Below, piece after piece: positions 1 to 64,000 of a DNA stretch of 64,000 nucleotides. This stretch comes from Nitrospira sp. MA-1. GTDB lineage: Bacteria > Nitrospirota > Nitrospiria > Nitrospirales > UBA8639. The DNA lies in assembly GCA_032139905.1 (NCBI GenBank), contig JAQJDB010000004.1, forward strand, positions 248,001-312,000. Direction: 5' to 3'. The translations under genes and the position numbers were made by a program. Every line of letters begins with the position of its first letter. Within the stretch, counting starts at the first letter, position 1. Under the pieces are notes generated by a model. The model saw nothing but the letters and a program-made list of their open reading frames with translations. It was not told the DNA's origin and ran no database searches.

Positions 1-1
1 T

Positions 2-2251
2 CATACCGATCTGCCGGCAGTTGGTCCGTACCATTTCAAGGCCCGGGTGACCAAAGAAGGACCTCGTTACCGCATGAATGATTTTCAAAGCCGATTCGGG
101 ACCAGCGATCTGTCAGGAACCCTGGAGGTTGCTACAGAAAAAAATCCCCCTCAATTCACGGGGACATTGAACGCAGAACATGTCAATTTCAGAGAACTGT
201 CCACTCCAGGTGATACCTCTATTCCTACGGAAGCCTTTAGCACCGCCAATGGGAATTTGAAGTTAAAAATTTATCAAGCCAATATTGGAGAATTTCAGTT
301 GTCAGATCTGATTGTGGATGCCAAGCTTCATGCCGGCCTTCTCACCGTCAAGGATGTGCAAGGGACTCTTTTTAATCAGCAATCATCTTACGGAAATTTT
401 CAGGGTAGGCTCGATCTGGATACCACCAAACCGATTCCCTCTGTTTCCGGGCAAATGACTTTGAGCGATATCAAATATGAGTATGTCTTTTCTGATGTAC
501 AGTTTGTAAATCCAAACGATCATGTCATAAATCTGCATGCGAAATTTTCAAGTGTTGGCACAACAGTTGACACTCTCCTGGCTCAACCTACGGTTTCCCT
601 CACAGGACATAATCTTCAGGTACGTCTCCATGGAGGAACGAACCGTGGCGAGCCTCTGGATCTGCGTTCCAACCTCTTGGTCGAAAGCGTAACAGGCGGC
701 CCTTTGCGCTTGTATGCCGAAGGGCGGCTTGAAAATACCCCTTTTCGCCTTCGTTTTTCGGGAGGCCAAGTGAGTGACCTCATGAACAACAAGGAATTTT
801 GGCCGGTAAACATCCGGGCAGATGTGCCACGTGCCATGGCTGAGCTGAGCGGCTATGTGGCTCTTCCTCATCCAGGCGAGAAATTTTCGTTCCAGATACA
901 TGTAAAAGGAGATAATTTGAGAGATCTGGACTTCATGGCGACATCTGATTTGCCTGATGCCGGTCCGCTGGAAATATCCGGCCTCGTAACGAAATCTTCC
1001 GTGGGATACCACGTCACCAATTTTGAAGGATCTCTAGCCGGAAGCAATATGAGTGGCGATGTAACGGTCTTAACGAAAGGTATTCGTCCACGAGTGAATG
1101 GGAAACTTACCGCAGAGAATCTTGTCCTGGATGCGGTGAAACAACCTTTAGATGATTCCTCAGCGCAACAAAAGCGATCGACCCTGAAATCCATTGGTGA
1201 CTCGGTGAAGGGCATTGGATCATCGGCTGTTAATATCGTACGCGATACCATCGGCATGCCGAAAAAATCTGAGGGTCTACCACTTAAGTCGATTCCGGAT
1301 GGGGTTTTTCCGGTTGAGGATCTCAGGGCCATTGATCTCCTGCTTGATGTCGGGGTCAAACACCTTCGAAAGGGAGAAGAAGATCTGGGCCATGCCTCAT
1401 TTCAGATTGCCCTTGAGGAGGGCTTACTTGCCCTGCAACCGGTAACGGGAAATTTTTGGGGAGGAGCCTTCGAGGGGAAATTGATCCTCGACGGAACACA
1501 ATACGTTCCGACCCTGGATGTGCATCTGCATGTTCAAGGTTTGGATTATGAGCGCGTCGCCAGATCTTTCGGAGGCTCTGATCTGGTAAAGGGGCAATCT
1601 CAATCCATTAAACTCGCCTTAAAGGGGCGGGGAGATACGTTACATGAAGTATTGGAACAAGCGAGTGGACATTTTGAGTTGGTCGATGGTCCCCTTGAAT
1701 TGGCCACAAAATATATCGATTTGTGGGCGGCTGATTTGATCACGACAGCTTTAACCACCGCCTGGAAAAGTGAATCGGTGACTAAATTGAATTGTACGGT
1801 CGGGTATTTTGATATCGAAGAGGGAGTGGTAAAAAGTGAGGATATCCTCATCGACTCTCATCGTCTTACTGTCGCGGGCATCGGAAAATTGGATTTGGCC
1901 GACGAAACCATGGACCTGCTCCTGACCCCACGGCCCAAAGACCCCAGTTTATTCAGTCTGGCTCACACGGTCCGCATCACCGGTCCGCTTACGGATCCGG
2001 ATGTGTCAAGCGATAAATTGCGGATTGCCGAAAGCGGAGGGTGGGGATTGCTGGGTTTGGTGAATCCCCTGGGATGGATCATTGCGATTCCACAGATAGC
2101 GGGAACCACTGTGGGTACGATGAATCAAAATCCCTGTGTTGAAGCCCTGAAGGGCCGACAGCAAACCGCTCAGGCTCTTGATGAGATCAAAGGCGGCTTA
2201 TGGGGGAGGATCAAAGGAATCTTCTCAAGTCCCCGCAAATCCTCCGATTAG
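2..2251 (+). CDS. AsmA-like protein, 3' portion
   Basis: The reading frame is open from the window edge, so the gene begins upstream; the GTG at 47 is only an internal candidate start. The visible 750 residues are rich in alternating beta-strand patterns of the type seen in AsmA/TamB-like periplasmic proteins. The last 300 residues contain the AsmA-typical stretch 'conserved acidic/Leu strand, then F-W-G-G-A-F-E-G' followed by a helical and C-terminal strand segment. Proteins of this group are inner-membrane anchored, span the periplasm and are implicated in phospholipid movement or outer-membrane assembly. The C-terminus after the last hydrophobic segment (glycine/proline-rich, around residues 670-690 counted from 47) is short and basic. 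Family assignment rests on pattern recognition, not a search. Its neighbour on the other strand is an MscS channel, so no operon context is available. Confidence 0.7.
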   Translation, partial: HTDLPAVGPYHFKARVTKEGPRYRMNDFQSRFGTSDLSGTLEVATEKNPPQFTGTLNAEHVNFRELSTPGDTSIPTEAFSTANGNLKLKIYQANIGEFQLSDLIVDAKLHAGLLTVKDVQGTLFNQQSSYGNFQGRLDLDTTKPIPSVSGQMTLSDIKYEYVFSDVQFVNPNDHVINLHAKFSSVGTTVDTLLAQPTVSLTGHNLQVRLHGGTNRGEPLDLRSNLLVESVTGGPLRLYAEGRLENTPFRLRFSGGQVSDLMNNKEFWPVNIRADVPRAMAELSGYVALPHPGEKFSFQIHVKGDNLRDLDFMATSDLPDAGPLEISGLVTKSSVGYHVTNFEGSLAGSNMSGDVTVLTKGIRPRVNGKLTAENLVLDAVKQPLDDSSAQQKRSTLKSIGDSVKGIGSSAVNIVRDTIGMPKKSEGLPLKSIPDGVFPVEDLRAIDLLLDVGVKHLRKGEEDLGHASFQIALEEGLLALQPVTGNFWGGAFEGKLILDGTQYVPTLDVHLHVQGLDYERVARSFGGSDLVKGQSQSIKLALKGRGDTLHEVLEQASGHFELVDGPLELATKYIDLWAADLITTALTTAWKSESVTKLNCTVGYFDIEEGVVKSEDILIDSHRLTVAGIGKLDLADETMDLLLTPRPKDPSLFSLAHTVRITGPLTDPDVSSDKLRIAESGGWGLLGLVNPLGWIIAIPQIAGTTVGTMNQNPCVEALKGRQQTAQALDEIKGGLWGRIKGIFSSPRKSSD

Positions 2252-2532
2252 TTTCACGGTAATCCAATTAAATGAAGACAAATGATGATGGGTCCAAGCC
2301 AATCCGGTTTTTTTTTGATCCTGGCGTTCGTTTTCTTTTCTTGTGAGATGTGGAGAGGAGGACCCCCTCCGAAGACTATCCTCTAAGCCCAGCGGAGAAT
2401 CAAATCTGCTCGGGAGCATAAACCCCGTTACTCTGTGGGGACTGAAGTCTTTTGGGCCATCTAATGAACATTCAGAATCAAGAAGGATGATCGCATTCAT
2501 CAATCGTGTGATGAGGGAATTTCCGGCTGTTT
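2252..2532. other. Convergent intergenic spacer
   Basis: This spacer lies between the ends of the AsmA-like gene and the MscS gene, which converge. It contains a run of nine T at about 2309-2317 shortly after the first gene, which could help termination, but I do not see a convincing stem before it. No gene is supported. Confidence 0.4.
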
Positions 2533-4320
2533 CTAGACGGGTTTTTCTGACCGGACGGTTTTTGGTGCGGGCTCAGGCGACAACTCGGCCTGTGTATTTT
2601 CTGGTGGTTTGGCGGGCGGGGTGTACCATTGGTCCTTTGGGACAATTTTGGGTTGTTCGGTGTCCGCCATATAAGCGGGTGTCATGATTTGCACACCATG
2701 TTCGTTAAACGCATCGAGAATATTCTGGTTGAGACCCGTATACAGATCCATCATATAAAACGGCCGGTCGCAGTAGACGTTGAGTTCATAGGTGACGCAG
2801 AAATCGCCCAAGGCGAGTTCCAGGACGAAGGGCCGGGGATCTTTCAACAATCCGGAAGTCCGGTCGGCGGCCTCAAGCAGCATCGCCTCGACCTGCCTCC
2901 ATGGGGTCTCGTATCCGATTCCAACTGTGGTATGAAGGATGAGACCCTTCTCTCTGGCGGCAGCGGTATAGTTGGTCACGTGGCTGTTCAGAATTTCCGA
3001 GTTGGGCACAATGATTTCTTCGTTTTTCAACGATCGAAGCCGAGTCGTCAGAATTCTCCTTTCCATGACATCACCGAGAATTTCATTGACCTTGATACGG
3101 TCCCCTTCCTGGAATGCCCGCCGGTAGACCAGTGTATATCCGGCCAGGATATTGCCGATAATCGAGGAGGACCCGAGCGACAAAAGTACCCCGAGGAAAA
3201 TCGTGACCCCTTTAAAGGCCTCGGAGGTGGATCCGGGTATGTAGGGATACCCCACCACAATCCCAAAGGCGATCACCAGTGTCCGGAAAATCCGGTAGGT
3301 GGGCCAGGCCCATTCCCGATCGAACCCAGGCCATGTCACCTTTCCGATGGCCAGATTGGCAAAAATTAATTTTCCCAACTTCAGAAGGTATCGAAGTAAG
3401 ACGACCAGAATGACGAGAAAAACCAGGCTGGGAAATGAGGAAAGAAATCCCCTCACAATCACCCGAATAGGATCGAGGAGGATATTGAACAACTGCTTGC
3501 CCATGTAGGCGGTCCACGGGAACTGACGGAACACAAAATTGAGATACGCATACACCAGCAAAAAGAGCAGGAATGCTCTGATTCCGTGCAGGCTTCCACG
3601 AAGTCCGGCCCACAGTTGATGGGCCTGAAGGATAATCACCTTTTGAACCTTTAAATCCTTAACTTGTTCTTTGTATCGTCGCTCGATTATGGCATCCAGC
3701 CTTTGGAGAACCCATCGAGTGCCCCACCAGGCAGACGCAAGAATAGCGGTGGCCAGCAAGGAGAAAGCAATGTGAATGAAGATGTTGATGGGTTTGCGGT
3801 TCTCCCTGTGCGTTTCCACGGCTTCCGCGATCCGTTTAAGGTGGACCCGAGCCAAGACTTCACGCTCCACTCCGCCTTCCAGCCGGCCGTCGGCATTGGT
3901 CACACCGGTTAATGGTTGATCGCCCGCGAAAATCATGGTGACCCCTTTTTCGTCAACCAGTCGCAGGGATTGAGTTGACCGACTCAAATCGGAGCCAAAC
4001 TCATCAATACGCTCAAGAATCCTTTGGGCGCGTTCCTCTGCGGGTAAGGCCGACACGCCGCGTACCTGGAAGAGTGTTTCCCCATCAAGTATCACGGGCG
4101 CGGTGGGAATCAGAATCGGTGGAAGGGCCATTTCATCCTCGAATTCTCCCTGTGACTTTTCTTCCAGAAGAGGAAACACTTGAGCCAAAGCCGGCAGAGG
4201 ACCCACACTGACGATCATGATCCACAACACAAAGAGGCAAGCCAAAAGGGGAGGAATTGGCCTCAGCTTCTGAGAGCGTAAGGAAAGGGATGAAGCGTCT
4301 GGGGGAAGAAATGTGGGCAT
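2533..4320 (-). CDS. MscS-family mechanosensitive channel
   Basis: A 595-residue protein with an N-terminal signal-like segment (ending in A-L-A-Q), a periplasmic region of about 150 residues, and then several membrane helices. These lead into the MscS core: the glycine/alanine-rich pore helix (L-G-S-S-S-I-I-G-N-I-L-A-G), the following beta domain with the phrase P-N-S-E-I-L-N-S, and a cytoplasmic mixed domain. MscS channels open under membrane tension to release solutes after osmotic downshift. I chose the ATG at 4320 because a GGAGAG ribosome site lies 9 bases upstream and a signal sequence follows soon after. A longer frame reaching 4503 would add about 60 residues that look non-coding and would overlap an mlaA remnant. 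The C-terminus is a proline-rich tail of about 40 residues. Confidence 0.85.
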   Translation of the reverse strand: MPTFLPPDASSLSLRSQKLRPIPPLLACLFVLWIMIVSVGPLPALAQVFPLLEEKSQGEFEDEMALPPILIPTAPVILDGETLFQVRGVSALPAEERAQRILERIDEFGSDLSRSTQSLRLVDEKGVTMIFAGDQPLTGVTNADGRLEGGVEREVLARVHLKRIAEAVETHRENRKPINIFIHIAFSLLATAILASAWWGTRWVLQRLDAIIERRYKEQVKDLKVQKVIILQAHQLWAGLRGSLHGIRAFLLFLLVYAYLNFVFRQFPWTAYMGKQLFNILLDPIRVIVRGFLSSFPSLVFLVILVVLLRYLLKLGKLIFANLAIGKVTWPGFDREWAWPTYRIFRTLVIAFGIVVGYPYIPGSTSEAFKGVTIFLGVLLSLGSSSIIGNILAGYTLVYRRAFQEGDRIKVNEILGDVMERRILTTRLRSLKNEEIIVPNSEILNSHVTNYTAAAREKGLILHTTVGIGYETPWRQVEAMLLEAADRTSGLLKDPRPFVLELALGDFCVTYELNVYCDRPFYMMDLYTGLNQNILDAFNEHGVQIMTPAYMADTEQPKIVPKDQWYTPPAKPPENTQAELSPEPAPKTVRSEKPV

Positions 4321-4499
4321 TGGTCGTCTCTCTCCAATGAAAGAATCTCCTGCCCCAAAATCCTTTACGATGTGGACGAATAGCCCTGTTGTGACGACTC
4401 TCTCGTAAGAGAATGTCTTCTTTGAGCAAGAGGATGGACACTTCAAGAAAATCACTCCCATCGGGTTTGAAGTATCGTCAGATCCGGGGGAATTATTTT

Positions 4500-4610
4500 T
4501 CAACTTCGAATTTCCGTAATGTTGGTATGAAGAAAGTGGATACGATCATACTCGAAAGATGAATCCGTTTGGTAGTGGGAAAAGGGCAACCAGTGCGTGT
4601 GTCGGCCGTT
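4500..4610 (-). pseudogene. mlaA C-terminal fragment
   Basis: Read on the minus strand this stretch gives H-Y-Q-T-D-S-S-F-E-Y-D and F-L-H-T-N, ending at a TGA. It closely matches the last 30 residues of the MlaA domain encoded at 5222-7492 (Y-Y-Q-T-G-S-P-F-E-Y-D and F-L-H-T-K). At DNA level the core 'gatcatactcgaaag' is shared with the intact gene. Upstream of the fragment no further homology or open frame is evident. It is a relic of a third copy of the MlaA-type gene. Confidence 0.6.
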
Positions 4611-5016
4611 CCAACAAGCGATTCACCCTAATCCCTTCGTCCGTTCGGATTATGTCATTCGTTAGTTTTCCCGCCACGGCAAAAATTCGAACTTCAGGGG
4701 AGAGCATCATTACGATATGGGAATATTCTGGTGAAGTTCAATGACCCGAATGCCTGCTCCGTGCATATTTCTCAGGAAAGGAGGGCAGCTGGTTGGAGGT
4801 TGAGAGTTGGCCATTCAGGATCTAACCATCCCATGTGCAGCATGCGGCATGTACTCCATGGGAATCCCTTTGGTGGATACGTTCGATCGTATCGAGGGTT
4901 GAAGGTCAGTGATGGCAGATGTTCCGGAACAAACCCAATGAACCTTTGGCGTGAAGAGGAGCAATATCTTTGAAGGAGTATGGATGAAGTATTGTAAGAA
5001 AAATGTCCATTCTCTA
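4611..5016. other. No gene seen; decayed DNA between two relics
   Basis: About 400 bases between the mlaA relic and the repeat-protein relic. Short frames exist on both strands, but none has a ribosome site with recognisable protein. It may be further decayed remains of the same duplicated module. Confidence 0.4.
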
Positions 5017-5150
5017 TCGTGATCTCCAATCTGGGTCGTTTGCGACTAATTGTTCCAATGCCTTCAACTGATGCAGAGCAGAGTTGCTTGCTGGTCGACA
5101 TGAGAAGGGAACGACCGGCCCGGATAGGGAATGGAATTTGAATCGTCGTA
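5017..5150 (-). pseudogene. C-terminal relic of the helical-repeat protein family
   Basis: Minus-strand translation in two frames joined by a one-base shift gives 'I-P-Y-P-G-R-S-F-P-S-H-V-D-Q-Q-A-T-L-L' and then 'H-Q-L-K-A-L-E-Q-L-V-A-N-D-P-D-W'. These match, in order, the C-terminus of the intact protein at 13707-14780. The frame break lies near the CTGCTCTGCATCAG stretch. No N-terminal part is present. The relic sits directly downstream of the MlaA fusion gene on the same strand, the same relative position as the intact paralogue has to the dead mlaA at 15.5-16.1 kb. Confidence 0.65.
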
Positions 5151-5221
5151 TACCCATGGGCCTCTCCAATGTTGCCAGATCATCGCATAGGGGATAAGCC
5201 GGCAAGACACTTGTTGGCTCC

Positions 5222-7492
5222 CTACTTCTCGATTTCTAACTGGCGTACTTTCGTGTGGAGGAACCGGACCAGATCATACTCGAAAGGAGAGCCAGTCTGG
5301 TAGTAGCGAAAGCGCAAGTTGTGGCGTATATCCACGGCCCACACCAGAGTTGCGGCGGAACTTCGATCAATATGGTTGTTAAAATTTACGGGTGTATAGA
5401 GGTAAAAGTAACGGGCCGCCGCATCTGCCAGTAAGCCGGTGGTATCACGAATGGAAGATGGTCCGAAAATGGGGAGGACCAGGTAGGGGCCGGGATTCAG
5501 GCCGTAATATCCGAGTGTTTGCCCGAAATCTTCTGTCTGTTGGTGGATACCTAATGGAGTGGCATGATCAAAGAATCCCCCGAGGCCGAACGTGCTATTG
5601 ATCAGAATCCGTGACAGGGTGTTGAGTGTGACCTCCCCTTTGAGTTGAAGAATGGAATTCAACAGGTTACGAAGGTCGGCGATGTTCGAGAAAAAATTTG
5701 AAAGACGATCCTCGAAAAAATCCGGCATGACGGCTTCATATCCTTCGACGACAGGTAGGAACACATATTCATCGAATTTCGCATTGAATTTGTATATCGA
5801 CCGGTTGAATCCTTCTATTGGATCATAGACATGAATCACAAAGCGTTCCCCGGGATGCACCACCTCCTGAATCGGGCGCCGGGCCGGTTCAATGACCCCC
5901 GTTTCAGCAACAGGAATCTTGCCGCCAGGTATGAGAAGTGTGGGGTCCGTCTGGGAGGGTTTAGACGCAGCCGTCATGACCCCTGTTCCCTCAAGAGAGT
6001 CCTGGGACTCTTGTATTCTTCGTTCCAAGACCAGAAACTGTCGATTGAGTTGATCGCGAAGTTCTGGATAGTTTTCGTAATTTGTGCTTTGTGTGCTATT
6101 GGAGCCTGGAGCCGATTGCATTAGCGGTGGCTCCTTCATGCGGAAACTTACCGGAGTAGCGAGGACCGGAACCGGGTTTGGATTGTTCCGGAGGATTTGG
6201 GGAGATTCGGGATTGTTGAAGTATTCAACGATGTAGGCCAGGGTGGCATGGTGTGCAAGATTGCCGCAATGCCCTCCTCGTGGATAAATTTTAGCCCGGG
6301 GGCCAAACACCGCCAATAAATAATCCAGTTCACCCTCACCCAGAATGAAATCATCCGCGTTATGTAATAATCCGATTTTGTTGGAATGTTTCAGATAATC
6401 TTCCAGGCCGGTCAGGCTCAGGTTTTCGATGAGGCTCTGTTCAGTGAGCTTGGGATATTTGGTTTTAAAAAACGGGTAGAACATTTCACGGAAATAATCT
6501 AGAAACGTCACACGAGCAGACACTTTATAGTAGTCGGTCAAGGAATCGGTCGTAGAAAGGACCAGATTTTTCGGTTTGATATAGCCGGAATTGGTAAACA
6601 CGTCCGACGTAAAGATCATATTTGCTGAAGAAAGACGGAACGAAGTCCCGATGAGCGCTGCCATGACTGCTTCGGCAGGTTGCCGATCCTGATAGGCGGT
6701 ATACAAAAAATCCCCTGAGAAATTGACGAAGTCACCCTTCCGATACACTTCCGAAAACGCATGAAACACCTTGTCAAAAAATTCCGGAAACGTATCCGCG
6801 ACTCCGGGAATATTATTAGCCAACATGTCATCCAGGATAGAGGTCGAAGTATACAAGCTGACCGGCGGGTTGATCATGAGCACCTTTTTAAAATGAAAGT
6901 CTCCTTGTTCTTCATCCAGCTTTGACACAAAGGCCGCCTGGGCTGCGCCCAGGCTGTACCCGGTGAGATGGAATTCGGTGACTTGAACATCGCTTTGATG
7001 TTCCAGCCAGGCCAACCGCATGACACGATACAAGTCTTGTGAATCCTCTAGAAGATGGCCGGGCATTCCGGTGCTGGAGGCCGAGACGATGAAATTTGGA
7101 TGGGTTGGGGAAGACAGCGACAGAACATGGAAGCCGGCTTGAAAAAAGGCATGCTGCAAGACCTTCATTTTTCCGGAATTATAGCCTGCCCCGGTCCCGG
7201 CGATGACAAAGATTAACGGAGCGGGCTTGTTCTGGTTAACCAGGGAATATCGCAGTTTCTCGTCATACCAGAGGACGTGAGGGACCTTATGATCCAGGAA
7301 TACCTTCAGTTCAAAATCCTTCACGGGGATTTTCTTTGGAAGCTCAGCTCTCAAGGCGATCGGCGTTTCCGCAACGGTTGCCGCATAGGGATTCAGGCCA
7401 GGATAATCATACATGACCTTCTGGGCATGACTGATTCCCGTCAAGCCCCATGCCATGATGACTGTCAAAAAAAGCTGAACAACCTTGCGCAT
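5222..7492 (-). CDS. Alpha/beta hydrolase fused to MlaA (VacJ) domain
   Basis: A 756-residue two-part protein. After a signal peptide (residues 1-24) the first part is an alpha/beta hydrolase: an oxyanion-type A-G-T-G-A-G near residue 100, a nucleophile elbow G-Y-S-L-G with Ser near 180, and later D-D-F and G-G-H segments that can supply Asp and His. A linker of about 100 residues follows. The last 200 residues are an MlaA domain with the hallmark D-P-I-E-G-F-N-R and the phrase V-F-L-P-V-V-E-G-Y. MlaA forms an outer-membrane ring that removes misplaced phospholipid; the hydrolase may be a lipase acting on such lipid (inference). The signal lacks a lipobox, unlike ordinary MlaA lipoproteins. 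The ATG at 7492 has an AAAGGGATAGGT ribosome site; one at 7513 is possible. Confidence 0.85.
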   Translation of the reverse strand: MRKVVQLFLTVIMAWGLTGISHAQKVMYDYPGLNPYAATVAETPIALRAELPKKIPVKDFELKVFLDHKVPHVLWYDEKLRYSLVNQNKPAPLIFVIAGTGAGYNSGKMKVLQHAFFQAGFHVLSLSSPTHPNFIVSASSTGMPGHLLEDSQDLYRVMRLAWLEHQSDVQVTEFHLTGYSLGAAQAAFVSKLDEEQGDFHFKKVLMINPPVSLYTSTSILDDMLANNIPGVADTFPEFFDKVFHAFSEVYRKGDFVNFSGDFLYTAYQDRQPAEAVMAALIGTSFRLSSANMIFTSDVFTNSGYIKPKNLVLSTTDSLTDYYKVSARVTFLDYFREMFYPFFKTKYPKLTEQSLIENLSLTGLEDYLKHSNKIGLLHNADDFILGEGELDYLLAVFGPRAKIYPRGGHCGNLAHHATLAYIVEYFNNPESPQILRNNPNPVPVLATPVSFRMKEPPLMQSAPGSNSTQSTNYENYPELRDQLNRQFLVLERRIQESQDSLEGTGVMTAASKPSQTDPTLLIPGGKIPVAETGVIEPARRPIQEVVHPGERFVIHVYDPIEGFNRSIYKFNAKFDEYVFLPVVEGYEAVMPDFFEDRLSNFFSNIADLRNLLNSILQLKGEVTLNTLSRILINSTFGLGGFFDHATPLGIHQQTEDFGQTLGYYGLNPGPYLVLPIFGPSSIRDTTGLLADAAARYFYLYTPVNFNNHIDRSSAATLVWAVDIRHNLRFRYYQTGSPFEYDLVRFLHTKVRQLEIEK

Positions 7493-7571
7493 ACCTATCC
7501 CTTTTATTTTCATCTATCCTCTATAATTCATCAAAACCACTGAAAGGCCGAAGCGCCGCCAACTCTGCCAG

Positions 7572-8335
7572 ATGATTCAAGGCATTTTCAATAGAAAGGG
7601 GAGGCTTGTAGATCAGTGGGCTGGTGAGAAAGAAATTTTCAAACTCCTACGCCCCTATGTCTCGGTTCGATTCATGGAACAGGTCAAATCGGTTATTCTC
7701 CCGGTGCTGTATTTGGCGTTGTTCCAGATTTTGATTTTGCGCCAACTGGTCCAGAACTCCATGGTGATCATGAGCGGCGTGTTTGCCGTGATAGTTGAAT
7801 GAATGTTTTTCATGGAGGGGCTCAAGCGCGACTCATCCCGTTTGGCACCATCATCGGCCATCGCTTACCCGAAAAATCACCTTTACCATTGGTATTCGTC
7901 ATCACCCTTCTTCTTGGAATAGGTGTCCTCTTTGCCGATCCGGCTATCGGGGCATTGAAAGTGGCCGGGCAGAATGTCGTGGATGAGAAGGCCGCCTATC
8001 TGTATGCTGAATGACTGGTCTGAAAACTTTGTGCTGGATCGGGTTCAGTGTGGGCTTAGCGGCCGCCATCGGCACCATGCGGTTCTTGTATGGCTGGAGT
8101 CTCAAACCGTTTATCTACGGGTCCCTGACTCCTATGCTCGCCTTGACGTTCTCTGGAGCCTCTGATCCGGATCTGACCAAGGTCCTAGGATTGGCCTGGG
8201 ATGCCGGCGCCGTGACCACAAGGCCGGTCACCGTGCCCTTGTTCTGGCTTTGGGTATCGGCATTGCGATGGCCGCACGGAAAGGCGATTCCCGATTATCC
8301 GGTTTCGGAATTGAGCTGAAGCCTTTTGATCTCAA
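7572..8335 (+). pseudogene. Decayed DUF1538 membrane permease
   Basis: Four frame segments read in order give a DUF1538-type membrane protein. 7572-7800 contains 'F-K-L-L-R-P-Y-V-S-V-R-F-M-E-Q-V-K'; 7799-8014 contains 'P-L-P-L-V-F-V-I-T-L-L-L-G-I-G-V-L-F-A-D-P-A-I-G-A-L'; 8011-8230 contains 'G-T-M-R-F-L-Y-G-W-S-L-K-P-F-I-Y'; and about 8225-8335 contains 'L-A-L-G-I-G-I-A-M-A-A-R-K-G-D'. At least three frame shifts separate them, so no full product can be made. The family consists of multi-pass inner-membrane proteins of unknown transport role. The upstream half of a normal DUF1538 protein and its start are not seen. Confidence 0.8.
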
Positions 8336-8752
8336 CGTGGATGGGCTTCCGTGGCGTGGGTATACCGAGCGTGGAAGATTACGGTATTGTCACGGCTGAA
8401 ACTTACCCTTAAATGACGTGCACACTAAGGGGTTAGTCCATCTGGGAAACTTTAACAATCTTTCTCCAAATCGATAAATATTTTTCCAGAGATTACCATG
8501 AGAATAGGCCGTTTCAGCAGGATCATATGGCGAAGCATTGTATTTATCCCGCATCCTCTCAGCCTGAGTTCAGCTGGGCTTGGAGTATCGTAGGATGAGT
8601 CGTTGATGTGAAGGAAGAGTGGTTCGGGAAATGTGATGATGATGTCTTCTCAGGCTCCTTGGCTGCCAGCGTCGCAGCCAGCCAAGCTTTAAGTTCTCAA
8701 CCCTATTTCATTAAAACAGCCCGGGATAGCCCTCAGCTTGCGGAGGGGAGCT
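8336..8752. other. No gene seen
   Basis: This is the tail of the decayed permease region and the spacer up to the end of the ABC1-kinase gene. I see no supported frame or RNA structure here. Confidence 0.4.
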
Positions 8753-10441
8753 TCACTCCTTGAGATTTTTTTTCCAGGTTTTGTCCCGCATCATGGCAAG
8801 GAGGATAAAGACTCCACCGATGATGGCTCCAACCCCAAAAATTTGGTAGATATTGATCCCCCCGATGATCGGGCCCTTGGAAAGAGCCATAACAATCGAG
8901 GTTCCGATGACCAGAGCTGAGGTTATCGCAGCCACTGCCAGCCGACTGACAGCTCGTATGAGCACGTGTTTGAGTTCATCAAGTTGAGTCAGTTCTATAC
9001 AAAATTTCAGATTGCCGGTTTTGACGGTATAGATTCCCCGGCGTATCTCCTTGGGTATGTCAGCGAATAACTCTAAATATTGTATGAGAACTTTGAGACC
9101 GCGTTTCCCGAGGGCTTTAGGAGACAACTGGTTGAGTACAGCCTCTTGAAGGGTGGGCTGTATTGCGGCCATCATGTCAAAACCAGGATCAAGCTTCTTA
9201 AACGCCCCTTCCAGTGACACAAAAACCTTGAGCAGCATAGCCTGATCGGGAGGCATGGTAAGCTTGTTATTCCGGATCAATGCTAACAGGTCTCCCACCA
9301 TGACCGACAAATCCAAATGTTCCATGGATCTCCCGGAATACTTGCCCAGAAATTCATCAACAGGTACCAAGAGGTCGCCCGGGTCTTCTCCTTCCCGCTC
9401 AGACCATTGTAAAAGGATTGAGCAGAGGCCTTCGGCGTCATTTTGCAACAATGCCTGCAACAGTCTCATGATTTGTTGCCGTCTGATTTCAGAGACGCGT
9501 CCAACCATGCCAAAGTCAATGAAGGCAATACGTTCACCCGGCAAAATGAAAAAATTTCCTGGGTGCGGATCCGCATGGAATAATCCATCAACCATAATCA
9601 TTTTGAGCACGGCATTGGCCCCCGTCCGGGCAAGGCGTTTGCGGTCCATCCTTGCTTGATCGATGGCCTGAATATTCACGCCGGGAATCCCCTCCACAAA
9701 TTCCTGCACGCTAATGCGTTCCTTTGTCCATTCCCAGTAAATTTTGGGAATCACGACCTGGTCATTGTCCTCAAAGTTGGCCGAGACTTGCTCCGCATTC
9801 TGTCCTTCCGTCATGAAGTTCAGTTCATTCTGCAATGATTTCACGAATTGCTGAACAACTTTTTGAGGATGATAGGTGGCGAGTTCCGAAACGTTATTTT
9901 CTGCTAACGAGGCCACGTGGGTTAATAGACGCATATCGGCTTCGATCTTCTCCCGGATTCCAGGGCGTTGAATTTTGAGTACGACTTTCGTTCCGTCTTT
10001 CAACGTGGCCCGGTGAACCTGGGCCATGGAAGCGGCAGCCAGTGGTTTGGTGTCCACCTCTGCGAAGAGGTCTTCAAGTGGCGCTCCCAAATCTTCCTCG
10101 ATCTGAGGGCGAAGCTCCTCGAAGTCCAGTTGTGGTGCCTGCGATTGAAGTTTTTCAAATTCACTGATCCACTCAGGTCCGAACAGGTCAGGGCGAGTGG
10201 CCAGGATTTGACCAAGTTTGACAAATGTTGGCCCGAGTACTTCAAAGAGTTTCCGTATACGCTGAGGACGTTCAAGGTGGGCAATGTCCTCTGCATATTG
10301 CCACCCCATAATCTTGCCTGTTTGTTCCGCTGCGGCTTCAAGCCCCATTTTTTTAAATATATCCCCGAATCCTGCGACACTGAATGCTCTGATGATTTCG
10401 TGCAACCGACCCAGGTCGGCCATTTTGGATTGGAGCCCCAT
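8753..10441 (-). CDS. ABC1/UbiB-type atypical kinase
   Basis: A 562-residue protein of the ABC1/ADCK/UbiB family. Visible hallmarks are the K-L-G-Q motif near residues 75-78, the alanine-rich loop A-A-A-S-M-A-Q-V-H near 136-144 that replaces the usual glycine-rich loop, the catalytic-type lysine in V-V-L-K-I-Q-R-P-G near 156, the D-P-H-P-G-N motif and an I-D-F-G-M-V metal-binding motif. Two hydrophobic helices close to the C-terminus anchor it in the inner membrane. Members support ubiquinone or other quinone and isoprenoid lipid metabolism through ATPase or unorthodox kinase activity. The ATG at 10441 is preferred over an upstream TTG because AAGGAGG lies 8 bases before it. The gene stands alone. 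Confidence 0.9.
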   Translation of the reverse strand: MGLQSKMADLGRLHEIIRAFSVAGFGDIFKKMGLEAAAEQTGKIMGWQYAEDIAHLERPQRIRKLFEVLGPTFVKLGQILATRPDLFGPEWISEFEKLQSQAPQLDFEELRPQIEEDLGAPLEDLFAEVDTKPLAAASMAQVHRATLKDGTKVVLKIQRPGIREKIEADMRLLTHVASLAENNVSELATYHPQKVVQQFVKSLQNELNFMTEGQNAEQVSANFEDNDQVVIPKIYWEWTKERISVQEFVEGIPGVNIQAIDQARMDRKRLARTGANAVLKMIMVDGLFHADPHPGNFFILPGERIAFIDFGMVGRVSEIRRQQIMRLLQALLQNDAEGLCSILLQWSEREGEDPGDLLVPVDEFLGKYSGRSMEHLDLSVMVGDLLALIRNNKLTMPPDQAMLLKVFVSLEGAFKKLDPGFDMMAAIQPTLQEAVLNQLSPKALGKRGLKVLIQYLELFADIPKEIRRGIYTVKTGNLKFCIELTQLDELKHVLIRAVSRLAVAAITSALVIGTSIVMALSKGPIIGGINIYQIFGVGAIIGGVFILLAMMRDKTWKKNLKE

Positions 10442-10880
10442 CCTCAATTCCTCCTTACCATGTCCATATTTTTGGTGCTATTGTACTTCCCTCCAGGGTT
10501 CAGCCGGACCCCAAAGACAAGTTTTGAAAAATCCCCATTCTTCAGAAGAAAGGGTGGAATGCTTTTTTAATGTCTGTTTACGACTACTTTGTTGTTCCAA
10601 TCTGGAATCTTCCAGGAAAATTTGCTGTAATATTGACACAATTAGTTGGAGAATAAAAAGGAAAGACAAATCAAAATGTCGGAAGTGATCATCGGGTTCT
10701 GTAAACCGGGAAGAGGCAACTATTCTTTCTGAAGCCTCTTGAGAGTTTTTTGCGGGTACAATGCTTAACCACTCCAATGGCATAGATGTTTGCTCTCTAG
10801 CAATCGTGTCACTAACCTTCAAAAACGAATGACAGGTGTATTTTCATCAATGGTTTTTTATCAGGAGAGGTGAAATAACT
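10442..10880. other. Divergent intergenic region
   Basis: This region separates the divergently transcribed ABC1 kinase and the secreted protein at 10881. It must hold promoters for both, but I do not see a clear sigma-70 pair. A 114-codon minus frame inside it has no ribosome site or recognisable protein and is not called. Confidence 0.4.
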
Positions 10881-11945
10881 ATGTGGATTTCATCTGGTGT
10901 GAGTCGTTCTTTAGCATTACCTTGGGTTAAAAGAGGGTTTTTGAAATCTGGGTTCGCGACCATGGTAAGTCTCTGTTTGATCCTGGTGGCCTTCGCCAGT
11001 CCTGCGATGGCCGTTCCTACCGCCGAGGAATTGCTCAAGACTTTGCCTCTTTCCGAGGGTGAGCAAAAGGGTGTCCTCGATGGAGAGATTGTGCGTTTTA
11101 CGACAGAGGAAGGCTCAGATCGGGAACTGGCGCTGGGAGCCGTTTTGTTAGTGCCGAAAACCCCTGAAAATTTACTTCCGCTCTGGCGAGAGGCCGTCGT
11201 ATTTAAGCTTGTCGGCGCGGTGACTGCGTTCGGCGAGATTCCTGACAAGGCGACAGTGAGTGACTTGGCAGGAGTGAAATTACAGCCCAATGGGGAAAAA
11301 GAAGCGAAACGCTACCTCGAAGCTGAACCGGGCGATACGTTGAATCTGGACACGAAGGAAATTTCCGCGTTTCAAGCCCTCAAGGCTAAAGGCGGATCCC
11401 TCGCTCAAGTTGAAACACTGGTGCGGGAACAATTGCTGGCCCGGTACCAAGCCTATCGCGAAAAGGGTTTGTCAGGCATCCCTTCCTACTCTCGGGGGAA
11501 GGAAGAGGTGTTTCAGTTGAGTCAGGATCTTCTTCTCGCCACCAATGAGGCAAAACTTGTCGCCAAATACTTTCCCTCTTTTTATCAAATCTTACTCAAA
11601 TATCCAGCCATTCAGGCCAAGCAACTCGAGACCCGGTTTAACTGGGCCAATGTTGAGGTGTTTAGCCGTCCGACATTGATCTTGAGCCATCGCATGTTAT
11701 TCAATGAGGGCGATGCGTATGTGGTGGTTGACCGACACTTTTATGCCAGCCACGAATATAACGGCTTGCAGTCAATTGGAGGGGCACTTCCCACGAAAGA
11801 TGGCTCGCTGTTGGTTTCCCTCTATCGTATTTCCACCGATGGTGTGGCAGGGTTCGGATCCAAGGCGAAGCATCCAGTCGCTCGTGGGTTGATGGGGCCC
11901 TATTTCGAAGAAATCTTTGAAGGCATTCGTAAGAAAGCAAAATAA
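10881..11945 (+). CDS. Secreted protein of unknown function
   Basis: A 354-residue protein with a long, clear signal peptide (hydrophobic core around residues 25-40, cleavage near S-P-A-M-A). The mature part is soluble, mixed charge, without membrane helices, and ends in a lysine-rich tail. I do not recognise the family. The ATG at 10881 follows AGGAGAGG at a spacing of 10 bases, better than an earlier in-frame start at 10836. It precedes the helical-repeat protein at 12.2 kb on the same strand by about 260 bases, so co-transcription is possible but not shown. Confidence 0.75.
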   Translation: MWISSGVSRSLALPWVKRGFLKSGFATMVSLCLILVAFASPAMAVPTAEELLKTLPLSEGEQKGVLDGEIVRFTTEEGSDRELALGAVLLVPKTPENLLPLWREAVVFKLVGAVTAFGEIPDKATVSDLAGVKLQPNGEKEAKRYLEAEPGDTLNLDTKEISAFQALKAKGGSLAQVETLVREQLLARYQAYREKGLSGIPSYSRGKEEVFQLSQDLLLATNEAKLVAKYFPSFYQILLKYPAIQAKQLETRFNWANVEVFSRPTLILSHRMLFNEGDAYVVVDRHFYASHEYNGLQSIGGALPTKDGSLLVSLYRISTDGVAGFGSKAKHPVARGLMGPYFEEIFEGIRKKAK

Positions 11946-12206
11946 TCTCAGATCGTGGTGGAAAGATCTCGTCCCACTCTGTCCGTGCTATAACAAGGCA
12001 GGATAAGGCCAGGAAGCAGGTGTTATTGGGACTGTCATCCTGCCGGATGGGGATTGAAGTTGGAAGGGAGTGCCGAAAATGTTGGCATAAGCATGTTCAA
12101 TGTAAAATGGTCTTTTAAGAAAAACAACAAGGACAACAGTAGCCCAGCGAATCCCTCAAGCAGGCTCGACGGGAAAGATGTGGGCTTTCACAAAAGGCAA
12201 CAACTA

Positions 12207-13220
12207 ATGCAGTTTCCCATTCAGACCTTACACATTCTCAAAGTCGGAGTGATTGTTGGTGTTTTACTGAGTTTTCCCATGACAAGTCTTGGAATGACCA
12301 AGGTCATCACAACCCCTCCTCCCGTGAGTGGTCATGAACTTTCAATTGAATCCATCACCCCGGCTGATGTGTTCGCACGCGTCGAACTGGTACGGAAAGA
12401 ACTGGACGACATTCGTTTTGAAATGGGGCAACCCAAGAGTCGGGAAGTAGGTCTCCTGGTTGAAAATGCGACTCCGCATGAGGTGTTCTTTCAAGCCAAA
12501 ACCCTTAATCAAAAAGTGGCGAGGTTGGTCACGGAACTCACCGAAGAACCGGAACGCATTGGAACAGAAGAAGACCCTGGCGATATCCGTCCATTTCATG
12601 TCTGGAAAATGATCGATACCTCTCTTCATCGAATCCTGTTTCTTAAGCAGCAACTGGGGCTCCCCCTGACTAATAGTGAAGCTTTGGCCGATGTTGAAAC
12701 TTCCCCCAATCAAGTCTTTTTTGTTATTGGATTGGCGAATACCCAACTCAATCTTTTACTGATGCATCAATTTTCTCCGAGGGATGCTGCAGAATTAATC
12801 CGCCTGGGAATTGAATACACCACGCACCTCTTGCGTCAATTTCCTAATGCTCCCGCGTCTGCTCCTCTCCCACCGCTTGAACGCGGTCGCAAGTCATGGA
12901 ATAGCTATGACCATCTCATTGATTGCTATATGGTGTTAGGAAGCATCGCCAGGGCCTCCAATATTCAAATGTTAACGCTGGCCCCTCAGAATCTTGATCG
13001 TCCCGACATTCAGTCAAATGATGTCTATGATTTAGGCACCCTGGTCATTTCTGAACTCGCATATCTCCATGCCCATCTTTCTCATAAGGCTCACCCCCAA
13101 CCGGTCAGACTTCATGGTCCTATCCTGCCTTCCCATGTGTATCAACAGGTTGGTGGACTCCTGGCTCAATTGCAGGTTTTACAAAGACAGGTGCAATCCC
13201 ATCCCGATTGGATTCAATAG
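12207..13220 (+). CDS. Exported helical-repeat protein, paralogue A
   Basis: A 337-residue protein from the ATG at 12207, which gives a clean signal segment; longer starts exist at 12093 (ATG) and 12054 (TTG). The mature protein is almost all helical and shows about seven diverged repeats of 40-50 residues, each opening with a phrase like P-x-[DHN]-V-[FY] followed by a helix: T-P-A-D-V-F, T-P-H-E-V-F, R-P-F-H-V-W, S-P-N-Q-V-F, S-P-R-D-A, S-N-D-V-Y and P-S-H-V-Y. The protein at 13707-14780 shares this plan over its whole length. I cannot name the family. A role as a periplasmic scaffold or partner of the MlaA-type proteins is suggested only by genomic association. Confidence 0.75.
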   Translation: MQFPIQTLHILKVGVIVGVLLSFPMTSLGMTKVITTPPPVSGHELSIESITPADVFARVELVRKELDDIRFEMGQPKSREVGLLVENATPHEVFFQAKTLNQKVARLVTELTEEPERIGTEEDPGDIRPFHVWKMIDTSLHRILFLKQQLGLPLTNSEALADVETSPNQVFFVIGLANTQLNLLLMHQFSPRDAAELIRLGIEYTTHLLRQFPNAPASAPLPPLERGRKSWNSYDHLIDCYMVLGSIARASNIQMLTLAPQNLDRPDIQSNDVYDLGTLVISELAYLHAHLSHKAHPQPVRLHGPILPSHVYQQVGGLLAQLQVLQRQVQSHPDWIQ

Positions 13221-13706
13221 ACTGTTCATTTTTATGAGGCCGGAACCATACGATCACTTCTTACGACAGGATCCACTCAACATGAGTGACGGAGCATATC
13301 CAATCATCGGAAGGGTGCGGCTCTGCAAATTAAATCTCTGTTCCCCGTGATAGCGACTTTTGAAGCAGGGACTGGTTTATCCCTGGGCCTGTCGCCGTCG
13401 ATGCCGGTCGTGGTTCTCTTTGCTGCTCCACGGGTTTTCTGGTGGGTCGTCGTGCGAAGCCGCACCCTTCTCCCCTGGTGCCGCCTGGATGGCAGCCTGT
13501 CGTGATGCACAGAGCCAGGCGTAGGGTTGCTCGCAGCCATAATGCTGAAAAACACGGCTGCCGTCGTCGTATCTCAGATGGGTTACTATGTGGCACCGGC
13601 TTTTGCCCGGGAATGGTGCTGCATGCTGGGCTGAGGGTGTGGTGTTAGGTATGCGTTGGTAACATGAAGGTGATGGTAAAAATGGTTGAGATAAAATGTT
13701 TCTTCT
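13221..13706. other. No gene seen between two converging paralogues
   Basis: About 490 bases between the stop codons of the two repeat-protein paralogues. The centre (13330-13650) is GC-richer than its surroundings and gives arginine-rich frames on both strands without ribosome sites. It could be a dispersed repeat, but nothing in this window matches it. Confidence 0.35.
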
Positions 13707-14780
13707 CTATCTGGAAAGCCATTCTGGATCGTCTGTCACTAACTTTTCCAGTGATTTCAACTGATGAAGTAGGACGGTAGCTTGCTGGTAAACCAGGGAA
13801 GGGAAGGTTCGTCCCGGATAGGGAATGGGCTTTAGAGAGTCGTGTTTTTTCAGTTGTGTATAAAAAAAGGCGAGATCCGAGACCAGGAGTGTAGCCATAT
13901 CATAGACGTCGCTTGGGTATAATTGCCGCGAAATGCCCACATTATGTGCGGCAGGCAGATCAAGGTGAAGCACCGGAATGCGGGACCGTTGCGCAATTTC
14001 CTCCAGAATGGCATAGCATTGAACCAAGCGAAGGAATACATCGGCCGGCTGTTTGCCCCTCACTAAAGGGGAAGTCTCTAAAGGCACGTTTGATGGGGGA
14101 AACCGGTCCAGCAAACGTTTAGCGTACTGACTGGCCAGAAGCACTTGTTGCGATACATCACTGGGTGAGAAATGGCGCTCCTGCAGTAGGTTGAGTTGCC
14201 GGTTGGCTTGTACAATGGCGCGTCCGATTTCTGTCAGACTTGTCGAGGAATCTTCGGGGCGTTCCGGGATTTTTTCCTTCAGACCTAATTCCTCTTTGAT
14301 GGTCAGAATTCGAATGTAGCTCGCGTTCACCATTTTCCAGATATGCAAAGGCGCAAGAGCAGAAAGCGAAATGGGCTCCAGTGGAAATCCTGTGCTCCCG
14401 GTGAGTTCCAAAGCGAGACGATCAGCTTTATGATAGAGGGTCAGAGCTTGGAAATAGGCTTCATGGGAGTGGACATTGGTGACGATGGCATCGGACGGGG
14501 TTACCAGTGGTTTTCCCATTTCAAACCGGATCAATTCCAGGGTATCCCGAAGCATCTGAACACGGGCCATGACATCTGCGGACGTGATTTCTTCAAGAGA
14601 AATAGAATGCCCGCTTATGGGATTTGATTCATTCGGGTTTTCTACGTTTGAAGCCAGCCCCGTTCCCATTCCTGCCATGAAGAAGAACGTCACACTGAAT
14701 ATGCTGGTTATCATGGCCTGAATACGTCTTTCCACTTTATCCACTATTCTCATCCCTTCTTGCGTCATGCGGAATTTCAT
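13707..14780 (-). CDS. Exported helical-repeat protein, paralogue B
   Basis: A 357-residue paralogue of the protein at 12207-13220, facing it tail to tail. After an N-terminal hydrophobic export segment (about residues 20-43) it shows seven helix repeats, each introduced by a turn such as T-S-A-D-V-M, H-S-H-E-A-Y, A-P-L-H-I-W, S-P-S-D-V-S, Q-P-A-D-V-F, Y-P-S-D-V-Y and F-P-S-L-V-Y. The last 40 residues are those found again as a relic at 5017-5150. The gene lies directly downstream of a secreted protein (14808) and a dead mlaA on the same strand, which ties this family to MlaA-type genes twice in the window. The start at 14780 has GGAAG ten bases upstream; an ATG nine codons further in is also possible. 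Function unknown. Confidence 0.75.
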   Translation of the reverse strand: MKFRMTQEGMRIVDKVERRIQAMITSIFSVTFFFMAGMGTGLASNVENPNESNPISGHSISLEEITSADVMARVQMLRDTLELIRFEMGKPLVTPSDAIVTNVHSHEAYFQALTLYHKADRLALELTGSTGFPLEPISLSALAPLHIWKMVNASYIRILTIKEELGLKEKIPERPEDSSTSLTEIGRAIVQANRQLNLLQERHFSPSDVSQQVLLASQYAKRLLDRFPPSNVPLETSPLVRGKQPADVFLRLVQCYAILEEIAQRSRIPVLHLDLPAAHNVGISRQLYPSDVYDMATLLVSDLAFFYTQLKKHDSLKPIPYPGRTFPSLVYQQATVLLHQLKSLEKLVTDDPEWLSR

Positions 14781-14807
14781 CGCCCACGTATCTTCCGAAC
14801 GTTTTTT

Positions 14808-15437
14808 CTATTGTGATTGGTCCATGGCCTTTTCCGCTTCTTCGGAGGTTACGACACCTTCCTGGATCAGGTTTTGGAGCGCACCTTGAAATGCATGAGA
14901 AGCGGTCTTTCGGATTCCTCTCACCCGTAAGACCGGAGGGTATAAGCGAAGAAGGTCCGGGTTTTTGATTTCGATGGGGAAGGATTCACTTTCCCCGTAT
15001 GGGGGGAGTTCTGTCTGGCCATCAACAGGAACCCGAAAATACGGTTTCCCATCTTCAGTATTCCCATCGGTTCCTCTTATATCAAGGCTGGTGGTCACAT
15101 CGCGGAGCCGTGCCATTTCTTGAATTTTGTCAACGACGAGGATCAGGGAGTCGGCTTCGATGGGATCACCGGTCTGATTTTTCACTCGAACCACATAACG
15201 GACGTCGCCTCGAGAGGAAAGACTTCCTCCTGAATTTAATTCGCCTCCTCCAAAAAAGCTTCCTCCGGAATCATAGGAGAGCAATGGAATGACTCCTCCC
15301 GTGAGATCCACGAGTTCGCCGTTCGGAGAATCTCCATAGGCTCTTGCACTGCCCCCTCCATAACCCAAAAGAAACAGCAGCAGAAACGCCCGACCAAGAT
15401 TCGTAAGGTTATCCCTATCCGGCAATCGAAGTATCAT
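14808..15437 (-). CDS. Secreted protein of unknown function
   Basis: A 209-residue protein with a signal peptide (hydrophobic core near residues 17-27) and a glycine/serine-rich segment around residues 55-75. It then has a domain of beta character with the phrase Y-V-V-R-V-K-N-Q-T-G-D and a helical C-terminus ending in an E-E-A-E-K stretch. A longer frame running back to 15605 would fuse it to the C-terminal end of a broken mlaA gene, so I placed the start at the ATG at 15437. The ribosome site is weak. It is 27 bases upstream of repeat-protein paralogue B and probably co-transcribed with it. I do not recognise the family. Confidence 0.6.
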   Translation of the reverse strand: MILRLPDRDNLTNLGRAFLLLFLLGYGGGSARAYGDSPNGELVDLTGGVIPLLSYDSGGSFFGGGELNSGGSLSSRGDVRYVVRVKNQTGDPIEADSLILVVDKIQEMARLRDVTTSLDIRGTDGNTEDGKPYFRVPVDGQTELPPYGESESFPIEIKNPDLLRLYPPVLRVRGIRKTASHAFQGALQNLIQEGVVTSEEAEKAMDQSQ

Positions 15438-15495
15438 GGAGGCATCATACAAGGAATGTGATGAACCCGCAAAGGGACAAATGCCCATCGACTTT

Positions 15496-16132
15496 GCAAT
15501 ATTCAGTTTCCATTTTTTGGTGTATAGAAACCGAATCAGATCATATTCGAACGGAGCCCCGGTTTCGTTAGAGCGAAAATTTATCTGGTGCCTCGTATTC
15601 ACCAACCAGGTCAGAGTATGGGGGCACTGCGTTCGAGGGCATGATTGAAATGCAATGGGGTGTACAAATAGAAAAACCGGCAGCGGAACCGGTCAGGTGC
15701 CCGGCGGTCTCTCTCATCGATGAAGGTCCGAAAATGGGAAGCATGAGATGGTCGCCGGGTTGTAGTCTGTCATGTCCGAGCGTTTGTTAGAAATCCTCCG
15801 TCAGTTGTGGCATTCCTAATGGAGTGGCATGATCGAAAAACCTTCCTAATCCAAAGGTGCAATTGATGAGGAAGCGTCCCAATGTATTCAGCGTAGCCTT
15901 TCAATTGAGCGGGAGCCTGGCGTTGAACAAATTACGGATGTCGGCGATGTTCGAGAAAACATCAGAGCGACGATCCTCCAAAAATTCAGGCATGATGGCT
16001 TCATTTCCTGCCACCACAGGCAGAAACACGATCTGTACGCTAAATTTATATTCCCCACGGGTAAACCCTTCGATGGGATCTTAGGCGTCCATGAGATATC
16101 TGGCGCCAGAATGCACCACGTCCTCTCCTGTG
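15496..16132 (-). pseudogene. Broken mlaA (VacJ) gene
   Basis: Minus-strand translation reproduces the MlaA domain of the fusion at 5222-7492 from 'E-D-V-V-H-S-G-A-R' through 'D-P-I-E-G-F-T-R', 'F-L-P-V-V-A-G-N-E-A-I-M-P-E-F', 'F-F-D-H-A-T-P-L-G' and 'G-A-P-F-E-Y-D-L-I-R-F-L-Y-T-K'. It is broken by in-frame stops just before D-P-I-E-G-F, after R-L-P-L-N and after T-E-D-F, by a small deletion near K-F-S-V-Q-I, and by a frame shift near the S-A-A-G-F segment. The hydrolase half of the fusion is not seen here, so this copy was either a plain MlaA or a truncated fusion. High residual identity suggests a fairly recent loss. Confidence 0.85.
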
Positions 16133-16392
16133 GTCCTTACCCTCCTATCATGGCTAAAGAACTAGTCTGAATCAGACTCATGTCATATTGGAAGTTGCTG
16201 TGCTTTTAGGATGGGAATTATATAATATGGTCCGGGAGAAACGACGGTGACCTGAAATGAACCATAGGCCGGAAAGGCCCATGGAAATCGAGATGTCACT
16301 GTGTACCCCAAATCAAAATAATCCTATGTGGAACGAACAAAAACCAACCATACATTGAAATTAATCTTCGACCGAACTCCATCAAAAAACTT
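16133..16392. other. Upstream region of threonine ammonia-lyase
   Basis: A spacer between the dead mlaA and the ilvA-type gene. No leader peptide, attenuator or convincing ribosome site is seen; the start of the downstream gene follows 'ctccatcaaaaaactt', which has little Shine-Dalgarno character. Confidence 0.35.
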
Positions 16393-17907
16393 ATGCCACA
16401 GTCTTATCTGAAACGCATTCTTGATGCGCGCATCTATGACCTCGCCATAGAAACACCCCTGGATAACACTTCCCTTGTTTCCGAACGCATGGGTAATCAT
16501 GTGTTATTGAAAAGAGAAGATATGCAACCTGTGTTTTCGTTCAAAATTCGTGGTGCGTACAATAAATTATTACACCTCACCGATAAGCAGCGGGCGGGTG
16601 GCGTCATTACGGCCTCGGCGGGCAATCACGCCCAGGGTCTGGCGCTTGCGGCGAGGCACATGGGTGTGAATGCCACCATTGTCATGCCGCGAACAACGCC
16701 CGCAATTAAGGTGGATGCTGTAAAACGCCATGGCGGGAAAGTCGCGTTGTTTGGCGACACATACGATGAAGCCTCAACCCATGCGCAAATCCTGTTGAAA
16801 GAAAAAGGTCTGACGTACATTCCGCCCTACGATGATCCGGATGTTATCGCTGGTCAGGGGACGGTTGCCATGGAGTTATTGCGGCAGCATCCCGCCCACA
16901 TTGATGCCATATTTATTCCCGTAGGTGGGGGTGGATTGTGCGCAGGCATGACGGCCTATATTAAATGTGTGCGGCCGGAAATCAAAGTGTTTGCCGTTGA
17001 GCCAGAAGACGCGGCCTGCCTGAAGATGGCAATGAAAGCAAAACGACGAGTGAGGTTGCCTCAGGTGGGCATATTCGCCGATGGGGTTGCTGTGGCGCGA
17101 ATCGGCAAGGAGCCGTTCCGTGTGCTAAGGAAAACTATCGATGGCGTCATCACTGCCAACGCAGATGAAATGTGTGCCGCCATTAAAGATATCTTTGAGG
17201 ACACCCGCTCGATTGCCGAGCCCGCCGGAGCGCTTTCGTTGGCAGGATTGAAAAAATATGTGGCGGAGACAGGCTGCAAGGGCAAAACATTAATCGCGAT
17301 TGATAGCGGAGCCAACATTAATTTTGACCGTTTACGCTATATCAGCGAACGCACAGAAATCGGCGAGGGTCGGGAAGCAATTCTCGCAGTCACTATCCCT
17401 GAAAAGCCTGGAAGCTATATGAAATTCTGCAGCTTGATGGGGAAACATTCAATTACAGAATTTAATTACCGATTTGCGGATAATCTCGATGCACATATTT
17501 TTGTTGGTGTGCAGATTTCACCCGATAAAAATGATCGCGAAGATATTATTTCGCTCTTGAAGGGAAAAGGGTATCAGGTGGTTGACATGACCGACAATGA
17601 AGTGGCCAAGCTGCACATTCGCCATATGGTGGGAGGACATGCGCCACAGGCCAAAAATGAAATCGTATTTCGTTTTGAATTTCCCGAAAGACCGGGAGCC
17701 CTCCTGAGATTTCTCACCAAGCTTGCCTCCCGCTGGAATATCTCCATGTTCCATTATCGTAATCACGGTTCTGCCTATGGCCGTGTGCTTGTGGGTATGC
17801 AGGTGCCTGAACCGGAACGCAAACAGCTTGATCTTATTCTGAAAGACCTGGGTTACCCCTACAGGGATGAGACTGAAAACGAAGCCTACCAATACTTCTT
17901 AGGTTAA
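16393..17907 (+). CDS. ilvA: Threonine ammonia-lyase, biosynthetic (two ACT-like domains)
   Basis: A 504-residue PLP enzyme that deaminates L-threonine to 2-oxobutanoate, the first step towards isoleucine. The PLP lysine is K51 in the motif S-F-K-I-R-G-A-Y-N; the S-A-G-N-H-A-Q-G loop and the glycine-rich V-G-G-G-G-L phosphate loop are present. The last 170 residues hold two ACT-like regulatory domains (about 330-405 and 425-500), the length and layout of the isoleucine-feedback-regulated biosynthetic form rather than the short catabolic enzyme. The gene is not next to other branched-chain genes. Composition and codon use look ordinary. Confidence 0.93.
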   Translation: MPQSYLKRILDARIYDLAIETPLDNTSLVSERMGNHVLLKREDMQPVFSFKIRGAYNKLLHLTDKQRAGGVITASAGNHAQGLALAARHMGVNATIVMPRTTPAIKVDAVKRHGGKVALFGDTYDEASTHAQILLKEKGLTYIPPYDDPDVIAGQGTVAMELLRQHPAHIDAIFIPVGGGGLCAGMTAYIKCVRPEIKVFAVEPEDAACLKMAMKAKRRVRLPQVGIFADGVAVARIGKEPFRVLRKTIDGVITANADEMCAAIKDIFEDTRSIAEPAGALSLAGLKKYVAETGCKGKTLIAIDSGANINFDRLRYISERTEIGEGREAILAVTIPEKPGSYMKFCSLMGKHSITEFNYRFADNLDAHIFVGVQISPDKNDREDIISLLKGKGYQVVDMTDNEVAKLHIRHMVGGHAPQAKNEIVFRFEFPERPGALLRFLTKLASRWNISMFHYRNHGSAYGRVLVGMQVPEPERKQLDLILKDLGYPYRDETENEAYQYFLG

Positions 17908-17959
17908 ATCGCGGGAGAGTCGTTTTTCCCACTCCAGAAAGAAAGCCAGGGAAATTTTC

Positions 17960-19360
17960 ATGAATAATCGGTGGGCTCCATTTTTTCTTGTTGCGGCTTT
18001 TCCTATCTTACCCTTGTGGGTTTACTTCTCTGATCAAGTCCTACAAGAATTAATTTCTGTTAGGATTCATCCAAACGCTCTCTGGTTAAGTTACTTCGTT
18101 GTCTGGCTGACTTTATTCGGAATGTCTGCCTTTCTTGTTTGCAGAAGTGCGCCTTTCCCAAAAAGAGATAGTTCCAATTTTATTTTTTGGGGATTCCTAA
18201 CTTTAATCTTTATTCCTCCCATTTTAGTTGGAATATGGGTTATTTCTAGTCCGCACATCCCTATAAGAATTTTTCTGCTCTTTTCTCTGACCAGTTTTTT
18301 CCCTCTTGCCTTTTTTCTGGTATGGGAGTTTTTTTTAAAAAACCTGGTTGTCGGAGAATCATGGGTTAACGTCATTGTTCTCCCGGTAAGCTCTGGACTG
18401 CTTACGCTCATTCTTTTTGAGGTTTTCTTTGGCAGTGGTTTACGGAAGCAAAATCTGGTTCAAAATATTTCAGCTATGAATAGTCCGGATCGGTCCTATT
18501 GGTATTATGCACGATATAGGGAAAATGGAATAGAAAGAGCAAATTCCTATGGGTTTGTAGGACCTGAGCCAAATTCTCAGATACCTGACGAGAGGGTTCT
18601 CCTTATTGGGGATTCCATTCCAGCTGCCGAGCGCCACCCTAGAAATTTTCCTACAATCTCCCAGGAAAAATTTAATAAAGAATTTCACCATGATGAAAAA
18701 CTTGAAATGATCAATGCCAGTATTGCCGCTTATAGCGTGGAACAGATATACCTGTTTTATTCAGAAAAACTTCGAGACCTTCCCCACAATTATTTAATCT
18801 TTAGCTTTTATCTGGATGATGTTAACCGAAACCTTCGTTACCGAAAAAATAATCGTTTGTATTCTCCGGATTGGGCTGAATGGCAGCAGGATGTTTATTG
18901 GCAATGTTATCTTTGTCAGCGTCTCTTGAGTCTCTGCAATGTGTCGGATCACCTTTTTCTTAATTATCGGAAACGAAGTTACGAAGAAGCCTTTCCAGAT
19001 GCGTTGAGGATTCTTGAGAAAACCCGCCTTCTGGCAAATTCACGCGGAGCCAAATTTGCCGTTTTAAATATCCCTCGTTTTACTTGGGAGGGAGTACTTC
19101 CGAATGTTGAAACGTATCAATATTTTGAGATGAATAAGGCTTTGGAACGGTGGTGTATAGCCAATGGGGTGCCTTGTTACGATACCCTGCCGTTGTTGAT
19201 TGGGAAAGAAATTTCCACCATTAGGAGGAGCAAGACAGACATTCATTTTACTTATATGGGGCACCAGATAGTGGGCCTTGGCCTCAAGGATTTCCTTGCT
19301 TCACTAATACGGTCTGGCACAAACACAAGGGGGCCTGGTGAGTTTGTATCGGCCATGTAG
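17960..19360 (+). CDS. Membrane-anchored SGNH/GDSL-type hydrolase
   Basis: A 466-residue protein. Residues 1-160 hold about five hydrophobic helices; residues 190-460 form an SGNH-type hydrolase with block I as L-I-G-D-S-I (Ser nucleophile) and block V as D-I-H-F-T-Y-M-G-H (Asp/His). Such proteins remove or transfer acyl groups on extracellular glycans or lipids, as in AlgJ/AlgX-like O-acetylation. The gene is clearly more AT-rich than both neighbours and uses many TTT, AAA and ATT codons, which suggests recent transfer. It is 50 bases downstream of ilvA with no functional link evident. The substrate cannot be told from the sequence. Confidence 0.7.
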   Translation: MNNRWAPFFLVAAFPILPLWVYFSDQVLQELISVRIHPNALWLSYFVVWLTLFGMSAFLVCRSAPFPKRDSSNFIFWGFLTLIFIPPILVGIWVISSPHIPIRIFLLFSLTSFFPLAFFLVWEFFLKNLVVGESWVNVIVLPVSSGLLTLILFEVFFGSGLRKQNLVQNISAMNSPDRSYWYYARYRENGIERANSYGFVGPEPNSQIPDERVLLIGDSIPAAERHPRNFPTISQEKFNKEFHHDEKLEMINASIAAYSVEQIYLFYSEKLRDLPHNYLIFSFYLDDVNRNLRYRKNNRLYSPDWAEWQQDVYWQCYLCQRLLSLCNVSDHLFLNYRKRSYEEAFPDALRILEKTRLLANSRGAKFAVLNIPRFTWEGVLPNVETYQYFEMNKALERWCIANGVPCYDTLPLLIGKEISTIRRSKTDIHFTYMGHQIVGLGLKDFLASLIRSGTNTRGPGEFVSAM

Positions 19361-19828
19361 ATGAGAAGCCGTCTTGCGTAGGAGTCGAGGCTTCGCCATT
19401 TCTACCTCCAGCAATACAAAGAGTCCCATCGTTGGATTACTTCCACCTTCCCACCCGTGGTGGGGGACGGAAAAAACGTGGACTGCAAAGAATGGAACCG
19501 TTCATTTTTCCAGGGTGATTATTGTCCAGCAGTTTTGCCGCAATTGGAAAGGCTTTCCGTCGTTTGGGTGGAGACTTCATTTAAGTTTTTGGACTCCCTC
19601 TTTGGTAGATATATGGCCGTAACCTTTCCGGGTAAGAAAGCCGTTGCTGGCGGTTATAAAAACGTTGACCCTGGGCTGGATGAAGTTGGATAGAAATCAT
19701 GGCCAATACGAGCAAGGGTGAACTCCAGCCCCGACAGCAATGATTCAACCATCCGAATGCACCAAGCTCCCTTTTCGCTCTCGTGCTGTGATACCTTGCC
19801 GTTCTCCCAGGGTTGTAGCACCAAGTCA
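19361..19828. other. No gene seen; convergent spacer
   Basis: About 470 bases between the SGNH hydrolase and the outer-membrane barrel, which converge. Frames of up to 98 codons occur on both strands, but they lack ribosome sites and recognisable protein. Confidence 0.4.
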
Positions 19829-21370
19829 TTAAAATCTGACTTCGGTTTGAATGTAGAAATAATTGGTATTTTGGGCCGGAGGATTTCCTGGCACGTTCGT
19901 TTGGTTTTTAATATAGGAACCTTTGAGAAAGTAGTCATAGCCGGCATCTATGCTGAGATTGGGCGAGGGATTCCACCGAACGCCTACCTCCAGATCCTGT
20001 CCCAACACGTTGCCCGCGGCGCCGGATGGATCCTGCAGGCCGGAATTGACCCACGCATCACGGGATTGGGCCAAATACCAGGCCCGGAACTTCAGGTCGA
20101 GTCGAAGGACGGGAAGTGGGTTGAGAATCAATCGAATGCCCGGGGAGCTGATATTGGAACGGTAGAATGGTCCAAACAGACTCGTGGGGGACAATTCATT
20201 GCGGCGCGCTCCAAATAGAGGATCAAAGGTCTGGCTCTCGTTCCCATTGGGATTCTTTGTGCCACTGGCGTAATCGTACATGGCCATAATCCGAGGTGCC
20301 CAGGGGAGCGCAAAGGTATACCCTAAGGACAAATGTTGGAAATAGGCAAAATGATCCTTGCTATCCAACGTGCCTATCTGCCAGGCGGTTTCCCCATCAT
20401 AATCAAATGATCCGATTTTGGGTGGCTGATAGAGTCTCAGTCCAAAAGTGGAATGCGCGCGCGCCACCTGGTCATCTTCAGCATTATTATTCCTCCCGAA
20501 ATAATACATGTGAATTCTGGACCAGGCGAGCTGGTGGGTTTCATATGAAAGTCCCCAGAAATAATTCCCGCTATTGGTAAATAAGCCCAGACGATTCGTG
20601 GTGTCGGCGGTTAACACCACTTCAGAAAAAAAAGTCCGGAATTGCCACTGACCTTCATTGGCGAGATTCCAGTGAATGCCGTCAAAGGCCTGTGAGGTAT
20701 TGCTAAAGCGACTGCGGGCAACGAGGCGACGTGCTCCGATATCCAGGTTGATGCGCCCGACATGAAGATCGGTGCGAAGTCCCGTCTGCCAAAAATTTGC
20801 CAATGTGTGCGCCACAAACAACTGCTGAACGTTTCCGGCACTGAACGTCGAGTTCCCCACCACATCGGTGGCGGAATCGACACCGGAGGTGGACCCTTGA
20901 AATTCCAGCTGAGCGCGGAAGGCCTTCCATCGTGCGCTGGCCCGGAAACGGGATCTGGTCGCCCATTGCCAGGTGCTTCCCTTCTGGTCCTTTTTAAACG
21001 GATAATCAAAGCCCTCGCGCCTCAGACGAGCGGTCATGCCGAGGTCCAACCATTTCGGCGCATTGAGGGCCGCAGACAGGTACCGGGTCCAATGTATTTC
21101 TGCGTCCTCCTGCAAGAGCACCTGATCGGGATATTCGTTCCAATTCCACTCCTGACCGTTTCGAATCCGTTCTTGGATATTTTGAGGAATTTTTTTGGCT
21201 CTTTCCCTGACTTCATCCAATTGCCAAAACAGAAACGGATCATCTATTGGAGGAGTTGGTTCTTTGTTGGGCTCTCCGCCATGCGAAAAGGGTGCAGCCA
21301 GCAGGATCCAAAACATGGAAAGAGCCATGACCTTTCCGGCATTCCTGCTGTGGGTGAACCATATCCGCAT
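19829..21370 (-). CDS. Outer-membrane beta-barrel of the alginate-export (AlgE-like) family
   Basis: A 513-residue protein with a signal peptide (cleavage near residue 31), a short helical region, then a beta-barrel of about 16-18 strands ending in aromatic F as expected for BAM substrates. The segment with A-Q-L-E-F-Q-G-S-T-S-G and the phrase R-R-L-V-A-R-S-R-F-S-N-T before the mid-barrel strands are typical of the alginate-export family. AlgE in Pseudomonas exports anionic polysaccharide; in nitrifiers such proteins occur without an alginate cluster, so the cargo here is unknown. It precedes a second barrel gene on the same strand (21474-22481), from which it may be transcribed. Confidence 0.8.
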   Translation of the reverse strand: MRIWFTHSRNAGKVMALSMFWILLAAPFSHGGEPNKEPTPPIDDPFLFWQLDEVRERAKKIPQNIQERIRNGQEWNWNEYPDQVLLQEDAEIHWTRYLSAALNAPKWLDLGMTARLRREGFDYPFKKDQKGSTWQWATRSRFRASARWKAFRAQLEFQGSTSGVDSATDVVGNSTFSAGNVQQLFVAHTLANFWQTGLRTDLHVGRINLDIGARRLVARSRFSNTSQAFDGIHWNLANEGQWQFRTFFSEVVLTADTTNRLGLFTNSGNYFWGLSYETHQLAWSRIHMYYFGRNNNAEDDQVARAHSTFGLRLYQPPKIGSFDYDGETAWQIGTLDSKDHFAYFQHLSLGYTFALPWAPRIMAMYDYASGTKNPNGNESQTFDPLFGARRNELSPTSLFGPFYRSNISSPGIRLILNPLPVLRLDLKFRAWYLAQSRDAWVNSGLQDPSGAAGNVLGQDLEVGVRWNPSPNLSIDAGYDYFLKGSYIKNQTNVPGNPPAQNTNYFYIQTEVRF

Positions 21371-21473
21371 GGAAGCTAAGCTATGTACGAAGCTCGGACT
21401 CAGGCTGGCTTAACATTTGTAATGTGCCGATTCCCTGGGTTGCTCGGAGGATCATGAATCTCGCTACGAAAAA

Positions 21474-22481
21474 TTAAAATGCCCATTTGGCGCCTATCCA
21501 GGTATTGAGGTTTTTTAACCCCTTCTCAAAACTTTCTTTTCGATGCGCTCCTTGAAAGCCACCCGTCAGTTGAAGAAGATCGTTTACCTGATATCGAACG
21601 GCAATATCCCCTTGCACCACATTTTCATGTTGTCCCTTGCGTTCATCCCCCTCAAGGCCTGTGGTCCATCCGTTAAATTCATAATGGAGCGCCATTTCCA
21701 GTCCAAACCGTTCCGTGATTTCCAGGTCCATCTCCCCGGTCACGAAATGATTAAAGTAAGACGTATCATCCTGTAATTCTGGCTGGTTCCGTCCATCTGA
21801 CAACCCCCGTTCATAATGGTAGCCCAGAGCCAACCCGATTTTCTGTGTGGGTTTCCATTCCACGTGTGTCCCGATAGTCCAAAACCGGGTATCCCGTTGT
21901 GTGAAGGGTTTGTCGTATTCCCGCAATCCATAGCGGCCATAGAGGATAATCCTGGCATCGTCCACACCGGGGATTTGTTGAGCAAGTCCTCCTGCCCAAT
22001 AATTGGTGGTGACCTCTTCCTTTTTTACTTTTGGTGTATTTCCGCCAGTCTCTTCAAGTGGCCGCACCTCATTTTTTCCTAAATACAGATCGGGTCCGAA
22101 AAAATAGCGCATGAGGAGGTGTGTGGAGGAGGTCAGGTTATGGGAGACCTCCACACTCAGGGATCCGTGATTAAATTGAGTATTGTTCGTAAATAAAAAT
22201 CCTTGTCCGCGGACACCCAATTGGGTAGATCGACCCATTATCGGGAAGGACTTCGTAATATGAGCCATGGGTTCATACACCACATCGTCCCCTTGGTTAG
22301 CAAGAAGGCTATCAATAACCGGTTGAGTAGGGTCCTGGCTTCGGCTCAGCCTCCGGGTTGCCGAGAACAGGGCGGCATCGTCGGTATAATAGACATTGCT
22401 CTCGCCCGTGACCTTCCACTCGGCAAACGTCGTGGGCGCAAAGAATAGAATGAGAATGACAAGAGATAAAAAGACCGGCAT
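21474..22481 (-). CDS. Outer-membrane beta-barrel protein, family not recognised
   Basis: A 335-residue protein from the ATG at 22481, which places a signal peptide (cleavage after T-T-F-A) at the N-terminus; an ATG at 22538 would add 19 residues. The mature part is a run of amphipathic strands separated by charged turns, ending W-I-G-A-K-W-A-F with a C-terminal Phe, the signature of an outer-membrane barrel of roughly 14 strands. It is followed 103 bases later by the AlgE-like barrel on the same strand, so the two may form an operon. Cargo unknown. Confidence 0.7.
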   Translation of the reverse strand: MPVFLSLVILILFFAPTTFAEWKVTGESNVYYTDDAALFSATRRLSRSQDPTQPVIDSLLANQGDDVVYEPMAHITKSFPIMGRSTQLGVRGQGFLFTNNTQFNHGSLSVEVSHNLTSSTHLLMRYFFGPDLYLGKNEVRPLEETGGNTPKVKKEEVTTNYWAGGLAQQIPGVDDARIILYGRYGLREYDKPFTQRDTRFWTIGTHVEWKPTQKIGLALGYHYERGLSDGRNQPELQDDTSYFNHFVTGEMDLEITERFGLEMALHYEFNGWTTGLEGDERKGQHENVVQGDIAVRYQVNDLLQLTGGFQGAHRKESFEKGLKNLNTWIGAKWAF

Positions 22482-22538
22482 GTAAGCAGTCTCACCAGGG
22501 TCGGTTAGTCTCAAGAGCATAGGTTGTGGGATTCTCAT

Positions 22539-23288
22539 TTGTCCGCGGATATCTATCTTTTTTACATCATATCTGCGTGTCTGTGGCAGGTAACTATCTA
22601 AAAACCCACACAGATAGATTCTCGAAACTCAATGTCGGGAATGACTACTGTGGAGGGGTTCCCTTTTGCACGTGTTGGGAATGTTCTGGGTGGAAAGATT
22701 TCCGATTTAACCTTTCAGGAATAACGAGGTTGAAGGTGCACGGTGTGCACGAAAAAAATAAAAAGTGGGGGCTCACTTTCAAAATTTTTCGTAGGCTCAC
22801 CCTTCTTTAGACATAGTCGGTTTATGGTGACCTGTTTGCCGTTCAGGCCCAACATGCCCCCGGTCGCAGAAGATTGGGACAGGCGACATGTTCTTTAAGG
22901 TATACATCCATAATGATGCAAGCACCAGCCCACCCCTCCTCCGCCTTCCTTGAGGAGGTACATAGGATCTGAAGGTCGCGAGTCGAAAAGGGCGAGAAGT
23001 GTCTGCTATAGTTTTGCGCCGCGAAACCAATCGAGTGCAGATTGATGTTCTCCCGGCAGAATTAGCCGACTCACAAGGGAGGGTATCGAGCTCAATGAAG
23101 CGAGAAAATTCAATAGTCAATGTGGCTTTCACCAAACAGAGGGCTGAAATTGCTCACAGATTTGAGTTCATCGCACTGAGTCTTCGACATGCCATGATAT
23201 CTGTTCCTGGGAAGACCGCTCTGTGAGAAATATACTGAATCTGAAATTCTGGAATGCGATGAATATTGTAAAAGAAAGGGTATTCTTC
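22539..23288. other. No gene seen; divergent spacer of 750 bases
   Basis: This spacer separates the outer-membrane barrel genes (minus) from the DUF4136 lipoprotein (plus). Several overlapping short frames occur around 22800-23226 on both strands without ribosome sites. The promoters for both directions should be here, but I cannot place them with confidence. Confidence 0.35.
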
Positions 23289-23837
23289 ATGCGATGTTTC
23301 ATGGGGCTTTTCGTTTTGTTGTCATTGCCGGTCTCCTTCGGGTGCTCCAGTATTTCTGTAAGTTCTGATTATAGGGAGTCCACGGACTTTAGTAAGCTGA
23401 AGACATTTTCATGGATGCTGAAAACGCCAGAAGGGGAGATTGATCTTGGTGGGGCCAATCAAATGGCCCGGCAAAGGATTGAGAGTGCGATCGCAGCCGA
23501 ACTGGCGAACAAGGGATACATCGAAATAGTCGCTGGAAATTCAGATTTCCATGTGACCTATTATGTTGGTAGAGAAGAGCGCATTCAGGTCCAATCTATG
23601 GGAGGTCCACTAATGAGGCCTTACTGGGGAATGGGTATGGGCTATACAGAAGTTTACCAATACGAGGAAGGGACGCTCATCATCGATCTTCTTGATGCGA
23701 AGGCGCCGCAGCATATCATCTGGCGCGGGGTTGCTAAAGGCGTGGTGGATTGGAAGGGAACCACAGGAGGGCAAACCGGGCTGATCAATGAGGCAGTCCA
23801 GAAAGTTTTGGCACAATTCCCTCCAAAACCTTCCTGA
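23289..23837 (+). CDS. DUF4136-family lipoprotein
   Basis: A 182-residue lipoprotein: signal peptide with lipobox-like L-P-V-S-F-G-C, then a mature domain with the pattern D-Y-R-E-S-T-D-F-S-K-L-K-T-F-S-W typical of DUF4136, conserved alternate strands, and R-I-E-S-A-I-A-A-E-L-A-N-K-G-Y. The domain is periplasmic and of unknown role. The ATG at 23289 is chosen because AGAAAGGG lies eight bases upstream and the signal peptide begins there. Upstream in-frame starts at 23223 and 23259 would place extra residues before the signal. Confidence 0.8.
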   Translation: MRCFMGLFVLLSLPVSFGCSSISVSSDYRESTDFSKLKTFSWMLKTPEGEIDLGGANQMARQRIESAIAAELANKGYIEIVAGNSDFHVTYYVGREERIQVQSMGGPLMRPYWGMGMGYTEVYQYEEGTLIIDLLDAKAPQHIIWRGVAKGVVDWKGTTGGQTGLINEAVQKVLAQFPPKPS

Positions 23838-23984
23838 TGAGTCACATCCAGCTTGGTGGAGTTTGATTGCCAGCGGGAACTTTTAGTGACTCTTTTCCAT
23901 CATACGAGATATTGCCTCAGGGAGTGTTGAATAATAATGATTTCCAAGGGCATATTGACCCACAGGCACGTGGCCTATCAGAGG

Positions 23985-24125
23985 CCTCGGGGCGGTTCAA
24001 AAAAGTTCGTCCAGCAAGGCCGCAGTCATTTTTGCGCGCAGAGCGTACTTCCAGTACGTGAGCACGGAAACATGGCAAGAACGCCGCTGGCGGATTTTTT
24101 CAACAGTCCCCCTCAAGCAACCGGA
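23985..24125. repeat. Putative intergenic repeat with imperfect terminal inverted repeats
   Basis: The left end (gcggttcaaaaaagttcgtc, starting near 23991) and the right end (reading tgttgaaaaaatccgccagc on the other strand, near 24110) form an imperfect inverted repeat around a core of about 90 bases. No transposase is inside. The sequence type resembles small dispersed, non-autonomous elements. A second copy is not present in this window. Confidence 0.45.
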
Positions 24126-24298
24126 CAGCCCTTTCCTTTGCATGGGGATGAAAGTCAGCGCCGGGCATGAAGGGGATGCGGTCGTTTTCGGTTTGGAAGC
24201 AGACCCGCAATATAGCAGGAAAGCTTCACTAAATCTTTCTGATTATGATAGTATTTTCTTCGTTTCTAAGAAACATTTTATTTACAGAGGAGGATAAC

Positions 24299-24553
24299 AT
24301 GGAAGCTGTCATTGGTGGTGTGGTGGTCGGAGCTGTCGTTGCAGTGGCGGTCCCCTCAATTGCATCTGGAATAGGTTCGGTGCTGCGCCCCCTCGCTAAA
24401 GGAATGATTAAAGGAGGCCTTGTGGCCTACGCCGCTGTTTCAGAAATGGTTTCTGAAACCGGGGAACAATTCAATGACATGATTGCTGAGGCAAAATCGG
24501 AAATCGGGAACAACGATAAAAAAATGACCAGGACTAAATCCCAGCGTGCTTGA
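24299..24553 (+). CDS. Orphan DUF5132-type small membrane protein
   Basis: An 84-residue protein starting at the ATG at 24299 behind a strong AGAGGAGG site. It has an N-terminal membrane helix rich in G/V/A (residues 3-22), a P-S-I-A-S-G-I break, an R-P-L-A-K-G segment, and a C-terminal amphipathic helix with G-E-Q-F-N-D-M-I-A-E-A-K-S-E and a basic tail. It is nearly the same protein as that at 43405-43644 and related to those at 39575 and 39299, which surround a P-type ATPase. Here it stands alone, with no metal ATPase nearby. Confidence 0.8.
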   Translation: MEAVIGGVVVGAVVAVAVPSIASGIGSVLRPLAKGMIKGGLVAYAAVSEMVSETGEQFNDMIAEAKSEIGNNDKKMTRTKSQRA

Positions 24554-25004
24554 CCACAGACATAGCCCTATTTTTTCAGACAATAGCACCCGAAGCTTCC
24601 GGAAATTTCATTCAGGAAGCAGAGGGGCTGTTGCCAAGATTAAAATGGGGTCTGGAGTAGTTTTGGTGGCAGTTGCCTGGTGGTCGGTTCTGATCCATAG
24701 GGCATCCTGCCAGAAATTTCTCAAGGCTTTGATAATGCCCCCCGACAAATTTTCCATTGGTCATGACTGGCACTGGTTAGGTCGGTAACTTTAAGATTCG
24801 TCCGGCATGAAGAACTGCACTGGCACAGGGAGTCAAACTTTCATATTTCCCTCAGTAGACAAGCGGGTTCCTTTAATGACAGGTTTTCCACCTGAAATTT
24901 AGGATCGACAACAATCCGTTCTTTCCAATTCCTCGTTCACCTGGCAATTGTGGATCATACGGAAATTAAGGATCGAGTCCTTCGAGGTTACTCTCCCGAC
25001 AAAT
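24554..25004. other. No gene seen
   Basis: This is the first part of a 966-base stretch without genes after the orphan DUF5132 gene. No supported frame, hairpin or RNA motif was found here. Confidence 0.4.
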
Positions 25005-25215
25005 CCTAGAAGGCTCCGTGCCTCTGCTTCTCATCCTGAGAGAAACGAAGGAACTGAGTCCAGCTCAACCAGGCCATGGCTCGGCCAGATGCTTCGCGCG
25101 CCTGCCCTGAGCGGAGTCGAAGGGGCTCAGCATGACATTTCTGTTGAGGTTGTCTCCCTCCTGATTTTCTTGTCATCCTCAACCGTGTATGGACCCCATC
25201 AGGATTCATCTGCTC
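25005..25215. repeat. Dispersed intergenic repeat of the 'CATCCTGAG...CGAAGG' type
   Basis: The stretch holds 'tcatcctgagagaaacgaag' and then 'ccctgagcggagtcgaaggg' followed by 'ctcagcatgaca'. This is the wording of a well-known class of intergenic repeats found scattered in many bacterial genomes, which yields spurious short frames with L-R-S-G-Q-A or L-S-G-V-E-G. The 'ccctgagcggagtcgaaggg' unit is partly palindromic. Confidence 0.55.
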
Positions 25216-25519
25216 AGAATGGTGAGCGCTGTGGGGCGTAGAACCCTGTATTTTGTATGATCCGCAATGGCTCCAAAAGTTTCCCCACCAAAGAGTGCCC
25301 AGGCAGGATATTCTTATTCATGTTCCATTCGTTCAATTTGCTGGGTGGTTTCAGAAATCTCCTGAAGCCGTTGGTAGTTGTATCTTATTGGGGAAAAGCA
25401 CGGTTTTCCTTTCTTTATGAATTCGTTCCTTCCCAATTTAAAGCCCTTTGGTTCTCATGGCAGGCCAGATGCAGCTGTCAGTTTAAAGAAGGATGGCTTT
25501 TGGGGAATTCACGGAATAT
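25216..25519. other. No gene seen
   Basis: This is the end of the gene-poor stretch before the converging lipoprotein operon. A 90-codon frame on the plus strand lacks a ribosome site and recognisable protein. Confidence 0.4.
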
Positions 25520-26101
25520 TTATGACTGAAGAGGAATGGATATAGAGATCTTTCGGGATTCCGGCCCACCTGTTACGCAACGCGGGCCATCCTGGTAGCG
25601 AATGGCAATCCCTGTGAGTGATCTCACGGTAGTGTCATACATCATGGGCGTGCCCATGCCATAGGGTGAATACCCGAATCCACCAATCGTGTATCCGGTC
25701 GTACCGTATCCACCGTATCCAACCATACCGTATGAAGAATAGCCCCACCCTGGGTAGCTATAGTTATACGCATAGCCTCCGTAGGCAGGAGTCGCAACGG
25801 TTCGCTTGGTCCCTCGATGGAGCACCACGCCGTCGGCCCCCAAATCAGCGGCTTTTTTGAGAATCGCGCCTTCCTCGTCTTCATAGCTCACCGCTGAATC
25901 CATGACACTCAATTGAGCAATGGCGATATGGGGACATTTTGGTTCTAGGGCCATCACTTCCACATCTAGGACTGATTTTTTGGGTGGAAAGGTTTGGCTG
26001 GTAAATCGAATCGTATCCACTGACGTGCACCCGGTCATAATGAACCATATCCCCGTCAGGCCTATGAGAAGAAATAAGGTCGGTCGTTTCACACAATCCA
26101 T
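25520..26101 (-). CDS. Lipoprotein with Gly/Tyr-rich segment
   Basis: A 193-residue lipoprotein with a lipobox cysteine near residue 25 (F-I-M-T-G-C). The N-terminal half has a small alpha/beta domain with the phrase E-G-A-I-L-K-K-A-A-D-L-G-A-D-G-V-V, like the domain in outer-membrane stress lipoproteins that carry A-x-x-x-G-A-D-A-V. It is followed by a Gly/Tyr/Pro-rich low-complexity run (about residues 105-150) and a short C-terminal part. The start ATG follows AAGGAG by seven bases. It lies 15 bases downstream of the coiled-coil protein gene and probably forms an operon with it. Function unknown. Confidence 0.7.
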   Translation of the reverse strand: MDCVKRPTLFLLIGLTGIWFIMTGCTSVDTIRFTSQTFPPKKSVLDVEVMALEPKCPHIAIAQLSVMDSAVSYEDEEGAILKKAADLGADGVVLHRGTKRTVATPAYGGYAYNYSYPGWGYSSYGMVGYGGYGTTGYTIGGFGYSPYGMGTPMMYDTTVRSLTGIAIRYQDGPRCVTGGPESRKISISIPLQS

Positions 26102-26116
26102 TGTTGGCTCCTTACC

Positions 26117-26599
26117 TTATCGCAAGTATTGTTCAATCAATTTCACTTCGGTTTCTATGCGCAACACTTCGATACCGGCCCGCTGTTGTCGATAATCGTT
26201 CATCCTCTCTTTGAATTCTTTAAGTCGGTCAAGCCAGGCTTGTAAGGCTTCTGGTTTTTCCTCGGGATGGTCCTGGACCTTCCGCAAGATTTCCTCCGTG
26301 AATTTCAATCCGTCGCGTTGCACCTTCCATTGTTCTTGATGCAGTTCCCACCCTCTCAGGTCAAGACTCCGGACTTCTTGAATGAGAGGATCCTTGGAAT
26401 CAGGAACCTCATGTAAAAACTGTATTCGATCCGAAATCTTTTTAATGTTAATGGTTAATTCCGCAATTTGGCGTTCGATATCGCTGAGGATGGCTGGCAA
26501 AGGGTGAATTTCCTCATTTGCGGCCATGGAGGTTCCTATGATTCCCATGGTGAAGGTCAGCACCAGTGCGAAAATGTTCGTCATGCGTGACATGCTCAT
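26117..26599 (-). CDS. Periplasmic coiled-coil protein
   Basis: A 160-residue protein with a signal peptide (cleavage at S-M-A-A near residue 27) and a mature part that is almost wholly helical with heptad patterns and many E, K, Q and R residues, suggesting a periplasmic coiled coil. I do not recognise the family. It is the first gene of a probable two-gene operon with the lipoprotein at 25520-26101. A GAAAGG site precedes the ATG pair at the start. Confidence 0.65.
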   Translation of the reverse strand: MSMSRMTNIFALVLTFTMGIIGTSMAANEEIHPLPAILSDIERQIAELTINIKKISDRIQFLHEVPDSKDPLIQEVRSLDLRGWELHQEQWKVQRDGLKFTEEILRKVQDHPEEKPEALQAWLDRLKEFKERMNDYRQQRAGIEVLRIETEVKLIEQYLR

Positions 26600-26953
26600 A
26601 GCCTAGGCCTTTCTTTGGTAATCCAAGTTGGGTGCGAAAAAAATGAAAATTCTGGAATACTGGTTTGTTTTTCTGGCAAGGGGGTTGCGGAAAGCACATC
26701 GCAAACTGAGGGTTAAATTGGCATCCTCGTTATCATTTCATGCTGGCAACCTTCGGAACTAAGCGCCATTTCACCATAAACCCTTCTGACCTCGCAATGA
26801 AAGATTCCACCCATCAGGATTCTTTTGGAAGGATCTCAGCCTTGGAGATTTCGTCCAATAGCGTGGGTGGCCAAGTCTAGATAACACGTATGGCAGATAT
26901 CCGACATCCTCAGACATCTTGTGGAGCGTCTACAATGAATGAACCGTGGTGGC
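26600..26953. other. No gene seen
   Basis: A 354-base spacer between the nickel permease gene (ending at 26954) and the coiled-coil protein gene, both on the minus strand. It should hold the terminator of the second... downstream of the permease no T-rich stem is evident, and no gene is supported. Confidence 0.35.
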
Positions 26954-27637
26954 TTAGGAAAGCGGGGACCATATGAAATACGCACCGAATACGATTGCCA
27001 GGAAACCGGCACTCACTTTCAGGTTGTGATGCCATGATCGAGAAACAAAGACAAAGGGAAGGCTGATCAGCCCGCTCATCAGAAGCATACCCCCAATCGA
27101 ACCCACACCAAATAGGAGAATATAGATCATGCCCATTGCCATGGATGGCATTGTCGTTAGTACCGCAAGGGTTAAGGCGGCACTGCCTGCCATTCCATGC
27201 ACAAAACCCACTAACAGAACTTTGGCGCGAGAACCGTCCAGATGATGGGAGTGGCTCCCATAATCCTGACCATGAACATGAACATGTGAATGGCTCGTTT
27301 CCTCATGGTCATGCTCATGAAGGTGAACGGTCATTGGCTGGAGGGTCCTCCACAGAAGGTGCACTCCCAACGCCACAATCATGGCTCCCACCATTATTTC
27401 CATGTTGGCTGCCATTTGTAACGGAATCGTCCACTTGAGGCTCAACACTAGATAGCCGACAAGGGCTAACGCGCAGGTATGTCCGACTCCCCAGATCGCT
27501 CCTAATAAAGCCGAACGACGGATATCCCGTGATTCTGCAGCCAACGTTCCCATGGCAATGAGGTGGTCCGGGTCGAGGGCGTGCGTCATGCCCAACGTTA
27601 GGCCCAGCAACAAGGAAGTGATGAGTAGATGATCCAT
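26954..27637 (-). CDS. UreH/NiCoT-like nickel permease
   Basis: A 227-residue inner-membrane protein of the nickel/cobalt transporter group (UreH-like). The signature H-A-L-D-P-D-H, an H-x4-D-H metal motif, is at residues 19-25 in the first helices. About six membrane helices follow, with a cytoplasmic or periplasmic His-rich loop near residues 100-130 (alternating H, E, D and S). It likely imports Ni2+, and the urease genes 3 kb away would be the main user. I placed the start at the ATG at 27637, just before the first helix; a longer frame to 27760 adds residues with no membrane or signal character. Specificity for Ni over Co is inferred from context. Confidence 0.8.
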   Translation of the reverse strand: MDHLLITSLLLGLTLGMTHALDPDHLIAMGTLAAESRDIRRSALLGAIWGVGHTCALALVGYLVLSLKWTIPLQMAANMEIMVGAMIVALGVHLLWRTLQPMTVHLHEHDHEETSHSHVHVHGQDYGSHSHHLDGSRAKVLLVGFVHGMAGSAALTLAVLTTMPSMAMGMIYILLFGVGSIGGMLLMSGLISLPFVFVSRSWHHNLKVSAGFLAIVFGAYFIWSPLS

Positions 27638-28045
27638 GTGAGAATCTGATTTGAATGTTATGTGTCCGGAACGGCACTCTAGACCGAATTCACCATCAAA
27701 TCCCAAGGAGGGGAGGGATGGCTCTCGTGAGTTCTCAAGTGTCTGCGGGGGAGTCTTCAATCGGACGCTGACAGATTACCACTTTCTCCCTATGACTATG
27801 CTATCCACCGAATTTTATCAGATTGCCCCTTTGTTCGGCTCATCATAATCTAATGCCTCATGAAAAATCTCAGGGTATGCACCTTGTTGGTGTCGATAAA
27901 GCTTAGCCTGAATTTCAGAGGGAAAACCCACTCTTTGTAATACTCATTTTACTGAGAAGATCATGCAGAATGGCGAGAAACCGAGGTCCTGTCCACAGAA
28001 TCTTGGCGTTGGTCCCAGATGCGGACGGGCATCTTCTTAATGGAG
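27638..28045. other. No gene seen
   Basis: About 400 bases upstream of the nickel permease gene. It should hold that gene's promoter. A nickel riboswitch or a NikR-type palindrome was looked for and not found. Confidence 0.35.
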
Positions 28046-28939
28046 TTATCTTTGGGAGTCGCGACTGCGTTGAATCTCATGAAGCTCGTTTCTCAATTGC
28101 TCCAGGTCTTGCTCCTGTTTGTGAACCTGTTCCTCCAGCGCGCGGAGGGCGGGGTCTTCCAACACCGATTCCCCTTGGGCAGGAACGGTCTTCTGGTTCT
28201 TTGGTGTAATAGCCGTCTCGCGGCTGTGGGTACGCGAAGGTGCTTCCGTCTGACGGATGAGGGAGCGGACTGGCTGTTCACGAGCCTTTTGCAACGTTTC
28301 GAGAAGCGGATAATTGATCGCCAGGGTCACCTCGTCGGGGTGGCCAACTTTCTGCGGAGACTTGTCGGGCCTAAGGGTTTCCTCGGGTTCGAAAAGCACA
28401 GTCCGACCACCAAGGCCGGTCGGATCGGGGGCCTGACGGTCATCCACGTAAACAAAATTTATTCCCTCGTGTTTCTGTGTGAAGTGGGTAATGGTTAGAA
28501 AAAGCAAGTCTTCGCGGAGGGAGAGAATGCCCGCCGTCATCCTTGATCCGTATTCCCAGGGATAGATCCGTTGAAAGACTATCTCCTCTTCGGGGGTGGC
28601 TTGCGAGAAGGCGGAGAGAATGTGTGGGGTCAGAAGCTCTACGTCTTCATCGGAGAAAATTCTATTGGGCTCTTGTTGCCCTCTGAAATGTTTGTCGAAT
28701 GCGGCTTGTAGCTTTTGCACGCGCAACCCCCGTAACGCTCCATGTATCACGGTCGGCGAGAGAGTAGCTGGATGGGAGGCCCGAAAAGAGTCTTGCGGGA
28801 CCCACTCCAGATAAACTCGGCTGGTCTCATTCTGGTGAAGGGGAGTGCGTATGCCGGATCCGGCACAGCCAAGAAGGAATGTACAGGCCACAACGCCTGC
28901 CAAGGTCATGCGACTTAGATCCACAGCACGGACTTTCAC
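28046..28939 (-). CDS. Lipoprotein of unknown function with C-terminal coiled coil
   Basis: A 297-residue lipoprotein. The GTG start follows GAGGGG. The lipobox is T-F-L-L-G-C near residue 25. The mature part has a domain of about 180 residues with the phrase E-E-I-V-F-Q-R-I-Y-P-W-E-Y-G-S-R-M-T-A-G, then a Pro/Ser/Thr-rich linker, and a coiled-coil end rich in E, Q, L and R (residues 260-297). I do not recognise the family. It is divergent from the urea locus, sharing the intergenic region at 28940-29147. Confidence 0.65.
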   Translation of the reverse strand: MKVRAVDLSRMTLAGVVACTFLLGCAGSGIRTPLHQNETSRVYLEWVPQDSFRASHPATLSPTVIHGALRGLRVQKLQAAFDKHFRGQQEPNRIFSDEDVELLTPHILSAFSQATPEEEIVFQRIYPWEYGSRMTAGILSLREDLLFLTITHFTQKHEGINFVYVDDRQAPDPTGLGGRTVLFEPEETLRPDKSPQKVGHPDEVTLAINYPLLETLQKAREQPVRSLIRQTEAPSRTHSRETAITPKNQKTVPAQGESVLEDPALRALEEQVHKQEQDLEQLRNELHEIQRSRDSQR

Positions 28940-29081
28940 GTTTTCCCCTCGGTGACATCATCATCGGCTTTGGGTCGATTGGTGCGCAAGTATATCATAA
29001 GAAACGGGAACACAATCATCAGGCTTGTCCCCCCATTATTTATATGTCGGAGCGCAGAAGAATGATCTGTTCAATATATTC

Positions 29082-29110
29082 TTGACAATTTTCTTGGCTT
29101 TTCACATAGT
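29082..29110 (+). promoter_or_regulatory. Predicted sigma-70 promoter of the urea locus
   Basis: A perfect -35 hexamer TTGACA at 29082-29087 is followed by a 17-base spacer and CATAGT at 29105-29110 (four of six matches to TATAAT). It ends 37 bases before the porin start codon. A sigma-54 (NtrC-type) pair was looked for and the GG/GC spacing does not fit. Confidence 0.45.
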
Positions 29111-29147
29111 GCAAGTCTCGCATGAAACACAGCTACATTAATCCGAT

Positions 29148-30383
29148 ATGAAACATATGCTTATGAGCTTGACTTCGAATCTTGCTTACCTGCGGACGAT
29201 TCAGTCGTGCGCTATTGCCGTCATGTTCATCGGGATGGTTGTGATCGCGCCGGTTGTGCATGGAGCAGGAAAAATCGAAATTGACGACACAAAATGGATT
29301 AGCGTGGGTCTTGGTCTGAAAACAAGTTTTTTCACGCAGGAGGATGCGGCGTCGAACGGATCGAATTGGAGTAATAACTTCCAATTGGACAATCTCCGTC
29401 TGTATGTGAATGGGCAAATCCATAAATATATCAAAGTTGAATTTAACACGGAATGTAATAATTGTGTTTCCTCAGATAATACTCAAGGCGGAACCATGAT
29501 TGTCCTCGACGCCATCGGCAAGTTTGAATTCAACCAGTACTTCAATGTCTGGGCAGGGCGCCAGTTAGTTCCACAGCACCGTGGAGAACTCTCCGGTCCG
29601 TTTTTCCAAAGTACCTTTGATTTTGTTGAAACGCCGTTTTACACCTCTGATTTCTCCGGCTCCATTGGGCAGGGGGGACGATTCGGCCGTGACGACGGTG
29701 TCAACATTTGGGGAGCGTTAACTCCGGATAGAAGATTGACCTATGTCGTGGGGATCTTTGGAGGGCATGGCGGCGCGTCGAATCAGGCGGACAATCTCCT
29801 CTATGCCGGTCGTATCAGTTACAACTTTCTCAATGTCGAAAAAAATCCCGGTTATTACACCAGCAGTACGTATTACGGGAAGGGCGGCGATATTTTGACC
29901 GCAGCCTATGTGCTCCAATATCAGAACGATGGGGCCGGCACCCAGGCCTCTCCCTCGACCTTTTATGGAATGAATGGGGATCTGTTGTTTGAGAAGGTGT
30001 TGCCCAATAAAGGCGTTCTTACCCTGGAGGGTGAACTCAAGTATTTCAATCCCAATCTGAGCGCCCAGGCGCTTGCAGACCCCAATTGTTTCTGCCTGTT
30101 CTCCGGCGTTTCCTGGATGGCCACAGGATTATATCTCTTTCCTCAAAAAGTGGGGATCGGGCAGTTTCAGCCTTTTGTGCGTTATGTGGACACCAATCCT
30201 AATGAGAGCTCCTCTCGATACCTGTTCGAGGGAGGATTGAACTACGTCATTGATGGGCATAACGCGAGGATTTCGCTGTTTTATCAATATGGCGATTTTT
30301 TGACCAAAGGCAGGGCCTATACGCCAGGCGTCAGTGGCGATGCGGTCAGCGCTGTGGGATTGGGTCTTCAACTCCAACTGTGA
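29148..30383 (+). CDS. Outer-membrane porin of the urea locus (FmdC-like)
   Basis: A 411-residue protein with a signal peptide (cleavage near H-G-A, about residue 40) and a 16-strand-type porin body resembling the phosphate-selective O/P porin group. Porins of this kind, called FmdC-like, are found next to urease genes in nitrifiers and are thought to pass urea and short amides. It is the first gene of the urea locus and ends 15 bases before the urea transporter gene, so the two are probably co-transcribed. The C-terminal residue is Leu rather than Phe. Substrate is inferred from context only. Confidence 0.75.
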   Translation: MKHMLMSLTSNLAYLRTIQSCAIAVMFIGMVVIAPVVHGAGKIEIDDTKWISVGLGLKTSFFTQEDAASNGSNWSNNFQLDNLRLYVNGQIHKYIKVEFNTECNNCVSSDNTQGGTMIVLDAIGKFEFNQYFNVWAGRQLVPQHRGELSGPFFQSTFDFVETPFYTSDFSGSIGQGGRFGRDDGVNIWGALTPDRRLTYVVGIFGGHGGASNQADNLLYAGRISYNFLNVEKNPGYYTSSTYYGKGGDILTAAYVLQYQNDGAGTQASPSTFYGMNGDLLFEKVLPNKGVLTLEGELKYFNPNLSAQALADPNCFCLFSGVSWMATGLYLFPQKVGIGQFQPFVRYVDTNPNESSSRYLFEGGLNYVIDGHNARISLFYQYGDFLTKGRAYTPGVSGDAVSAVGLGLQLQL

Positions 30384-30398
30384 TGAGGGAGATCTGAC

Positions 30399-31319
30399 AT
30401 GGCAACAGAGTCCATCGTGACCGATCGCCAAACATTTTGGGATCCGGAGAAATTTTTCCAAATCGTCCTGCGCGGGGTTGGTCAAGTGATGTTCCAGGGT
30501 CATGCAGGCACAGGAATGTTATTCCTGGTGGGGATTGCGGTCGCGTCGCCTCTGATGGCCGTAGGCGCGTTGATCGGAGCGGTCCTCGGTCCAGTGGTCG
30601 CTACCCTGGCGCGATTCGACGACAAGGAGATTGCGGAAGGGCTGCATGGCTTCAATCCCGTCCTGGTGGGCATTGCCACGGTTTTCTATTTGAAACCTGA
30701 GCCCCTGACATGGGTCCTGCTCGTGGCGGGGTGTGTGGGCTCGACATTCCTGACCTATGCGATGCGCCGATATCTGAAGTTCCCCACCTACACTGCTCCC
30801 TTCGTCCTCGTCACGTGGTTGGTCCTGATCATGGCTCATGGGATAGCCGGAACGACAATCGATGTGATGCCGGCCCCTCCGGCGTATACGCCGTCCGGTT
30901 TCGTAGCCGAGGTTTTGGCGGGGGCGGCCGAGGTGATGTTCGGTGCGACGGTGGTGACCGGAATTCTGTTCCTTGCGGGGATTGCCCTCTGCACATGGCG
31001 GCACGCGGTGCTAGGGCTGTTGGGATCAATAGTGGGAACCCTCGTGGCGCTGTATCACAATGACCCGACATCGGCAGTCCACCTGGGCATCTATGGGTAC
31101 AACGCCGTTCTGGCGCCGATCGCGGTATACCTGTGGGGGAAGTCTCTCCTGATTGCGATACTGGCCGCCATGATCTCCGTCCCCCTGACGGAGTTCTTTC
31201 CCTCCTGGCTGGGAATCCCTGCCCTGACTGCTCCATTTGTGGTAGCGTCCTGGATCATTATCGCCGTCGGTCAGATCGACGCGTTGTACCTGCGGGAGCC
31301 GGTTGAGAAGTCGGGGTAA
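30399..31319 (+). CDS. UT-family urea transporter (channel)
   Basis: A 306-residue membrane protein of the UT/SLC14 type, the same family as kidney and Actinobacillus urea channels. It shows the internal duplication of that family: first half with G-L-H-G-F-N-P-V-L-V-G and T-A-P-F-V-L-V-T-W, second half with G-I-Y-G-Y-N-A-V-L-A and T-A-P-F-V-V-A-S-W. These segments line the urea slot. About ten membrane helices are expected. It differs from the Urt ABC transporter, which is absent here. It is placed between the porin and ureA and starts with a GGGAG site. Confidence 0.88.
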   Translation: MATESIVTDRQTFWDPEKFFQIVLRGVGQVMFQGHAGTGMLFLVGIAVASPLMAVGALIGAVLGPVVATLARFDDKEIAEGLHGFNPVLVGIATVFYLKPEPLTWVLLVAGCVGSTFLTYAMRRYLKFPTYTAPFVLVTWLVLIMAHGIAGTTIDVMPAPPAYTPSGFVAEVLAGAAEVMFGATVVTGILFLAGIALCTWRHAVLGLLGSIVGTLVALYHNDPTSAVHLGIYGYNAVLAPIAVYLWGKSLLIAILAAMISVPLTEFFPSWLGIPALTAPFVVASWIIIAVGQIDALYLREPVEKSG

Positions 31320-31416
31320 CGTCGAGAGGCACACGGGTTCGCGAGAATCGTTTCGTGGGCTTGCGGGGGCCGGATATCTTACACTACACGTTCACTATTG
31401 AAGAGGAGAGCATGTC

Positions 31417-31719
31417 ATGCATCTAACACCTCGTGAGACGGAAAAATTGTTGATTTACCAACTTGGCGATATTGCCCAACGGCGGAAGACCAAAGGCCTG
31501 AAGCTGAATCATCCGGAATCGATGGCGCTCATCTGCTCGACAGCTCTCGAAGGGGCCCGCGAGGGAAAGACGGTCGAGGAGGTGATGACGGAGGCTGCGG
31601 GTGTGCTGACACGTGATGACGTCATGGAGGGAGTAGCCGAGATGATCCCTTTCGTTCAACTTGAGGCCGTGTTCACCGATGGCACCAGGCTAATTACGGT
31701 CCATGATCCGATCAAGTAA
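31417..31719 (+). CDS. ureA: Urease subunit gamma
   Basis: A 100-residue protein of typical UreA length. It shows the usual opening [10 protein letters not shown] and the phrases [14 protein letters not shown] and [13 protein letters not shown]. It assembles with UreB and UreC into the nickel enzyme that hydrolyses urea to ammonia and CO2 in the cytoplasm. The ATG at 31417 follows AAGAGGAG. It lies 35 bases before ureB. Confidence 0.95.
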
Positions 31720-31754
31720 TCCCTATTTATTCTGAGACAAAGAGGAGGATGAAC

Positions 31755-32240
31755 ATGGCTCAGTCAAAAAAGAATCCCCCCAACTCTGGAGTCGGGAAGT
31801 GGTTGCGGCACAAGCATGCCGGCCCTCAATCGGAAAATACGGATACGGCCCCAATTGGGGGCCTCGTTCTGGCTAAAGGGGATATCGAAATCAACTCCGG
31901 TCGGCCGACGACCACCCTGAGAGTGCGGAACACCGGCGACCGGCCCATTCAGGTCGGCTCCCATTTTCACTTTTTTGAATCGAATCGTTACCTGCAGTTT
32001 GATCGGTCGGAGGCGTTTGGCAAGCGGCTGGATATTCCGTCAACGACCGCGATCCGGTTTGAGCCTGGCGACGAGAAGGAGGTGACTCTGGTCCCGATGG
32101 GTGGCAAACAGTTCTGCGTCGGCTTCAACAATTTGGTCGATGGCTGGACGGGCGACGGGCCAACACCCGACTACCGTCCCAACTATGACGAGGCCATGCG
32201 ACGCGTTAAGGAACGTGGATTCAAGTCGACCAAACCCTGA
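31755..32240 (+). CDS. ureB: Urease subunit beta
   Basis: A 161-residue protein. UreB core from about residue 35: P-I-G-G-L-V-L-A, then [11 protein letters not shown] and R-L-D-I-P-S. It has an N-terminal extension of about 35 basic residues and a C-terminal tail, so it is longer than the common 100-110 residues. I chose the ATG at 31755 rather than 31749 because AGAGGAGG then has a proper six-base spacing. It lies 19 bases before ureC. Confidence 0.93.
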
Positions 32241-32259
32241 CAACAAAGGAGTCTCTGCG

Positions 32260-33978
32260 ATGTCTAAGATTTCACGCAAACAATACGCCGATCTCTATGG
32301 ACCAACGACCGGCGACAAAATCCGATTGGGCAATACGGATCTTTATGTCGAGATCGAAAAAGATCTGCGTGTGTACGGCGACGAACTGGTCACCGGAGGG
32401 GGTAAGACTCTCCGTGATGGAATGGGGTCCGACAATCAAATTACCCAGGCGGCCGGCTGTCTCGACCTCGTCATCACCAACGTGACCATCCTGGATCCCA
32501 TTTTGGGTGTGATTAAGGCGGACGTGGGTGTCCGCAACGGGCGGATCGTCGGCGTCGGGAAGGCCGGCAATCCTTCGACCATGGACGGGGTCACTCCGGG
32601 ACTGACCACGGGCACCTCGACGGATGCGATCACCGGAGAGCATCTCATCCTGACCGCCGCCGGAATGGACACGCACATTCATTTCATCTGCCCGCAGCAG
32701 ATTTGGCACGGGCTCTCGAATGGGATCACCACTCTCTGGGGAGGCGGTATTGGACCCACCGACGGGACCAATGGCGTAACGACGACCAATGGTCCCTGGA
32801 ATATGGAAATGATGCTTCGCGCAGTTGAGGGATTGCCGGTGAACATGGGCTTTTATGGCAAAGGCAATTGTACCGGCAAGGCACCGCTGGTTGAGCAGTT
32901 AGAAGCCGGTGCCACTGGTTTCAAAATTCATGAAGACTACGGCACGACACCTGCCGCCATCCGGTCTGCCCTGTCGGTGGCCGAGGAGTATGACGTGAGC
33001 GTCGCCGTGCATACGGACACGCTCAATGAGGGGGGATTTGTCGAGGACTCAATCGCAGCCTTCGACGGGCGAACGATCCACACGTACCACTCTGAGGGCG
33101 CCGGAGGCGGCCATGCGCCTGACCTCTTGAAGGTCGTCGGTCAGCCGAACGTGCTGCCGAGCTCGACCAATCCAACGTTGCCTTGCGGTGTGAACTCGGT
33201 GGCAGAACTCTTCGACATGATCATGGTTTGCCACAACCTGAATCCAAAGATCCCCTCGGACGTGGCCTTTGCCGAGAGCCGGGTGCGTGCCGAGACGATC
33301 GTGGCCGAGAGCGTGCTGCACGACATGGGGGCAATCTCGATGATCGGCAGCGACTCGCAGGCCATGGGTCGCATCGGAGAGAATTTCCTGCGGGCGTTCC
33401 AAACAGCCGACGCCATGAAACAGGCACGCGGCAAGCTCCCCGAGGATGCCCCGGGCAACGACAACTTCCGGGTGTTGCGTTATTTGTCAAAGGTGACCTC
33501 GGCTCCCTGCATCGCTGCGGGGATCTTCCACCAGTTGGGATCGATCGAGCCTGGCAAGCTGGCCGATCTGGTTCTCTGGGAACCGGCATTCTTCGGGGCA
33601 AAGCCCAAGTTGGTGCTCAAGGGTGGTTTTGTGGCGTGGGCCAACATGGGGGATCCGAACGCCTCGCTGCCGACACCGCAGCCGATGATGTACCGCCCCA
33701 TGTTCGGGGCCATGGGCTCGACGCTGCAGAGTACCTGCATGACGTTTGTGTCCCAGGTTGCTCACGACAGGAACGTCAAGGAGAAGTACGGGTTGGGCCG
33801 TATGGTCGAGCCGGTTAGCCAGACCAGGGTCCTGACCAAGAAACACATGGTCCGCAACGATTATTTGCCAAAGATCGAGGTCAACCCGCAGACATTTGCT
33901 GTGATGGTTGACGGCGTGCACGCCACGGTCACGCCGCCGAAAAATATCGCACTCAACCAGTTGTATTTTTTCAGTTGA
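32260..33978 (+). CDS. ureC: Urease subunit alpha (catalytic)
   Basis: A 572-residue catalytic subunit. Nickel ligands and active-site residues are visible in order: H139 and H141 (T-H-I-H-F), the carbamylated K222 (G-F-K-I-H-E-D), H251 (V-H-T-D-T), H277, the flap C324 and H325 (M-V-C-H-N), and D365 (G-S-D-S-Q). All key residues are intact, so the enzyme should be active once nickel is loaded. The residue after the flap histidine is Asn where many ureases have a second His, which is a common variant. The real start is the ATG at 32260; an open frame further upstream is an overlap with ureB. Confidence 0.97.
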
Positions 33979-33998
33979 TCGGCATCGATGGCTCCTGT

Positions 33999-34037
33999 GC
34001 CCGGCACCAGTCGGTTTCGTCTGACTGGTATCCGGGC
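33999..34037 (+). promoter_or_regulatory. Hairpin in the ureC-ureE spacer
   Basis: gcccgg-c-accagtc pairs with gactggt-at-ccgggc across a 10-base loop, giving 6 + 7 base pairs with a small internal bulge, in the 122-base gap after ureC. No T-run follows, so it is not a classic terminator. It may stabilise the ureABC message or lower expression of the accessory genes. Confidence 0.4.
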
Positions 34038-34100
34038 TTCAGGATTATTGAGAAGGTCCATGGACGCGAGAGCAAGGATTAACTATTGGGGAACGAATCG

Positions 34101-34706
34101 ATGATTATGGTTGAATCGGTGTTAGGCCACGTCAAGGATCCCGACTGGAAGGCCAAACTTGATGGCGCGCATGTTGACGTGATGCATCTCGACCAATGGC
34201 AGGCCCAGAAAACCCGATTTCGCCTGAAGTCGGAGGGGGGAGTGGAGTTGGCTGTGTCGCTGGAGCGGAATACTCATTTGCACGATGGAGACATTCTCCT
34301 CTGGGATGACACTACGCGTGAGGCAATCATTGCCCGCATTCAACTTCAGGATGTGATGGTGATCCGGCTGGATGGTTTGCTCTCGAAGACCCAGGAATTC
34401 CTCGCGCACATTTGTCTCGAACTTGGACATGCGTTGGGCAATCAACACTGGCCGGCGGTGGTCAAGGGCACGACGGTCTATGTACCCCTGACCGTGGACC
34501 GGCAAGTGATGGCTTCAGTGATGAAGACGCACGCGTTCGAGGAGATCACCTACGAATTTTCGCCGGGTGCCTCGGTCATTCCCTATCTCGCGCCCCACGA
34601 ATCCCGGCGGCTGTTTGGTGGTGCCAATTCAACACCCCACTCCCATGTACATGAACACTCGCCTACCCTGAATCATCATGACGATCACTCCCATCCGCAC
34701 ACGTAA
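34101..34706 (+). CDS. ureE: Urease accessory protein UreE
   Basis: A 201-residue nickel chaperone of the urease maturation complex. It shows the UreE N-terminal domain and the C-terminal domain with G-N-Q-H-W-P (metal site) followed by an extended His-rich tail (eight or more His in the last 30 residues) typical of nickel-binding UreE. It hands nickel to UreG. The ATG at 34101 follows GGGGAA at about eight bases. Confidence 0.9.
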   Translation: MIMVESVLGHVKDPDWKAKLDGAHVDVMHLDQWQAQKTRFRLKSEGGVELAVSLERNTHLHDGDILLWDDTTREAIIARIQLQDVMVIRLDGLLSKTQEFLAHICLELGHALGNQHWPAVVKGTTVYVPLTVDRQVMASVMKTHAFEEITYEFSPGASVIPYLAPHESRRLFGGANSTPHSHVHEHSPTLNHHDDHSHPHT

Positions 34707-34751
34707 ACGACGAACCACGACCCCACGCAACCATTCGATAGGAACACGATC

Positions 34752-35441
34752 ATGCTGACCATCTCCGAGCTGATGCGTGTTCTGCAGTTCGGCGATTCGG
34801 TGCTGCCGGTCGGGTCATTTACGTTCTCAAATGGATTGGAGTCGGCCGTGGAGCATGGGGTGGTGCACGACCTCGCATCGCTACGACAGTTTGTGCGAAT
34901 CGCCATCGACCAGGCAGCGACCTCGGACGGCATCGCGGTGCTTGCCGCGTTCCGCGCAGCCTGTGCGGGCGACAATGCCCGGATCGACCAGGCGGACCAT
35001 GCGGTCTTTAATCGCAAGCTGAACGAGGAGATACGAACGATGACCGTGCGTATGGGCCGCAAGCTGGCGGAGATGGCTGATCGCGTGGTGGGGCCTACTA
35101 TTGCCAGTGCGTGGCTGTGCCGGATTACGGCTCATGAGACGCCAGGCTGTTACCCGATTGGCCAGGCACTGGTTTTTGCCTCGCTTGGGCTTTCGGAGCA
35201 GGACGCCTTCGCGGTGCACCAGTATGGTCTGGCCAGTATGATGCTTGCTGCATCGCTGCGCCTCATGAAGCTGCATTACCTGGATGCCCAGGCTGTCCTC
35301 TTCGAGATTAACTCCGAAGCCGGGGTCGCCTACCAACGTATTGCCACCAGCTCACTTGAGGACATGGCAACCTTCGCGCCGGTGATCGACATTCTGGCAT
35401 CTTCGCATGTGCAGGCCAAGGTACGCATGTTTATGAATTGA
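34752..35441 (+). CDS. ureF: Urease accessory protein UreF
   Basis: A 229-residue all-helical protein with the family start Q-F-G-D-S-V-L-P-V-G-S-F-T-F-S-N-G-L-E and the later G-x-Y-P-I-G-Q-A-L segment. UreF bridges UreD and UreG in the activation complex and gates GTP-dependent nickel insertion. It lies between ureE and ureG; an AGGA ribosome site precedes the ATG. Confidence 0.93.
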   Translation: MLTISELMRVLQFGDSVLPVGSFTFSNGLESAVEHGVVHDLASLRQFVRIAIDQAATSDGIAVLAAFRAACAGDNARIDQADHAVFNRKLNEEIRTMTVRMGRKLAEMADRVVGPTIASAWLCRITAHETPGCYPIGQALVFASLGLSEQDAFAVHQYGLASMMLAASLRLMKLHYLDAQAVLFEINSEAGVAYQRIATSSLEDMATFAPVIDILASSHVQAKVRMFMN

Positions 35442-35459
35442 TGAGTAAGGAGAACACGC

Positions 35460-36098
35460 ATGAAGACAATCACACGGATAGGAATCGGTGGCCCTGTTGG
35501 ATCCGGCAAAACGGCCATTGTCGAGGCGATCACACCGAAACTGATGGATATGGGAGGGCGTATTCTGATTATCACCAATGACATCGTGACCACCGAAGAT
35601 GCCAAGCACGTCCAACGCACACTGAAGGGTATCCTGTTAGAGGATCGTATCCTGGGAGTCGAAACCGGATCATGTCCGCATACGGCGGTTCGCGAAGATC
35701 CGAGTATGAACATTGCTGCCGTCGAGGATATGGAAGCACGGTTCCCTGAAACCGATGTGGTCCTGATCGAGAGTGGTGGTGACAATCTGACTCTGACCTT
35801 CAGCCCTGCCCTGGTCGATTATTTTATCTATGTGATTGACGTCGCCGCCGGGGATAAAATTCCTCGCAAGAATGGACCGGGGATCACGAAGTCGGACATC
35901 CTGGTGATCAACAAAACGGACCTGGCCCCATACGTTGGAGCAAGCCTCGACGTCATGGATCATGATTCCCGCCTGATGCGGGGGGACCGACCATTCGTGT
36001 TTACCAACTGCAAAACCGGGGAGGGGATTGATCAGCTGGTCGAGCTGATCAAGGAAAATGCACTGTTCGACCTGAATCTCGTGGAACCGAAGGTATGA
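35460..36098 (+). CDS. ureG: Urease accessory GTPase UreG
   Basis: A 212-residue GTPase with the P-loop G-G-P-V-G-S-G-K-T at residues 10-18, E-S-G-G-D-N-L, and the N-K-T-D specificity motif. It uses GTP to drive nickel delivery into apo-urease. TAAGGAG lies six bases before the ATG. Its stop codon overlaps the ureD start (ATGA), so the two are translationally coupled. Confidence 0.96.
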
Positions 36099-37003
36099 GG
36101 GTGTTAGCCCCGGAACTCGCTCCGTATCAAGACCAGCCGAAGCAATTACCAAGTGGTGCATTGGGCAAGGATGCCCTCTTGCGTCTGCGCTTCGAGGCCC
36201 GGCGTGATCGCTCGATCCTGGCATTCTCGGAGCGAAGGGCTCCGCTCCTGGTGCAGAAGGCCCTGTACTGTGATGAGGGCATGCCCGACCTGCCTGTGGT
36301 GTTCATCATCACCAACTCCGGTGGTATTCTCCAGGGGGATCGTTACACGATGGAATTTTCGGCCGGGCCCGATGCCTGCGGACATATCACATCCCAAGCG
36401 GCCACCAAGATTCATGAAATGGACGCGAATTACGCTGGACAGACGCAGGAGATGACATTGGAGGAGGGCGCGTACCTGGAATATCTCCCTGATATAATCA
36501 TCCCATTTCGACATTCCCGCTTTCATACCCGCACCCGGATCAGGATTGCCTCAACAGCCACTCTGCTCTACTCGGAGATTTTGATGGGAGGACGTCAGTT
36601 TTATGGCGACGGCGAACTATTCCAGTTTGACTTGTTCTCCTCCACGGTTGCGGGAGAGCGATTGGACGGGACGAAGCTGTTCGTTGAAAAATTCCTGATT
36701 GAGCCGAGCCGCTTGGAACCGTCCCGGTTGGGCGTCATGGGAGATTTCACCGTTTTTGGAAACGTTATTTTGCTGACCCCTCGCGAGCATGCGGAGGCGA
36801 TCCAGGCGCGGGTGGCCGCAGCCTGGAGCCGCGAGGAGGGGTGGGCTGCCGGTGTGAGCCGGTTACCCAATGATGCCGGATTGATCTATAAGGTAATCGG
36901 TAAGGAGTCGAGTACCGTGCGCGCGAAGGTACGAGAATTCTGGTCATTGGTGCGGCCCCAGGTCACCGGCTTCGCCGTTCCTCCGAAATTTCCTTGGCAT
37001 TGA
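36095..37003 (+). CDS. ureD: Urease accessory protein UreD
   Basis: A 302-residue UreD (also called UreH). It contains the family phrases G-G-I-L-Q-G-D-R-Y and Q-A-A-T-K-I-H-E-M, and the E-Y-L-P-D segment. UreD binds apo-urease first and forms a tunnel for nickel with UreF and UreG. The ATG overlaps the ureG stop by four bases. In many operons ureD comes first; here it is last. Confidence 0.93.
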
Positions 37004-37047
37004 AATGGTATCTGCGACCTCTCCTGGCTGAGAGAATGTTTTGACGC

Positions 37048-37437
37048 ATGCGTGGATCGGACCTTATCTTGGCTTCTCTTGGAGGAGGAATCGGTTCGCT
37101 TGCGCGTTGGTTGGTTGGAGTCGCCATAGGCAAATGGTACGGTGGGACGTTTCCCCTGGCGACTTTCCTGCTCAATATCTCGGGAGCGTTTCTGATAGCG
37201 TTTTTTGCCGTGTTTCTGGACTTTGGCTGGACGGAACGCTTCGGACATCCCTTCAACACCTTCGTCCTGACGGGAGTCCTTGCAGGGTATACGACCTTCA
37301 GCGCCCTGGCTCTCGATACGACCAAGCTCATTCACTCCCAAAAGGCCTCCCTCGCCTTGATATATTTGTTCGGGACCATTGTCTTGGCGTTCGTCGCCGC
37401 CTTGCTTGGGGCAGCGTTTGCGTCCGGAATGGTATAA
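37048..37437 (+). CDS. crcB: Fluoride channel subunit FluC/CrcB, first copy
   Basis: A 129-residue four-helix protein of the FluC (CrcB) family that exports fluoride passively. It shows G-G-G-I-G-S-L-A-R-W near the N-terminus, the N-I-S-G-A-F segment with the conserved Asn, and G-Y-T-T-F-S-A in the third helix break (the phenylalanine box region). It starts 45 bases after ureD with a weak ribosome site and is followed after 15 bases by a second crcB, so the two likely form a heterodimer. Co-transcription with urease would be unusual. No fluoride riboswitch was found before it. Confidence 0.9.
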   Translation: MRGSDLILASLGGGIGSLARWLVGVAIGKWYGGTFPLATFLLNISGAFLIAFFAVFLDFGWTERFGHPFNTFVLTGVLAGYTTFSALALDTTKLIHSQKASLALIYLFGTIVLAFVAALLGAAFASGMV

Positions 37438-37452
37438 GGAATCCCGGTTTTC

Positions 37453-37851
37453 ATGCTTCACCAAATGATCTTGGTATTTTTGGGAGGAGCCATCGGGGCA
37501 GCTATGCGGGAAACGATGGTGTTCGCGGGGATGAATTTCCATAACCATTACCCTACGGCCATACTTGTGGCAAATCTGACTGCGGCTTTTTTTATTGGAT
37601 TCGTCACGGCACTCACCGGAAAAAACGGTCCAATCGAGAGAAAGACTCAATTGTTTTATAACACAGGGATGATGGGTGGGATGTCCACCTTCAGCACGCT
37701 CATTTGGGGGACATTGGTGCTCCTGGTGCTGGAGCAACATCAGATTTGGATCGGAATAACCTACCTGGTCGTCAGCATTATGGCTGGAATTGCATTGGTT
37801 CAGCTTGGTCTCCGGCTCGGAGCATTACGAAGAGAATCGAGATTGAAATGA
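37453..37851 (+). CDS. crcB: Fluoride channel subunit FluC/CrcB, second copy
   Basis: A 132-residue four-helix FluC protein with G-G-A-I-G-A-A-M-R, the conserved Asn in V-A-N-L-T, and G-M-S-T-F-S-T. It differs clearly from its neighbour, as expected when paired genes encode the two halves of a heterodimeric antiparallel channel. It is the last gene of the urea-locus run before the terminator at 38026-38066. Confidence 0.9.
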   Translation: MLHQMILVFLGGAIGAAMRETMVFAGMNFHNHYPTAILVANLTAAFFIGFVTALTGKNGPIERKTQLFYNTGMMGGMSTFSTLIWGTLVLLVLEQHQIWIGITYLVVSIMAGIALVQLGLRLGALRRESRLK

Positions 37852-38025
37852 TTGGCTCTTTATTCCAAATCTCAATCCGAGTCACAACGCAGTTTGCGAA
37901 ATTGGTATCTTTTCGGTGCGGCTGGATATACCATCTGTGAGTTTACTCCGAAATGGAGCATCCTCCTCCGGGCTCTCTCTTTTCTCTCCGGTTGTATTCG
38001 TAACAGGTTCTTGCAATCTGAATAA

Positions 38026-38066
38026 AAAGAGCCCCATGCCTTTGGCATGGGGCTCTGGGTTTTTGG
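38026..38066. terminator. Strong bidirectional rho-independent terminator
   Basis: A perfect 13-base-pair stem, agagccccatgcc (38028-38040) with ggcatggggctct (38044-38056) and a 3-base loop, is followed by a T-run at 38060-38064 and preceded by an A-run at 38022-38027. It can end the urea/fluoride transcript from the left and the small-gene transcript from the right. Confidence 0.85.
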
Positions 38067-38092
38067 GATTCTTGAGTGTTGACCCCAAAGGT

Positions 38093-38173
38093 CTAAACCG
38101 CTAAGGCACCTAAGACCGTAAAAGCCGCCAGCACTCCCAGGAATGACGCGAGAATTTCAGACAGAAAGGACAT
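38093..38173 (-). CDS. 26-residue hydrophobic small protein
   Basis: A tiny gene with an exceptionally strong ribosome site: AAAGGAGGTGATG, an almost complete complement of the 16S rRNA tail, ends just before the ATG at 38173. The product, M-S-F-L-S-E-I-L followed by A-S-F-L-G-V-L-A-A-F-T-V-L-G-A-L-A-V, is a single short membrane helix. It ends 27 bases before the bidirectional terminator. It may be a subunit or regulator of a membrane protein; I do not recognise it. Confidence 0.6.
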   Translation of the reverse strand: MSFLSEILASFLGVLAAFTVLGALAV

Positions 38174-38248
38174 GGCATCACCTCCTTTGAATTCGCATGG
38201 TTGAACCGTCCATTGCCTTTTAGGGGCAACAGCATGACCTCTTCCACA

Positions 38249-38374
38249 TTAGATGGAAAAGAAGTATTTGGAAAGAAGCAAAACCGGCGCTCCCGGCAAT
38301 CCTGGAATGATAAACAGGACCGCACCCACGACCAACGAAAGCCAACCCATAAAATTATAAAATGTCTTTTTCAC
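38249..38374 (-). CDS. 41-residue PGPGW-like membrane protein
   Basis: A GTG start preceded by AAGGAGGAG at a spacing of about five bases. The product starts (M)K-K-T-F-Y-N-F-M-G-W and continues L-S-L-V-V-G-A-V-L-F-I-I-P-G-L-P-G-A-P, resembling the short PGPGW-type transmembrane proteins, which have a P-G-x-P-G break between two helices. The C-terminus is shorter than in that family. It lies 75 bases upstream of the 26-residue gene on the same strand, and both precede the terminator, so they probably share a transcript. Confidence 0.6.
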   Translation of the reverse strand: MKKTFYNFMGWLSLVVGAVLFIIPGLPGAPVLLLSKYFFSI

Positions 38375-38824
38375 GTTGACTCCTCCTTTTTGGGGGTGAT
38401 TGTCGTTCCGACACGCATTCCTCTTCACTTCATACAGTGCTTGAGGCAATTCTCTCTTCTCAAGAATACCAGGCTTTTCCATTTATTAGCGAACCCACAC
38501 CGGGTGCTCCTTTGATTATTTCTGAATACCCCACAGAGAATGGGCGTGATGTTATTTACCATTGTCCTTCTTGAGAGGGGTATTGCCAATTTATATCCAA
38601 TGACCTCATGGAAAAGTGAAAAAATGAAGAAGACTATGGATCAGCAAAGTATCTTTCACCAAAAAATTTTATGTTGTGAAAAGGACTAAGGTCCTTTCGG
38701 AATTTGGTATGATGATCGAAGGTAGGGCAAATTTGGGGTTGAACAACCCAAATTAGACTATTGTGAAGGTATAAAGCCAGACTGCCATAGTCAACAGTCC
38801 TTGGTATTCAAAACGAATTGATTA
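38375..38824. other. No gene seen
   Basis: About 450 bases of AT-rich sequence between the tiny membrane-protein genes and the end of the DUF5132/ATPase cluster. It should hold the promoter for the two tiny genes, but no hexamer pair is convincing. Confidence 0.4.
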
Positions 38825-39160
38825 TTATAGGTCCTTTTTTGTGAGCTTGCCTTCCCTGAACTGGATGGTCTTCTCAATAGCCTCGGTGAACGATTCCCCA
38901 TAGGCGAATATTCGGTAACCGAGATAGCCGGCAATCATAGCTCCTGCTATCTCTCCGACCCCAAAGGTCATTGCCGCAGCCAGTCCCACCCCTCCGGTTA
39001 AGGTCCCACCGACATTGGGATGTTCGTGAAATATTTCCCAAATCCCACCTGTGAGCGAGGTAATGGCTCCCTCGAGGCCTCCTAGTGCCTCCTTGCCACT
39101 TCCGGCGATTGCGTCACTCAATGATTCAGTCTCTGTTCTGCTAGTTGCCCTTTTTGGCAT
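38825..39160 (-). CDS. Small glycine-rich membrane protein at end of ATPase cluster
   Basis: A 111-residue protein with an N-terminal polar segment and a central G/A-rich region (residues 45-85) that can form two membrane helices with G-x-x-x-G patterns. The C-terminus is amphipathic and basic, ending K-L-T-K-K-D-L. An AAAGGAAA site lies before the ATG. It is the last gene of the seven-gene cluster at 38.8-43.6 kb. It is not clearly DUF5132 but follows the same plan of membrane segment plus charged tail. Confidence 0.6.
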   Translation of the reverse strand: MPKRATSRTETESLSDAIAGSGKEALGGLEGAITSLTGGIWEIFHEHPNVGGTLTGGVGLAAAMTFGVGEIAGAMIAGYLGYRIFAYGESFTEAIEKTIQFREGKLTKKDL

Positions 39161-39298
39161 ATCAATTTCCTTTTAGATAAAAAAATTTCACCCTCAATTC
39201 ACCAAGGAATTCTAACGGAACCATGGCAGGTTGTAAAATCATGTGAAGAATTCCAGGCCGAGAAATCTGGGACATCGACCTATAGGGATGCCATAAAA

Positions 39299-39514
39299 TT
39301 ATGATGACGATGAATGTGTCAATTCCGCCTGAACCTCACTGACTAGGTCGGAATAGGTGGCTTCCACAATCAACCCTCCCATGACGATTCCTTTTATGAC
39401 AGGGCGAACGCTTTGCTGAAGACCAGAAATGATATAGGGAGAAAAATACCCCACCGCAGCCGTAGCCGCGAATCCGATTGCACCCCAAACCAAACCTGCA
39501 ACACCTGTCTCCAT
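39299..39514 (-). CDS. DUF5132-like small membrane protein
   Basis: A 71-residue protein with a membrane helix (residues 5-25), the break P-Y-I-I-S-G-L, the R-P-V-I-K-G segment, and an amphipathic end with D-L-V-S-E-V-Q-A-E-L. It shares the DUF5132 plan with the proteins at 39575, 43405 and 24299, but ends in H-S-S-S-S instead of a lysine-rich tail. A GAGGAGGG site precedes the ATG. Confidence 0.7.
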   Translation of the reverse strand: METGVAGLVWGAIGFAATAAVGYFSPYIISGLQQSVRPVIKGIVMGGLIVEATYSDLVSEVQAELTHSSSS

Positions 39515-39574
39515 TGAACCCTCCTCGTTTTTGAATTTTTTTTGGTGTCCTTTATTATTCCAGCTTGGAACACG

Positions 39575-39814
39575 CTACCCTTTGCCTTTTGTTTTCTTTT
39601 CCTGATTGACTTCAGATTTGGCCTCAGCGACCAGATCTTGAAATTGTTCCCCTGACTCAGAAACATATTCTGATGCCGCTGAATAGGCTGCAATTCCCCC
39701 TTTCATGGCTTCCTTGGCCATGGACCGCACCCCCGAAGTAACTGTCGAAATAAGTGATGGGGCTGCTACCGCTGCAATCGCACCAACGACTATACCACCA
39801 ATGATTGGTAACAT
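39575..39814 (-). CDS. DUF5132-type small membrane protein
   Basis: A 79-residue protein with an N-terminal G/V/A membrane helix, P-S-L-I-S-T, R-S-M-A-K-E-A-M-K-G-G-I-A-A-Y and the conserved end G-E-Q-F-Q-D-L-V-A-E-A-K-S-E with a lysine-rich tail. It lies directly after the P-type ATPase gene and before another DUF5132-like gene. Small proteins with this plan (membrane helix plus acidic/Ala-rich amphipathic helix) may scaffold metal-pumping ATPases; see the cluster finding. Confidence 0.8.
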   Translation of the reverse strand: MLPIIGGIVVGAIAAVAAPSLISTVTSGVRSMAKEAMKGGIAAYSAASEYVSESGEQFQDLVAEAKSEVNQEKKTKGKG

Positions 39815-39918
39815 GAATTCTTACTCCCTTCTTGAATAAATTTGCGTTGTATCCTGAAGGCTGAACCCGGCCAAGCTGACAAAAACCGGGTACATTCCTC
39901 AGGTCTGAATCCCTTGCC

Positions 39919-42522
39919 TTACGCGGAAAGCTCTATGAGTTCTTTCTCGGAAACCTGCTGACGTTCTTCTGCTGTCTCATTTTCCCAACTATCGCTTTTT
40001 ATAACCTGTGATTCCAGAACCCGTATGGTCCGTGGCGGTTCGGCAGGCTTCCCCATAATGGGTCGAAGGCCATTCAAGGTGGCAATGATGGCTGAACCAT
40101 TACTGAGTAGCGTGGCACCGATGGGTCCGAGAATTCCAATACAGGCCAATCCCAGCGCAAAGGTATTCGGGATAGAAATTATTTTCCAGTTCTGATGGAT
40201 CAAGCTGATGGCTTCGCGGCTAATATCAATGGCTGCGGGAATTTTCCACAGGCCTCCATGTAACAAGGTCACATGGGCCGTATCCTGAGCCACCTGGGTT
40301 CCCCCCTCCACGGCAATTCCGACATCGGCAAAGGCAAGGGCCGGTGAGTCGTTAATTCCATCTCCTACGACTGCCACCTTGTATCCCTGTCGCTGAAGGT
40401 CCTTCACCACATCCGCTTTATGGCCGGGGAAGACTTCGGCAATATAGCGGTCAATCCCTAAATCCAGGGCCACCCGTTTCGCGACTTTTTCATGGTCCCC
40501 TGTGAGCATGACGATTTCTTTAATTCCGCGTTCCTTGAGAGCGTGAATCACGTCAGCCGCCTCCGGCCTGATAGGGTCGGTGTAGGACAACAAGCCTGCG
40601 AGTTTCCCGTCCACGGCTACACAGAGGGGAGAAACGGCACGGTCTTCTAATTCGCTGATTTGCTTTTTGATTTTTTTCGAAAGAGAGATGCGTTGTCCGG
40701 TCATATACCGGTGATTCCCAACCAGCACGATTCGACCGTCCACTATTGATTCAACACCCAGCCCCAGGGTGTAGTCGGAGGTGGTTCGCTCCGAGATGAT
40801 CAGCCCACGTTCCTGCGCTGCCCGGACAATCGCTTGGGCCACAGGATGTGTCAGTCGATTCTCCGCAGCCGCTGCCAGGCTCAGGACTTCATCTGCTGAG
40901 AATGAGCCAAGTGGGCAAATGTCCACCACGTCGGGGTGTCCCATGGTTAGGGTGCCCGTTTTATCAAAGACCACGGCATCCACCTCAGCCAGATTTTCCA
41001 TATGGCGCCCGCCTTTAATCAAAATGCCATGGCGGATCGCCTTGGTCATGGAACACAGGACTGTCGTGGGAGCCGCGATTCTGATTCCCGTTCCATAGTC
41101 CACAATCAACACCGCGGCTGCGCCGGGAATACCGCCGCCAATCACGGCGCCGACCGCGCCGAGGCCAAAACTATAGGGGACCAGGTCATTGGCCCATTTC
41201 ACGGCGTAGTTTTGAATTTTGGTCTCTCTGGCGGGAGCGCCCTCCACCAACCGCACAATTCGAGCGGCCTCTGTTTCATCGCCGATTTGCTCAGCCTGAA
41301 TGTACAGTTCCCCTTCACGGAGGACTGTAGCGGCATAGACCGGATCGCCGGTATTTTTTTCGACCGGCATGGATTCGCCGGTTAAGGTCGCCTGATCCAC
41401 CAGGGCTTTACCCGATTGGACAGTCCCGTCTATGGAAATCCGTTCCCCGGGAAAGACCACCACGGTTTCTCCGCGTTGAATCTCGCTGACAGGAATCTGA
41501 ATTGTTTGACCGTCCCGAATGACCCAAGCCCGGGTCTTCTGGTAGGCCAGAACTTCTTCGATCGCCTTTTTGGACTGTAACACCGTCAGGTCACGAATAT
41601 AGTCCGCCACATTGATTAAAAAGACCATACCGGTCGCCATGGGAAAGGCGCCTTGTATCGACATCAGAGCGGTCGCAGAGGCATCGAGAACATCCACATT
41701 GAGTTTCCCCTCAACCGCGACGGAATGGTAGGCCCGTTTGAGCATCGGCAGTGCGGCAGCCAGGAGGAAGGCGGGAACAGCGATAGCAGCTAGGGGTTCA
41801 ACGAACAGAGCGATGGCAATTCCGGTGCTTGAATACCACAGTTCCGGGCCAGATTCCTCATCGACGGCATTCTCTTCCTGTTCTTGCATGACCTGTTTGG
41901 GCTGGTAAGCCTCAATCTCTTCATGCCGAAAGCCCCGGAGAAAGTGACATAACTTTTCTCCATTCCACGTGATCGAGTCAAAGGTCACCGTGACGCTCGA
42001 GCAGCTGGAGTTAACACTGACTTCCTGAATGCCTTCCTGGTCCTGTAAAAAGATAGGGAGGGCATCGGCAAGCTGGGCACGAATCTGCAAGGCAGGGACA
42101 CGAAGACGCACTCGCTCTGGAAGTGAGTGGACGACCTCAATGGAGGCCAGGATGTTGGGCATTGTGGCAGGTAATGTCACAGGTTTTCTGTTGGAAGCTG
42201 GCTCCACGCCATTCCCGTTCCTCTCGTCATGCTCTGCTTCCCCTAATGCTGTGTTGAAATTGTCGATGCAAATATCCTTGGGTGAAACTCCAAGGGTTTT
42301 CGCGATCATGCGAAAGAACTTCGGATTGGTAGCCTGACATTGGTCATAGTGAAGAATGAGGTGCCCTGTCGCTGGATTTTTCGAAACTTCATCCACCCCG
42401 TCCAGTCTGGACAGTTTGAGATCGATCCCCTCTCCGGAGTCAATGTGTTGTTCAAATCCCGACAATTTTAATCGAAGACGGCCGGGGAGAGCATGGACGA
42501 TGGAAGCCGAGGGGGTGCTCAT
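39919..42522 (-). CDS. P-type ATPase with N-terminal HMA2-like domains, no CPC motif
   Basis: An 867-residue P1B-like ATPase. Two N-terminal HMA-like segments begin V-H-A-L-P-G-R-L-R-L (residues 9-18) and V-H-S-L-P-E-R-V-R-L (131-140); neither has CxxC. The actuator motif is T-G-E-S (381-384) and the phosphorylated aspartate is D520 in D-K-T-G-T-L-T; the later T-G-D-H and G-D-G-I-N-D-S-P motifs are present, so it should be an active pump. In the metal-path helix, where P1B pumps normally have C-P-C or S-P-C, this protein has V-D-Y-G-T-G-I-R-I-A-A-P (475-485), so its ion cannot be read from known motifs. Mycobacterial CtpC also has a non-CxxC N-terminus of this style. It sits amid small DUF5132 and HMA2 genes. 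Confidence 0.88.
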   Translation of the reverse strand: MSTPSASIVHALPGRLRLKLSGFEQHIDSGEGIDLKLSRLDGVDEVSKNPATGHLILHYDQCQATNPKFFRMIAKTLGVSPKDICIDNFNTALGEAEHDERNGNGVEPASNRKPVTLPATMPNILASIEVVHSLPERVRLRVPALQIRAQLADALPIFLQDQEGIQEVSVNSSCSSVTVTFDSITWNGEKLCHFLRGFRHEEIEAYQPKQVMQEQEENAVDEESGPELWYSSTGIAIALFVEPLAAIAVPAFLLAAALPMLKRAYHSVAVEGKLNVDVLDASATALMSIQGAFPMATGMVFLINVADYIRDLTVLQSKKAIEEVLAYQKTRAWVIRDGQTIQIPVSEIQRGETVVVFPGERISIDGTVQSGKALVDQATLTGESMPVEKNTGDPVYAATVLREGELYIQAEQIGDETEAARIVRLVEGAPARETKIQNYAVKWANDLVPYSFGLGAVGAVIGGGIPGAAAVLIVDYGTGIRIAAPTTVLCSMTKAIRHGILIKGGRHMENLAEVDAVVFDKTGTLTMGHPDVVDICPLGSFSADEVLSLAAAAENRLTHPVAQAIVRAAQERGLIISERTTSDYTLGLGVESIVDGRIVLVGNHRYMTGQRISLSKKIKKQISELEDRAVSPLCVAVDGKLAGLLSYTDPIRPEAADVIHALKERGIKEIVMLTGDHEKVAKRVALDLGIDRYIAEVFPGHKADVVKDLQRQGYKVAVVGDGINDSPALAFADVGIAVEGGTQVAQDTAHVTLLHGGLWKIPAAIDISREAISLIHQNWKIISIPNTFALGLACIGILGPIGATLLSNGSAIIATLNGLRPIMGKPAEPPRTIRVLESQVIKSDSWENETAEERQQVSEKELIELSA

Positions 42523-42674
42523 TATGATAAATCCTTTGCAGAAGAGATGAGAAATAAAAGGGAAACCAATTGAAATCCGGACGCAATTTTTCAGTCGCTT
42601 TTCATCTCGTGGGATGAATCAACCGGGTTGGTATACCCACTATTGTTAGATCTAGGATTTGCCTCGTGTTTTCT

Positions 42675-43040
42675 TTAAAGGCTTCTTTGGTAAAGCCTTT
42701 TTGGATGCTTTTGCCTTGTCTGTTCGCGCTGTTTTTGAGGATGTCGTGTGCTTTTCTGAGCGGGAACTTTTCCTGACGGTGTTTTTACATTGGAGAGAGG
42801 TAAGCCTAAGAAGGACGCAACAGAAGAATGGAGGCCTAGGACTTCTACAATATTTTGGCCGTATTCAATGAGGAGGCTGCTTGTTTGGGTATTCGCCGCC
42901 ACATGTTTCATTCCCGACATTTCAAGAAGGTCGCGTTGAATTTCAGCAGCATTCGCAATGTTGTTTTTCAGCCGGTGAAGCTTAAGACGCACCCGACCGG
43001 GCAGGGCATGAACAATCTGAGCATCACTCTCCTGATTCAT
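42675..43040 (-). CDS. HMA2-domain small protein
   Basis: A 121-residue protein. Residues 1-80 form a single HMA2-type domain starting I-V-H-A-L-P-G-R-V-R-L-K-L, the same opening as in the adjacent ATPase. The C-terminal 40 residues are basic. In the neighbouring frame the DNA encodes a more regular Lys/Ser/Thr/Ala tail, 'K-A-K-A-S-K-K-A-L-P-K-K-P-L-K-K', stopping at 42652. A one-base change near the A-run at about 42785 may therefore have altered the tail. Without CxxC the domain may act in protein contact rather than metal binding. It lies between DUF5132-like and ATPase genes. Confidence 0.75.
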   Translation of the reverse strand: MNQESDAQIVHALPGRVRLKLHRLKNNIANAAEIQRDLLEMSGMKHVAANTQTSSLLIEYGQNIVEVLGLHSSVASFLGLPLSNVKTPSGKVPAQKSTRHPQKQREQTRQKHPKRLYQRSL

Positions 43041-43082
43041 CTCTTTTCATCCTTGGCCTTTTGTCCCTTTTGTCGGTTGGCA

Positions 43083-43385
43083 TCAGCTTTTCCCCGGGCC
43101 ATACTTCGCTTTCCCGGTTTTACTTCCCCTGGCTTTTTTATTCGTTCCTCCCTGGGTACTGTCAGGGGAGGGTGTTTTGAGAGTTTCCGAGCGTGCCTCT
43201 TCCAAAAGTTCATTGAATTGTTTCGTCACCATTGAAGTCTTCTCGGAGACTGTGTCGAAAGCCACAAGGCCGGCTTTGACAAGCTCTTTGACTAATGGGC
43301 GAAATGCACCGGAAATTCCGGTGGAACCGTCCTCGGATTGCGGGTTGTCCGTTGAGGCAGAATCTTCTTTATCTGGCTGAGACAT
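43083..43385 (-). CDS. DUF5132-like protein without N-terminal membrane helix
   Basis: A 100-residue protein with a polar, acidic first 25 residues, then the family core F-R-P-L-V-K-E-L-V-K-A-G-L-V-A-F and Q-F-N-E-L-L-E-E-A-R-S-E, and a long lysine/glycine-rich tail. It matches the DUF5132 pattern from the R-P-L-x-K segment on but lacks the usual membrane helix, so it may be a soluble partner of the membrane forms. It lies 20 bases downstream of the DUF5132 gene at 43405. Confidence 0.65.
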   Translation of the reverse strand: MSQPDKEDSASTDNPQSEDGSTGISGAFRPLVKELVKAGLVAFDTVSEKTSMVTKQFNELLEEARSETLKTPSPDSTQGGTNKKARGSKTGKAKYGPGKS

Positions 43386-43404
43386 GGTCTAACCTATTTC
43401 TGCT

Positions 43405-43644
43405 TCATTTTGAGGATTTGGCTTTTGCTGGTTTAGCAATTTCTGCTTTTGCTTCAGCGACAATGTCATTGAATTGTTCCCCGGTCTCAGCAACCATTTC
43501 CGAAACGGCGGCATAGGCCACAATGCCTCCCTTTAAAACTTCCTTAATTAAAGGACGAAATACTCCACCGAAACCGGACAGAAGGGACGGGGCTGCTACT
43601 CCTACCACTGCTCCAACAACCGCACCGCCAATTACAGCTTCCAT
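43405..43644 (-). CDS. DUF5132-type small membrane protein, first gene of ATPase cluster
   Basis: A 79-residue protein with a G/V/A membrane helix (residues 3-22), R-P-L-I-K-E-V-L-K-G-G-I-V-A-Y-A-A-V-S-E-M and the conserved end G-E-Q-F-N-D-I-V-A-E-A-K-A-E, followed by a lysine/alanine tail. It is very like the orphan at 24299-24553. A GAAGGAGGG site precedes the ATG. It is the first gene of the cluster that runs to 38825. Confidence 0.8.
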   Translation of the reverse strand: MEAVIGGAVVGAVVGVAAPSLLSGFGGVFRPLIKEVLKGGIVAYAAVSEMVAETGEQFNDIVAEAKAEIAKPAKAKSSK

Positions 43645-43699
43645 TTGTCAAACCCTCCTTCAAGAAATGGTTATTCACACCTTTTCCACGCAGCGATTA

Positions 43700-43728
43700 C
43701 TTCTAAATTAAAATCAAATTTTTTGCAA
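43700..43728 (-). promoter_or_regulatory. Possible promoter of the DUF5132/ATPase cluster
   Basis: On the minus strand, TTGCAA (43728-43723) is separated by 17 bases from TAGAAG (43705-43700). Each hexamer matches four of six consensus bases, and the A/T-rich spacer is favourable. It lies about 55 bases before the first start codon of the cluster. Confidence 0.3.
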
Positions 43729-43833
43729 GGGATTTTTCATGAAATAGGTGAGGTTTTCAGGGAATTACACATTCCATATTCCAAATTCGTCACTAAAGTA
43801 TTAACACTTAGGTTTTTGCCGGGCGCATTCACT

Positions 43834-44556
43834 CTACTCCAAAACAATGGTATGTCGATTTCCGTCGCGAACCCAGTAGGTCTCTCCAGGCCAGATATAC
43901 TCCATGCCCTGGGGCCCATGAATTTGGATGCCCGTGAGAACTGCATAGTCATTCTGCACGGGATCAACGGTTAATTGGATCATTCTTTCAAGTTCCTCAA
44001 GAATGACAGCATACGCGGTTTTCGTCAGACTCAGGAGGTCCGGAATGTCACCGTAGGTGAGTTTGCGAAAGAGATGTTGCTTCAGCAGGCTTTGTTCGAT
44101 GTCATCAAGATCGATTCCCAAAGAGACGCACCGATTGGCCAGTTCAGCTTGGAATCCGTGCAATGCCCCGCAGGCATGGGACGGTTGCAAACGCCCGGGA
44201 CGATCATGGCGACCAATTTCGCCTTGTGTATCCACGCCGATGTGCGGCAGGGCAAAATACACATAGCGTTCACGCCCATCTTCATTCGGCGCATGGTGTT
44301 GCGCGGCTAAAAATCCGGTCTTTCCCAGAAAGAGCATGCCGCCCAGACTGGAAAAAATAAAGGCTTCTCCCCAGGTTTTTTTCACGTCCTCGACGAAGGG
44401 CAATGTCAGTTCATCCCGGCACAGGCTGACGAAGGCAATGGTATTTTCAGCCCGGAAGCCTTCAGCCTGCAAGAGATCATAAGAGCGTTTGACAAAATCC
44501 TCTTGGGGTATCGCCTTCGGAAAGTGTGTGGAGAGGACTGTGTTAAAGCTTGCCAT
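43834..44556 (-). CDS. LCIB/C-type (theta) carbonic anhydrase
   Basis: A 240-residue protein with the layout of the limiting-CO2-inducible B/C family, first known from Chlamydomonas and classed as theta carbonic anhydrase. Zinc-site candidates are C46 with R47-D48-E49 (C-R-D-E), H87/H88 (A-Q-H-H-A-P) and C129 (H-A-C-G-A). The family phrases G-G-M-L-F-L-G-K-T-G-F, F-A-L-P-H-I-G-V and D-D-I-E-Q-S-L-L are present. It probably interconverts CO2 and bicarbonate in the cytoplasm. It lies 12 bases downstream of a Ca2+/H+ exchanger-type gene on the same strand. No export signal is seen. Confidence 0.85.
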   Translation of the reverse strand: MASFNTVLSTHFPKAIPQEDFVKRSYDLLQAEGFRAENTIAFVSLCRDELTLPFVEDVKKTWGEAFIFSSLGGMLFLGKTGFLAAQHHAPNEDGRERYVYFALPHIGVDTQGEIGRHDRPGRLQPSHACGALHGFQAELANRCVSLGIDLDDIEQSLLKQHLFRKLTYGDIPDLLSLTKTAYAVILEELERMIQLTVDPVQNDYAVLTGIQIHGPQGMEYIWPGETYWVRDGNRHTIVLE

Positions 44557-44568
44557 GGATTTGCCTGG

Positions 44569-45636
44569 CTACATCGGGAGAAAGAAAAATCCAATGCCCA
44601 AAATTACATAGACTCCCAATAACATCACGCCTTCCATCCAGTGGGATTCTCCATCTTTGGTGAGGTTCCCGTTGACGAGAATCGCGATGACAATGGCCGC
44701 AATTTCAAATGGCACGAAAAGCAAATCCAAGGGTTTGGGGCCGAGAAGGTAACTGACGAATACCAGCATCGGCGCCACAAACATCACCACCTGAATACTC
44801 GCCCCGACGGCAATGCCCATGACCAGATCCATTTGATTATTCCTGGCGAACCGCACCGAGTTCATCAGCTCTGCCGCATTCCCGAATACGGCCAGAAAAA
44901 TCACACCGGCAAAGATGGGAGTGAGGCCGATGCCTGCGGCGGCGGGTTCAATCGCTCCGGTTAATATTTCGCTCATGAAGGCAATGCCCACTGTCACGGC
45001 GGCCAACATTCCAATGGCTTTGTTTTTACTCCATACCTCTTCTTTTTCTTCCTCTTTTTGTGGTGCGCTCCCTTCGATCGGTTCTTCGGCTTCCGTGCGA
45101 AATAAATGCTGATGAGTTTTCAGGGTAAACACCAGGCTGAGGAGATAGGCGATGAAGAGCACAACGGCGATTTCGGTACTGAGTTCTGTTTCCTGTTTGG
45201 AAGTGAAATGAAACAGAGCAGGGACAATGAGTCCGACACCTGCGAGGGTTAAGAGTCCCGAACTCATCCCGGCCGCCGTCGCATTGAATTTTTGTTGTTT
45301 ATGGCGAAGACCGCCGAGGAGTATCGCAAGCCCCATGCCGAGCAACAGGTTTCCCAAAATGGATCCCGTGATTGAGGCTTTGACCACATCGTACAGCCCC
45401 GCTTTCAAGGCAAAGATCGAAATAATCAATTCCGGGGCATTTCCCATTGTGGCGGCCAGTAATCCTCCCAGGGTGGCCCCGATGTAGACCGACAGGTTTT
45501 CCGTCGAGCGCCCCATCAACCCGGCTAAGGGCACAATGGCGAGGCCCGAGACGATGAAGACAAGAATGGGGTTGGCTTCATACCAGTCCAGTCCTATTGC
45601 AATGGGGATGAAGACCAGGAGTAAATTAAGTCCCAT
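44569..45636 (-). CDS. CAX-type calcium/proton exchanger
   Basis: A 355-residue membrane protein with the two inverted alpha-repeats of the CaCA superfamily: G-N-A-P-E-L-I-I-S...G-S-I-L-G-N in the first half and G-N-A-A-E-L-M-N-S in the second. An acidic Glu/Lys-rich cytoplasmic loop (around residues 190-205) separates the halves. Such proteins extrude Ca2+ against H+. It lies directly upstream of the carbonic anhydrase gene, suggesting a linked role in pH, calcium or inorganic carbon balance. Confidence 0.88.
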   Translation of the reverse strand: MGLNLLLVFIPIAIGLDWYEANPILVFIVSGLAIVPLAGLMGRSTENLSVYIGATLGGLLAATMGNAPELIISIFALKAGLYDVVKASITGSILGNLLLGMGLAILLGGLRHKQQKFNATAAGMSSGLLTLAGVGLIVPALFHFTSKQETELSTEIAVVLFIAYLLSLVFTLKTHQHLFRTEAEEPIEGSAPQKEEEKEEVWSKNKAIGMLAAVTVGIAFMSEILTGAIEPAAAGIGLTPIFAGVIFLAVFGNAAELMNSVRFARNNQMDLVMGIAVGASIQVVMFVAPMLVFVSYLLGPKPLDLLFVPFEIAAIVIAILVNGNLTKDGESHWMEGVMLLGVYVILGIGFFFLPM

Positions 45637-45787
45637 CGTTGCCCTCTTATTGAAGTGGTTAAGGGAACCCGAAATTTCGGCAGTGTACTAAATACCTACC
45701 ACACTATTCATTACCTGTCTGTATAAAAGTATTTTCGCGCGCGAGAATTGAAACCTCCTTGAGGGCGGAATGTAATGGATCCCCAAC

Positions 45788-46777
45788 TCACAAAGAGAAA
45801 AGAAATCCGAAATAGAGTATGGCGCTTCCGCTCAACAGCCATGGCCGCCAATGTCCAAGCCATTTCAAATGGACATAACATACGCCCATAGCCAAGAGCG
45901 CCAGGATCATTGGCGTCAGAGCTTGAGAGTCCAGGTTCCAGTCGGTCCCCACCAGTCCTATGGCCACAGGAATGGTCCCCTGAAACACCATGGCCCCGGT
46001 GATAATACTAATCGCGAGGGTATCTTTTCGGTGTTGGAGCCAGAGCACACTATTGGCTAATTCCGGCAACTCCGTGGCCAGTGGGGCAATTAATAAGGTG
46101 AGAAGAAGTGGTGAGACCGCTAAGGTCGATGCGAGATTCTCCGCCACGTACACGAAGATTTGAGAGCCTAAAATCAAGGTTGTGACGCCAACCACTCCTT
46201 GCAAAAGAATGATCGCGTAGGAAGGGAGTGTGGTCTTTCGTGCAAAAATCAGGGGAACGGGATTGAAATCTCCACCGGACTGACCGGAAAGCTTTTTTAC
46301 GACATAGAAAACATACAGACCAATTAAAAATACTGCGCCAACCAGGTGCAGCCAGCGATAAGTGAGAAAGGCGCAACCAATTCCCAAACTAAATGCCAGG
46401 AGGAAACAACGCAAATCGGTTCGTACCGCTAGGACATTCAGCTTAAAGGTTGGTGGACGTCTGCCGTATCGAGAGAACACCAAAAGCAGGATCGCCAGGA
46501 TTGGCAAAATCAGCGTACTCTGGGTGAAGGGAGCACCAAGAATCGCGCCCATTCCCACATCTGTTTTGGGAGCACCCGCAGTTAAAAAGAATGCACTAAC
46601 AGGAATGGCCGTTTCCGGTAGAGTCGTACCCAACGCCGCATAAATGCTACCCACGGCACCTTCTGAAGTGCTGGTCCGTTTCCCCAGCCACTCAACAGCG
46701 TTGGTAAATACGGAACAGCCCCAAAGGATGATCAATACCGCGCATAGGAAACCACCCACATAAAAAATAATGTTCAT
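45788..46777 (-). CDS. CaCA-superfamily cation antiporter
   Basis: A 329-residue membrane protein with about ten helices and CaCA alpha-repeats: A-L-G-T-T-L-P-E-T-A-I-P in the first half and A-P-L-A-T-E-L-P-E-L-A-N-S in the second. It belongs to the Na+/Ca2+ exchanger-like branch rather than CAX. It is upstream of the CAX gene on the same strand with a spacer of 151 bases, so co-regulation with the carbonic anhydrase is possible. Ion specificity cannot be told. Confidence 0.82.
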   Translation of the reverse strand: MNIIFYVGGFLCAVLIILWGCSVFTNAVEWLGKRTSTSEGAVGSIYAALGTTLPETAIPVSAFFLTAGAPKTDVGMGAILGAPFTQSTLILPILAILLLVFSRYGRRPPTFKLNVLAVRTDLRCFLLAFSLGIGCAFLTYRWLHLVGAVFLIGLYVFYVVKKLSGQSGGDFNPVPLIFARKTTLPSYAIILLQGVVGVTTLILGSQIFVYVAENLASTLAVSPLLLTLLIAPLATELPELANSVLWLQHRKDTLAISIITGAMVFQGTIPVAIGLVGTDWNLDSQALTPMILALLAMGVCYVHLKWLGHWRPWLLSGSAILYFGFLFSL

Positions 46778-47425
46778 GATTCAACGCGGAAACGATATTC
46801 GGATTATGTGTAAGGGGAGAAAACGGTAGGAGTAAAGGTCCGTCCGCGACTATAAATAATTCAAATTTTCAATGACAAAAAAGGGATAATAGATAACAAA
46901 AGTGCGTGGGGAGTAGCAAGTGTTTCCAGGACAAAAAAAATTCCATGAATTTTTATGCCTGAAAATCTGAGGCATGAACTCCCAGACAGCATCTCATGAA
47001 AGGGGATCATGTTGAGTGTCGAAAATGGAAGACCTTTTACTGTTCTTTCGGGTAAATCGTGATCTCTCTTCTTCGTCATTCCCGACAACCTTTGGTATCT
47101 AGGCTTTCCTTTGGATGGGTACCCGCCTGAAACCGCGGGTATGACGGCAACAGGATGAATACCTGCCAATGACTACAGGGCAAGCTCCATCTCCGGAGAT
47201 ATGAGCCAGGGTGTTCTGTCAGTGCTGGTGAAATCTCAATTGTTTCCGACGGTGTCTGACAACTGCATGTGTTTCTTACTCTGGGATCAATGAAGTAGGA
47301 AAGTCCGAGCGTTGCACCACCTTATCGACCTGAAGGCACCCTGCACCTAAGACGAACAACGCTAGTTTTTCCGACTCTTCGCAAGGTTCCGCCCAACTTC
47401 GACTCGGTCGGTATGCCGGTATCTT
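46778..47425. other. Gene-free stretch holding a dispersed repeat
   Basis: About 650 bases between two minus-strand genes. A repeat-like unit lies at about 47075-47150 (listed separately). The remainder shows no supported gene or RNA. Confidence 0.4.
47075..47150. repeat. Dispersed 'V-I-P-A' type intergenic repeat
   Basis: 'cgtcattcccgacaacctt' and 'aaaccgcgggtatgacggca' form the two arms of an imperfect hairpin of the kind seen in the widespread 'gtcattcccgc...gcgggaatgac' intergenic repeats. On the minus strand it reads as the spurious peptide A-V-I-P-A-V-S-G-G-Y, a hallmark of such repeats. One copy is seen in this window. Confidence 0.5.
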
Positions 47426-48136
47426 CTATGCTTCAGGTATTACACAATTCGATTCACCGCGCAGCATGCACAACCGATAGCGAGAAGCGGCCGCCCAATA
47501 GATGTAAGTTTTCTCCACATCATTCCATTCGTTGGTCATTCCGCTGAGATCTTTGGTCCCCCCGCGCCGGTCGACGGCCATCGCGAGAATCTTTCCGGTC
47601 TGGGCGTCAGTAATCTTGACCTCCATACCGGCCGTTCCCACAAAGCCCGGCTTGCCGCCCACGACCAGGCCTTTGACGCCGGTCAGGATTCTGGTTTGAG
47701 GAATAATCGACGTCACCACATCCGCCCCCGGACTTGAAGCCTCCGCTTCGGTAATGGCAAAGGTTGCACGCATGACGCCAGGTCCGGGTAGGCCCACAAT
47801 GGCATAGTCTTTGGTCAAGGCCTCATGGAGGTGGCTATAGGCAAAATCGGTCAGCATTTGAAGTTTCTCGGGAGAGACATCTTTCGTTTCTTTGTCTTTC
47901 CAGACCTCCACGGAATCAAGAATTATCCTGTCGTAGGAACGCCAGTCTGCATCTGGGTTGATGTAGCGAAGCAGGGCCTCATGGTCACCCTTCCCTTCTG
48001 TGAGCATGGATTGTTCACTCGCACTCAGAAAACCGGTTTTGACTACGTCTCGTCGTTGTTGCGTGGCCGCGCATCCCTGTAAAAGGAAAAGAAAGATGAC
48101 CAACATCAGGGTTGTGCGATGAATATTCATCTTCAT
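47426..48136 (-). CDS. DUF3313-type lipoprotein
   Basis: A 236-residue lipoprotein: lipobox F-L-L-Q-G-C near residue 22, then a DUF3313-like domain (phrases Y-D-R-I-I-L-D-S-V-E-V-W, then E-A-L-T-K-D-Y-A-I-V and M-E-V-K-I-T-D-A-Q-T-G-K-I-L-A). These are periplasmic-facing lipoproteins of unknown function. A GGAGAAA site precedes the ATG. It stands just next to the IS3 element, whose insertion lies 60 bases upstream of its start and may have separated it from its native promoter. Confidence 0.75.
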   Translation of the reverse strand: MKMNIHRTTLMLVIFLFLLQGCAATQQRRDVVKTGFLSASEQSMLTEGKGDHEALLRYINPDADWRSYDRIILDSVEVWKDKETKDVSPEKLQMLTDFAYSHLHEALTKDYAIVGLPGPGVMRATFAITEAEASSPGADVVTSIIPQTRILTGVKGLVVGGKPGFVGTAGMEVKITDAQTGKILAMAVDRRGGTKDLSGMTNEWNDVEKTYIYWAAASRYRLCMLRGESNCVIPEA

Positions 48137-48215
48137 GAAAGTATTTCTCCTTTATGTGTAAGGAAAATTAGTACGTTGTACAGTTAAGAAGAACACTACT
48201 GGTCTTCCCCCAGTT

Positions 48216-49085
48216 TCACGGACGGGTTAAAGAAGACTGTGGATCGTGTTGCTCCCTAAAATTCTTCGGGGCCAGTCCCTGAGTAAAGGAGTGGCTCCGC
48301 TGATGATTGTAAAACCGCTCAATGTAGTCAAAAATATCGGCGCGGGCCTCTGCCCGGGTTTGGTACTGCCGCCGATGGACTCGCTCTCGTTTGAGGAGGC
48401 CAAAGAAACTCTCTGCCACGGCATTGTCATAACAACTTCCCACGCCACTCATACTGCTGACAATCCCATGAGCCTGGAGAAAGGCTTGAAACTCCTGTGA
48501 GGTATACTGGGTGCCTCGGTCGGAATGCAGGATGACAGGGGCCGCACTCGTCCGCTGCCACACGGCCATCAGCACGGCTTGGAGGACCAGGTCCCGTCCC
48601 AGTTGTGGCTGCATCGACCACCCAATCACTTGCCGAGAGAACAAATCGAGCACCACCGCCAAGTACAGCCAGCCTTCTTGCGTGGGAATATAGGTGATAT
48701 CCGTCACCCATTTGGCATTCGGACCTGGGGCTGAAAAATCCCGGGCCAACTGATTCGTGATTCCAGCCGGTCGGTCTCCAGATCTCCGCCGTTTCCAACG
48801 CGTGGGAGCAGGAATCCCTCGCAACCGCTCCCGTTGCATTAAACGGGCAACACGATGTTTCCCACAGCCCTCGCCTTGCCTGCGTAACACCTGCCAGATC
48901 TTCGGGCTCCCATAGACCCCATCACTGTCTGCATGGATGATGCGAATGGCGGCCGTCAGGCGCTGACAGTCTTGAGCCCAGGGACTCGGAGAGCGGCGCT
49001 GCCGGGCATAAAACCCACTCGGGGAGACGTGGAGGAGACGACACATCAGACGCAGAGGAAACATGGTGCGACAACGTTGAATCAT
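48216..49085 (-). CDS. IS3-family transposase orfB (DDE catalytic part)
   Basis: A 289-residue integrase-type catalytic protein. The DDE residues are in W-V-T-D-I-T-Y-I, L-H-S-D-R-G-T-Q-Y and N-A-V-A-E-S-F-F, with the usual D(35)E spacing. The N-terminal part carries the HTH_21-type region (Y-G-S-P-K-I-W). It is made mainly as an OrfAB fusion by -1 frameshifting from orfA; the visible ATG at 49085 lies after the orfA stop. It appears intact. Confidence 0.93.
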   Translation of the reverse strand: MIQRCRTMFPLRLMCRLLHVSPSGFYARQRRSPSPWAQDCQRLTAAIRIIHADSDGVYGSPKIWQVLRRQGEGCGKHRVARLMQRERLRGIPAPTRWKRRRSGDRPAGITNQLARDFSAPGPNAKWVTDITYIPTQEGWLYLAVVLDLFSRQVIGWSMQPQLGRDLVLQAVLMAVWQRTSAAPVILHSDRGTQYTSQEFQAFLQAHGIVSSMSGVGSCYDNAVAESFFGLLKRERVHRRQYQTRAEARADIFDYIERFYNHQRSHSFTQGLAPKNFREQHDPQSSLTRP

Positions 49086-49093
49086 GGCATCCC

Positions 49094-49381
49094 TTATCGG
49101 GAGGTCTTGGCGAAGAACGCTGCCGCCTCTTTTAAAAAATCCCGCTCGCGAGTGACCAGGGCCAATTCACGTTTGAGGCGAGCCAACTCTTGATCGTGAG
49201 GCATCCCAGTGCCTGGAAAAGCTTTCGCCCCTCGCCGTCCGGCCTCCCGACACCACCGCCCCAACATGGCCGCATTAAGGCCTAAAGCCTTCGCCACTTG
49301 GGTAATCGCCCCACCGGCCTGTTTGGTCAGTTGAACGGCTTCCTGCTTAAACTCTTGGCTGTACTTTCTCCGTTGCTCCAT
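49094..49381 (-). CDS. IS3-family transposase orfA (DNA-binding part)
   Basis: A 95-residue helix-turn-helix protein: R-R-K-Y-S-Q-E-F-K-Q-E-A-V then a leucine-zipper-like region L-A-R-L-K-R-E-L-A-L-V-T-R-E-R-D-F-L-K. It binds the element's ends. Near its 3' end the DNA reads gat-ttt-tta-aaa-gag (49141-49127, minus strand), giving the slippery heptamer T_TTT_TTA followed by A_AAA_G, the expected -1 frameshift site for making OrfAB. ACACACCT/GGAGG lies just before the ATG. Confidence 0.92.
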   Translation of the reverse strand: MEQRRKYSQEFKQEAVQLTKQAGGAITQVAKALGLNAAMLGRWCREAGRRGAKAFPGTGMPHDQELARLKRELALVTRERDFLKEAAAFFAKTSR

Positions 49382-49443
49382 GACACACCTCCTTGCCTAG
49401 TATGAGGCTTTTTAGATGTGTCCGTAAATTCGGGGGAAGACCA

Positions 49444-49853
49444 CTACCTTAGCAATTTCAGGGAAACATCCCAAATAAGTACATTCAGAGAACGTATGGT
49501 TCATGTCGTTCAATGTACGTCGCTACCAAGCCTCTGAATGGCCAACGTGTTAATCCGGGAGTCTCTGTCAATAATTACAGCGGACGCAAAAGAAATGTTG
49601 GCAGTAAAGAAAGTCCTCTTGGGTCTATGGCATGTGGCAACGGACCGAATATTTGAGCTATGCTGGCGCCATGTATTTCGCCATGTAGCTATGGGGATAT
49701 TGGGTTGGACCAGAACGACAGCCCGGGTTAGCCTGCCCGTGAAATCTGCCCTCGCATGTATGTCCTGTCGCGCGTCGACGCGCAGGGGGGAAGCGTGGTG
49801 CAGGCACGAGAAGGGATCTTTTGCTTGGTGAGTTGTCAGGAGGGAGGAAACGC
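49444..49853. other. No gene seen between the IS and the CzcC-like genes
   Basis: About 410 bases. A 97-codon frame (49538-49831) has no ribosome site and is cysteine/arginine-rich without recognisable fold. The promoter for the CzcC-like pair should lie here. Confidence 0.4.
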
Positions 49854-51206
49854 ATGACCAGAGGTTGGGCTACACCCTATCCCTATCCGGTGAGAGATAC
49901 TCGGGGATGGACATGGTGCGGGGAGACATGGTTTCTCACGATGGTGATGATCATCGCGGGGGTCTTGAGTCTGAATCCAGCGGTGGCTGCAACAGGGGAG
50001 GAGAGCTTGAAGAAGCAGAATTCCACGGTGCTGCGTCTGAGTTTGGATGATGCGATTGCCTTGTTTCTCCGTCAAAATCTGGATCTTCTTCAAACCAAAT
50101 ATGGCATTGATACCGCCAAGGCCAAACGAATTACCGCCGGCCTCTTCCCGAATCCCGAACTCTCCATCAATACCCTCAGCGCGTACACCCAGGATTGTAA
50201 CCTGAGTAAATGCGGAGGAATTATGCCCGTGATCAGTCAACTGTTTCTGGTGGCGGGTAAACGCGGATTCCGTGTTGAAAGTGCGGAGTTCGGGACGCAA
50301 TCAGCCGAAGCCGGATTCGAAGATACGCTTCGACAACTCAGTTTTGCCGTGAAGGATGCCTATTATCGGGTTCAAGTGGGGCATCGCCTTCTGGAGGATG
50401 ATGAACAGAGGTCCAGCCGGATCAATGGTGCTATCGAGAAACTAGGTGGTACATTGGCAAAGACACAAAATCCGGAGGATTTAATCCGCCTTCAAATTCG
50501 AGCGGTTAAAACACATGCTAATATTATCCGGGATATTCAACAGATTGATTCGGACCGATCCGATCTCCTCCTGCTCTTGGCCCTCTCACCGGAAACGGAA
50601 TTAGAACTGACGACGGATCTGACGTTCGAGCCGATCGCCCCCGATATTGTGGCTCTGAAGAAGCGCGTCGAGGATGCCAGACCGGATCTTCGCGCCAAGC
50701 GTCTGCTCTTGGCCAAGCGCCGTTCAGAATCGAAGCTGGCGATAGCCAACCAGTACCCGGATGTAACGGTGGACCTCGGGTACAATGTCCAGGGACCTCA
50801 AGGACCTGACAACCAGCAACAATGGACCATCAATTTGGGCATGCCTATTCCCGTGTTCGACAGAAATCAGGGAGGCATCAAGGAAGCAGCCGCCACAGTG
50901 CATATTGCAGAAGCCGACCTGCGCAAGACCGTGAATGAAGTTCATCACCAAATAAACACGGTCTATCGGCATTTAGGGCAAAGCCGTCTGCTGGTCGAGA
51001 CCTACCGCGCGGGTGCCTTCGAGGCCAGCGAAGCCTTGTTCAATAGGGTGGAGCAGGACTTCCATTCGGGAAAGACGACGATTCTGCATTTGCTCGATGC
51101 CTTTCAGGCAAAAATTGATATTGATAAGGCATACATCAACGCACTCTATGAATATCAACGCGATATTCTGCTTCTCGAGAGTGCGGCTGCTCAGCCAGTC
51201 AGCTAA
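49854..51206 (+). CDS. CzcC/TolC-like outer-membrane channel protein, copy 1
   Basis: A 450-residue outer-membrane efflux protein of the CzcC branch of the TolC family. It has a signal peptide (cleavage near residue 46), long helices with two TolC-type repeats, and strand segments P-E-L-S-I-N-T-L and V-T-V-D-L-G-Y. In RND or other tripartite pumps such trimers form the exit duct for metals or drugs. No CzcA or CzcB gene is next to it. The ATG at 49854 follows AGGAGGGAGG; an earlier start is not needed. A paralogue follows directly and shares patches of identical DNA with it. Confidence 0.85.
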   Translation: MTRGWATPYPYPVRDTRGWTWCGETWFLTMVMIIAGVLSLNPAVAATGEESLKKQNSTVLRLSLDDAIALFLRQNLDLLQTKYGIDTAKAKRITAGLFPNPELSINTLSAYTQDCNLSKCGGIMPVISQLFLVAGKRGFRVESAEFGTQSAEAGFEDTLRQLSFAVKDAYYRVQVGHRLLEDDEQRSSRINGAIEKLGGTLAKTQNPEDLIRLQIRAVKTHANIIRDIQQIDSDRSDLLLLLALSPETELELTTDLTFEPIAPDIVALKKRVEDARPDLRAKRLLLAKRRSESKLAIANQYPDVTVDLGYNVQGPQGPDNQQQWTINLGMPIPVFDRNQGGIKEAAATVHIAEADLRKTVNEVHHQINTVYRHLGQSRLLVETYRAGAFEASEALFNRVEQDFHSGKTTILHLLDAFQAKIDIDKAYINALYEYQRDILLLESAAAQPVS

Positions 51207-51218
51207 AGATCCCGGCCT

Positions 51219-52586
51219 ATGATGTGTTCCCAATCTTCCTTTTGTCCTTTTTCACGCGTTCGCGACCCCGCAAAACCAGTGCCGGTGATTCGGTTCTTCC
51301 TGAAGGCATGCATCATCATGGGCTTTCTTGGCTGGCTGGGGTTGGGAAGCGTTGGCAGCGTCATGGCGGGAAAACAGGAAGACAGGCCTGCAGAACAGAA
51401 GCCCGCAGTCCAGCGTCTGAGTCTGGATGATGCGATTGTCTTGTTTCTCCGTCAAAATCTGGATCTTCTTCAAACCAAATATGGCATTGATACCGCCAAG
51501 GCCAAACGAATTACCGCCGGCCTCTTTCCGAACCCGGAATTTTCTATCAATACCCTGAGTTCCTACACCCAAAATTGCGAACTCTCTGATTGTGGAGCGA
51601 TTAGCTCCGTCCTGAGCCAACAGTTTGTCGTGGCGGGCAAACGCGGTTTCCGTATTGAAAGTGCGGAGTTCGGCATGCAATCAGCCGAAGCCGGATTTGA
51701 GGACTCGCTTCGACAGCTCAGTTTCGCCCTGAAGGATGCGTATTACCGTGTTCAGGTCGCACGTCGTCATTTGGCTTTCGATCAAGAGACTCGTGATCTC
51801 CTCTCTCGTGTGGTGGAAAAAATGACGGATGAGTTACAAGGGATGGGCAACTACAAAGACCTTACCCGGCTCAAACTTCAAATGGTGGATGCACAATATG
51901 AGTTAATCCGTGATGTTCAGCGAATTGATTCCGACACCGCCGACCTCCTCTTGCTCTTATCCCTCTCCCCCGAAACTAAATTGGACCTCACAACGGACCT
52001 CACGTTCCAGTCGATCGCCCCTGATATGAATGCATTGAAAACACGGGTTGAAGAGACACGACCGGACGTTCGGGCCAAGCGTCTTTTGTACGCGAAGCGT
52101 CGCGCCGAATTGAAGCTTGCTTTCGCCATTCAATACCCGGATGTGACGGTGGACCTCGGGTTCATGGTCCAGGGATCCAGGGGACCTGACAACCAACAGC
52201 AATGGACCTTCAACGTGGGTATGCCCCTTCCCGTGTTCGACCGGAATCAGGGCGGCATACAGGAAGCTGCCACCGTCGTTCAAATCGCCGAGGCCGATTT
52301 GCAGCAGACGCTCAATGAGGCGCATGCTCAAGTTGACTTGGCACATCGTCATCTGGTCCAAAGTCGTCGGTTAGTGGAAGCCTACCGGGCCAGGGCGTTG
52401 AATGCCGCTCAGTCCCTGTTCGATACCGTGAAGAAATCTTACGAAGCCGGGAATAGCGAAATTCTGTCCTTTCTTGATGCCCATCAGATGAGAAACGATA
52501 TTCAAGAGGCATACCTTGATGCTCTCTACCAGTATCAACGTGATATCCTTCTCCTCGAAAGTGCGGCCGGACAAACCATTAGCTGA
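51219..52586 (+). CDS. CzcC/TolC-like outer-membrane channel protein, copy 2
   Basis: A 455-residue paralogue of the preceding protein, 12 bases after it. It has a signal peptide from about residue 28 (cleavage near S-V-M-A) and the same CzcC/TolC layout. The N-terminal half is highly similar to copy 1, with an 87-base stretch of identical DNA, whereas the middle (about residues 190-240) is clearly different. This suggests different partner pumps or substrates, or gene conversion. The two may form a mixed channel (inference). Confidence 0.83.
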   Translation: MMCSQSSFCPFSRVRDPAKPVPVIRFFLKACIIMGFLGWLGLGSVGSVMAGKQEDRPAEQKPAVQRLSLDDAIVLFLRQNLDLLQTKYGIDTAKAKRITAGLFPNPEFSINTLSSYTQNCELSDCGAISSVLSQQFVVAGKRGFRIESAEFGMQSAEAGFEDSLRQLSFALKDAYYRVQVARRHLAFDQETRDLLSRVVEKMTDELQGMGNYKDLTRLKLQMVDAQYELIRDVQRIDSDTADLLLLLSLSPETKLDLTTDLTFQSIAPDMNALKTRVEETRPDVRAKRLLYAKRRAELKLAFAIQYPDVTVDLGFMVQGSRGPDNQQQWTFNVGMPLPVFDRNQGGIQEAATVVQIAEADLQQTLNEAHAQVDLAHRHLVQSRRLVEAYRARALNAAQSLFDTVKKSYEAGNSEILSFLDAHQMRNDIQEAYLDALYQYQRDILLLESAAGQTIS

Positions 52587-52716
52587 GTAGGATGGAGTGA
52601 CCAATCTCAGTTCTCCTTGACTTTTTAGCCGGCTTTGCTGAAACTCGTCCATGTCTTTTTTATGTTCCACTGACCGTTTCCTGATCCAATAACAGGGGCA
52701 TTTCCTTTCTCAAGCT

Positions 52717-53478
52717 ATGGGTCGCGTCATTGCCATCACCAACCAAAAGGGCGGGAGCGGGAAGACGACAACCGCCGTGAATCTTGCCGCGACGCTTGGC
52801 GAACTCAAGCGTCGAGTTCTGCTGGTGGACCTCGATCCCCAGGCCTCAGCCTCCAACTGGTATGGGATTGCCGAAGAGGGAAAGGGGCTCTATGAGGCCT
52901 TTACGGAATCCAAAAATCTCAAGGATCTCATTCAATCGACCTGTGTGCCTCGGGTTGACATGATCCCTTCTTCATCCTGGCTGGTGGGGGTCGATAAGGC
53001 GTTGGCCGGGGAAGTCGGAGCAGAGATGATTCTCAATCGTCATCTCGCTGACCTGTCTGATCACTGGGATTATATTCTTCTTGATTGTTCTCCCACGCTT
53101 GGCATTGTGACCATCAATGCGTTGGTAGCCGCCAAAGAAATTCTCATTCCCGTAGAGACACATGTGATGGCCTTGCGTGGATTGGCTCATCTGCTTCAAA
53201 CGGTGGAGACGATTCGTGTCAGGTTAAACTCGGCTTTAGCAATTTCCGGGATTCTAGCCTGTCGGGTCGATGCTCGCACGCGGCATGCATTAGAAGTGGT
53301 GGCCCAACTCCGTGAGCGTTTTAAAAAGCAAGTGTTTAAAGTGGTCGTCAGAGAAAGTATTCGGTTGGCGGAATGTCCATCATTCGGGAAACCCGTGACA
53401 TTGTATGATCCACAGGGGAATGGCGCAAAAGACTATCGGGCTTTGGCAAAAGAGGTAATCAGGCAGGAACGGGTGTGA
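52717..53478 (+). CDS. ParA/Soj-type ATPase
   Basis: A 253-residue ParA-family ATPase with the deviant Walker A K-G-G-S-G-K-T-T (residues 10-17), the Walker A' D-L-D-P-Q-A-S and the L-D-C-S-P-T-L motif. ParA proteins form ATP-dependent gradients on the nucleoid that position chromosomes, plasmids or protein cargo. No parB or parS-like repeats are nearby. The next gene, a small membrane-anchored protein with a basic N-terminus, is a plausible partner. This suggests a cargo-positioning ParA rather than a chromosome-segregating one. Confidence 0.9.
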   Translation: MGRVIAITNQKGGSGKTTTAVNLAATLGELKRRVLLVDLDPQASASNWYGIAEEGKGLYEAFTESKNLKDLIQSTCVPRVDMIPSSSWLVGVDKALAGEVGAEMILNRHLADLSDHWDYILLDCSPTLGIVTINALVAAKEILIPVETHVMALRGLAHLLQTVETIRVRLNSALAISGILACRVDARTRHALEVVAQLRERFKKQVFKVVVRESIRLAECPSFGKPVTLYDPQGNGAKDYRALAKEVIRQERV

Positions 53479-53528
53479 CTGATTGGGAAGTATTCAAGGT
53501 ACCCTTTTTTTTTTAGGAGAGGTCGCGT

Positions 53529-53942
53529 ATGACGAAACGACGTACAATTGGAACAAATCCACTGGATGAGATCATTCCGAATCCATTGGGAGCTGCGATA
53601 CCTGGTCAACAGGAAGGTCCGGACCAATTCGCGCTTCAGGAATCGCGAAAACAAGGAATTGCAGGCAAAACCGCCGGTCAGCATTCTGTGCCCGATCGCG
53701 TGCAACATGACAAAAAAGAGGTGAGATTCCTTCATCTGGTTTCAAAGGATGAGGGTCTAAAAGGGAATTTCAAGAGCTCCCAAGCGGTTCCTGCAGCAGC
53801 ACCTCAAGTAAGAATTGAGATGCATCCGGCGACCGGTCATTTATCTGAACGCCTTGTTGAACTCGAAGAGGAAAACCTTTGTCTGAAGTGGGCATTGGGA
53901 TTGATTCTCGCGCCCTTTGTCCTTTTAGCCTTTTTGGGCTAG
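53529..53942 (+). CDS. Small tail-anchored protein, candidate ParA partner
   Basis: A 137-residue protein. It opens with a basic stretch M-T-K-R-R-T-I-G-T-N-P-L-D, then has a long polar, low-complexity region (residues 25-100), a short coiled-coil-like E-R-L-V-E-L-E-E-E-N and a C-terminal membrane helix L-I-L-A-P-F-V-L-L-A-F-L-G. ParA partners often have a lysine/arginine-rich N-terminus that stimulates ATP hydrolysis, which fits here. An AGGAGAGG site precedes the ATG. It lies 50 bases after parA and is probably co-transcribed with it. The family is not known to me. Confidence 0.7.
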   Translation: MTKRRTIGTNPLDEIIPNPLGAAIPGQQEGPDQFALQESRKQGIAGKTAGQHSVPDRVQHDKKEVRFLHLVSKDEGLKGNFKSSQAVPAAAPQVRIEMHPATGHLSERLVELEEENLCLKWALGLILAPFVLLAFLG

Positions 53943-54191
53943 ATCCGATTCAGTCAGATGACACCTCTATGCCGGGTAAAAGGGGCGGGTGCCTTTTCTG
54001 GTTTTCCTCAAGAAGAATCTTGCCGGACCTTTTTGAAATTCCCCTGAGAAACCTGCTTAAGGTCATGGGCAGTTTAGTCACACACACATCCCCCATTTTT
54101 ATGCGTTCTGCTTTAAACAGGATCAACTTCACCGTGATCTTGGACTTCCAAGGTCTTTGATAAGATTCATCAGCATCGGAAGGTGCTCCTC
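53943..54191. other. Short spacer
   Basis: Spacer before the CorA-type gene. No supported gene; a 93-codon frame through it lacks a ribosome site. Confidence 0.35.
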
Positions 54192-55154
54192 ATGAAAATC
54201 CATTGCTTCCGACTCCAAGAAAAGGGTTTGCTTCAACTCACCGAGGAAAGACCTACGGCATCATGGCTTGAGGATGGAATCGTCCGTTTATTGGATGTGG
54301 ATTACCCAGATGTTACCAAAGATCTGCGTGAACTCCTTTCCCCCCTGAATCTGGAAGGCGCTCTGCTGGACAAGATCGAATCCCAAGCCGACGGTGTCTG
54401 TGTTGAAACATTCTTGAACGCCTTGTTTCTTCGATACCCACGCCCGGCCATTCATGACTTTAAGGATCTCTATATTTCGATGATCTGTGTGCGAGAAACC
54501 CTCATTATTCTCCACAATGGAATGCCCTTGTCCCTGGAACAAATTTTCGCGAGGATCGACCGGTTCGGAGGGATCGGAACCACTGCCATCACGGACCTTC
54601 TTCTCCATATCCTGTTATTGGTCATTAATCGTGATATCGAATTGTATCAGCAAACTCGACAATTGATCGGGGAATTGTCAAATAACTTTGATCAGTGTCT
54701 TAACACCGAAGTACTCAATGATATTCAGAATCTGACCAATCAGGTTAGCCGTCTCCAATCAACGACTGAAGATCGTCTCATTTTCTTGGGAGGCTTACTC
54801 ACGTTGAAATCCCCTCTATTGGAATTGCATGACGTGCGATTGTATTTTAAAGAGGCCATGAACGAATTAATGCAAATGCAGCGTTGGTTGGAACGTCTGG
54901 AGGGAAGGCTACAGGGTTTATCTCAATACTACAATTTGTCGCTGCAGAATAGCACCAACAATCGTCTTCAAGTCCTGACAGTCATTTCGGCCATTTTTAT
55001 GCCACTCACCCTTATTGCCGGTATTTACGGCATGAACTTCACAAATATGCCCGAACTTCAGATGCACTACGGCTACTTTATCATTCTCGGTTTCATGGTT
55101 TTGCTGGGTGGGGGATTGGGAATATTTTTTTATGTACGGGGCTGGTTTCATTAA
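54192..55154 (+). CDS. CorA-type divalent cation transporter
   Basis: A 320-residue protein with a large N-terminal cytoplasmic alpha/beta-helical domain and two C-terminal membrane helices. The signature Y-G-M-N-F follows the first helix, as in CorA magnesium channels; the next loop reads T-N-M-P-E-L. The family moves Mg2+ or, in the ZntB branch, exports Zn2+. The missing M-P-E-L within the classic order G-M-N and the context of metal-related genes leave Mg2+ against Zn2+ open. The ATG at 54192 is preferred to a GTG at 54183. Confidence 0.85.
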   Translation: MKIHCFRLQEKGLLQLTEERPTASWLEDGIVRLLDVDYPDVTKDLRELLSPLNLEGALLDKIESQADGVCVETFLNALFLRYPRPAIHDFKDLYISMICVRETLIILHNGMPLSLEQIFARIDRFGGIGTTAITDLLLHILLLVINRDIELYQQTRQLIGELSNNFDQCLNTEVLNDIQNLTNQVSRLQSTTEDRLIFLGGLLTLKSPLLELHDVRLYFKEAMNELMQMQRWLERLEGRLQGLSQYYNLSLQNSTNNRLQVLTVISAIFMPLTLIAGIYGMNFTNMPELQMHYGYFIILGFMVLLGGGLGIFFYVRGWFH

Positions 55155-55225
55155 AGGCCCCTTTCCATTGGCGTGACATTCTTGAAAGAGTGGTTGGGAG
55201 GCCTTTTCATTCCCAATGGTCAACC

Positions 55226-55561
55226 CTATTTGTCAGGGGATCGCTCATCTCCCGGTTCCGTGGCCTCACTGGCCTTGGTTTGCGGGCTGTCATCAAGAAT
55301 CGATTCAAACTCATCCCAGGAAATGGCACCGTCCTTGTCCTTGTCGAGTACCTTCAGGACGCCTTCCATCCATAGTTTTCGGGTCAGGAAGTTTCCGACC
55401 TTGGCATCGGCTAAGAGTTGCTCCAAGGCGGATGAGCCGATCTTGAAATCCTCTCCATCGATTTCATCGTAGTGGTCGAAGCCTTTACGAAAGTCACCGT
55501 CAAACCGTTCATTGACCAGTTGACGAATTTTGATTTTCAACTCTTCCTCTTCGGCTCCCAC
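55226..55561 (-). CDS. EF-hand calcium-binding protein
   Basis: A 111-residue acidic protein with one canonical EF-hand loop D-K-D-K-D-G-A-I-S-W-D-E near residues 80-91 and a weaker first hand around F-D-H-Y-D-E-I-D-G-E-D-F. There is no signal peptide. The GTG start at 55561 follows AAGGAGATACCA; the preceding gene ends immediately upstream (55575), so the two are translationally close. A longer frame to 55645 lies inside the upstream gene. Calcium sensing or buffering is inferred from the loop. Confidence 0.75.
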   Translation of the reverse strand: MGAEEEELKIKIRQLVNERFDGDFRKGFDHYDEIDGEDFKIGSSALEQLLADAKVGNFLTRKLWMEGVLKVLDKDKDGAISWDEFESILDDSPQTKASEATEPGDERSPDK

Positions 55562-55574
55562 TGGTATCTCCTTT

Positions 55575-56012
55575 CTATCGTTTGCAGGGCTTGGCATCCG
55601 CATCGGCTTGGTGCGGGACCTTTCGAAAATCGAACATAAAACCATCTGAGCTTTTCAGTTGGAGTTGATGACCAATGAAGGCATACCGGAGGATGACTGT
55701 TTCACCTTCCGGCTCAGTCAAAAGGAGGGTGTGGTCTTGGACACGATAGGTTCCGAAGTGGCAAACCTCTTGAGGGGCAAGCCACACAAACCCACCGGCC
55801 TGGTCAAAGATAAGGGTGATAGGTTTGTGCCGGTCGTCGCCCAGAGTCTCAGTAAAGAAGGGCGACGGATGTGTCATTTCTGCACTCACCCACGACCCTG
55901 TCAATACCAGGTCCTGGGAGGCACAGGCAAAAAGGCCGACCCCCCACCATATGGTTAATATGACCCAGAATCGGCTCAGTGATAGCTGTCCCTGTTGATT
56001 GGAATTCATCAT
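55575..56012 (-). CDS. Small lipoprotein, lipocalin-like
   Basis: A 145-residue protein with a lipobox-like G-L-F-A-C near residue 30, then a small beta-rich domain with G-S-W-V-S and repeated strands (F-G-T-Y-R-V, T-L-L-L-T-E-P, V-I-L-R-Y-A-F), like short lipocalin-type lipoproteins. The start is one of two adjacent ATGs (56012). It is directly upstream of the EF-hand gene on the same strand. Function unknown. Confidence 0.6.
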   Translation of the reverse strand: MMNSNQQGQLSLSRFWVILTIWWGVGLFACASQDLVLTGSWVSAEMTHPSPFFTETLGDDRHKPITLIFDQAGGFVWLAPQEVCHFGTYRVQDHTLLLTEPEGETVILRYAFIGHQLQLKSSDGFMFDFRKVPHQADADAKPCKR

Positions 56013-56053
56013 CTTTTTCTCTGACCGGATGCGTGTTCTTGTTCTAAGTCCGA

Positions 56054-56674
56054 TTACTTCTGTGAGAAAAGACGTGTCCAGAGCGGGGCGAGGAACCAGA
56101 AGGCAATCGCTCCATTGACGCTGTTGAAAGAGATGAGGATAGAACCTATCGCGAAAAGTGGTGCGGGGTACATGGCCCACAAGTTCGGGTTCGTCCAGAG
56201 CTTGGGAGCACCCTCCAGATGCCAATCGCGTTTGGCGGCCACATACTGGTGGAGGATAAGTAAGGAAAAACTGGCCAGACCAAGAGTTGAGGAGAAAATG
56301 ATGACCGCAACGGCATCTTCTTCGTAATGTCCGAGCAACGAGGCCGCGTACGGGATGAGGGATACAAACATCAGATGAACAAAGTTTAACCAGAATGTCT
56401 TTTCATCGCATTTCCCAATGTGCTTGAGAATCCAAAAATTCCGCATCCACAGAAACGCCGCCATATAAAAACTGAGTATCCAGGCAGCAAAGTTTGGGAT
56501 CTGCTCCTGCAGATCGGAAAGAAGCTGTCCTGTGGTCAGTCCAGGAGTTTCCGGCACCTTCAGATCCAGCACCAGAAGCGTGATCACAATTGCGTACACA
56601 CCGTCAGTGAGGGCATTGAGCCGTTCCAGTGAGGTGAGATGGCCTAAAAAAATCCCTCTGCTCCAATTCCTCAT
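56054..56674 (-). CDS. TMEM175-type potassium channel
   Basis: A 206-residue protein with six membrane helices of the TMEM175 (DUF1211) type. The signature at the first helix reads E-R-L-N-A-L-T-D-G-V-Y-A-I-V-I-T-L-L-V-L (residues 17-36); its F/Y-S-D pattern with T and L lining the pore is shared by bacterial K+ channels of this family. It lies just upstream of the small lipoprotein gene on the same strand. Selectivity is inferred from family. Confidence 0.85.
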   Translation of the reverse strand: MRNWSRGIFLGHLTSLERLNALTDGVYAIVITLLVLDLKVPETPGLTTGQLLSDLQEQIPNFAAWILSFYMAAFLWMRNFWILKHIGKCDEKTFWLNFVHLMFVSLIPYAASLLGHYEEDAVAVIIFSSTLGLASFSLLILHQYVAAKRDWHLEGAPKLWTNPNLWAMYPAPLFAIGSILISFNSVNGAIAFWFLAPLWTRLFSQK

Positions 56675-57063
56675 ATGCGTGTGGTGTCCATGAAAATGAG
56701 TAGACTCTCAGACCTTTTTGATCTTGAGCATCCAAGAGTGTGAGTGACGTATTGTATGACGTTGAAGGGGCTGCCCGGCTGACGGAACCGATGAAAAATT
56801 CTAACGCAACTTGGAAAATATTACCTCAAAGAAGACGACGAGTGCCACTCCGATCGTCCCCCGATTGTACGGATATTCCCCAAAACCATCGGTGCAGGCA
56901 AAGAGGAGGATCAAGAGAAACACATTAAGAGGGAATAGCGTGAGAAGTTCAAGCCTGAAGGCATGCCGCGATAAAGGCTGGTCAGGGGGTCGACAGGAAA
57001 CATAAGACCAAAAAGGCCTGGACCGCGTTCAATCCCCCTTTACCGAAATGGTCAATTCCTTTC
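56675..57063. other. No gene seen
   Basis: About 390 bases downstream of the dead carbonic anhydrase and before the channel gene. The minus-strand phrase H-F-G-K-G-G-L-N-A-V-Q near 56990-57050 is in an open frame with the relic but is not part of an alpha-carbonic anhydrase as known. Confidence 0.35.
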
Positions 57064-57568
57064 TCAGGTGAAGTGTCCAGGCTTAGAGTGTTTGGGTTTG
57101 TGATCGCTTTTCCCATCAATGTGCTGTTCGCTTGGCTCATGGAAATGAAACTGCCGTAGCTCATACTTTTGACCATTGAACAGAAACATACTGCCTGGCA
57201 TATAGTTCACCTGGACGGTATGGCGGTTGTTGACCACATGGACAGGCGATGACTGATAATGGAACAACAAGGATGACGGAACTTCGGGCCCCTGAGAAGT
57301 TTAGACCTGGATAGGGGATTGTTCACGACCTATTTCGCATACAGGTATCCTATATCCCCCAATGCTCTGGACCATCGATGCCCAGGTAATCCCAATGGGC
57401 CTGATGTGCAGGGTTTTTCGCGGAAGCCGGGATGTCTTCAGCTCTGGATATTCCGGACGGACCACCTATCAACACCAACCCTCCTAGCAAATAGACACAA
57501 GGTCCCCTCATCAGGAAAAAGAAAGAGATGGTCACCCGATTTTCCCGAAACTTTTCAGGTCTTTTCAT
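57064..57568 (-). pseudogene. Broken alpha-type carbonic anhydrase
   Basis: Minus-strand frames give, in order, a signal peptide region (G-G-L-V-L-I-G-G-P), H-W-D-Y-L-G-I-D-G-P-E-H-W-G, then G-R-E-Q-S-P-I-Q-V, then S-P-V-H-V-V-N-N-R-H-T-V-Q-V-N-Y, and finally Q-F-H-F-H-E-P-S-E-Q-H. These are the landmarks of alpha-carbonic anhydrases, including two zinc-ligand histidines in F-H-F-H. Frame shifts near 57355 and 57330, an in-frame stop after S-P-I-Q-V and loss of the C-terminal half mean no enzyme can be made. The window's intact carbonic anhydrase is the LCIB type at 43.8-44.6 kb. Confidence 0.85.
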
Positions 57569-57690
57569 GTGAGTGGCTTGAGACCTCAATGAACGACAGT
57601 TTTCCCGTGAACGAGAGGAGCTGCCTGACCCGACTGCCTGATCACCGTAAACGATTGGATCCTCCCTCCGGTGTATCGACAATAGGAAAT

Positions 57691-58728
57691 TCATCTACCC
57701 GAGGATTCGGACGTCGACCCATCGGGGTTATGCATGTGAAGCGGATAGACGGTCTTCCAATCCTGTTTCATGTCCACCACCGTCCACCTTTTGCTTTTTG
57801 CTTCGTCAAGTGCCTTATCAAGATGGCCGATGGATGACTTGCGGTCATAGGCCCATTCACGTTCAGGGTCGGTGTGGTGGATGAGAGCCATGAAGCGCGC
57901 TCCGCTCCCGCTCGCCGTCCACTGGAGCATTTGAAGATCGCCGTCCGAGTTGCCGAAGGCAAGAATGGGTTTCCGTCCGATGTGTGTTTGAATGCCGACA
58001 GGTTTACCGTCCTTGTCGTCAATGAAATCGATTTCAGGAAGTTTGACGAGCATCGGATGCCCGTCACGTACCGCATACTTCAGCTTGCCGCTGCTGCCGA
58101 CGACCTGTTCGGGTGGGATTCCATACACCTGCTCCGTCCACGGCCGCATGAATTCAATTCCGCCGCCCGAAACAATGAACGTCTTGAAACCATTCGTCCG
58201 AAGATACGCCAGCAACTCCAACATGGGCTGATACACCATTTCACTGATCAAACGTCCAGTCTGCGGGTGCTTCGCGGTCGAAATCCAGTCTTTCACGGTT
58301 GCCTCGAACTCATTCGTCGTCATCCCCGCGTGGGTGGCCATGACGATTTTGAGGATTGCGTGTTCACCGCCAGCCAGAGCGCCCTTTACATCCCCTTTGA
58401 GCAGAGAGGCGAACGGCTCCGTGGTTTTCCATTCGGGATGTTGTGGCGCGAGTGCTTTGACGCGGTCAAGTGCAAAGAGTAATTGGAAGTACATGGGCTG
58501 TTCCGCCCAAAGAGTGCCATCGTTGTCAAATACCGCAATGCGAGCAGCTTCAGGGACAAAGTCGGGACCTGGCGTGGTGACACGTTTGACGAAATCCACG
58601 ACCGCCTGTTTGTTCATGCCGTCGTTCCAGGATGGGAGATCCTCTGCGGCATAGAGCAGGGTTGGGGAAATCATCGCGATGCAAAAGAACGCGGCGGCAA
58701 CGAAAGTATGGGTATGGTTGGTTTTCAT
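57691..58728 (-). CDS. Secreted HAD-superfamily phosphatase
   Basis: A 345-residue protein with a signal peptide (cleavage near Y-A-A, residue 28) and a HAD fold: motif I F-D-N-D-G-T-L-W with D68/D70, later the S-G-G-G motif II region, and G-N-S-D-G-D (motif IV). It should hydrolyse phosphate esters in the periplasm. A GAAAGGAAC site precedes the ATG. It shares strand and closeness with a small membrane protein and sulfatases; such HAD proteins are often found in sulfatase-rich neighbourhoods. Confidence 0.85.
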   Translation of the reverse strand: MKTNHTHTFVAAAFFCIAMISPTLLYAAEDLPSWNDGMNKQAVVDFVKRVTTPGPDFVPEAARIAVFDNDGTLWAEQPMYFQLLFALDRVKALAPQHPEWKTTEPFASLLKGDVKGALAGGEHAILKIVMATHAGMTTNEFEATVKDWISTAKHPQTGRLISEMVYQPMLELLAYLRTNGFKTFIVSGGGIEFMRPWTEQVYGIPPEQVVGSSGKLKYAVRDGHPMLVKLPEIDFIDDKDGKPVGIQTHIGRKPILAFGNSDGDLQMLQWTASGSGARFMALIHHTDPEREWAYDRKSSIGHLDKALDEAKSKRWTVVDMKQDWKTVYPLHMHNPDGSTSESSGR

Positions 58729-58783
58729 CCGGGGTTCCTTTCCGTGATTGAAATGGTGTTTGGACGTGTTCTATTGATCAGGT

Positions 58784-59209
58784 TCATGGGCGTGATTGAA
58801 GGCACACGATGCACCATATGGCCAGCACAGTGTGAAGCAGACCTGCAGGCCAAAGACCACTTTTAGAAAGCCCCAAGCCCATGCCCGCATACACAAGGAC
58901 TGCAACGACGGCGATGTTGTAGACCAACATCGCCGACACCAACCCTATTGCCGCGTCGCTCTGTCCGTCATCGCGCGCAAACCAGCAGGCGACACCAAGG
59001 GAAAAGATCGCGGCTCCTGCAATGCGAGCCACGATGAGACCGCCATAAGTATCGAGCGGAGCACCAACCAGAATCGCAGCCGGTGTCGATGCGGCGAGGA
59101 CCAGCGCCAAACCAGTCCCTGCCTCAAGGATAGCTGTCATGATAAACAGAGATCTGAGTTGCACCGGAAGTGTTTCCAATGAGTGTACAATGGGTTCGCC
59201 CGCATCCAC
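58784..59209 (-). CDS. Four-helix membrane protein of unknown function
   Basis: A 141-residue protein with four hydrophobic helices (about residues 20-40, 55-75, 85-110, 115-138). A GTG start at 59209 is assumed; an ATG later, before the first helix, is also possible. I do not recognise the family. It lies between the HAD phosphatase and a sulfatase gene on the same strand. Confidence 0.6.
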   Translation of the reverse strand: MDAGEPIVHSLETLPVQLRSLFIMTAILEAGTGLALVLAASTPAAILVGAPLDTYGGLIVARIAGAAIFSLGVACWFARDDGQSDAAIGLVSAMLVYNIAVVAVLVYAGMGLGLSKSGLWPAGLLHTVLAIWCIVCLQSRP

Positions 59210-59264
59210 CGGAGAGGCGGATGCGGACTGAACCCTGGACTACAACATCTCAGTCGGCTCGGCA

Positions 59265-60797
59265 TCACTGATGAGAGCCCCCCGTCACGGCTTCCATCAC
59301 GTGGTCAAGATTGAAGCTGCCGGGCTTCTGGCGTGGTGGAAATTCGCGGAAACTCTGGAGCCACTTCCCGACGTAACCCGCTGCCGGTGCGAACATGAAC
59401 ATGTGCTCGGCAAACCAGCGATCGTAGTCCATGCCGATTTCATGGGCATGCTCGAAAGGATCCATGCGCAGATTGGTGAGCATCGGGGCGCGCAGCTTTA
59501 CGAAGGGCTCCTGCCAGACACGTAGTCCGTCAGCGTCCTGCCGCAGGAAGGTCGCTTTCCAGTTCCCATAACGCAGCGCAGCGACGTTGCCGTCGTCGGT
59601 CCAGTAGATGAATTCCTTGCGGGGCCACTGGCCCTCGCCCTTAAGTGCGGACAGGAGGTTGTAGCCGTCGAGGTGCACCTTGTAGGTCATACCGTCGACT
59701 TTTCTGCCCTTCAGTAGATCTTCCTTGACCGTGGTGTCGCCTGCAGCGGCGAGCAATGTCGGGAGCATATCTTCATGCGCAGCGATGGCATTGATGACCG
59801 TGCCGGGTTTGATGACACCCGGCCACTTGATTGCGGTCGGCACGCGGTAGCCACCCTCCCATTGCGTGTTCTTCTCCCCGCGGAACATCGTCGTTCCACC
59901 GTCCGGCCAGGAGAAGGATTCCGAACCATTATCGGTGGAATACATAACAATGGTGTTCTCTTCGAGGCCCAGTTCCCTGAGCTTGGCAAGCACCTCGCCC
60001 ACGTGGCCGTCATGCTCGACCATGCCGTCGGCATAAGTTCCCAGGCCGGTCTTTCCAGCAGACTCCTTCTTCAAGTGCGTGAAGATGTGCATGCGGGTGG
60101 AGTTCCACCAAAGGAAGAACGGCTTGTCCGCTTTCTTGGCGCGCTCCATGAAGTCCAGTGCCTTAACGTTCACCTCTTCGTCGATCGTCTCCATGCGCTT
60201 CTTGGTCAGGGGGCCGGTATCCGTGATGCGCCCATCGGCATAGCTGTGAATGACCCCGCGTGGACCGAACCGCTTCTTGAATTCCGGATTTTTCGGATAG
60301 TCGGGATGCTCCGGCTCTTCCTCCGCATTCAGATGATACAGGTTACCGAAAAACTCGTCGAAGCCGTGGTTCGTCGGCAGCATGTCATCGCGGTCGCCGA
60401 GATGGTTCTTGCCGAACTGGCCGGTCATATAGCCCTGGGCCTTGAGCAACGTGGCGATCGTCGGGTCTTCCTTTTTCATCCCCTCGGGAGCGCCAGGCAG
60501 GCCGACCTTCGTGAGGCCGGTGCGCATGGGCGACTGCCCGGTAATGAAGGCCGCCCGTCCGGCTGTGCAGCTTTGTTGGCCATACCAATCCGTAAACAGT
60601 GCGCCTTCCTTTGCGATTTGGTCGATGTTCGGGGTCTTGTAGCCCATCATGCCCATGTTATAGGCGCTGATGTTGAACCCGCCAATGTCATCCCCCCAGA
60701 TGACCAGGATGTTGGGCTTTTTTTCTTCTGCCTGTGCTGTCAGTCCGCCGAATGCCAGTCCGACGGCCAATGTAAGGCTGGTGAGAAAGACTTTCAT
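59265..60797 (-). CDS. Secreted sulfatase, CTAGR type
   Basis: A 510-residue type-I sulfatase. A signal peptide (cleavage near A-Q-A, residue 23) is followed by the metal-binding G-D-D at 35-37 and the active-site C-T-A-G-R at 77-81, in which Cys must be converted to formylglycine by a maturase; later S-T-D-N-G supplies further metal ligands. It should cleave organic sulfate esters (or related esters) in the periplasm. An AGAAGGAAA site precedes the ATG. No maturase gene is in the window. Confidence 0.9.
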   Translation of the reverse strand: MKVFLTSLTLAVGLAFGGLTAQAEEKKPNILVIWGDDIGGFNISAYNMGMMGYKTPNIDQIAKEGALFTDWYGQQSCTAGRAAFITGQSPMRTGLTKVGLPGAPEGMKKEDPTIATLLKAQGYMTGQFGKNHLGDRDDMLPTNHGFDEFFGNLYHLNAEEEPEHPDYPKNPEFKKRFGPRGVIHSYADGRITDTGPLTKKRMETIDEEVNVKALDFMERAKKADKPFFLWWNSTRMHIFTHLKKESAGKTGLGTYADGMVEHDGHVGEVLAKLRELGLEENTIVMYSTDNGSESFSWPDGGTTMFRGEKNTQWEGGYRVPTAIKWPGVIKPGTVINAIAAHEDMLPTLLAAAGDTTVKEDLLKGRKVDGMTYKVHLDGYNLLSALKGEGQWPRKEFIYWTDDGNVAALRYGNWKATFLRQDADGLRVWQEPFVKLRAPMLTNLRMDPFEHAHEIGMDYDRWFAEHMFMFAPAAGYVGKWLQSFREFPPRQKPGSFNLDHVMEAVTGGSHQ

Positions 60798-60924
60798 GTT
60801 TTCAATTTTCCTTCTGTTGCCGATGTTACAATTGCACGTTCCTTTTTACTCTGGATGATCTTGCATCGAAAAAAAATCCTTCGTCAGCGATGGAACCCCA
60901 ATGAACATGTTCATCGGAGTTGGC

Positions 60925-63366
60925 TCAGTCGGCGATTGCTAACTTATGTCTGGCGGTTGCCTGGCCTCTCTCCTCCGCGGCTTTGTCGGCCTGTTTCATT
61001 TCCTTTAAATCGATAGTCACTTTGTGAATTGATCCAGAAAACCGATAGGGCGCCGGAATCCCATAGTCCTCAACAACAGGCGTTTCCCCATCTTCACCCA
61101 CATCGGCTCCTTCATCAGCCGAAAAGATCATGGCTTGTGTATGTTCAACCCGGCCTTGGGCAACTTTCTTCTCATTGACAAAGATCGTTCCCGTTCCTCC
61201 CTTGCCCAAACCGCCGCCGTCATACGCGAACTCGAAACGGATGGAAGCCTTCCCAGCAGGCAGCGAATCATCCGCGGCAATGGTAAAGCGCATTAAGCCA
61301 AGGAAGTTGTAGGTATAGATCGGTTTGCCCTCCCTCAAATACAGGCTCCAGCCGCCGAACCGGCCTGCCTGAGCAAGAACCACTCCATTGACGCTTCCCT
61401 CGGGAATCTCCACGTCGGCCGTGATGGAATGCGATCGGTTTTTGGTGTTGATGAAGACATTTTCCGACATGCCCGTCATCCCCTCGTACACGGAGAGTGA
61501 CGTCCGTCCGGCCATGAGATCCGGTCTGCCGGCAAGGGCGGCATTGACGCGCTCGATCGTTCGATCATCAATCGGAAGGACGTGATACTTCACCGCTTCC
61601 TCTAAGAACAGGTCCTGCAACTCTTTGAGTTTGGCGGTATGCTTGTCAGCCAGGTCATTGATCAAACTGAAGTCGGTCCGTGTGTCGTAGAGTTCCCACT
61701 TATCCTCTTGAAGAGGCCGGCGGGGTTTCGATTCCCATGGCGCCCGATGCAACGTCCCCGCCAACCATCCGTCATGATAGATTGCACGATTGCCGAACAT
61801 TTCGAAGTATTGAGTCTGGTGGCGGTCTCGCGCCTTGGCGTCATGAAAGCTGTAAAGCAGGCTCACGCCTTCGATGGGAGTCTGAGGAATGCCGTTCACC
61901 GCTTTCGGTTCCGGCAGCCGGGCGGCATCCAGGACGGTCGGGGCGATATCGATCACATGATGCCACTGCGTGCGCAATTCGCCCTTTGCCTTCACCGACT
62001 TCGGCCAATGGACGATCATTCCGTTCCGCGTGCCTCCGTAGCTCGAGGCAACCTGCTTGGTCCAGGTGAACGGGGTATCTCCCGCAACCGCCCATCCGGC
62101 GGCGTAATGGTTGTAGGTGGTCGGACTTCCAAGATCATCATAATGTTTCAGGATATCTTCTACCTTCTCCTGTAGCCCGTTAAAGTAGGTCATCTCATTG
62201 AACATGCCGTTCATTCCGCCTTCCGCACTTGCCCCGTTGTCGCCGAGGATATAGAAGACGAGGGTGTTGTCGAGCTGTCCCATGTCCGTAATGGCGTCAA
62301 CCAGTCGGCCGATCTCGGTATCCGTATACTCGGCAAACCCGGCAAAGACCTCCATTTGGCGAATAAAGAGCTTCATTTCATCCGCTGTCAGCTTGTCCCA
62401 ATCCTTAATGGCTTCCGGTTTAGGCGCGAGCTGCGTGCCCTCAGGCACGACGCCCAGTTTGATCTGACGAGCCAGGGTCTCCTCTCGCACCTTATCCCAC
62501 CCCTGATCGAACCTGCCTTTGTTTTTGGCGATCCATTCCTGAGGCACATGATGCGGGGCGTGCGTGGCTCCAGGTGCAAAGTACATAAAAAACGGTTTGT
62601 CAGGGGTCAGCGATTTTTGAAATCGCATCCACCTGATGGCCTGGTCGGTCATGTCGGTCATGAAATGGTAGTTCGGATCCTTCGGCACTTCGACCTTGGT
62701 CATCCCATCATAGACAGCCGGTGACCACTGGTTTGTCTCTCCCCCCATGAACCCGTAGAACTTATCGAACCCATTCCGGGTCGGCCAGCGGTCGGTTGGC
62801 CCGGATGGACTGACTTCCCAGGCGGCGGTCTCGTGATTCTTTCCGAATTGCGCGGTGGAGTAACCGTTGTTTCGAAGCATCATGGCCAATGGAGCCACGC
62901 TCTCGGGACGTCGGCCGGTATTGCCCGGAAAGGCCGTCGCGGTTTCCATGATCGAGCCCGTGTTGGTCGTGTGGTGATTCCGGCCCGTCAGAAGCGCGGC
63001 ACGGGTCGGGGAGCAGAGGGCCGTGGTATGGAAATGATTATACCGGAGCCCATTATTGGCTAAACGGTCCGCAGTCGGCATTGAAATGGGCCCCCCGAAA
63101 GCGCTGGACTGGCCGAATCCCAGATCGTCGATGAGCACGATAAGCACGTTTGGAGCGTCTTCGGGCGCTTTCACTTGAAAGCGCGGAGGTGGGGTGGCAT
63201 TGCGGACATCCAACTCAGTGACGGGAGGGTATTCCGGCTCGTGAATCGGGAGTACTGTGCGGTCCAGCTTATCTGCGGCCCAGGCAGGAGCACTTACAGC
63301 CGCCATGGCCAAAAGCATCCCCGTCCGTATGGCGGTATTGATAAAAAGCATTGGGTCTCGTTGCAT
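60925..63366 (-). CDS. Secreted arylsulfatase, CSPTR type
   Basis: An 813-residue sulfatase. Signal peptide (cleavage near A-W-A, residue 30); metal-binding I-D-D-L-G at 79-83; active-site C-S-P-T-R at 118-122; G-D-N-G-A later. A C-terminal domain of about 200 residues of beta type (N-G-V-V-L-A-Q-A-G-R-F-G-G-W-S-L-Y) follows the catalytic part and is shared with the partial gene at 63446. The ATG at 63366 follows GGAGAGG; a frame to 63405 is possible but lacks a site. Confidence 0.9.
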   Translation of the reverse strand: MQRDPMLFINTAIRTGMLLAMAAVSAPAWAADKLDRTVLPIHEPEYPPVTELDVRNATPPPRFQVKAPEDAPNVLIVLIDDLGFGQSSAFGGPISMPTADRLANNGLRYNHFHTTALCSPTRAALLTGRNHHTTNTGSIMETATAFPGNTGRRPESVAPLAMMLRNNGYSTAQFGKNHETAAWEVSPSGPTDRWPTRNGFDKFYGFMGGETNQWSPAVYDGMTKVEVPKDPNYHFMTDMTDQAIRWMRFQKSLTPDKPFFMYFAPGATHAPHHVPQEWIAKNKGRFDQGWDKVREETLARQIKLGVVPEGTQLAPKPEAIKDWDKLTADEMKLFIRQMEVFAGFAEYTDTEIGRLVDAITDMGQLDNTLVFYILGDNGASAEGGMNGMFNEMTYFNGLQEKVEDILKHYDDLGSPTTYNHYAAGWAVAGDTPFTWTKQVASSYGGTRNGMIVHWPKSVKAKGELRTQWHHVIDIAPTVLDAARLPEPKAVNGIPQTPIEGVSLLYSFHDAKARDRHQTQYFEMFGNRAIYHDGWLAGTLHRAPWESKPRRPLQEDKWELYDTRTDFSLINDLADKHTAKLKELQDLFLEEAVKYHVLPIDDRTIERVNAALAGRPDLMAGRTSLSVYEGMTGMSENVFINTKNRSHSITADVEIPEGSVNGVVLAQAGRFGGWSLYLREGKPIYTYNFLGLMRFTIAADDSLPAGKASIRFEFAYDGGGLGKGGTGTIFVNEKKVAQGRVEHTQAMIFSADEGADVGEDGETPVVEDYGIPAPYRFSGSIHKVTIDLKEMKQADKAAEERGQATARHKLAIAD

Positions 63367-63445
63367 ATGTTCTTCCTCTCCTAATTTAAAGATACATCGC
63401 TGCATTAGTCTTTACACGACGGACTCAGCCGACGTTCACGAGGGG

Positions 63446-64000
63446 CTATTTGGTTTCAATCGTTACATGCTCTATGCGGCCATTGAAGGCAAACGGCACT
63501 TGGTAGTCCTTCGACACGGCAGACACGGTATCGCGTCCAATGTCGAACGGCTCCACGCTGTAGCGGAACGGCACTGTTTTTCCGATGCGCCCGCTCCCGG
63601 TTTCCTTGCCGTTGACGCTTAGCGTGATATCGGCTGGTTTGCCTGGACCAGGCCCCACAGGCGTGAACTCAACACGCACGCTGGACTTGCCCTTCGGCAG
63701 CGACTCGGACGACTGAACGCGCGCATGGTCCACCTCGAAAAAGTTGTAGTAAAATGTCGGCTTACCGTCCTGCACATAAAGCGACCAGCCTGATGTGACG
63801 CCGCCGATAGCAGCGAGCACGCCGGCGCCGCCACCTTCGTCGACTTCCACCTCGACGGTGATGCTAAACGGAACTGCGTGGGTGTTGAGTACGGCGGACT
63901 CGCTGATGCCGGTGACACCCGGGCCGTAGCTGAATTTCTTCAGACCGGCTAACGGATTGGGCCGAAGCGACGCATCGAAACGTTCGGCCAAGCGGTCATC
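63446..64000 (-). CDS. Sulfatase C-terminal domain, gene runs off the window
   Basis: The frame is open to the window end, so only the last 184 codons are visible. They match the C-terminal beta domain of the preceding sulfatase in order and wording (G-V-L-A-A-I-G-G-V-T-S-G-W-S-L-Y-V-Q-D-G-K-P), then a closing G-R-I-E-H-V-T-I-E. It is very probably a third arylsulfatase, in the same orientation. Confidence 0.75.
   Translation of the reverse strand, partial: DDRLAERFDASLRPNPLAGLKKFSYGPGVTGISESAVLNTHAVPFSITVEVEVDEGGGAGVLAAIGGVTSGWSLYVQDGKPTFYYNFFEVDHARVQSSESLPKGKSSVRVEFTPVGPGPGKPADITLSVNGKETGSGRIGKTVPFRYSVEPFDIGRDTVSAVSKDYQVPFAFNGRIEHVTIETK

Follow-up and report, generated by a model that had tools for sequence, protein, structure and literature searches.

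The window analysed here is the whole stretch of 64,000 nt from Nitrospira sp. MA-1 (contig JAQJDB010000004.1, forward strand 248,001-312,000). Within it, we looked at a block of minus-strand genes in which small DUF5132 proteins are encoded on both sides of a P-type ATPase. ORF coordinates and Pfam matches confirmed the seven genes described in an earlier note on this DNA, as well as their order (D1, S1, HMA_2 protein, ATPase, D2, S2, G protein), and an eighth, DUF454-like gene overlooked there was added. The features of the block are the following:

43405..43644, minus strand: DUF5132 protein D1, 79 aa (Pfam DUF5132, E 3e-11, 43408-43644; hydropathy 2.13)
43083..43385, minus strand: DUF5132 paralogue S1, 100 aa, without a membrane helix (phmmer E 4e-11 to D1; hydropathy 0.93)
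42675..43040, minus strand: HMA_2 protein, 121 aa (Pfam HMA_2, E 1.7e-14, 42678-43040)
39919..42522, minus strand: P-type ATPase, 867 aa, with two N-terminal HMA_2 domains (TIGR01525, 513.7 bits; motifs; tree)
41062..41103, minus strand: ion-pathway motif VDYGTGIRIAAPTT in TM4 of the ATPase, replacing CPC (motif comparison)
39575..39814, minus strand: DUF5132 protein D2, 79 aa, membrane form (Pfam DUF5132, E 4e-6, 39578-39814)
39299..39514, minus strand: DUF5132 paralogue S2, 71 aa, with a borderline membrane helix (phmmer E 8e-7 to D1; hydropathy 1.63)
38825..39160, minus strand: G protein, a Gly-rich membrane protein of 111 aa (alignment)
38249..38374, minus strand: eighth gene, 41 aa from GTG, DUF454-like hairpin (PGLPGAPVLLLSKYF; Pfam DUF454, E 1e-5, below cut-off)
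38028..38056, minus strand: strong, bidirectional terminator-like hairpin with a 13-bp stem (sequence search)

The first two intergenic gaps of the block are of 19 and 42 bases, and the gaps are wider further on. Judging from its sequence, the hairpin at 38028-38056 is likely to be the end of the transcription unit. Promoter-like sites were not more frequent than expected by chance, no match to a Fur box was found in the window, and no metal-sensing regulator was seen in the cluster.

The conserved unit is larger than seven genes, since it also includes the DUF454-like hairpin, the CAX exchanger, the LCIB protein, the TolC-like proteins, and ParA with its membrane-anchored partner. The extent given in the earlier note left out these conserved flanks, which reach to about 54 kb, and a free-standing DUF5132 gene on the plus strand (D3):

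24299..24553, plus strand: free-standing DUF5132 gene D3, 84 aa (Pfam DUF5132, E 3e-9 in the genome)
43834..44556, minus strand: LCIB-type carbonic anhydrase, a conserved neighbour (Pfam LCIB_C_CA, E 1e-55)
44569..45636, minus strand: CAX calcium/proton exchanger (TIGR00378 equivalog, 357 bits against a cut-off of 211)
45788..46777, minus strand: YrbG-like calcium/sodium exchanger family protein (TIGR00367, E 1.6e-19, below cut-off)
49821..51206, plus strand: TolC/IhpA-like outer membrane efflux protein (Pfam OEP, E 7e-36)
51219..52586, plus strand: second outer membrane efflux protein (Pfam OEP, E 1e-34)
52717..53478, plus strand: ParA-type ATPase with the Walker motif KGGSGKT (Pfam AAA_31, E 1.6e-53)
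53529..53942, plus strand: ParA partner with a C-terminal membrane helix, a predicted coiled-coil stretch and a basic N-terminus, KRRTIxxNPLD (alignment)

At another locus (L195), a DUF5132 gene likewise lies apart from the main block.

The block was found to be kept gene for gene in the Nitrospirales NPIRA06, where it is split over two contigs, in NPIRA03 and in a third congener. At E <1e-100, the ATPase was detected in 12 of the 197 class genomes scanned (the window genome and 11 others), some of them from other genera in a second family, where identity is 55-66%, and it was absent from the congeners G417, G454 and G495. The unit is therefore patchy, which would fit either transfer or repeated loss. 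DUF5132 copies were present at the ATPase locus in 10 of the 11 other class genomes, the contig ending there in the eleventh, and the G protein, HMA2, CAX and LCIB were mostly present at these loci too. The G protein family occurs in 12 of the 197 genomes, 11 of which carry the ATPase (Fisher 4e-16). LCIB was found in 9 of the 12 genomes with the pump and in 10 of the 185 without it, and a Pro_CA carbonic anhydrase takes its place at one locus (L199). The distance between CAX and the ATPase is 1.2-3.2 kb in the eight contiguous genomes, and CAX also accompanies the distant pumps at L054 and L055 (E about 1e-97). It is present in 38 of the 185 genomes without the pump and hence not exclusive to pump carriers. 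No CAX was found near the more distant pump of the class members G127 and G404, nor at cyanobacterial P1B-type clusters. The outer membrane efflux genes are compatible with export as much as with storage.

By sequence, all four small proteins of the block are DUF5132 paralogues, two of which are detected by Pfam. The PF17195 cut-off was passed by D1, D2 and D3, while S1 and S2 were assigned by their similarity to D1 only; these two, formerly called 'DUF5132-like', turned out to be true paralogues. No confident Pfam match was obtained for S1, S2 or the protein encoded at 38825-39160. D1 starts with a Gly-rich N-terminal membrane helix, followed by RPL.K and by a D(I/V)VAEAKAE amphipathic helix, and is a candidate PacL-like scaffold. 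The claim that the membrane helix is present or absent according to the copy was borne out by hydropathy, D1 and D2 having it, S1 lacking it and S2 being borderline. Histidine is absent from D1, S1, D2 and D3 and occurs once in S2, and no PacL-type C-terminal metal-binding motif (Asp/His-rich) was found in the DUF5132 tails. The AF2 model of D1 has helices at residues 2-24 and 30-70 with low confidence. The confidence of the DUF5132 models was too low for a fold search, and no relative of DUF5132 was found among solved structures. DUF5132 is mentioned nowhere in the full-text literature searched.

To compare DUF5132 with the PacL family (DUF1490), an HMM was built from 10 PacL-type proteins of Rhodococcus and Pseudonocardia plasmids, on which relatives of the window pump adjoin DUF1490 genes. 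When this DUF1490 HMM was run over 5386 ORFs from all loci, the top ranks were taken by DUF5132 proteins. Its median score on DUF5132 was 5.5 bits for the real sequences, -0.45 for reversed ones and 0.0 for composition-preserving shuffled ones, and in a nonredundant set of 16 sequences (<50% identity) p was 4e-4 against the reversed and 4e-6 against the shuffled sequences. Mere Ala/Glu composition as the source of the similarity was ruled out by these two controls. Moreover, a related genome (L056) encodes, next to a CPC-type pump, a protein of 94 aa that is matched by the models of both families (Pfam DUF1490, E 5e-4, and DUF5132, E 0.03; local HMMs, 20 and 50 bits, respectively). The two families align in a single register comprising the Gly-rich helix, (L/F)RP, G(L/I) and D-(I/V)-V-A-E-A-(K/R). 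The profile comparison called for in the earlier note gave a divided answer: direct HHalign was weak (probability 5-22%, in nearly the same register), while the HMM scores stood above the controls. None of the window proteins matched Pfam DUF1490, and none in the genome passed its cut-off. The HMM scores and the bridging protein support the proposed family link, and we consider it quite probable that DUF5132 and PacL are remotely homologous.

DUF1490 had earlier been tied to DUF6110 proteins next to P1B-6 pumps (PMC9374683). In the PacL1-CtpC effluxosome of Mycobacterium tuberculosis, a DUF1490 protein is associated with a P1B ATPase (PMC9374683, PMC13043812). Common to this system and to the island studied here are small proteins with a Gly-rich membrane helix, (L/F)RP and a D-(V/I)-V-A-E-A-(K/R) helix, whose genes adjoin that of a P1B ATPase. 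Unlike PacL1-CtpC, the island has four DUF5132 copies per pump, one of them without a membrane helix; its small proteins lack the C-terminal metal-binding motif and its pump lacks CPC; and HMA_2, CAX, carbonic anhydrase and ParA belong to the unit.

By its TIGR01525 score, the pump falls among the heavy-metal P1B ATPases. Its TM4 reads VDYGTGIRIAAPT and its TM6 SNGSA. At the CPC position stands D-Y-G-T-G-I-R, CPC being absent from the ATPase sequence and CxxC occurring nowhere in it, so that this pump differs in kind from the CPC pumps next to DUF1490. In a tree of 39 rows, it fell inside a 26-row clade (support 100/99) together with cyanobacterial, acidobacterial and other Nitrospirota pumps. 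The sister of this clade is formed by Azospirillum and Vibrio pumps with DYSCALKL(A/S)TP and HN, and, among the pumps placed in this tree, the window pump was not nested with those of Priestia/Fusobacterium. A TM6 HN motif has been described for P1B-6 ATPases (PMC9374683); the window pump has SN at this place, and its cyanobacterial relatives NN or HN. From motifs and tree, the pump belongs to a separate P1B offshoot, probably allied to the P1B-6 (FezB-like) pumps.

The HMA_2 protein also lacks CxxC and carries a basic motif, H-x-x-x-GR-x-R. In the alignment, Arg16 and Arg18 are invariant and His11 is near-invariant, and the three residues sit where classical HMA domains would have metal-binding cysteines. 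Its AF2 model has an HMA-like fold (core residues 11-60, pLDDT about 90), with MerP, ATP7B and CopZ domains among the weak Foldseek matches. Membrane or protein docking is a likelier role than soft-metal binding, and we presume that the protein resembles the CoBaHMA domains of calcyanin and of some P1B ATPases. The product of the eighth gene matches the C-terminus of an HMA2 protein from another locus (L153; phmmer 1.6e-8), and HMA_2 and DUF454 are fused in one protein at L200.

The ParA-type ATPase has the deviant Walker A motif (KGGxxK[ST]) and is 60-62% identical to the copies beside the cluster in relatives. In five relatives, its counterpart is divergent from the first DUF5132 gene and adjoins it; in the window, some 10 kb and a transposase ORF separate ParA from the pump. 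The partner was found in 9 of the 197 class genomes, all nine among the 12 with the ATPase (Fisher 2e-13). Partners of ParA ATPases typically work via a positively charged N-terminus (PMC12204374). As in the McdAB system that positions carboxysomes (PMC12204374), the island pairs a ParA-type ATPase with a protein whose N-terminus is basic. Unlike in McdAB, the C-terminus of this partner is a membrane helix, and the pump cluster would presumably be the cargo.

We also looked at DUF5132 clusters in other genomes. In the phylum sample, HMA_2 was present in 16 of the 16 DUF5132-bearing genomes (Fisher 2e-17). A scan of species genomes of bacteria and archaea with the DUF5132 profile alone gave 79 loci, which fall in Nitrospirota, Cyanobacteria, Beta- and other Proteobacteria, and Acidobacteria. 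Within 6 kb of DUF5132, HMA_2 was found at 73 of the 79 loci and a P-type ATPase at 55 (38 and 31, respectively, of the 41 fully flanked loci). The co-occurrence of DUF5132 with P-type ATPases is thus conserved elsewhere, and the proposal of a separate version in this phylum proved too narrow, the families being also found in Cyanobacteria, Proteobacteria and Acidobacteria. Neither the family comparison nor this survey refuted the reading of the earlier note. The typed pumps at these loci were of two kinds only, a P2-type with PEGLP (31 loci) and the P1B offshoot (20 loci), and CPC was absent from every one of them. All 30 full-length P2 pumps keep PEGLP, N..E and N..[ST]D, residues equivalent to the Ca2+ sites of SERCA, and the nearest NCBIfam model is the PMR1-type calcium pump, with a score below cut-off. 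In the Thermodesulfovibrionia and Betaproteobacteria clusters, as in the island, HMA_2 proteins come after DUF5132, and so does a P-type ATPase bearing an HMA_2 domain at its N-terminus. Unlike the island, these clusters have a PMR1/SERCA-like calcium-type pump, with a repeat-rich 230-aa protein and MetK alongside.

Our reading, to which we give a probability of roughly 0.4, is that the island encodes a membrane cluster or compartment which transports a hard cation and is positioned by ParA, and in which the DUF5132 proteins serve as scaffolds similar to PacL and FezA. Ca2+ appears the most likely cargo, at close to even odds, because the P2 pumps keep Ca2+-site residues, CAX is present and Cys/His ligands have been lost; the cargo may instead be manganese, or iron as in ferrosomes. 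What the sequences themselves show are the protein families, the remote homology, the conservation of the gene unit and the changes in motifs. In the mechanism that we infer for scaffolding, clustering, cargo, transport direction and ParA action, the island would give rise to a membrane-clustered, possibly vesicle-like cation transport body. The membrane and soluble forms of DUF5132 would gather the pump via the membrane helix and the D-I-V-A-E-A-K helix. Through their basic motif, the HMA_2 domains would attach the pump and partner proteins to lipid or to one another, with no carriage of soft metal. The ATPase would move a hard divalent cation with oxygen and amide ligands (D-Y-x-T ... S-N), acting with the CAX exchanger and possibly with bicarbonate from the carbonic anhydrase. 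Finally, ParA and its membrane-anchored partner would position or partition the body.

The earlier note had seen here a metal efflux platform. A plasma-membrane platform of the mycobacterial style, in which PacL-like scaffolds cluster an exporter that detoxifies heavy metals, would agree with the PacL homology, the operon layout and the nearby TolC/IhpA-like outer membrane proteins. However, the metal-binding tail of PacL, CPC and CxxC are all absent, the cluster has no visible metal-sensing regulator, and the conserved neighbours, calcium-type exchangers among them, indicate a hard cation (probably Ca2+) and ParA positioning instead of heavy-metal efflux, which leaves this explanation unlikely. 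We consider similarly improbable an iron-storing organelle of the ferrosome type, with a FezB-like P1B-6 pump and with HMA_2 and DUF5132 as Fez-type accessories. Ferrosome fez clusters reportedly comprise the P1B-6 ATPase FezB, FezA and FezC (Grant 2022, Pi 2023). Like the island, they bring together in one cluster a pump that has an N-terminal HMA_2 domain and is, in the island, probably allied to P1B-6, separate HMA_2 proteins, and membrane proteins of small size. The pump of Azospirillum, from the sister group with DYSC..P and HN, lies amid HMA_2 and YtxH/DUF5132-like proteins next to an iron ABC transporter, in a cluster that we take to resemble fez. One HMA_2 protein of that cluster has a weak match to DUF4405, the family to which FezC is related (PMC10979944). 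In the window pump, however, the FezB-like TM4 Cys and TM6 His are both replaced, no FezC-like cytochrome and no sign of iron regulation, including a Fur box, was found for the island, and the genes conserved around it encode calcium exchangers, carbonic anhydrase and a ParA pair.

Another explanation starts from these same neighbours: the pump, CAX and carbonic anhydrase would load a compartment in which CaCO3 granules precipitate, as in the calcyanin systems of cyanobacteria. The domains of the island are presumably comparable to those of calcyanin, and the unit brings together CAX, HMA-like domains, a Gly-rich membrane protein and carbonic anhydrases of two unrelated families. Intracellular carbonates are indeed known from some Nitrospirota, and the strains of this phylum that calcify separate along an axis linked with the copy number of YrbG (PMC12710302). 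Those reported are magnetotactic, deep-branching and not close to this organism, and no calcyanin-like protein was identified for the island, so that we regard intracellular granules as very unlikely here.

To return to the ParA-positioned cation cluster, the PacL-related proteins beside an unusual pump, CAX, carbonic anhydrase and the ParA pair suggest a clustered, possibly organelle-like body handling a cation, probably calcium, previously undescribed in these bacteria. The island thereby offers a concrete gene set, positioning pair included, for a cation compartment not yet seen in these relatives of environmentally important nitrifiers. A bolder version, which we hold to be rather unlikely, would make it a ParA-positioned, membrane-bound Ca2+ (or calcium carbonate) organelle of Nitrospirales that PacL-related scaffolds of the DUF5132 family build around a P1B pump with oxygen ligands, with DUF5132 and HMA_2 as a general kit for organising calcium-type pumps in at least four phyla. 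DUF5132, an uncharacterised family, is now tied to PacL scaffolds by sequence. Proteins of this small type occur with two unrelated classes of pump in several phyla, so that scaffolding of P-type ATPases may be a common arrangement. Among 199 genomes of the phylum to which the Acidobacteria locus belongs, only 2 had DUF5132, which makes this phylum a rare host of the family.

In the window, we also observed the following features:

24299-24553, plus strand, third DUF5132 gene, free-standing
38093-38173, minus strand, possible membrane micropeptide of 26 aa, MSFLSEILASFLGVLAAFTVLGALAV
48216-49085, minus strand, IS3-type transposase ORF
54183-55154, plus strand, CorA-like transporter
55226-55645, minus strand, small EF-hand protein

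The free-standing DUF5132 gene lies 14 kb away from the cluster, and the locus of a congener, L195, also carries one (L195:13517-13765). The candidate micropeptide ORF has a strong ribosome-binding site, is located immediately ahead of the terminator-like hairpin, and is partially conserved in L195. The transposase ORF, which separates the exchanger genes from the outer membrane efflux genes, is absent from the matching gap of L195. The genes encoding the CorA-like transporter and the EF-hand protein lie a short way past the ParA pair.

No TMEM175-like potassium channel gene was seen in the window; one was found inside the island of the second-family relatives L196, L197, L200, L201, and L203 (checked with Pfam for L201 only). 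In L095, L079, L052, and about 30 further loci, the DUF5132/HMA_2 cluster contains a calcium-type P2 ATPase with its own N-terminal HMA_2 domain, together with a repeat-rich protein of 230 aa and, adjoining the pump, an unexpected companion, a MetK gene. Finally, plasmid p3 of Azospirillum brasilense (L158) bears a Fez-like cluster encoding two HMA_2 proteins, one with a weak DUF4405 match, a YtxH/DUF5132-like protein, and a DYSC-type pump, and this cluster is adjoined by iron ABC transporter genes.
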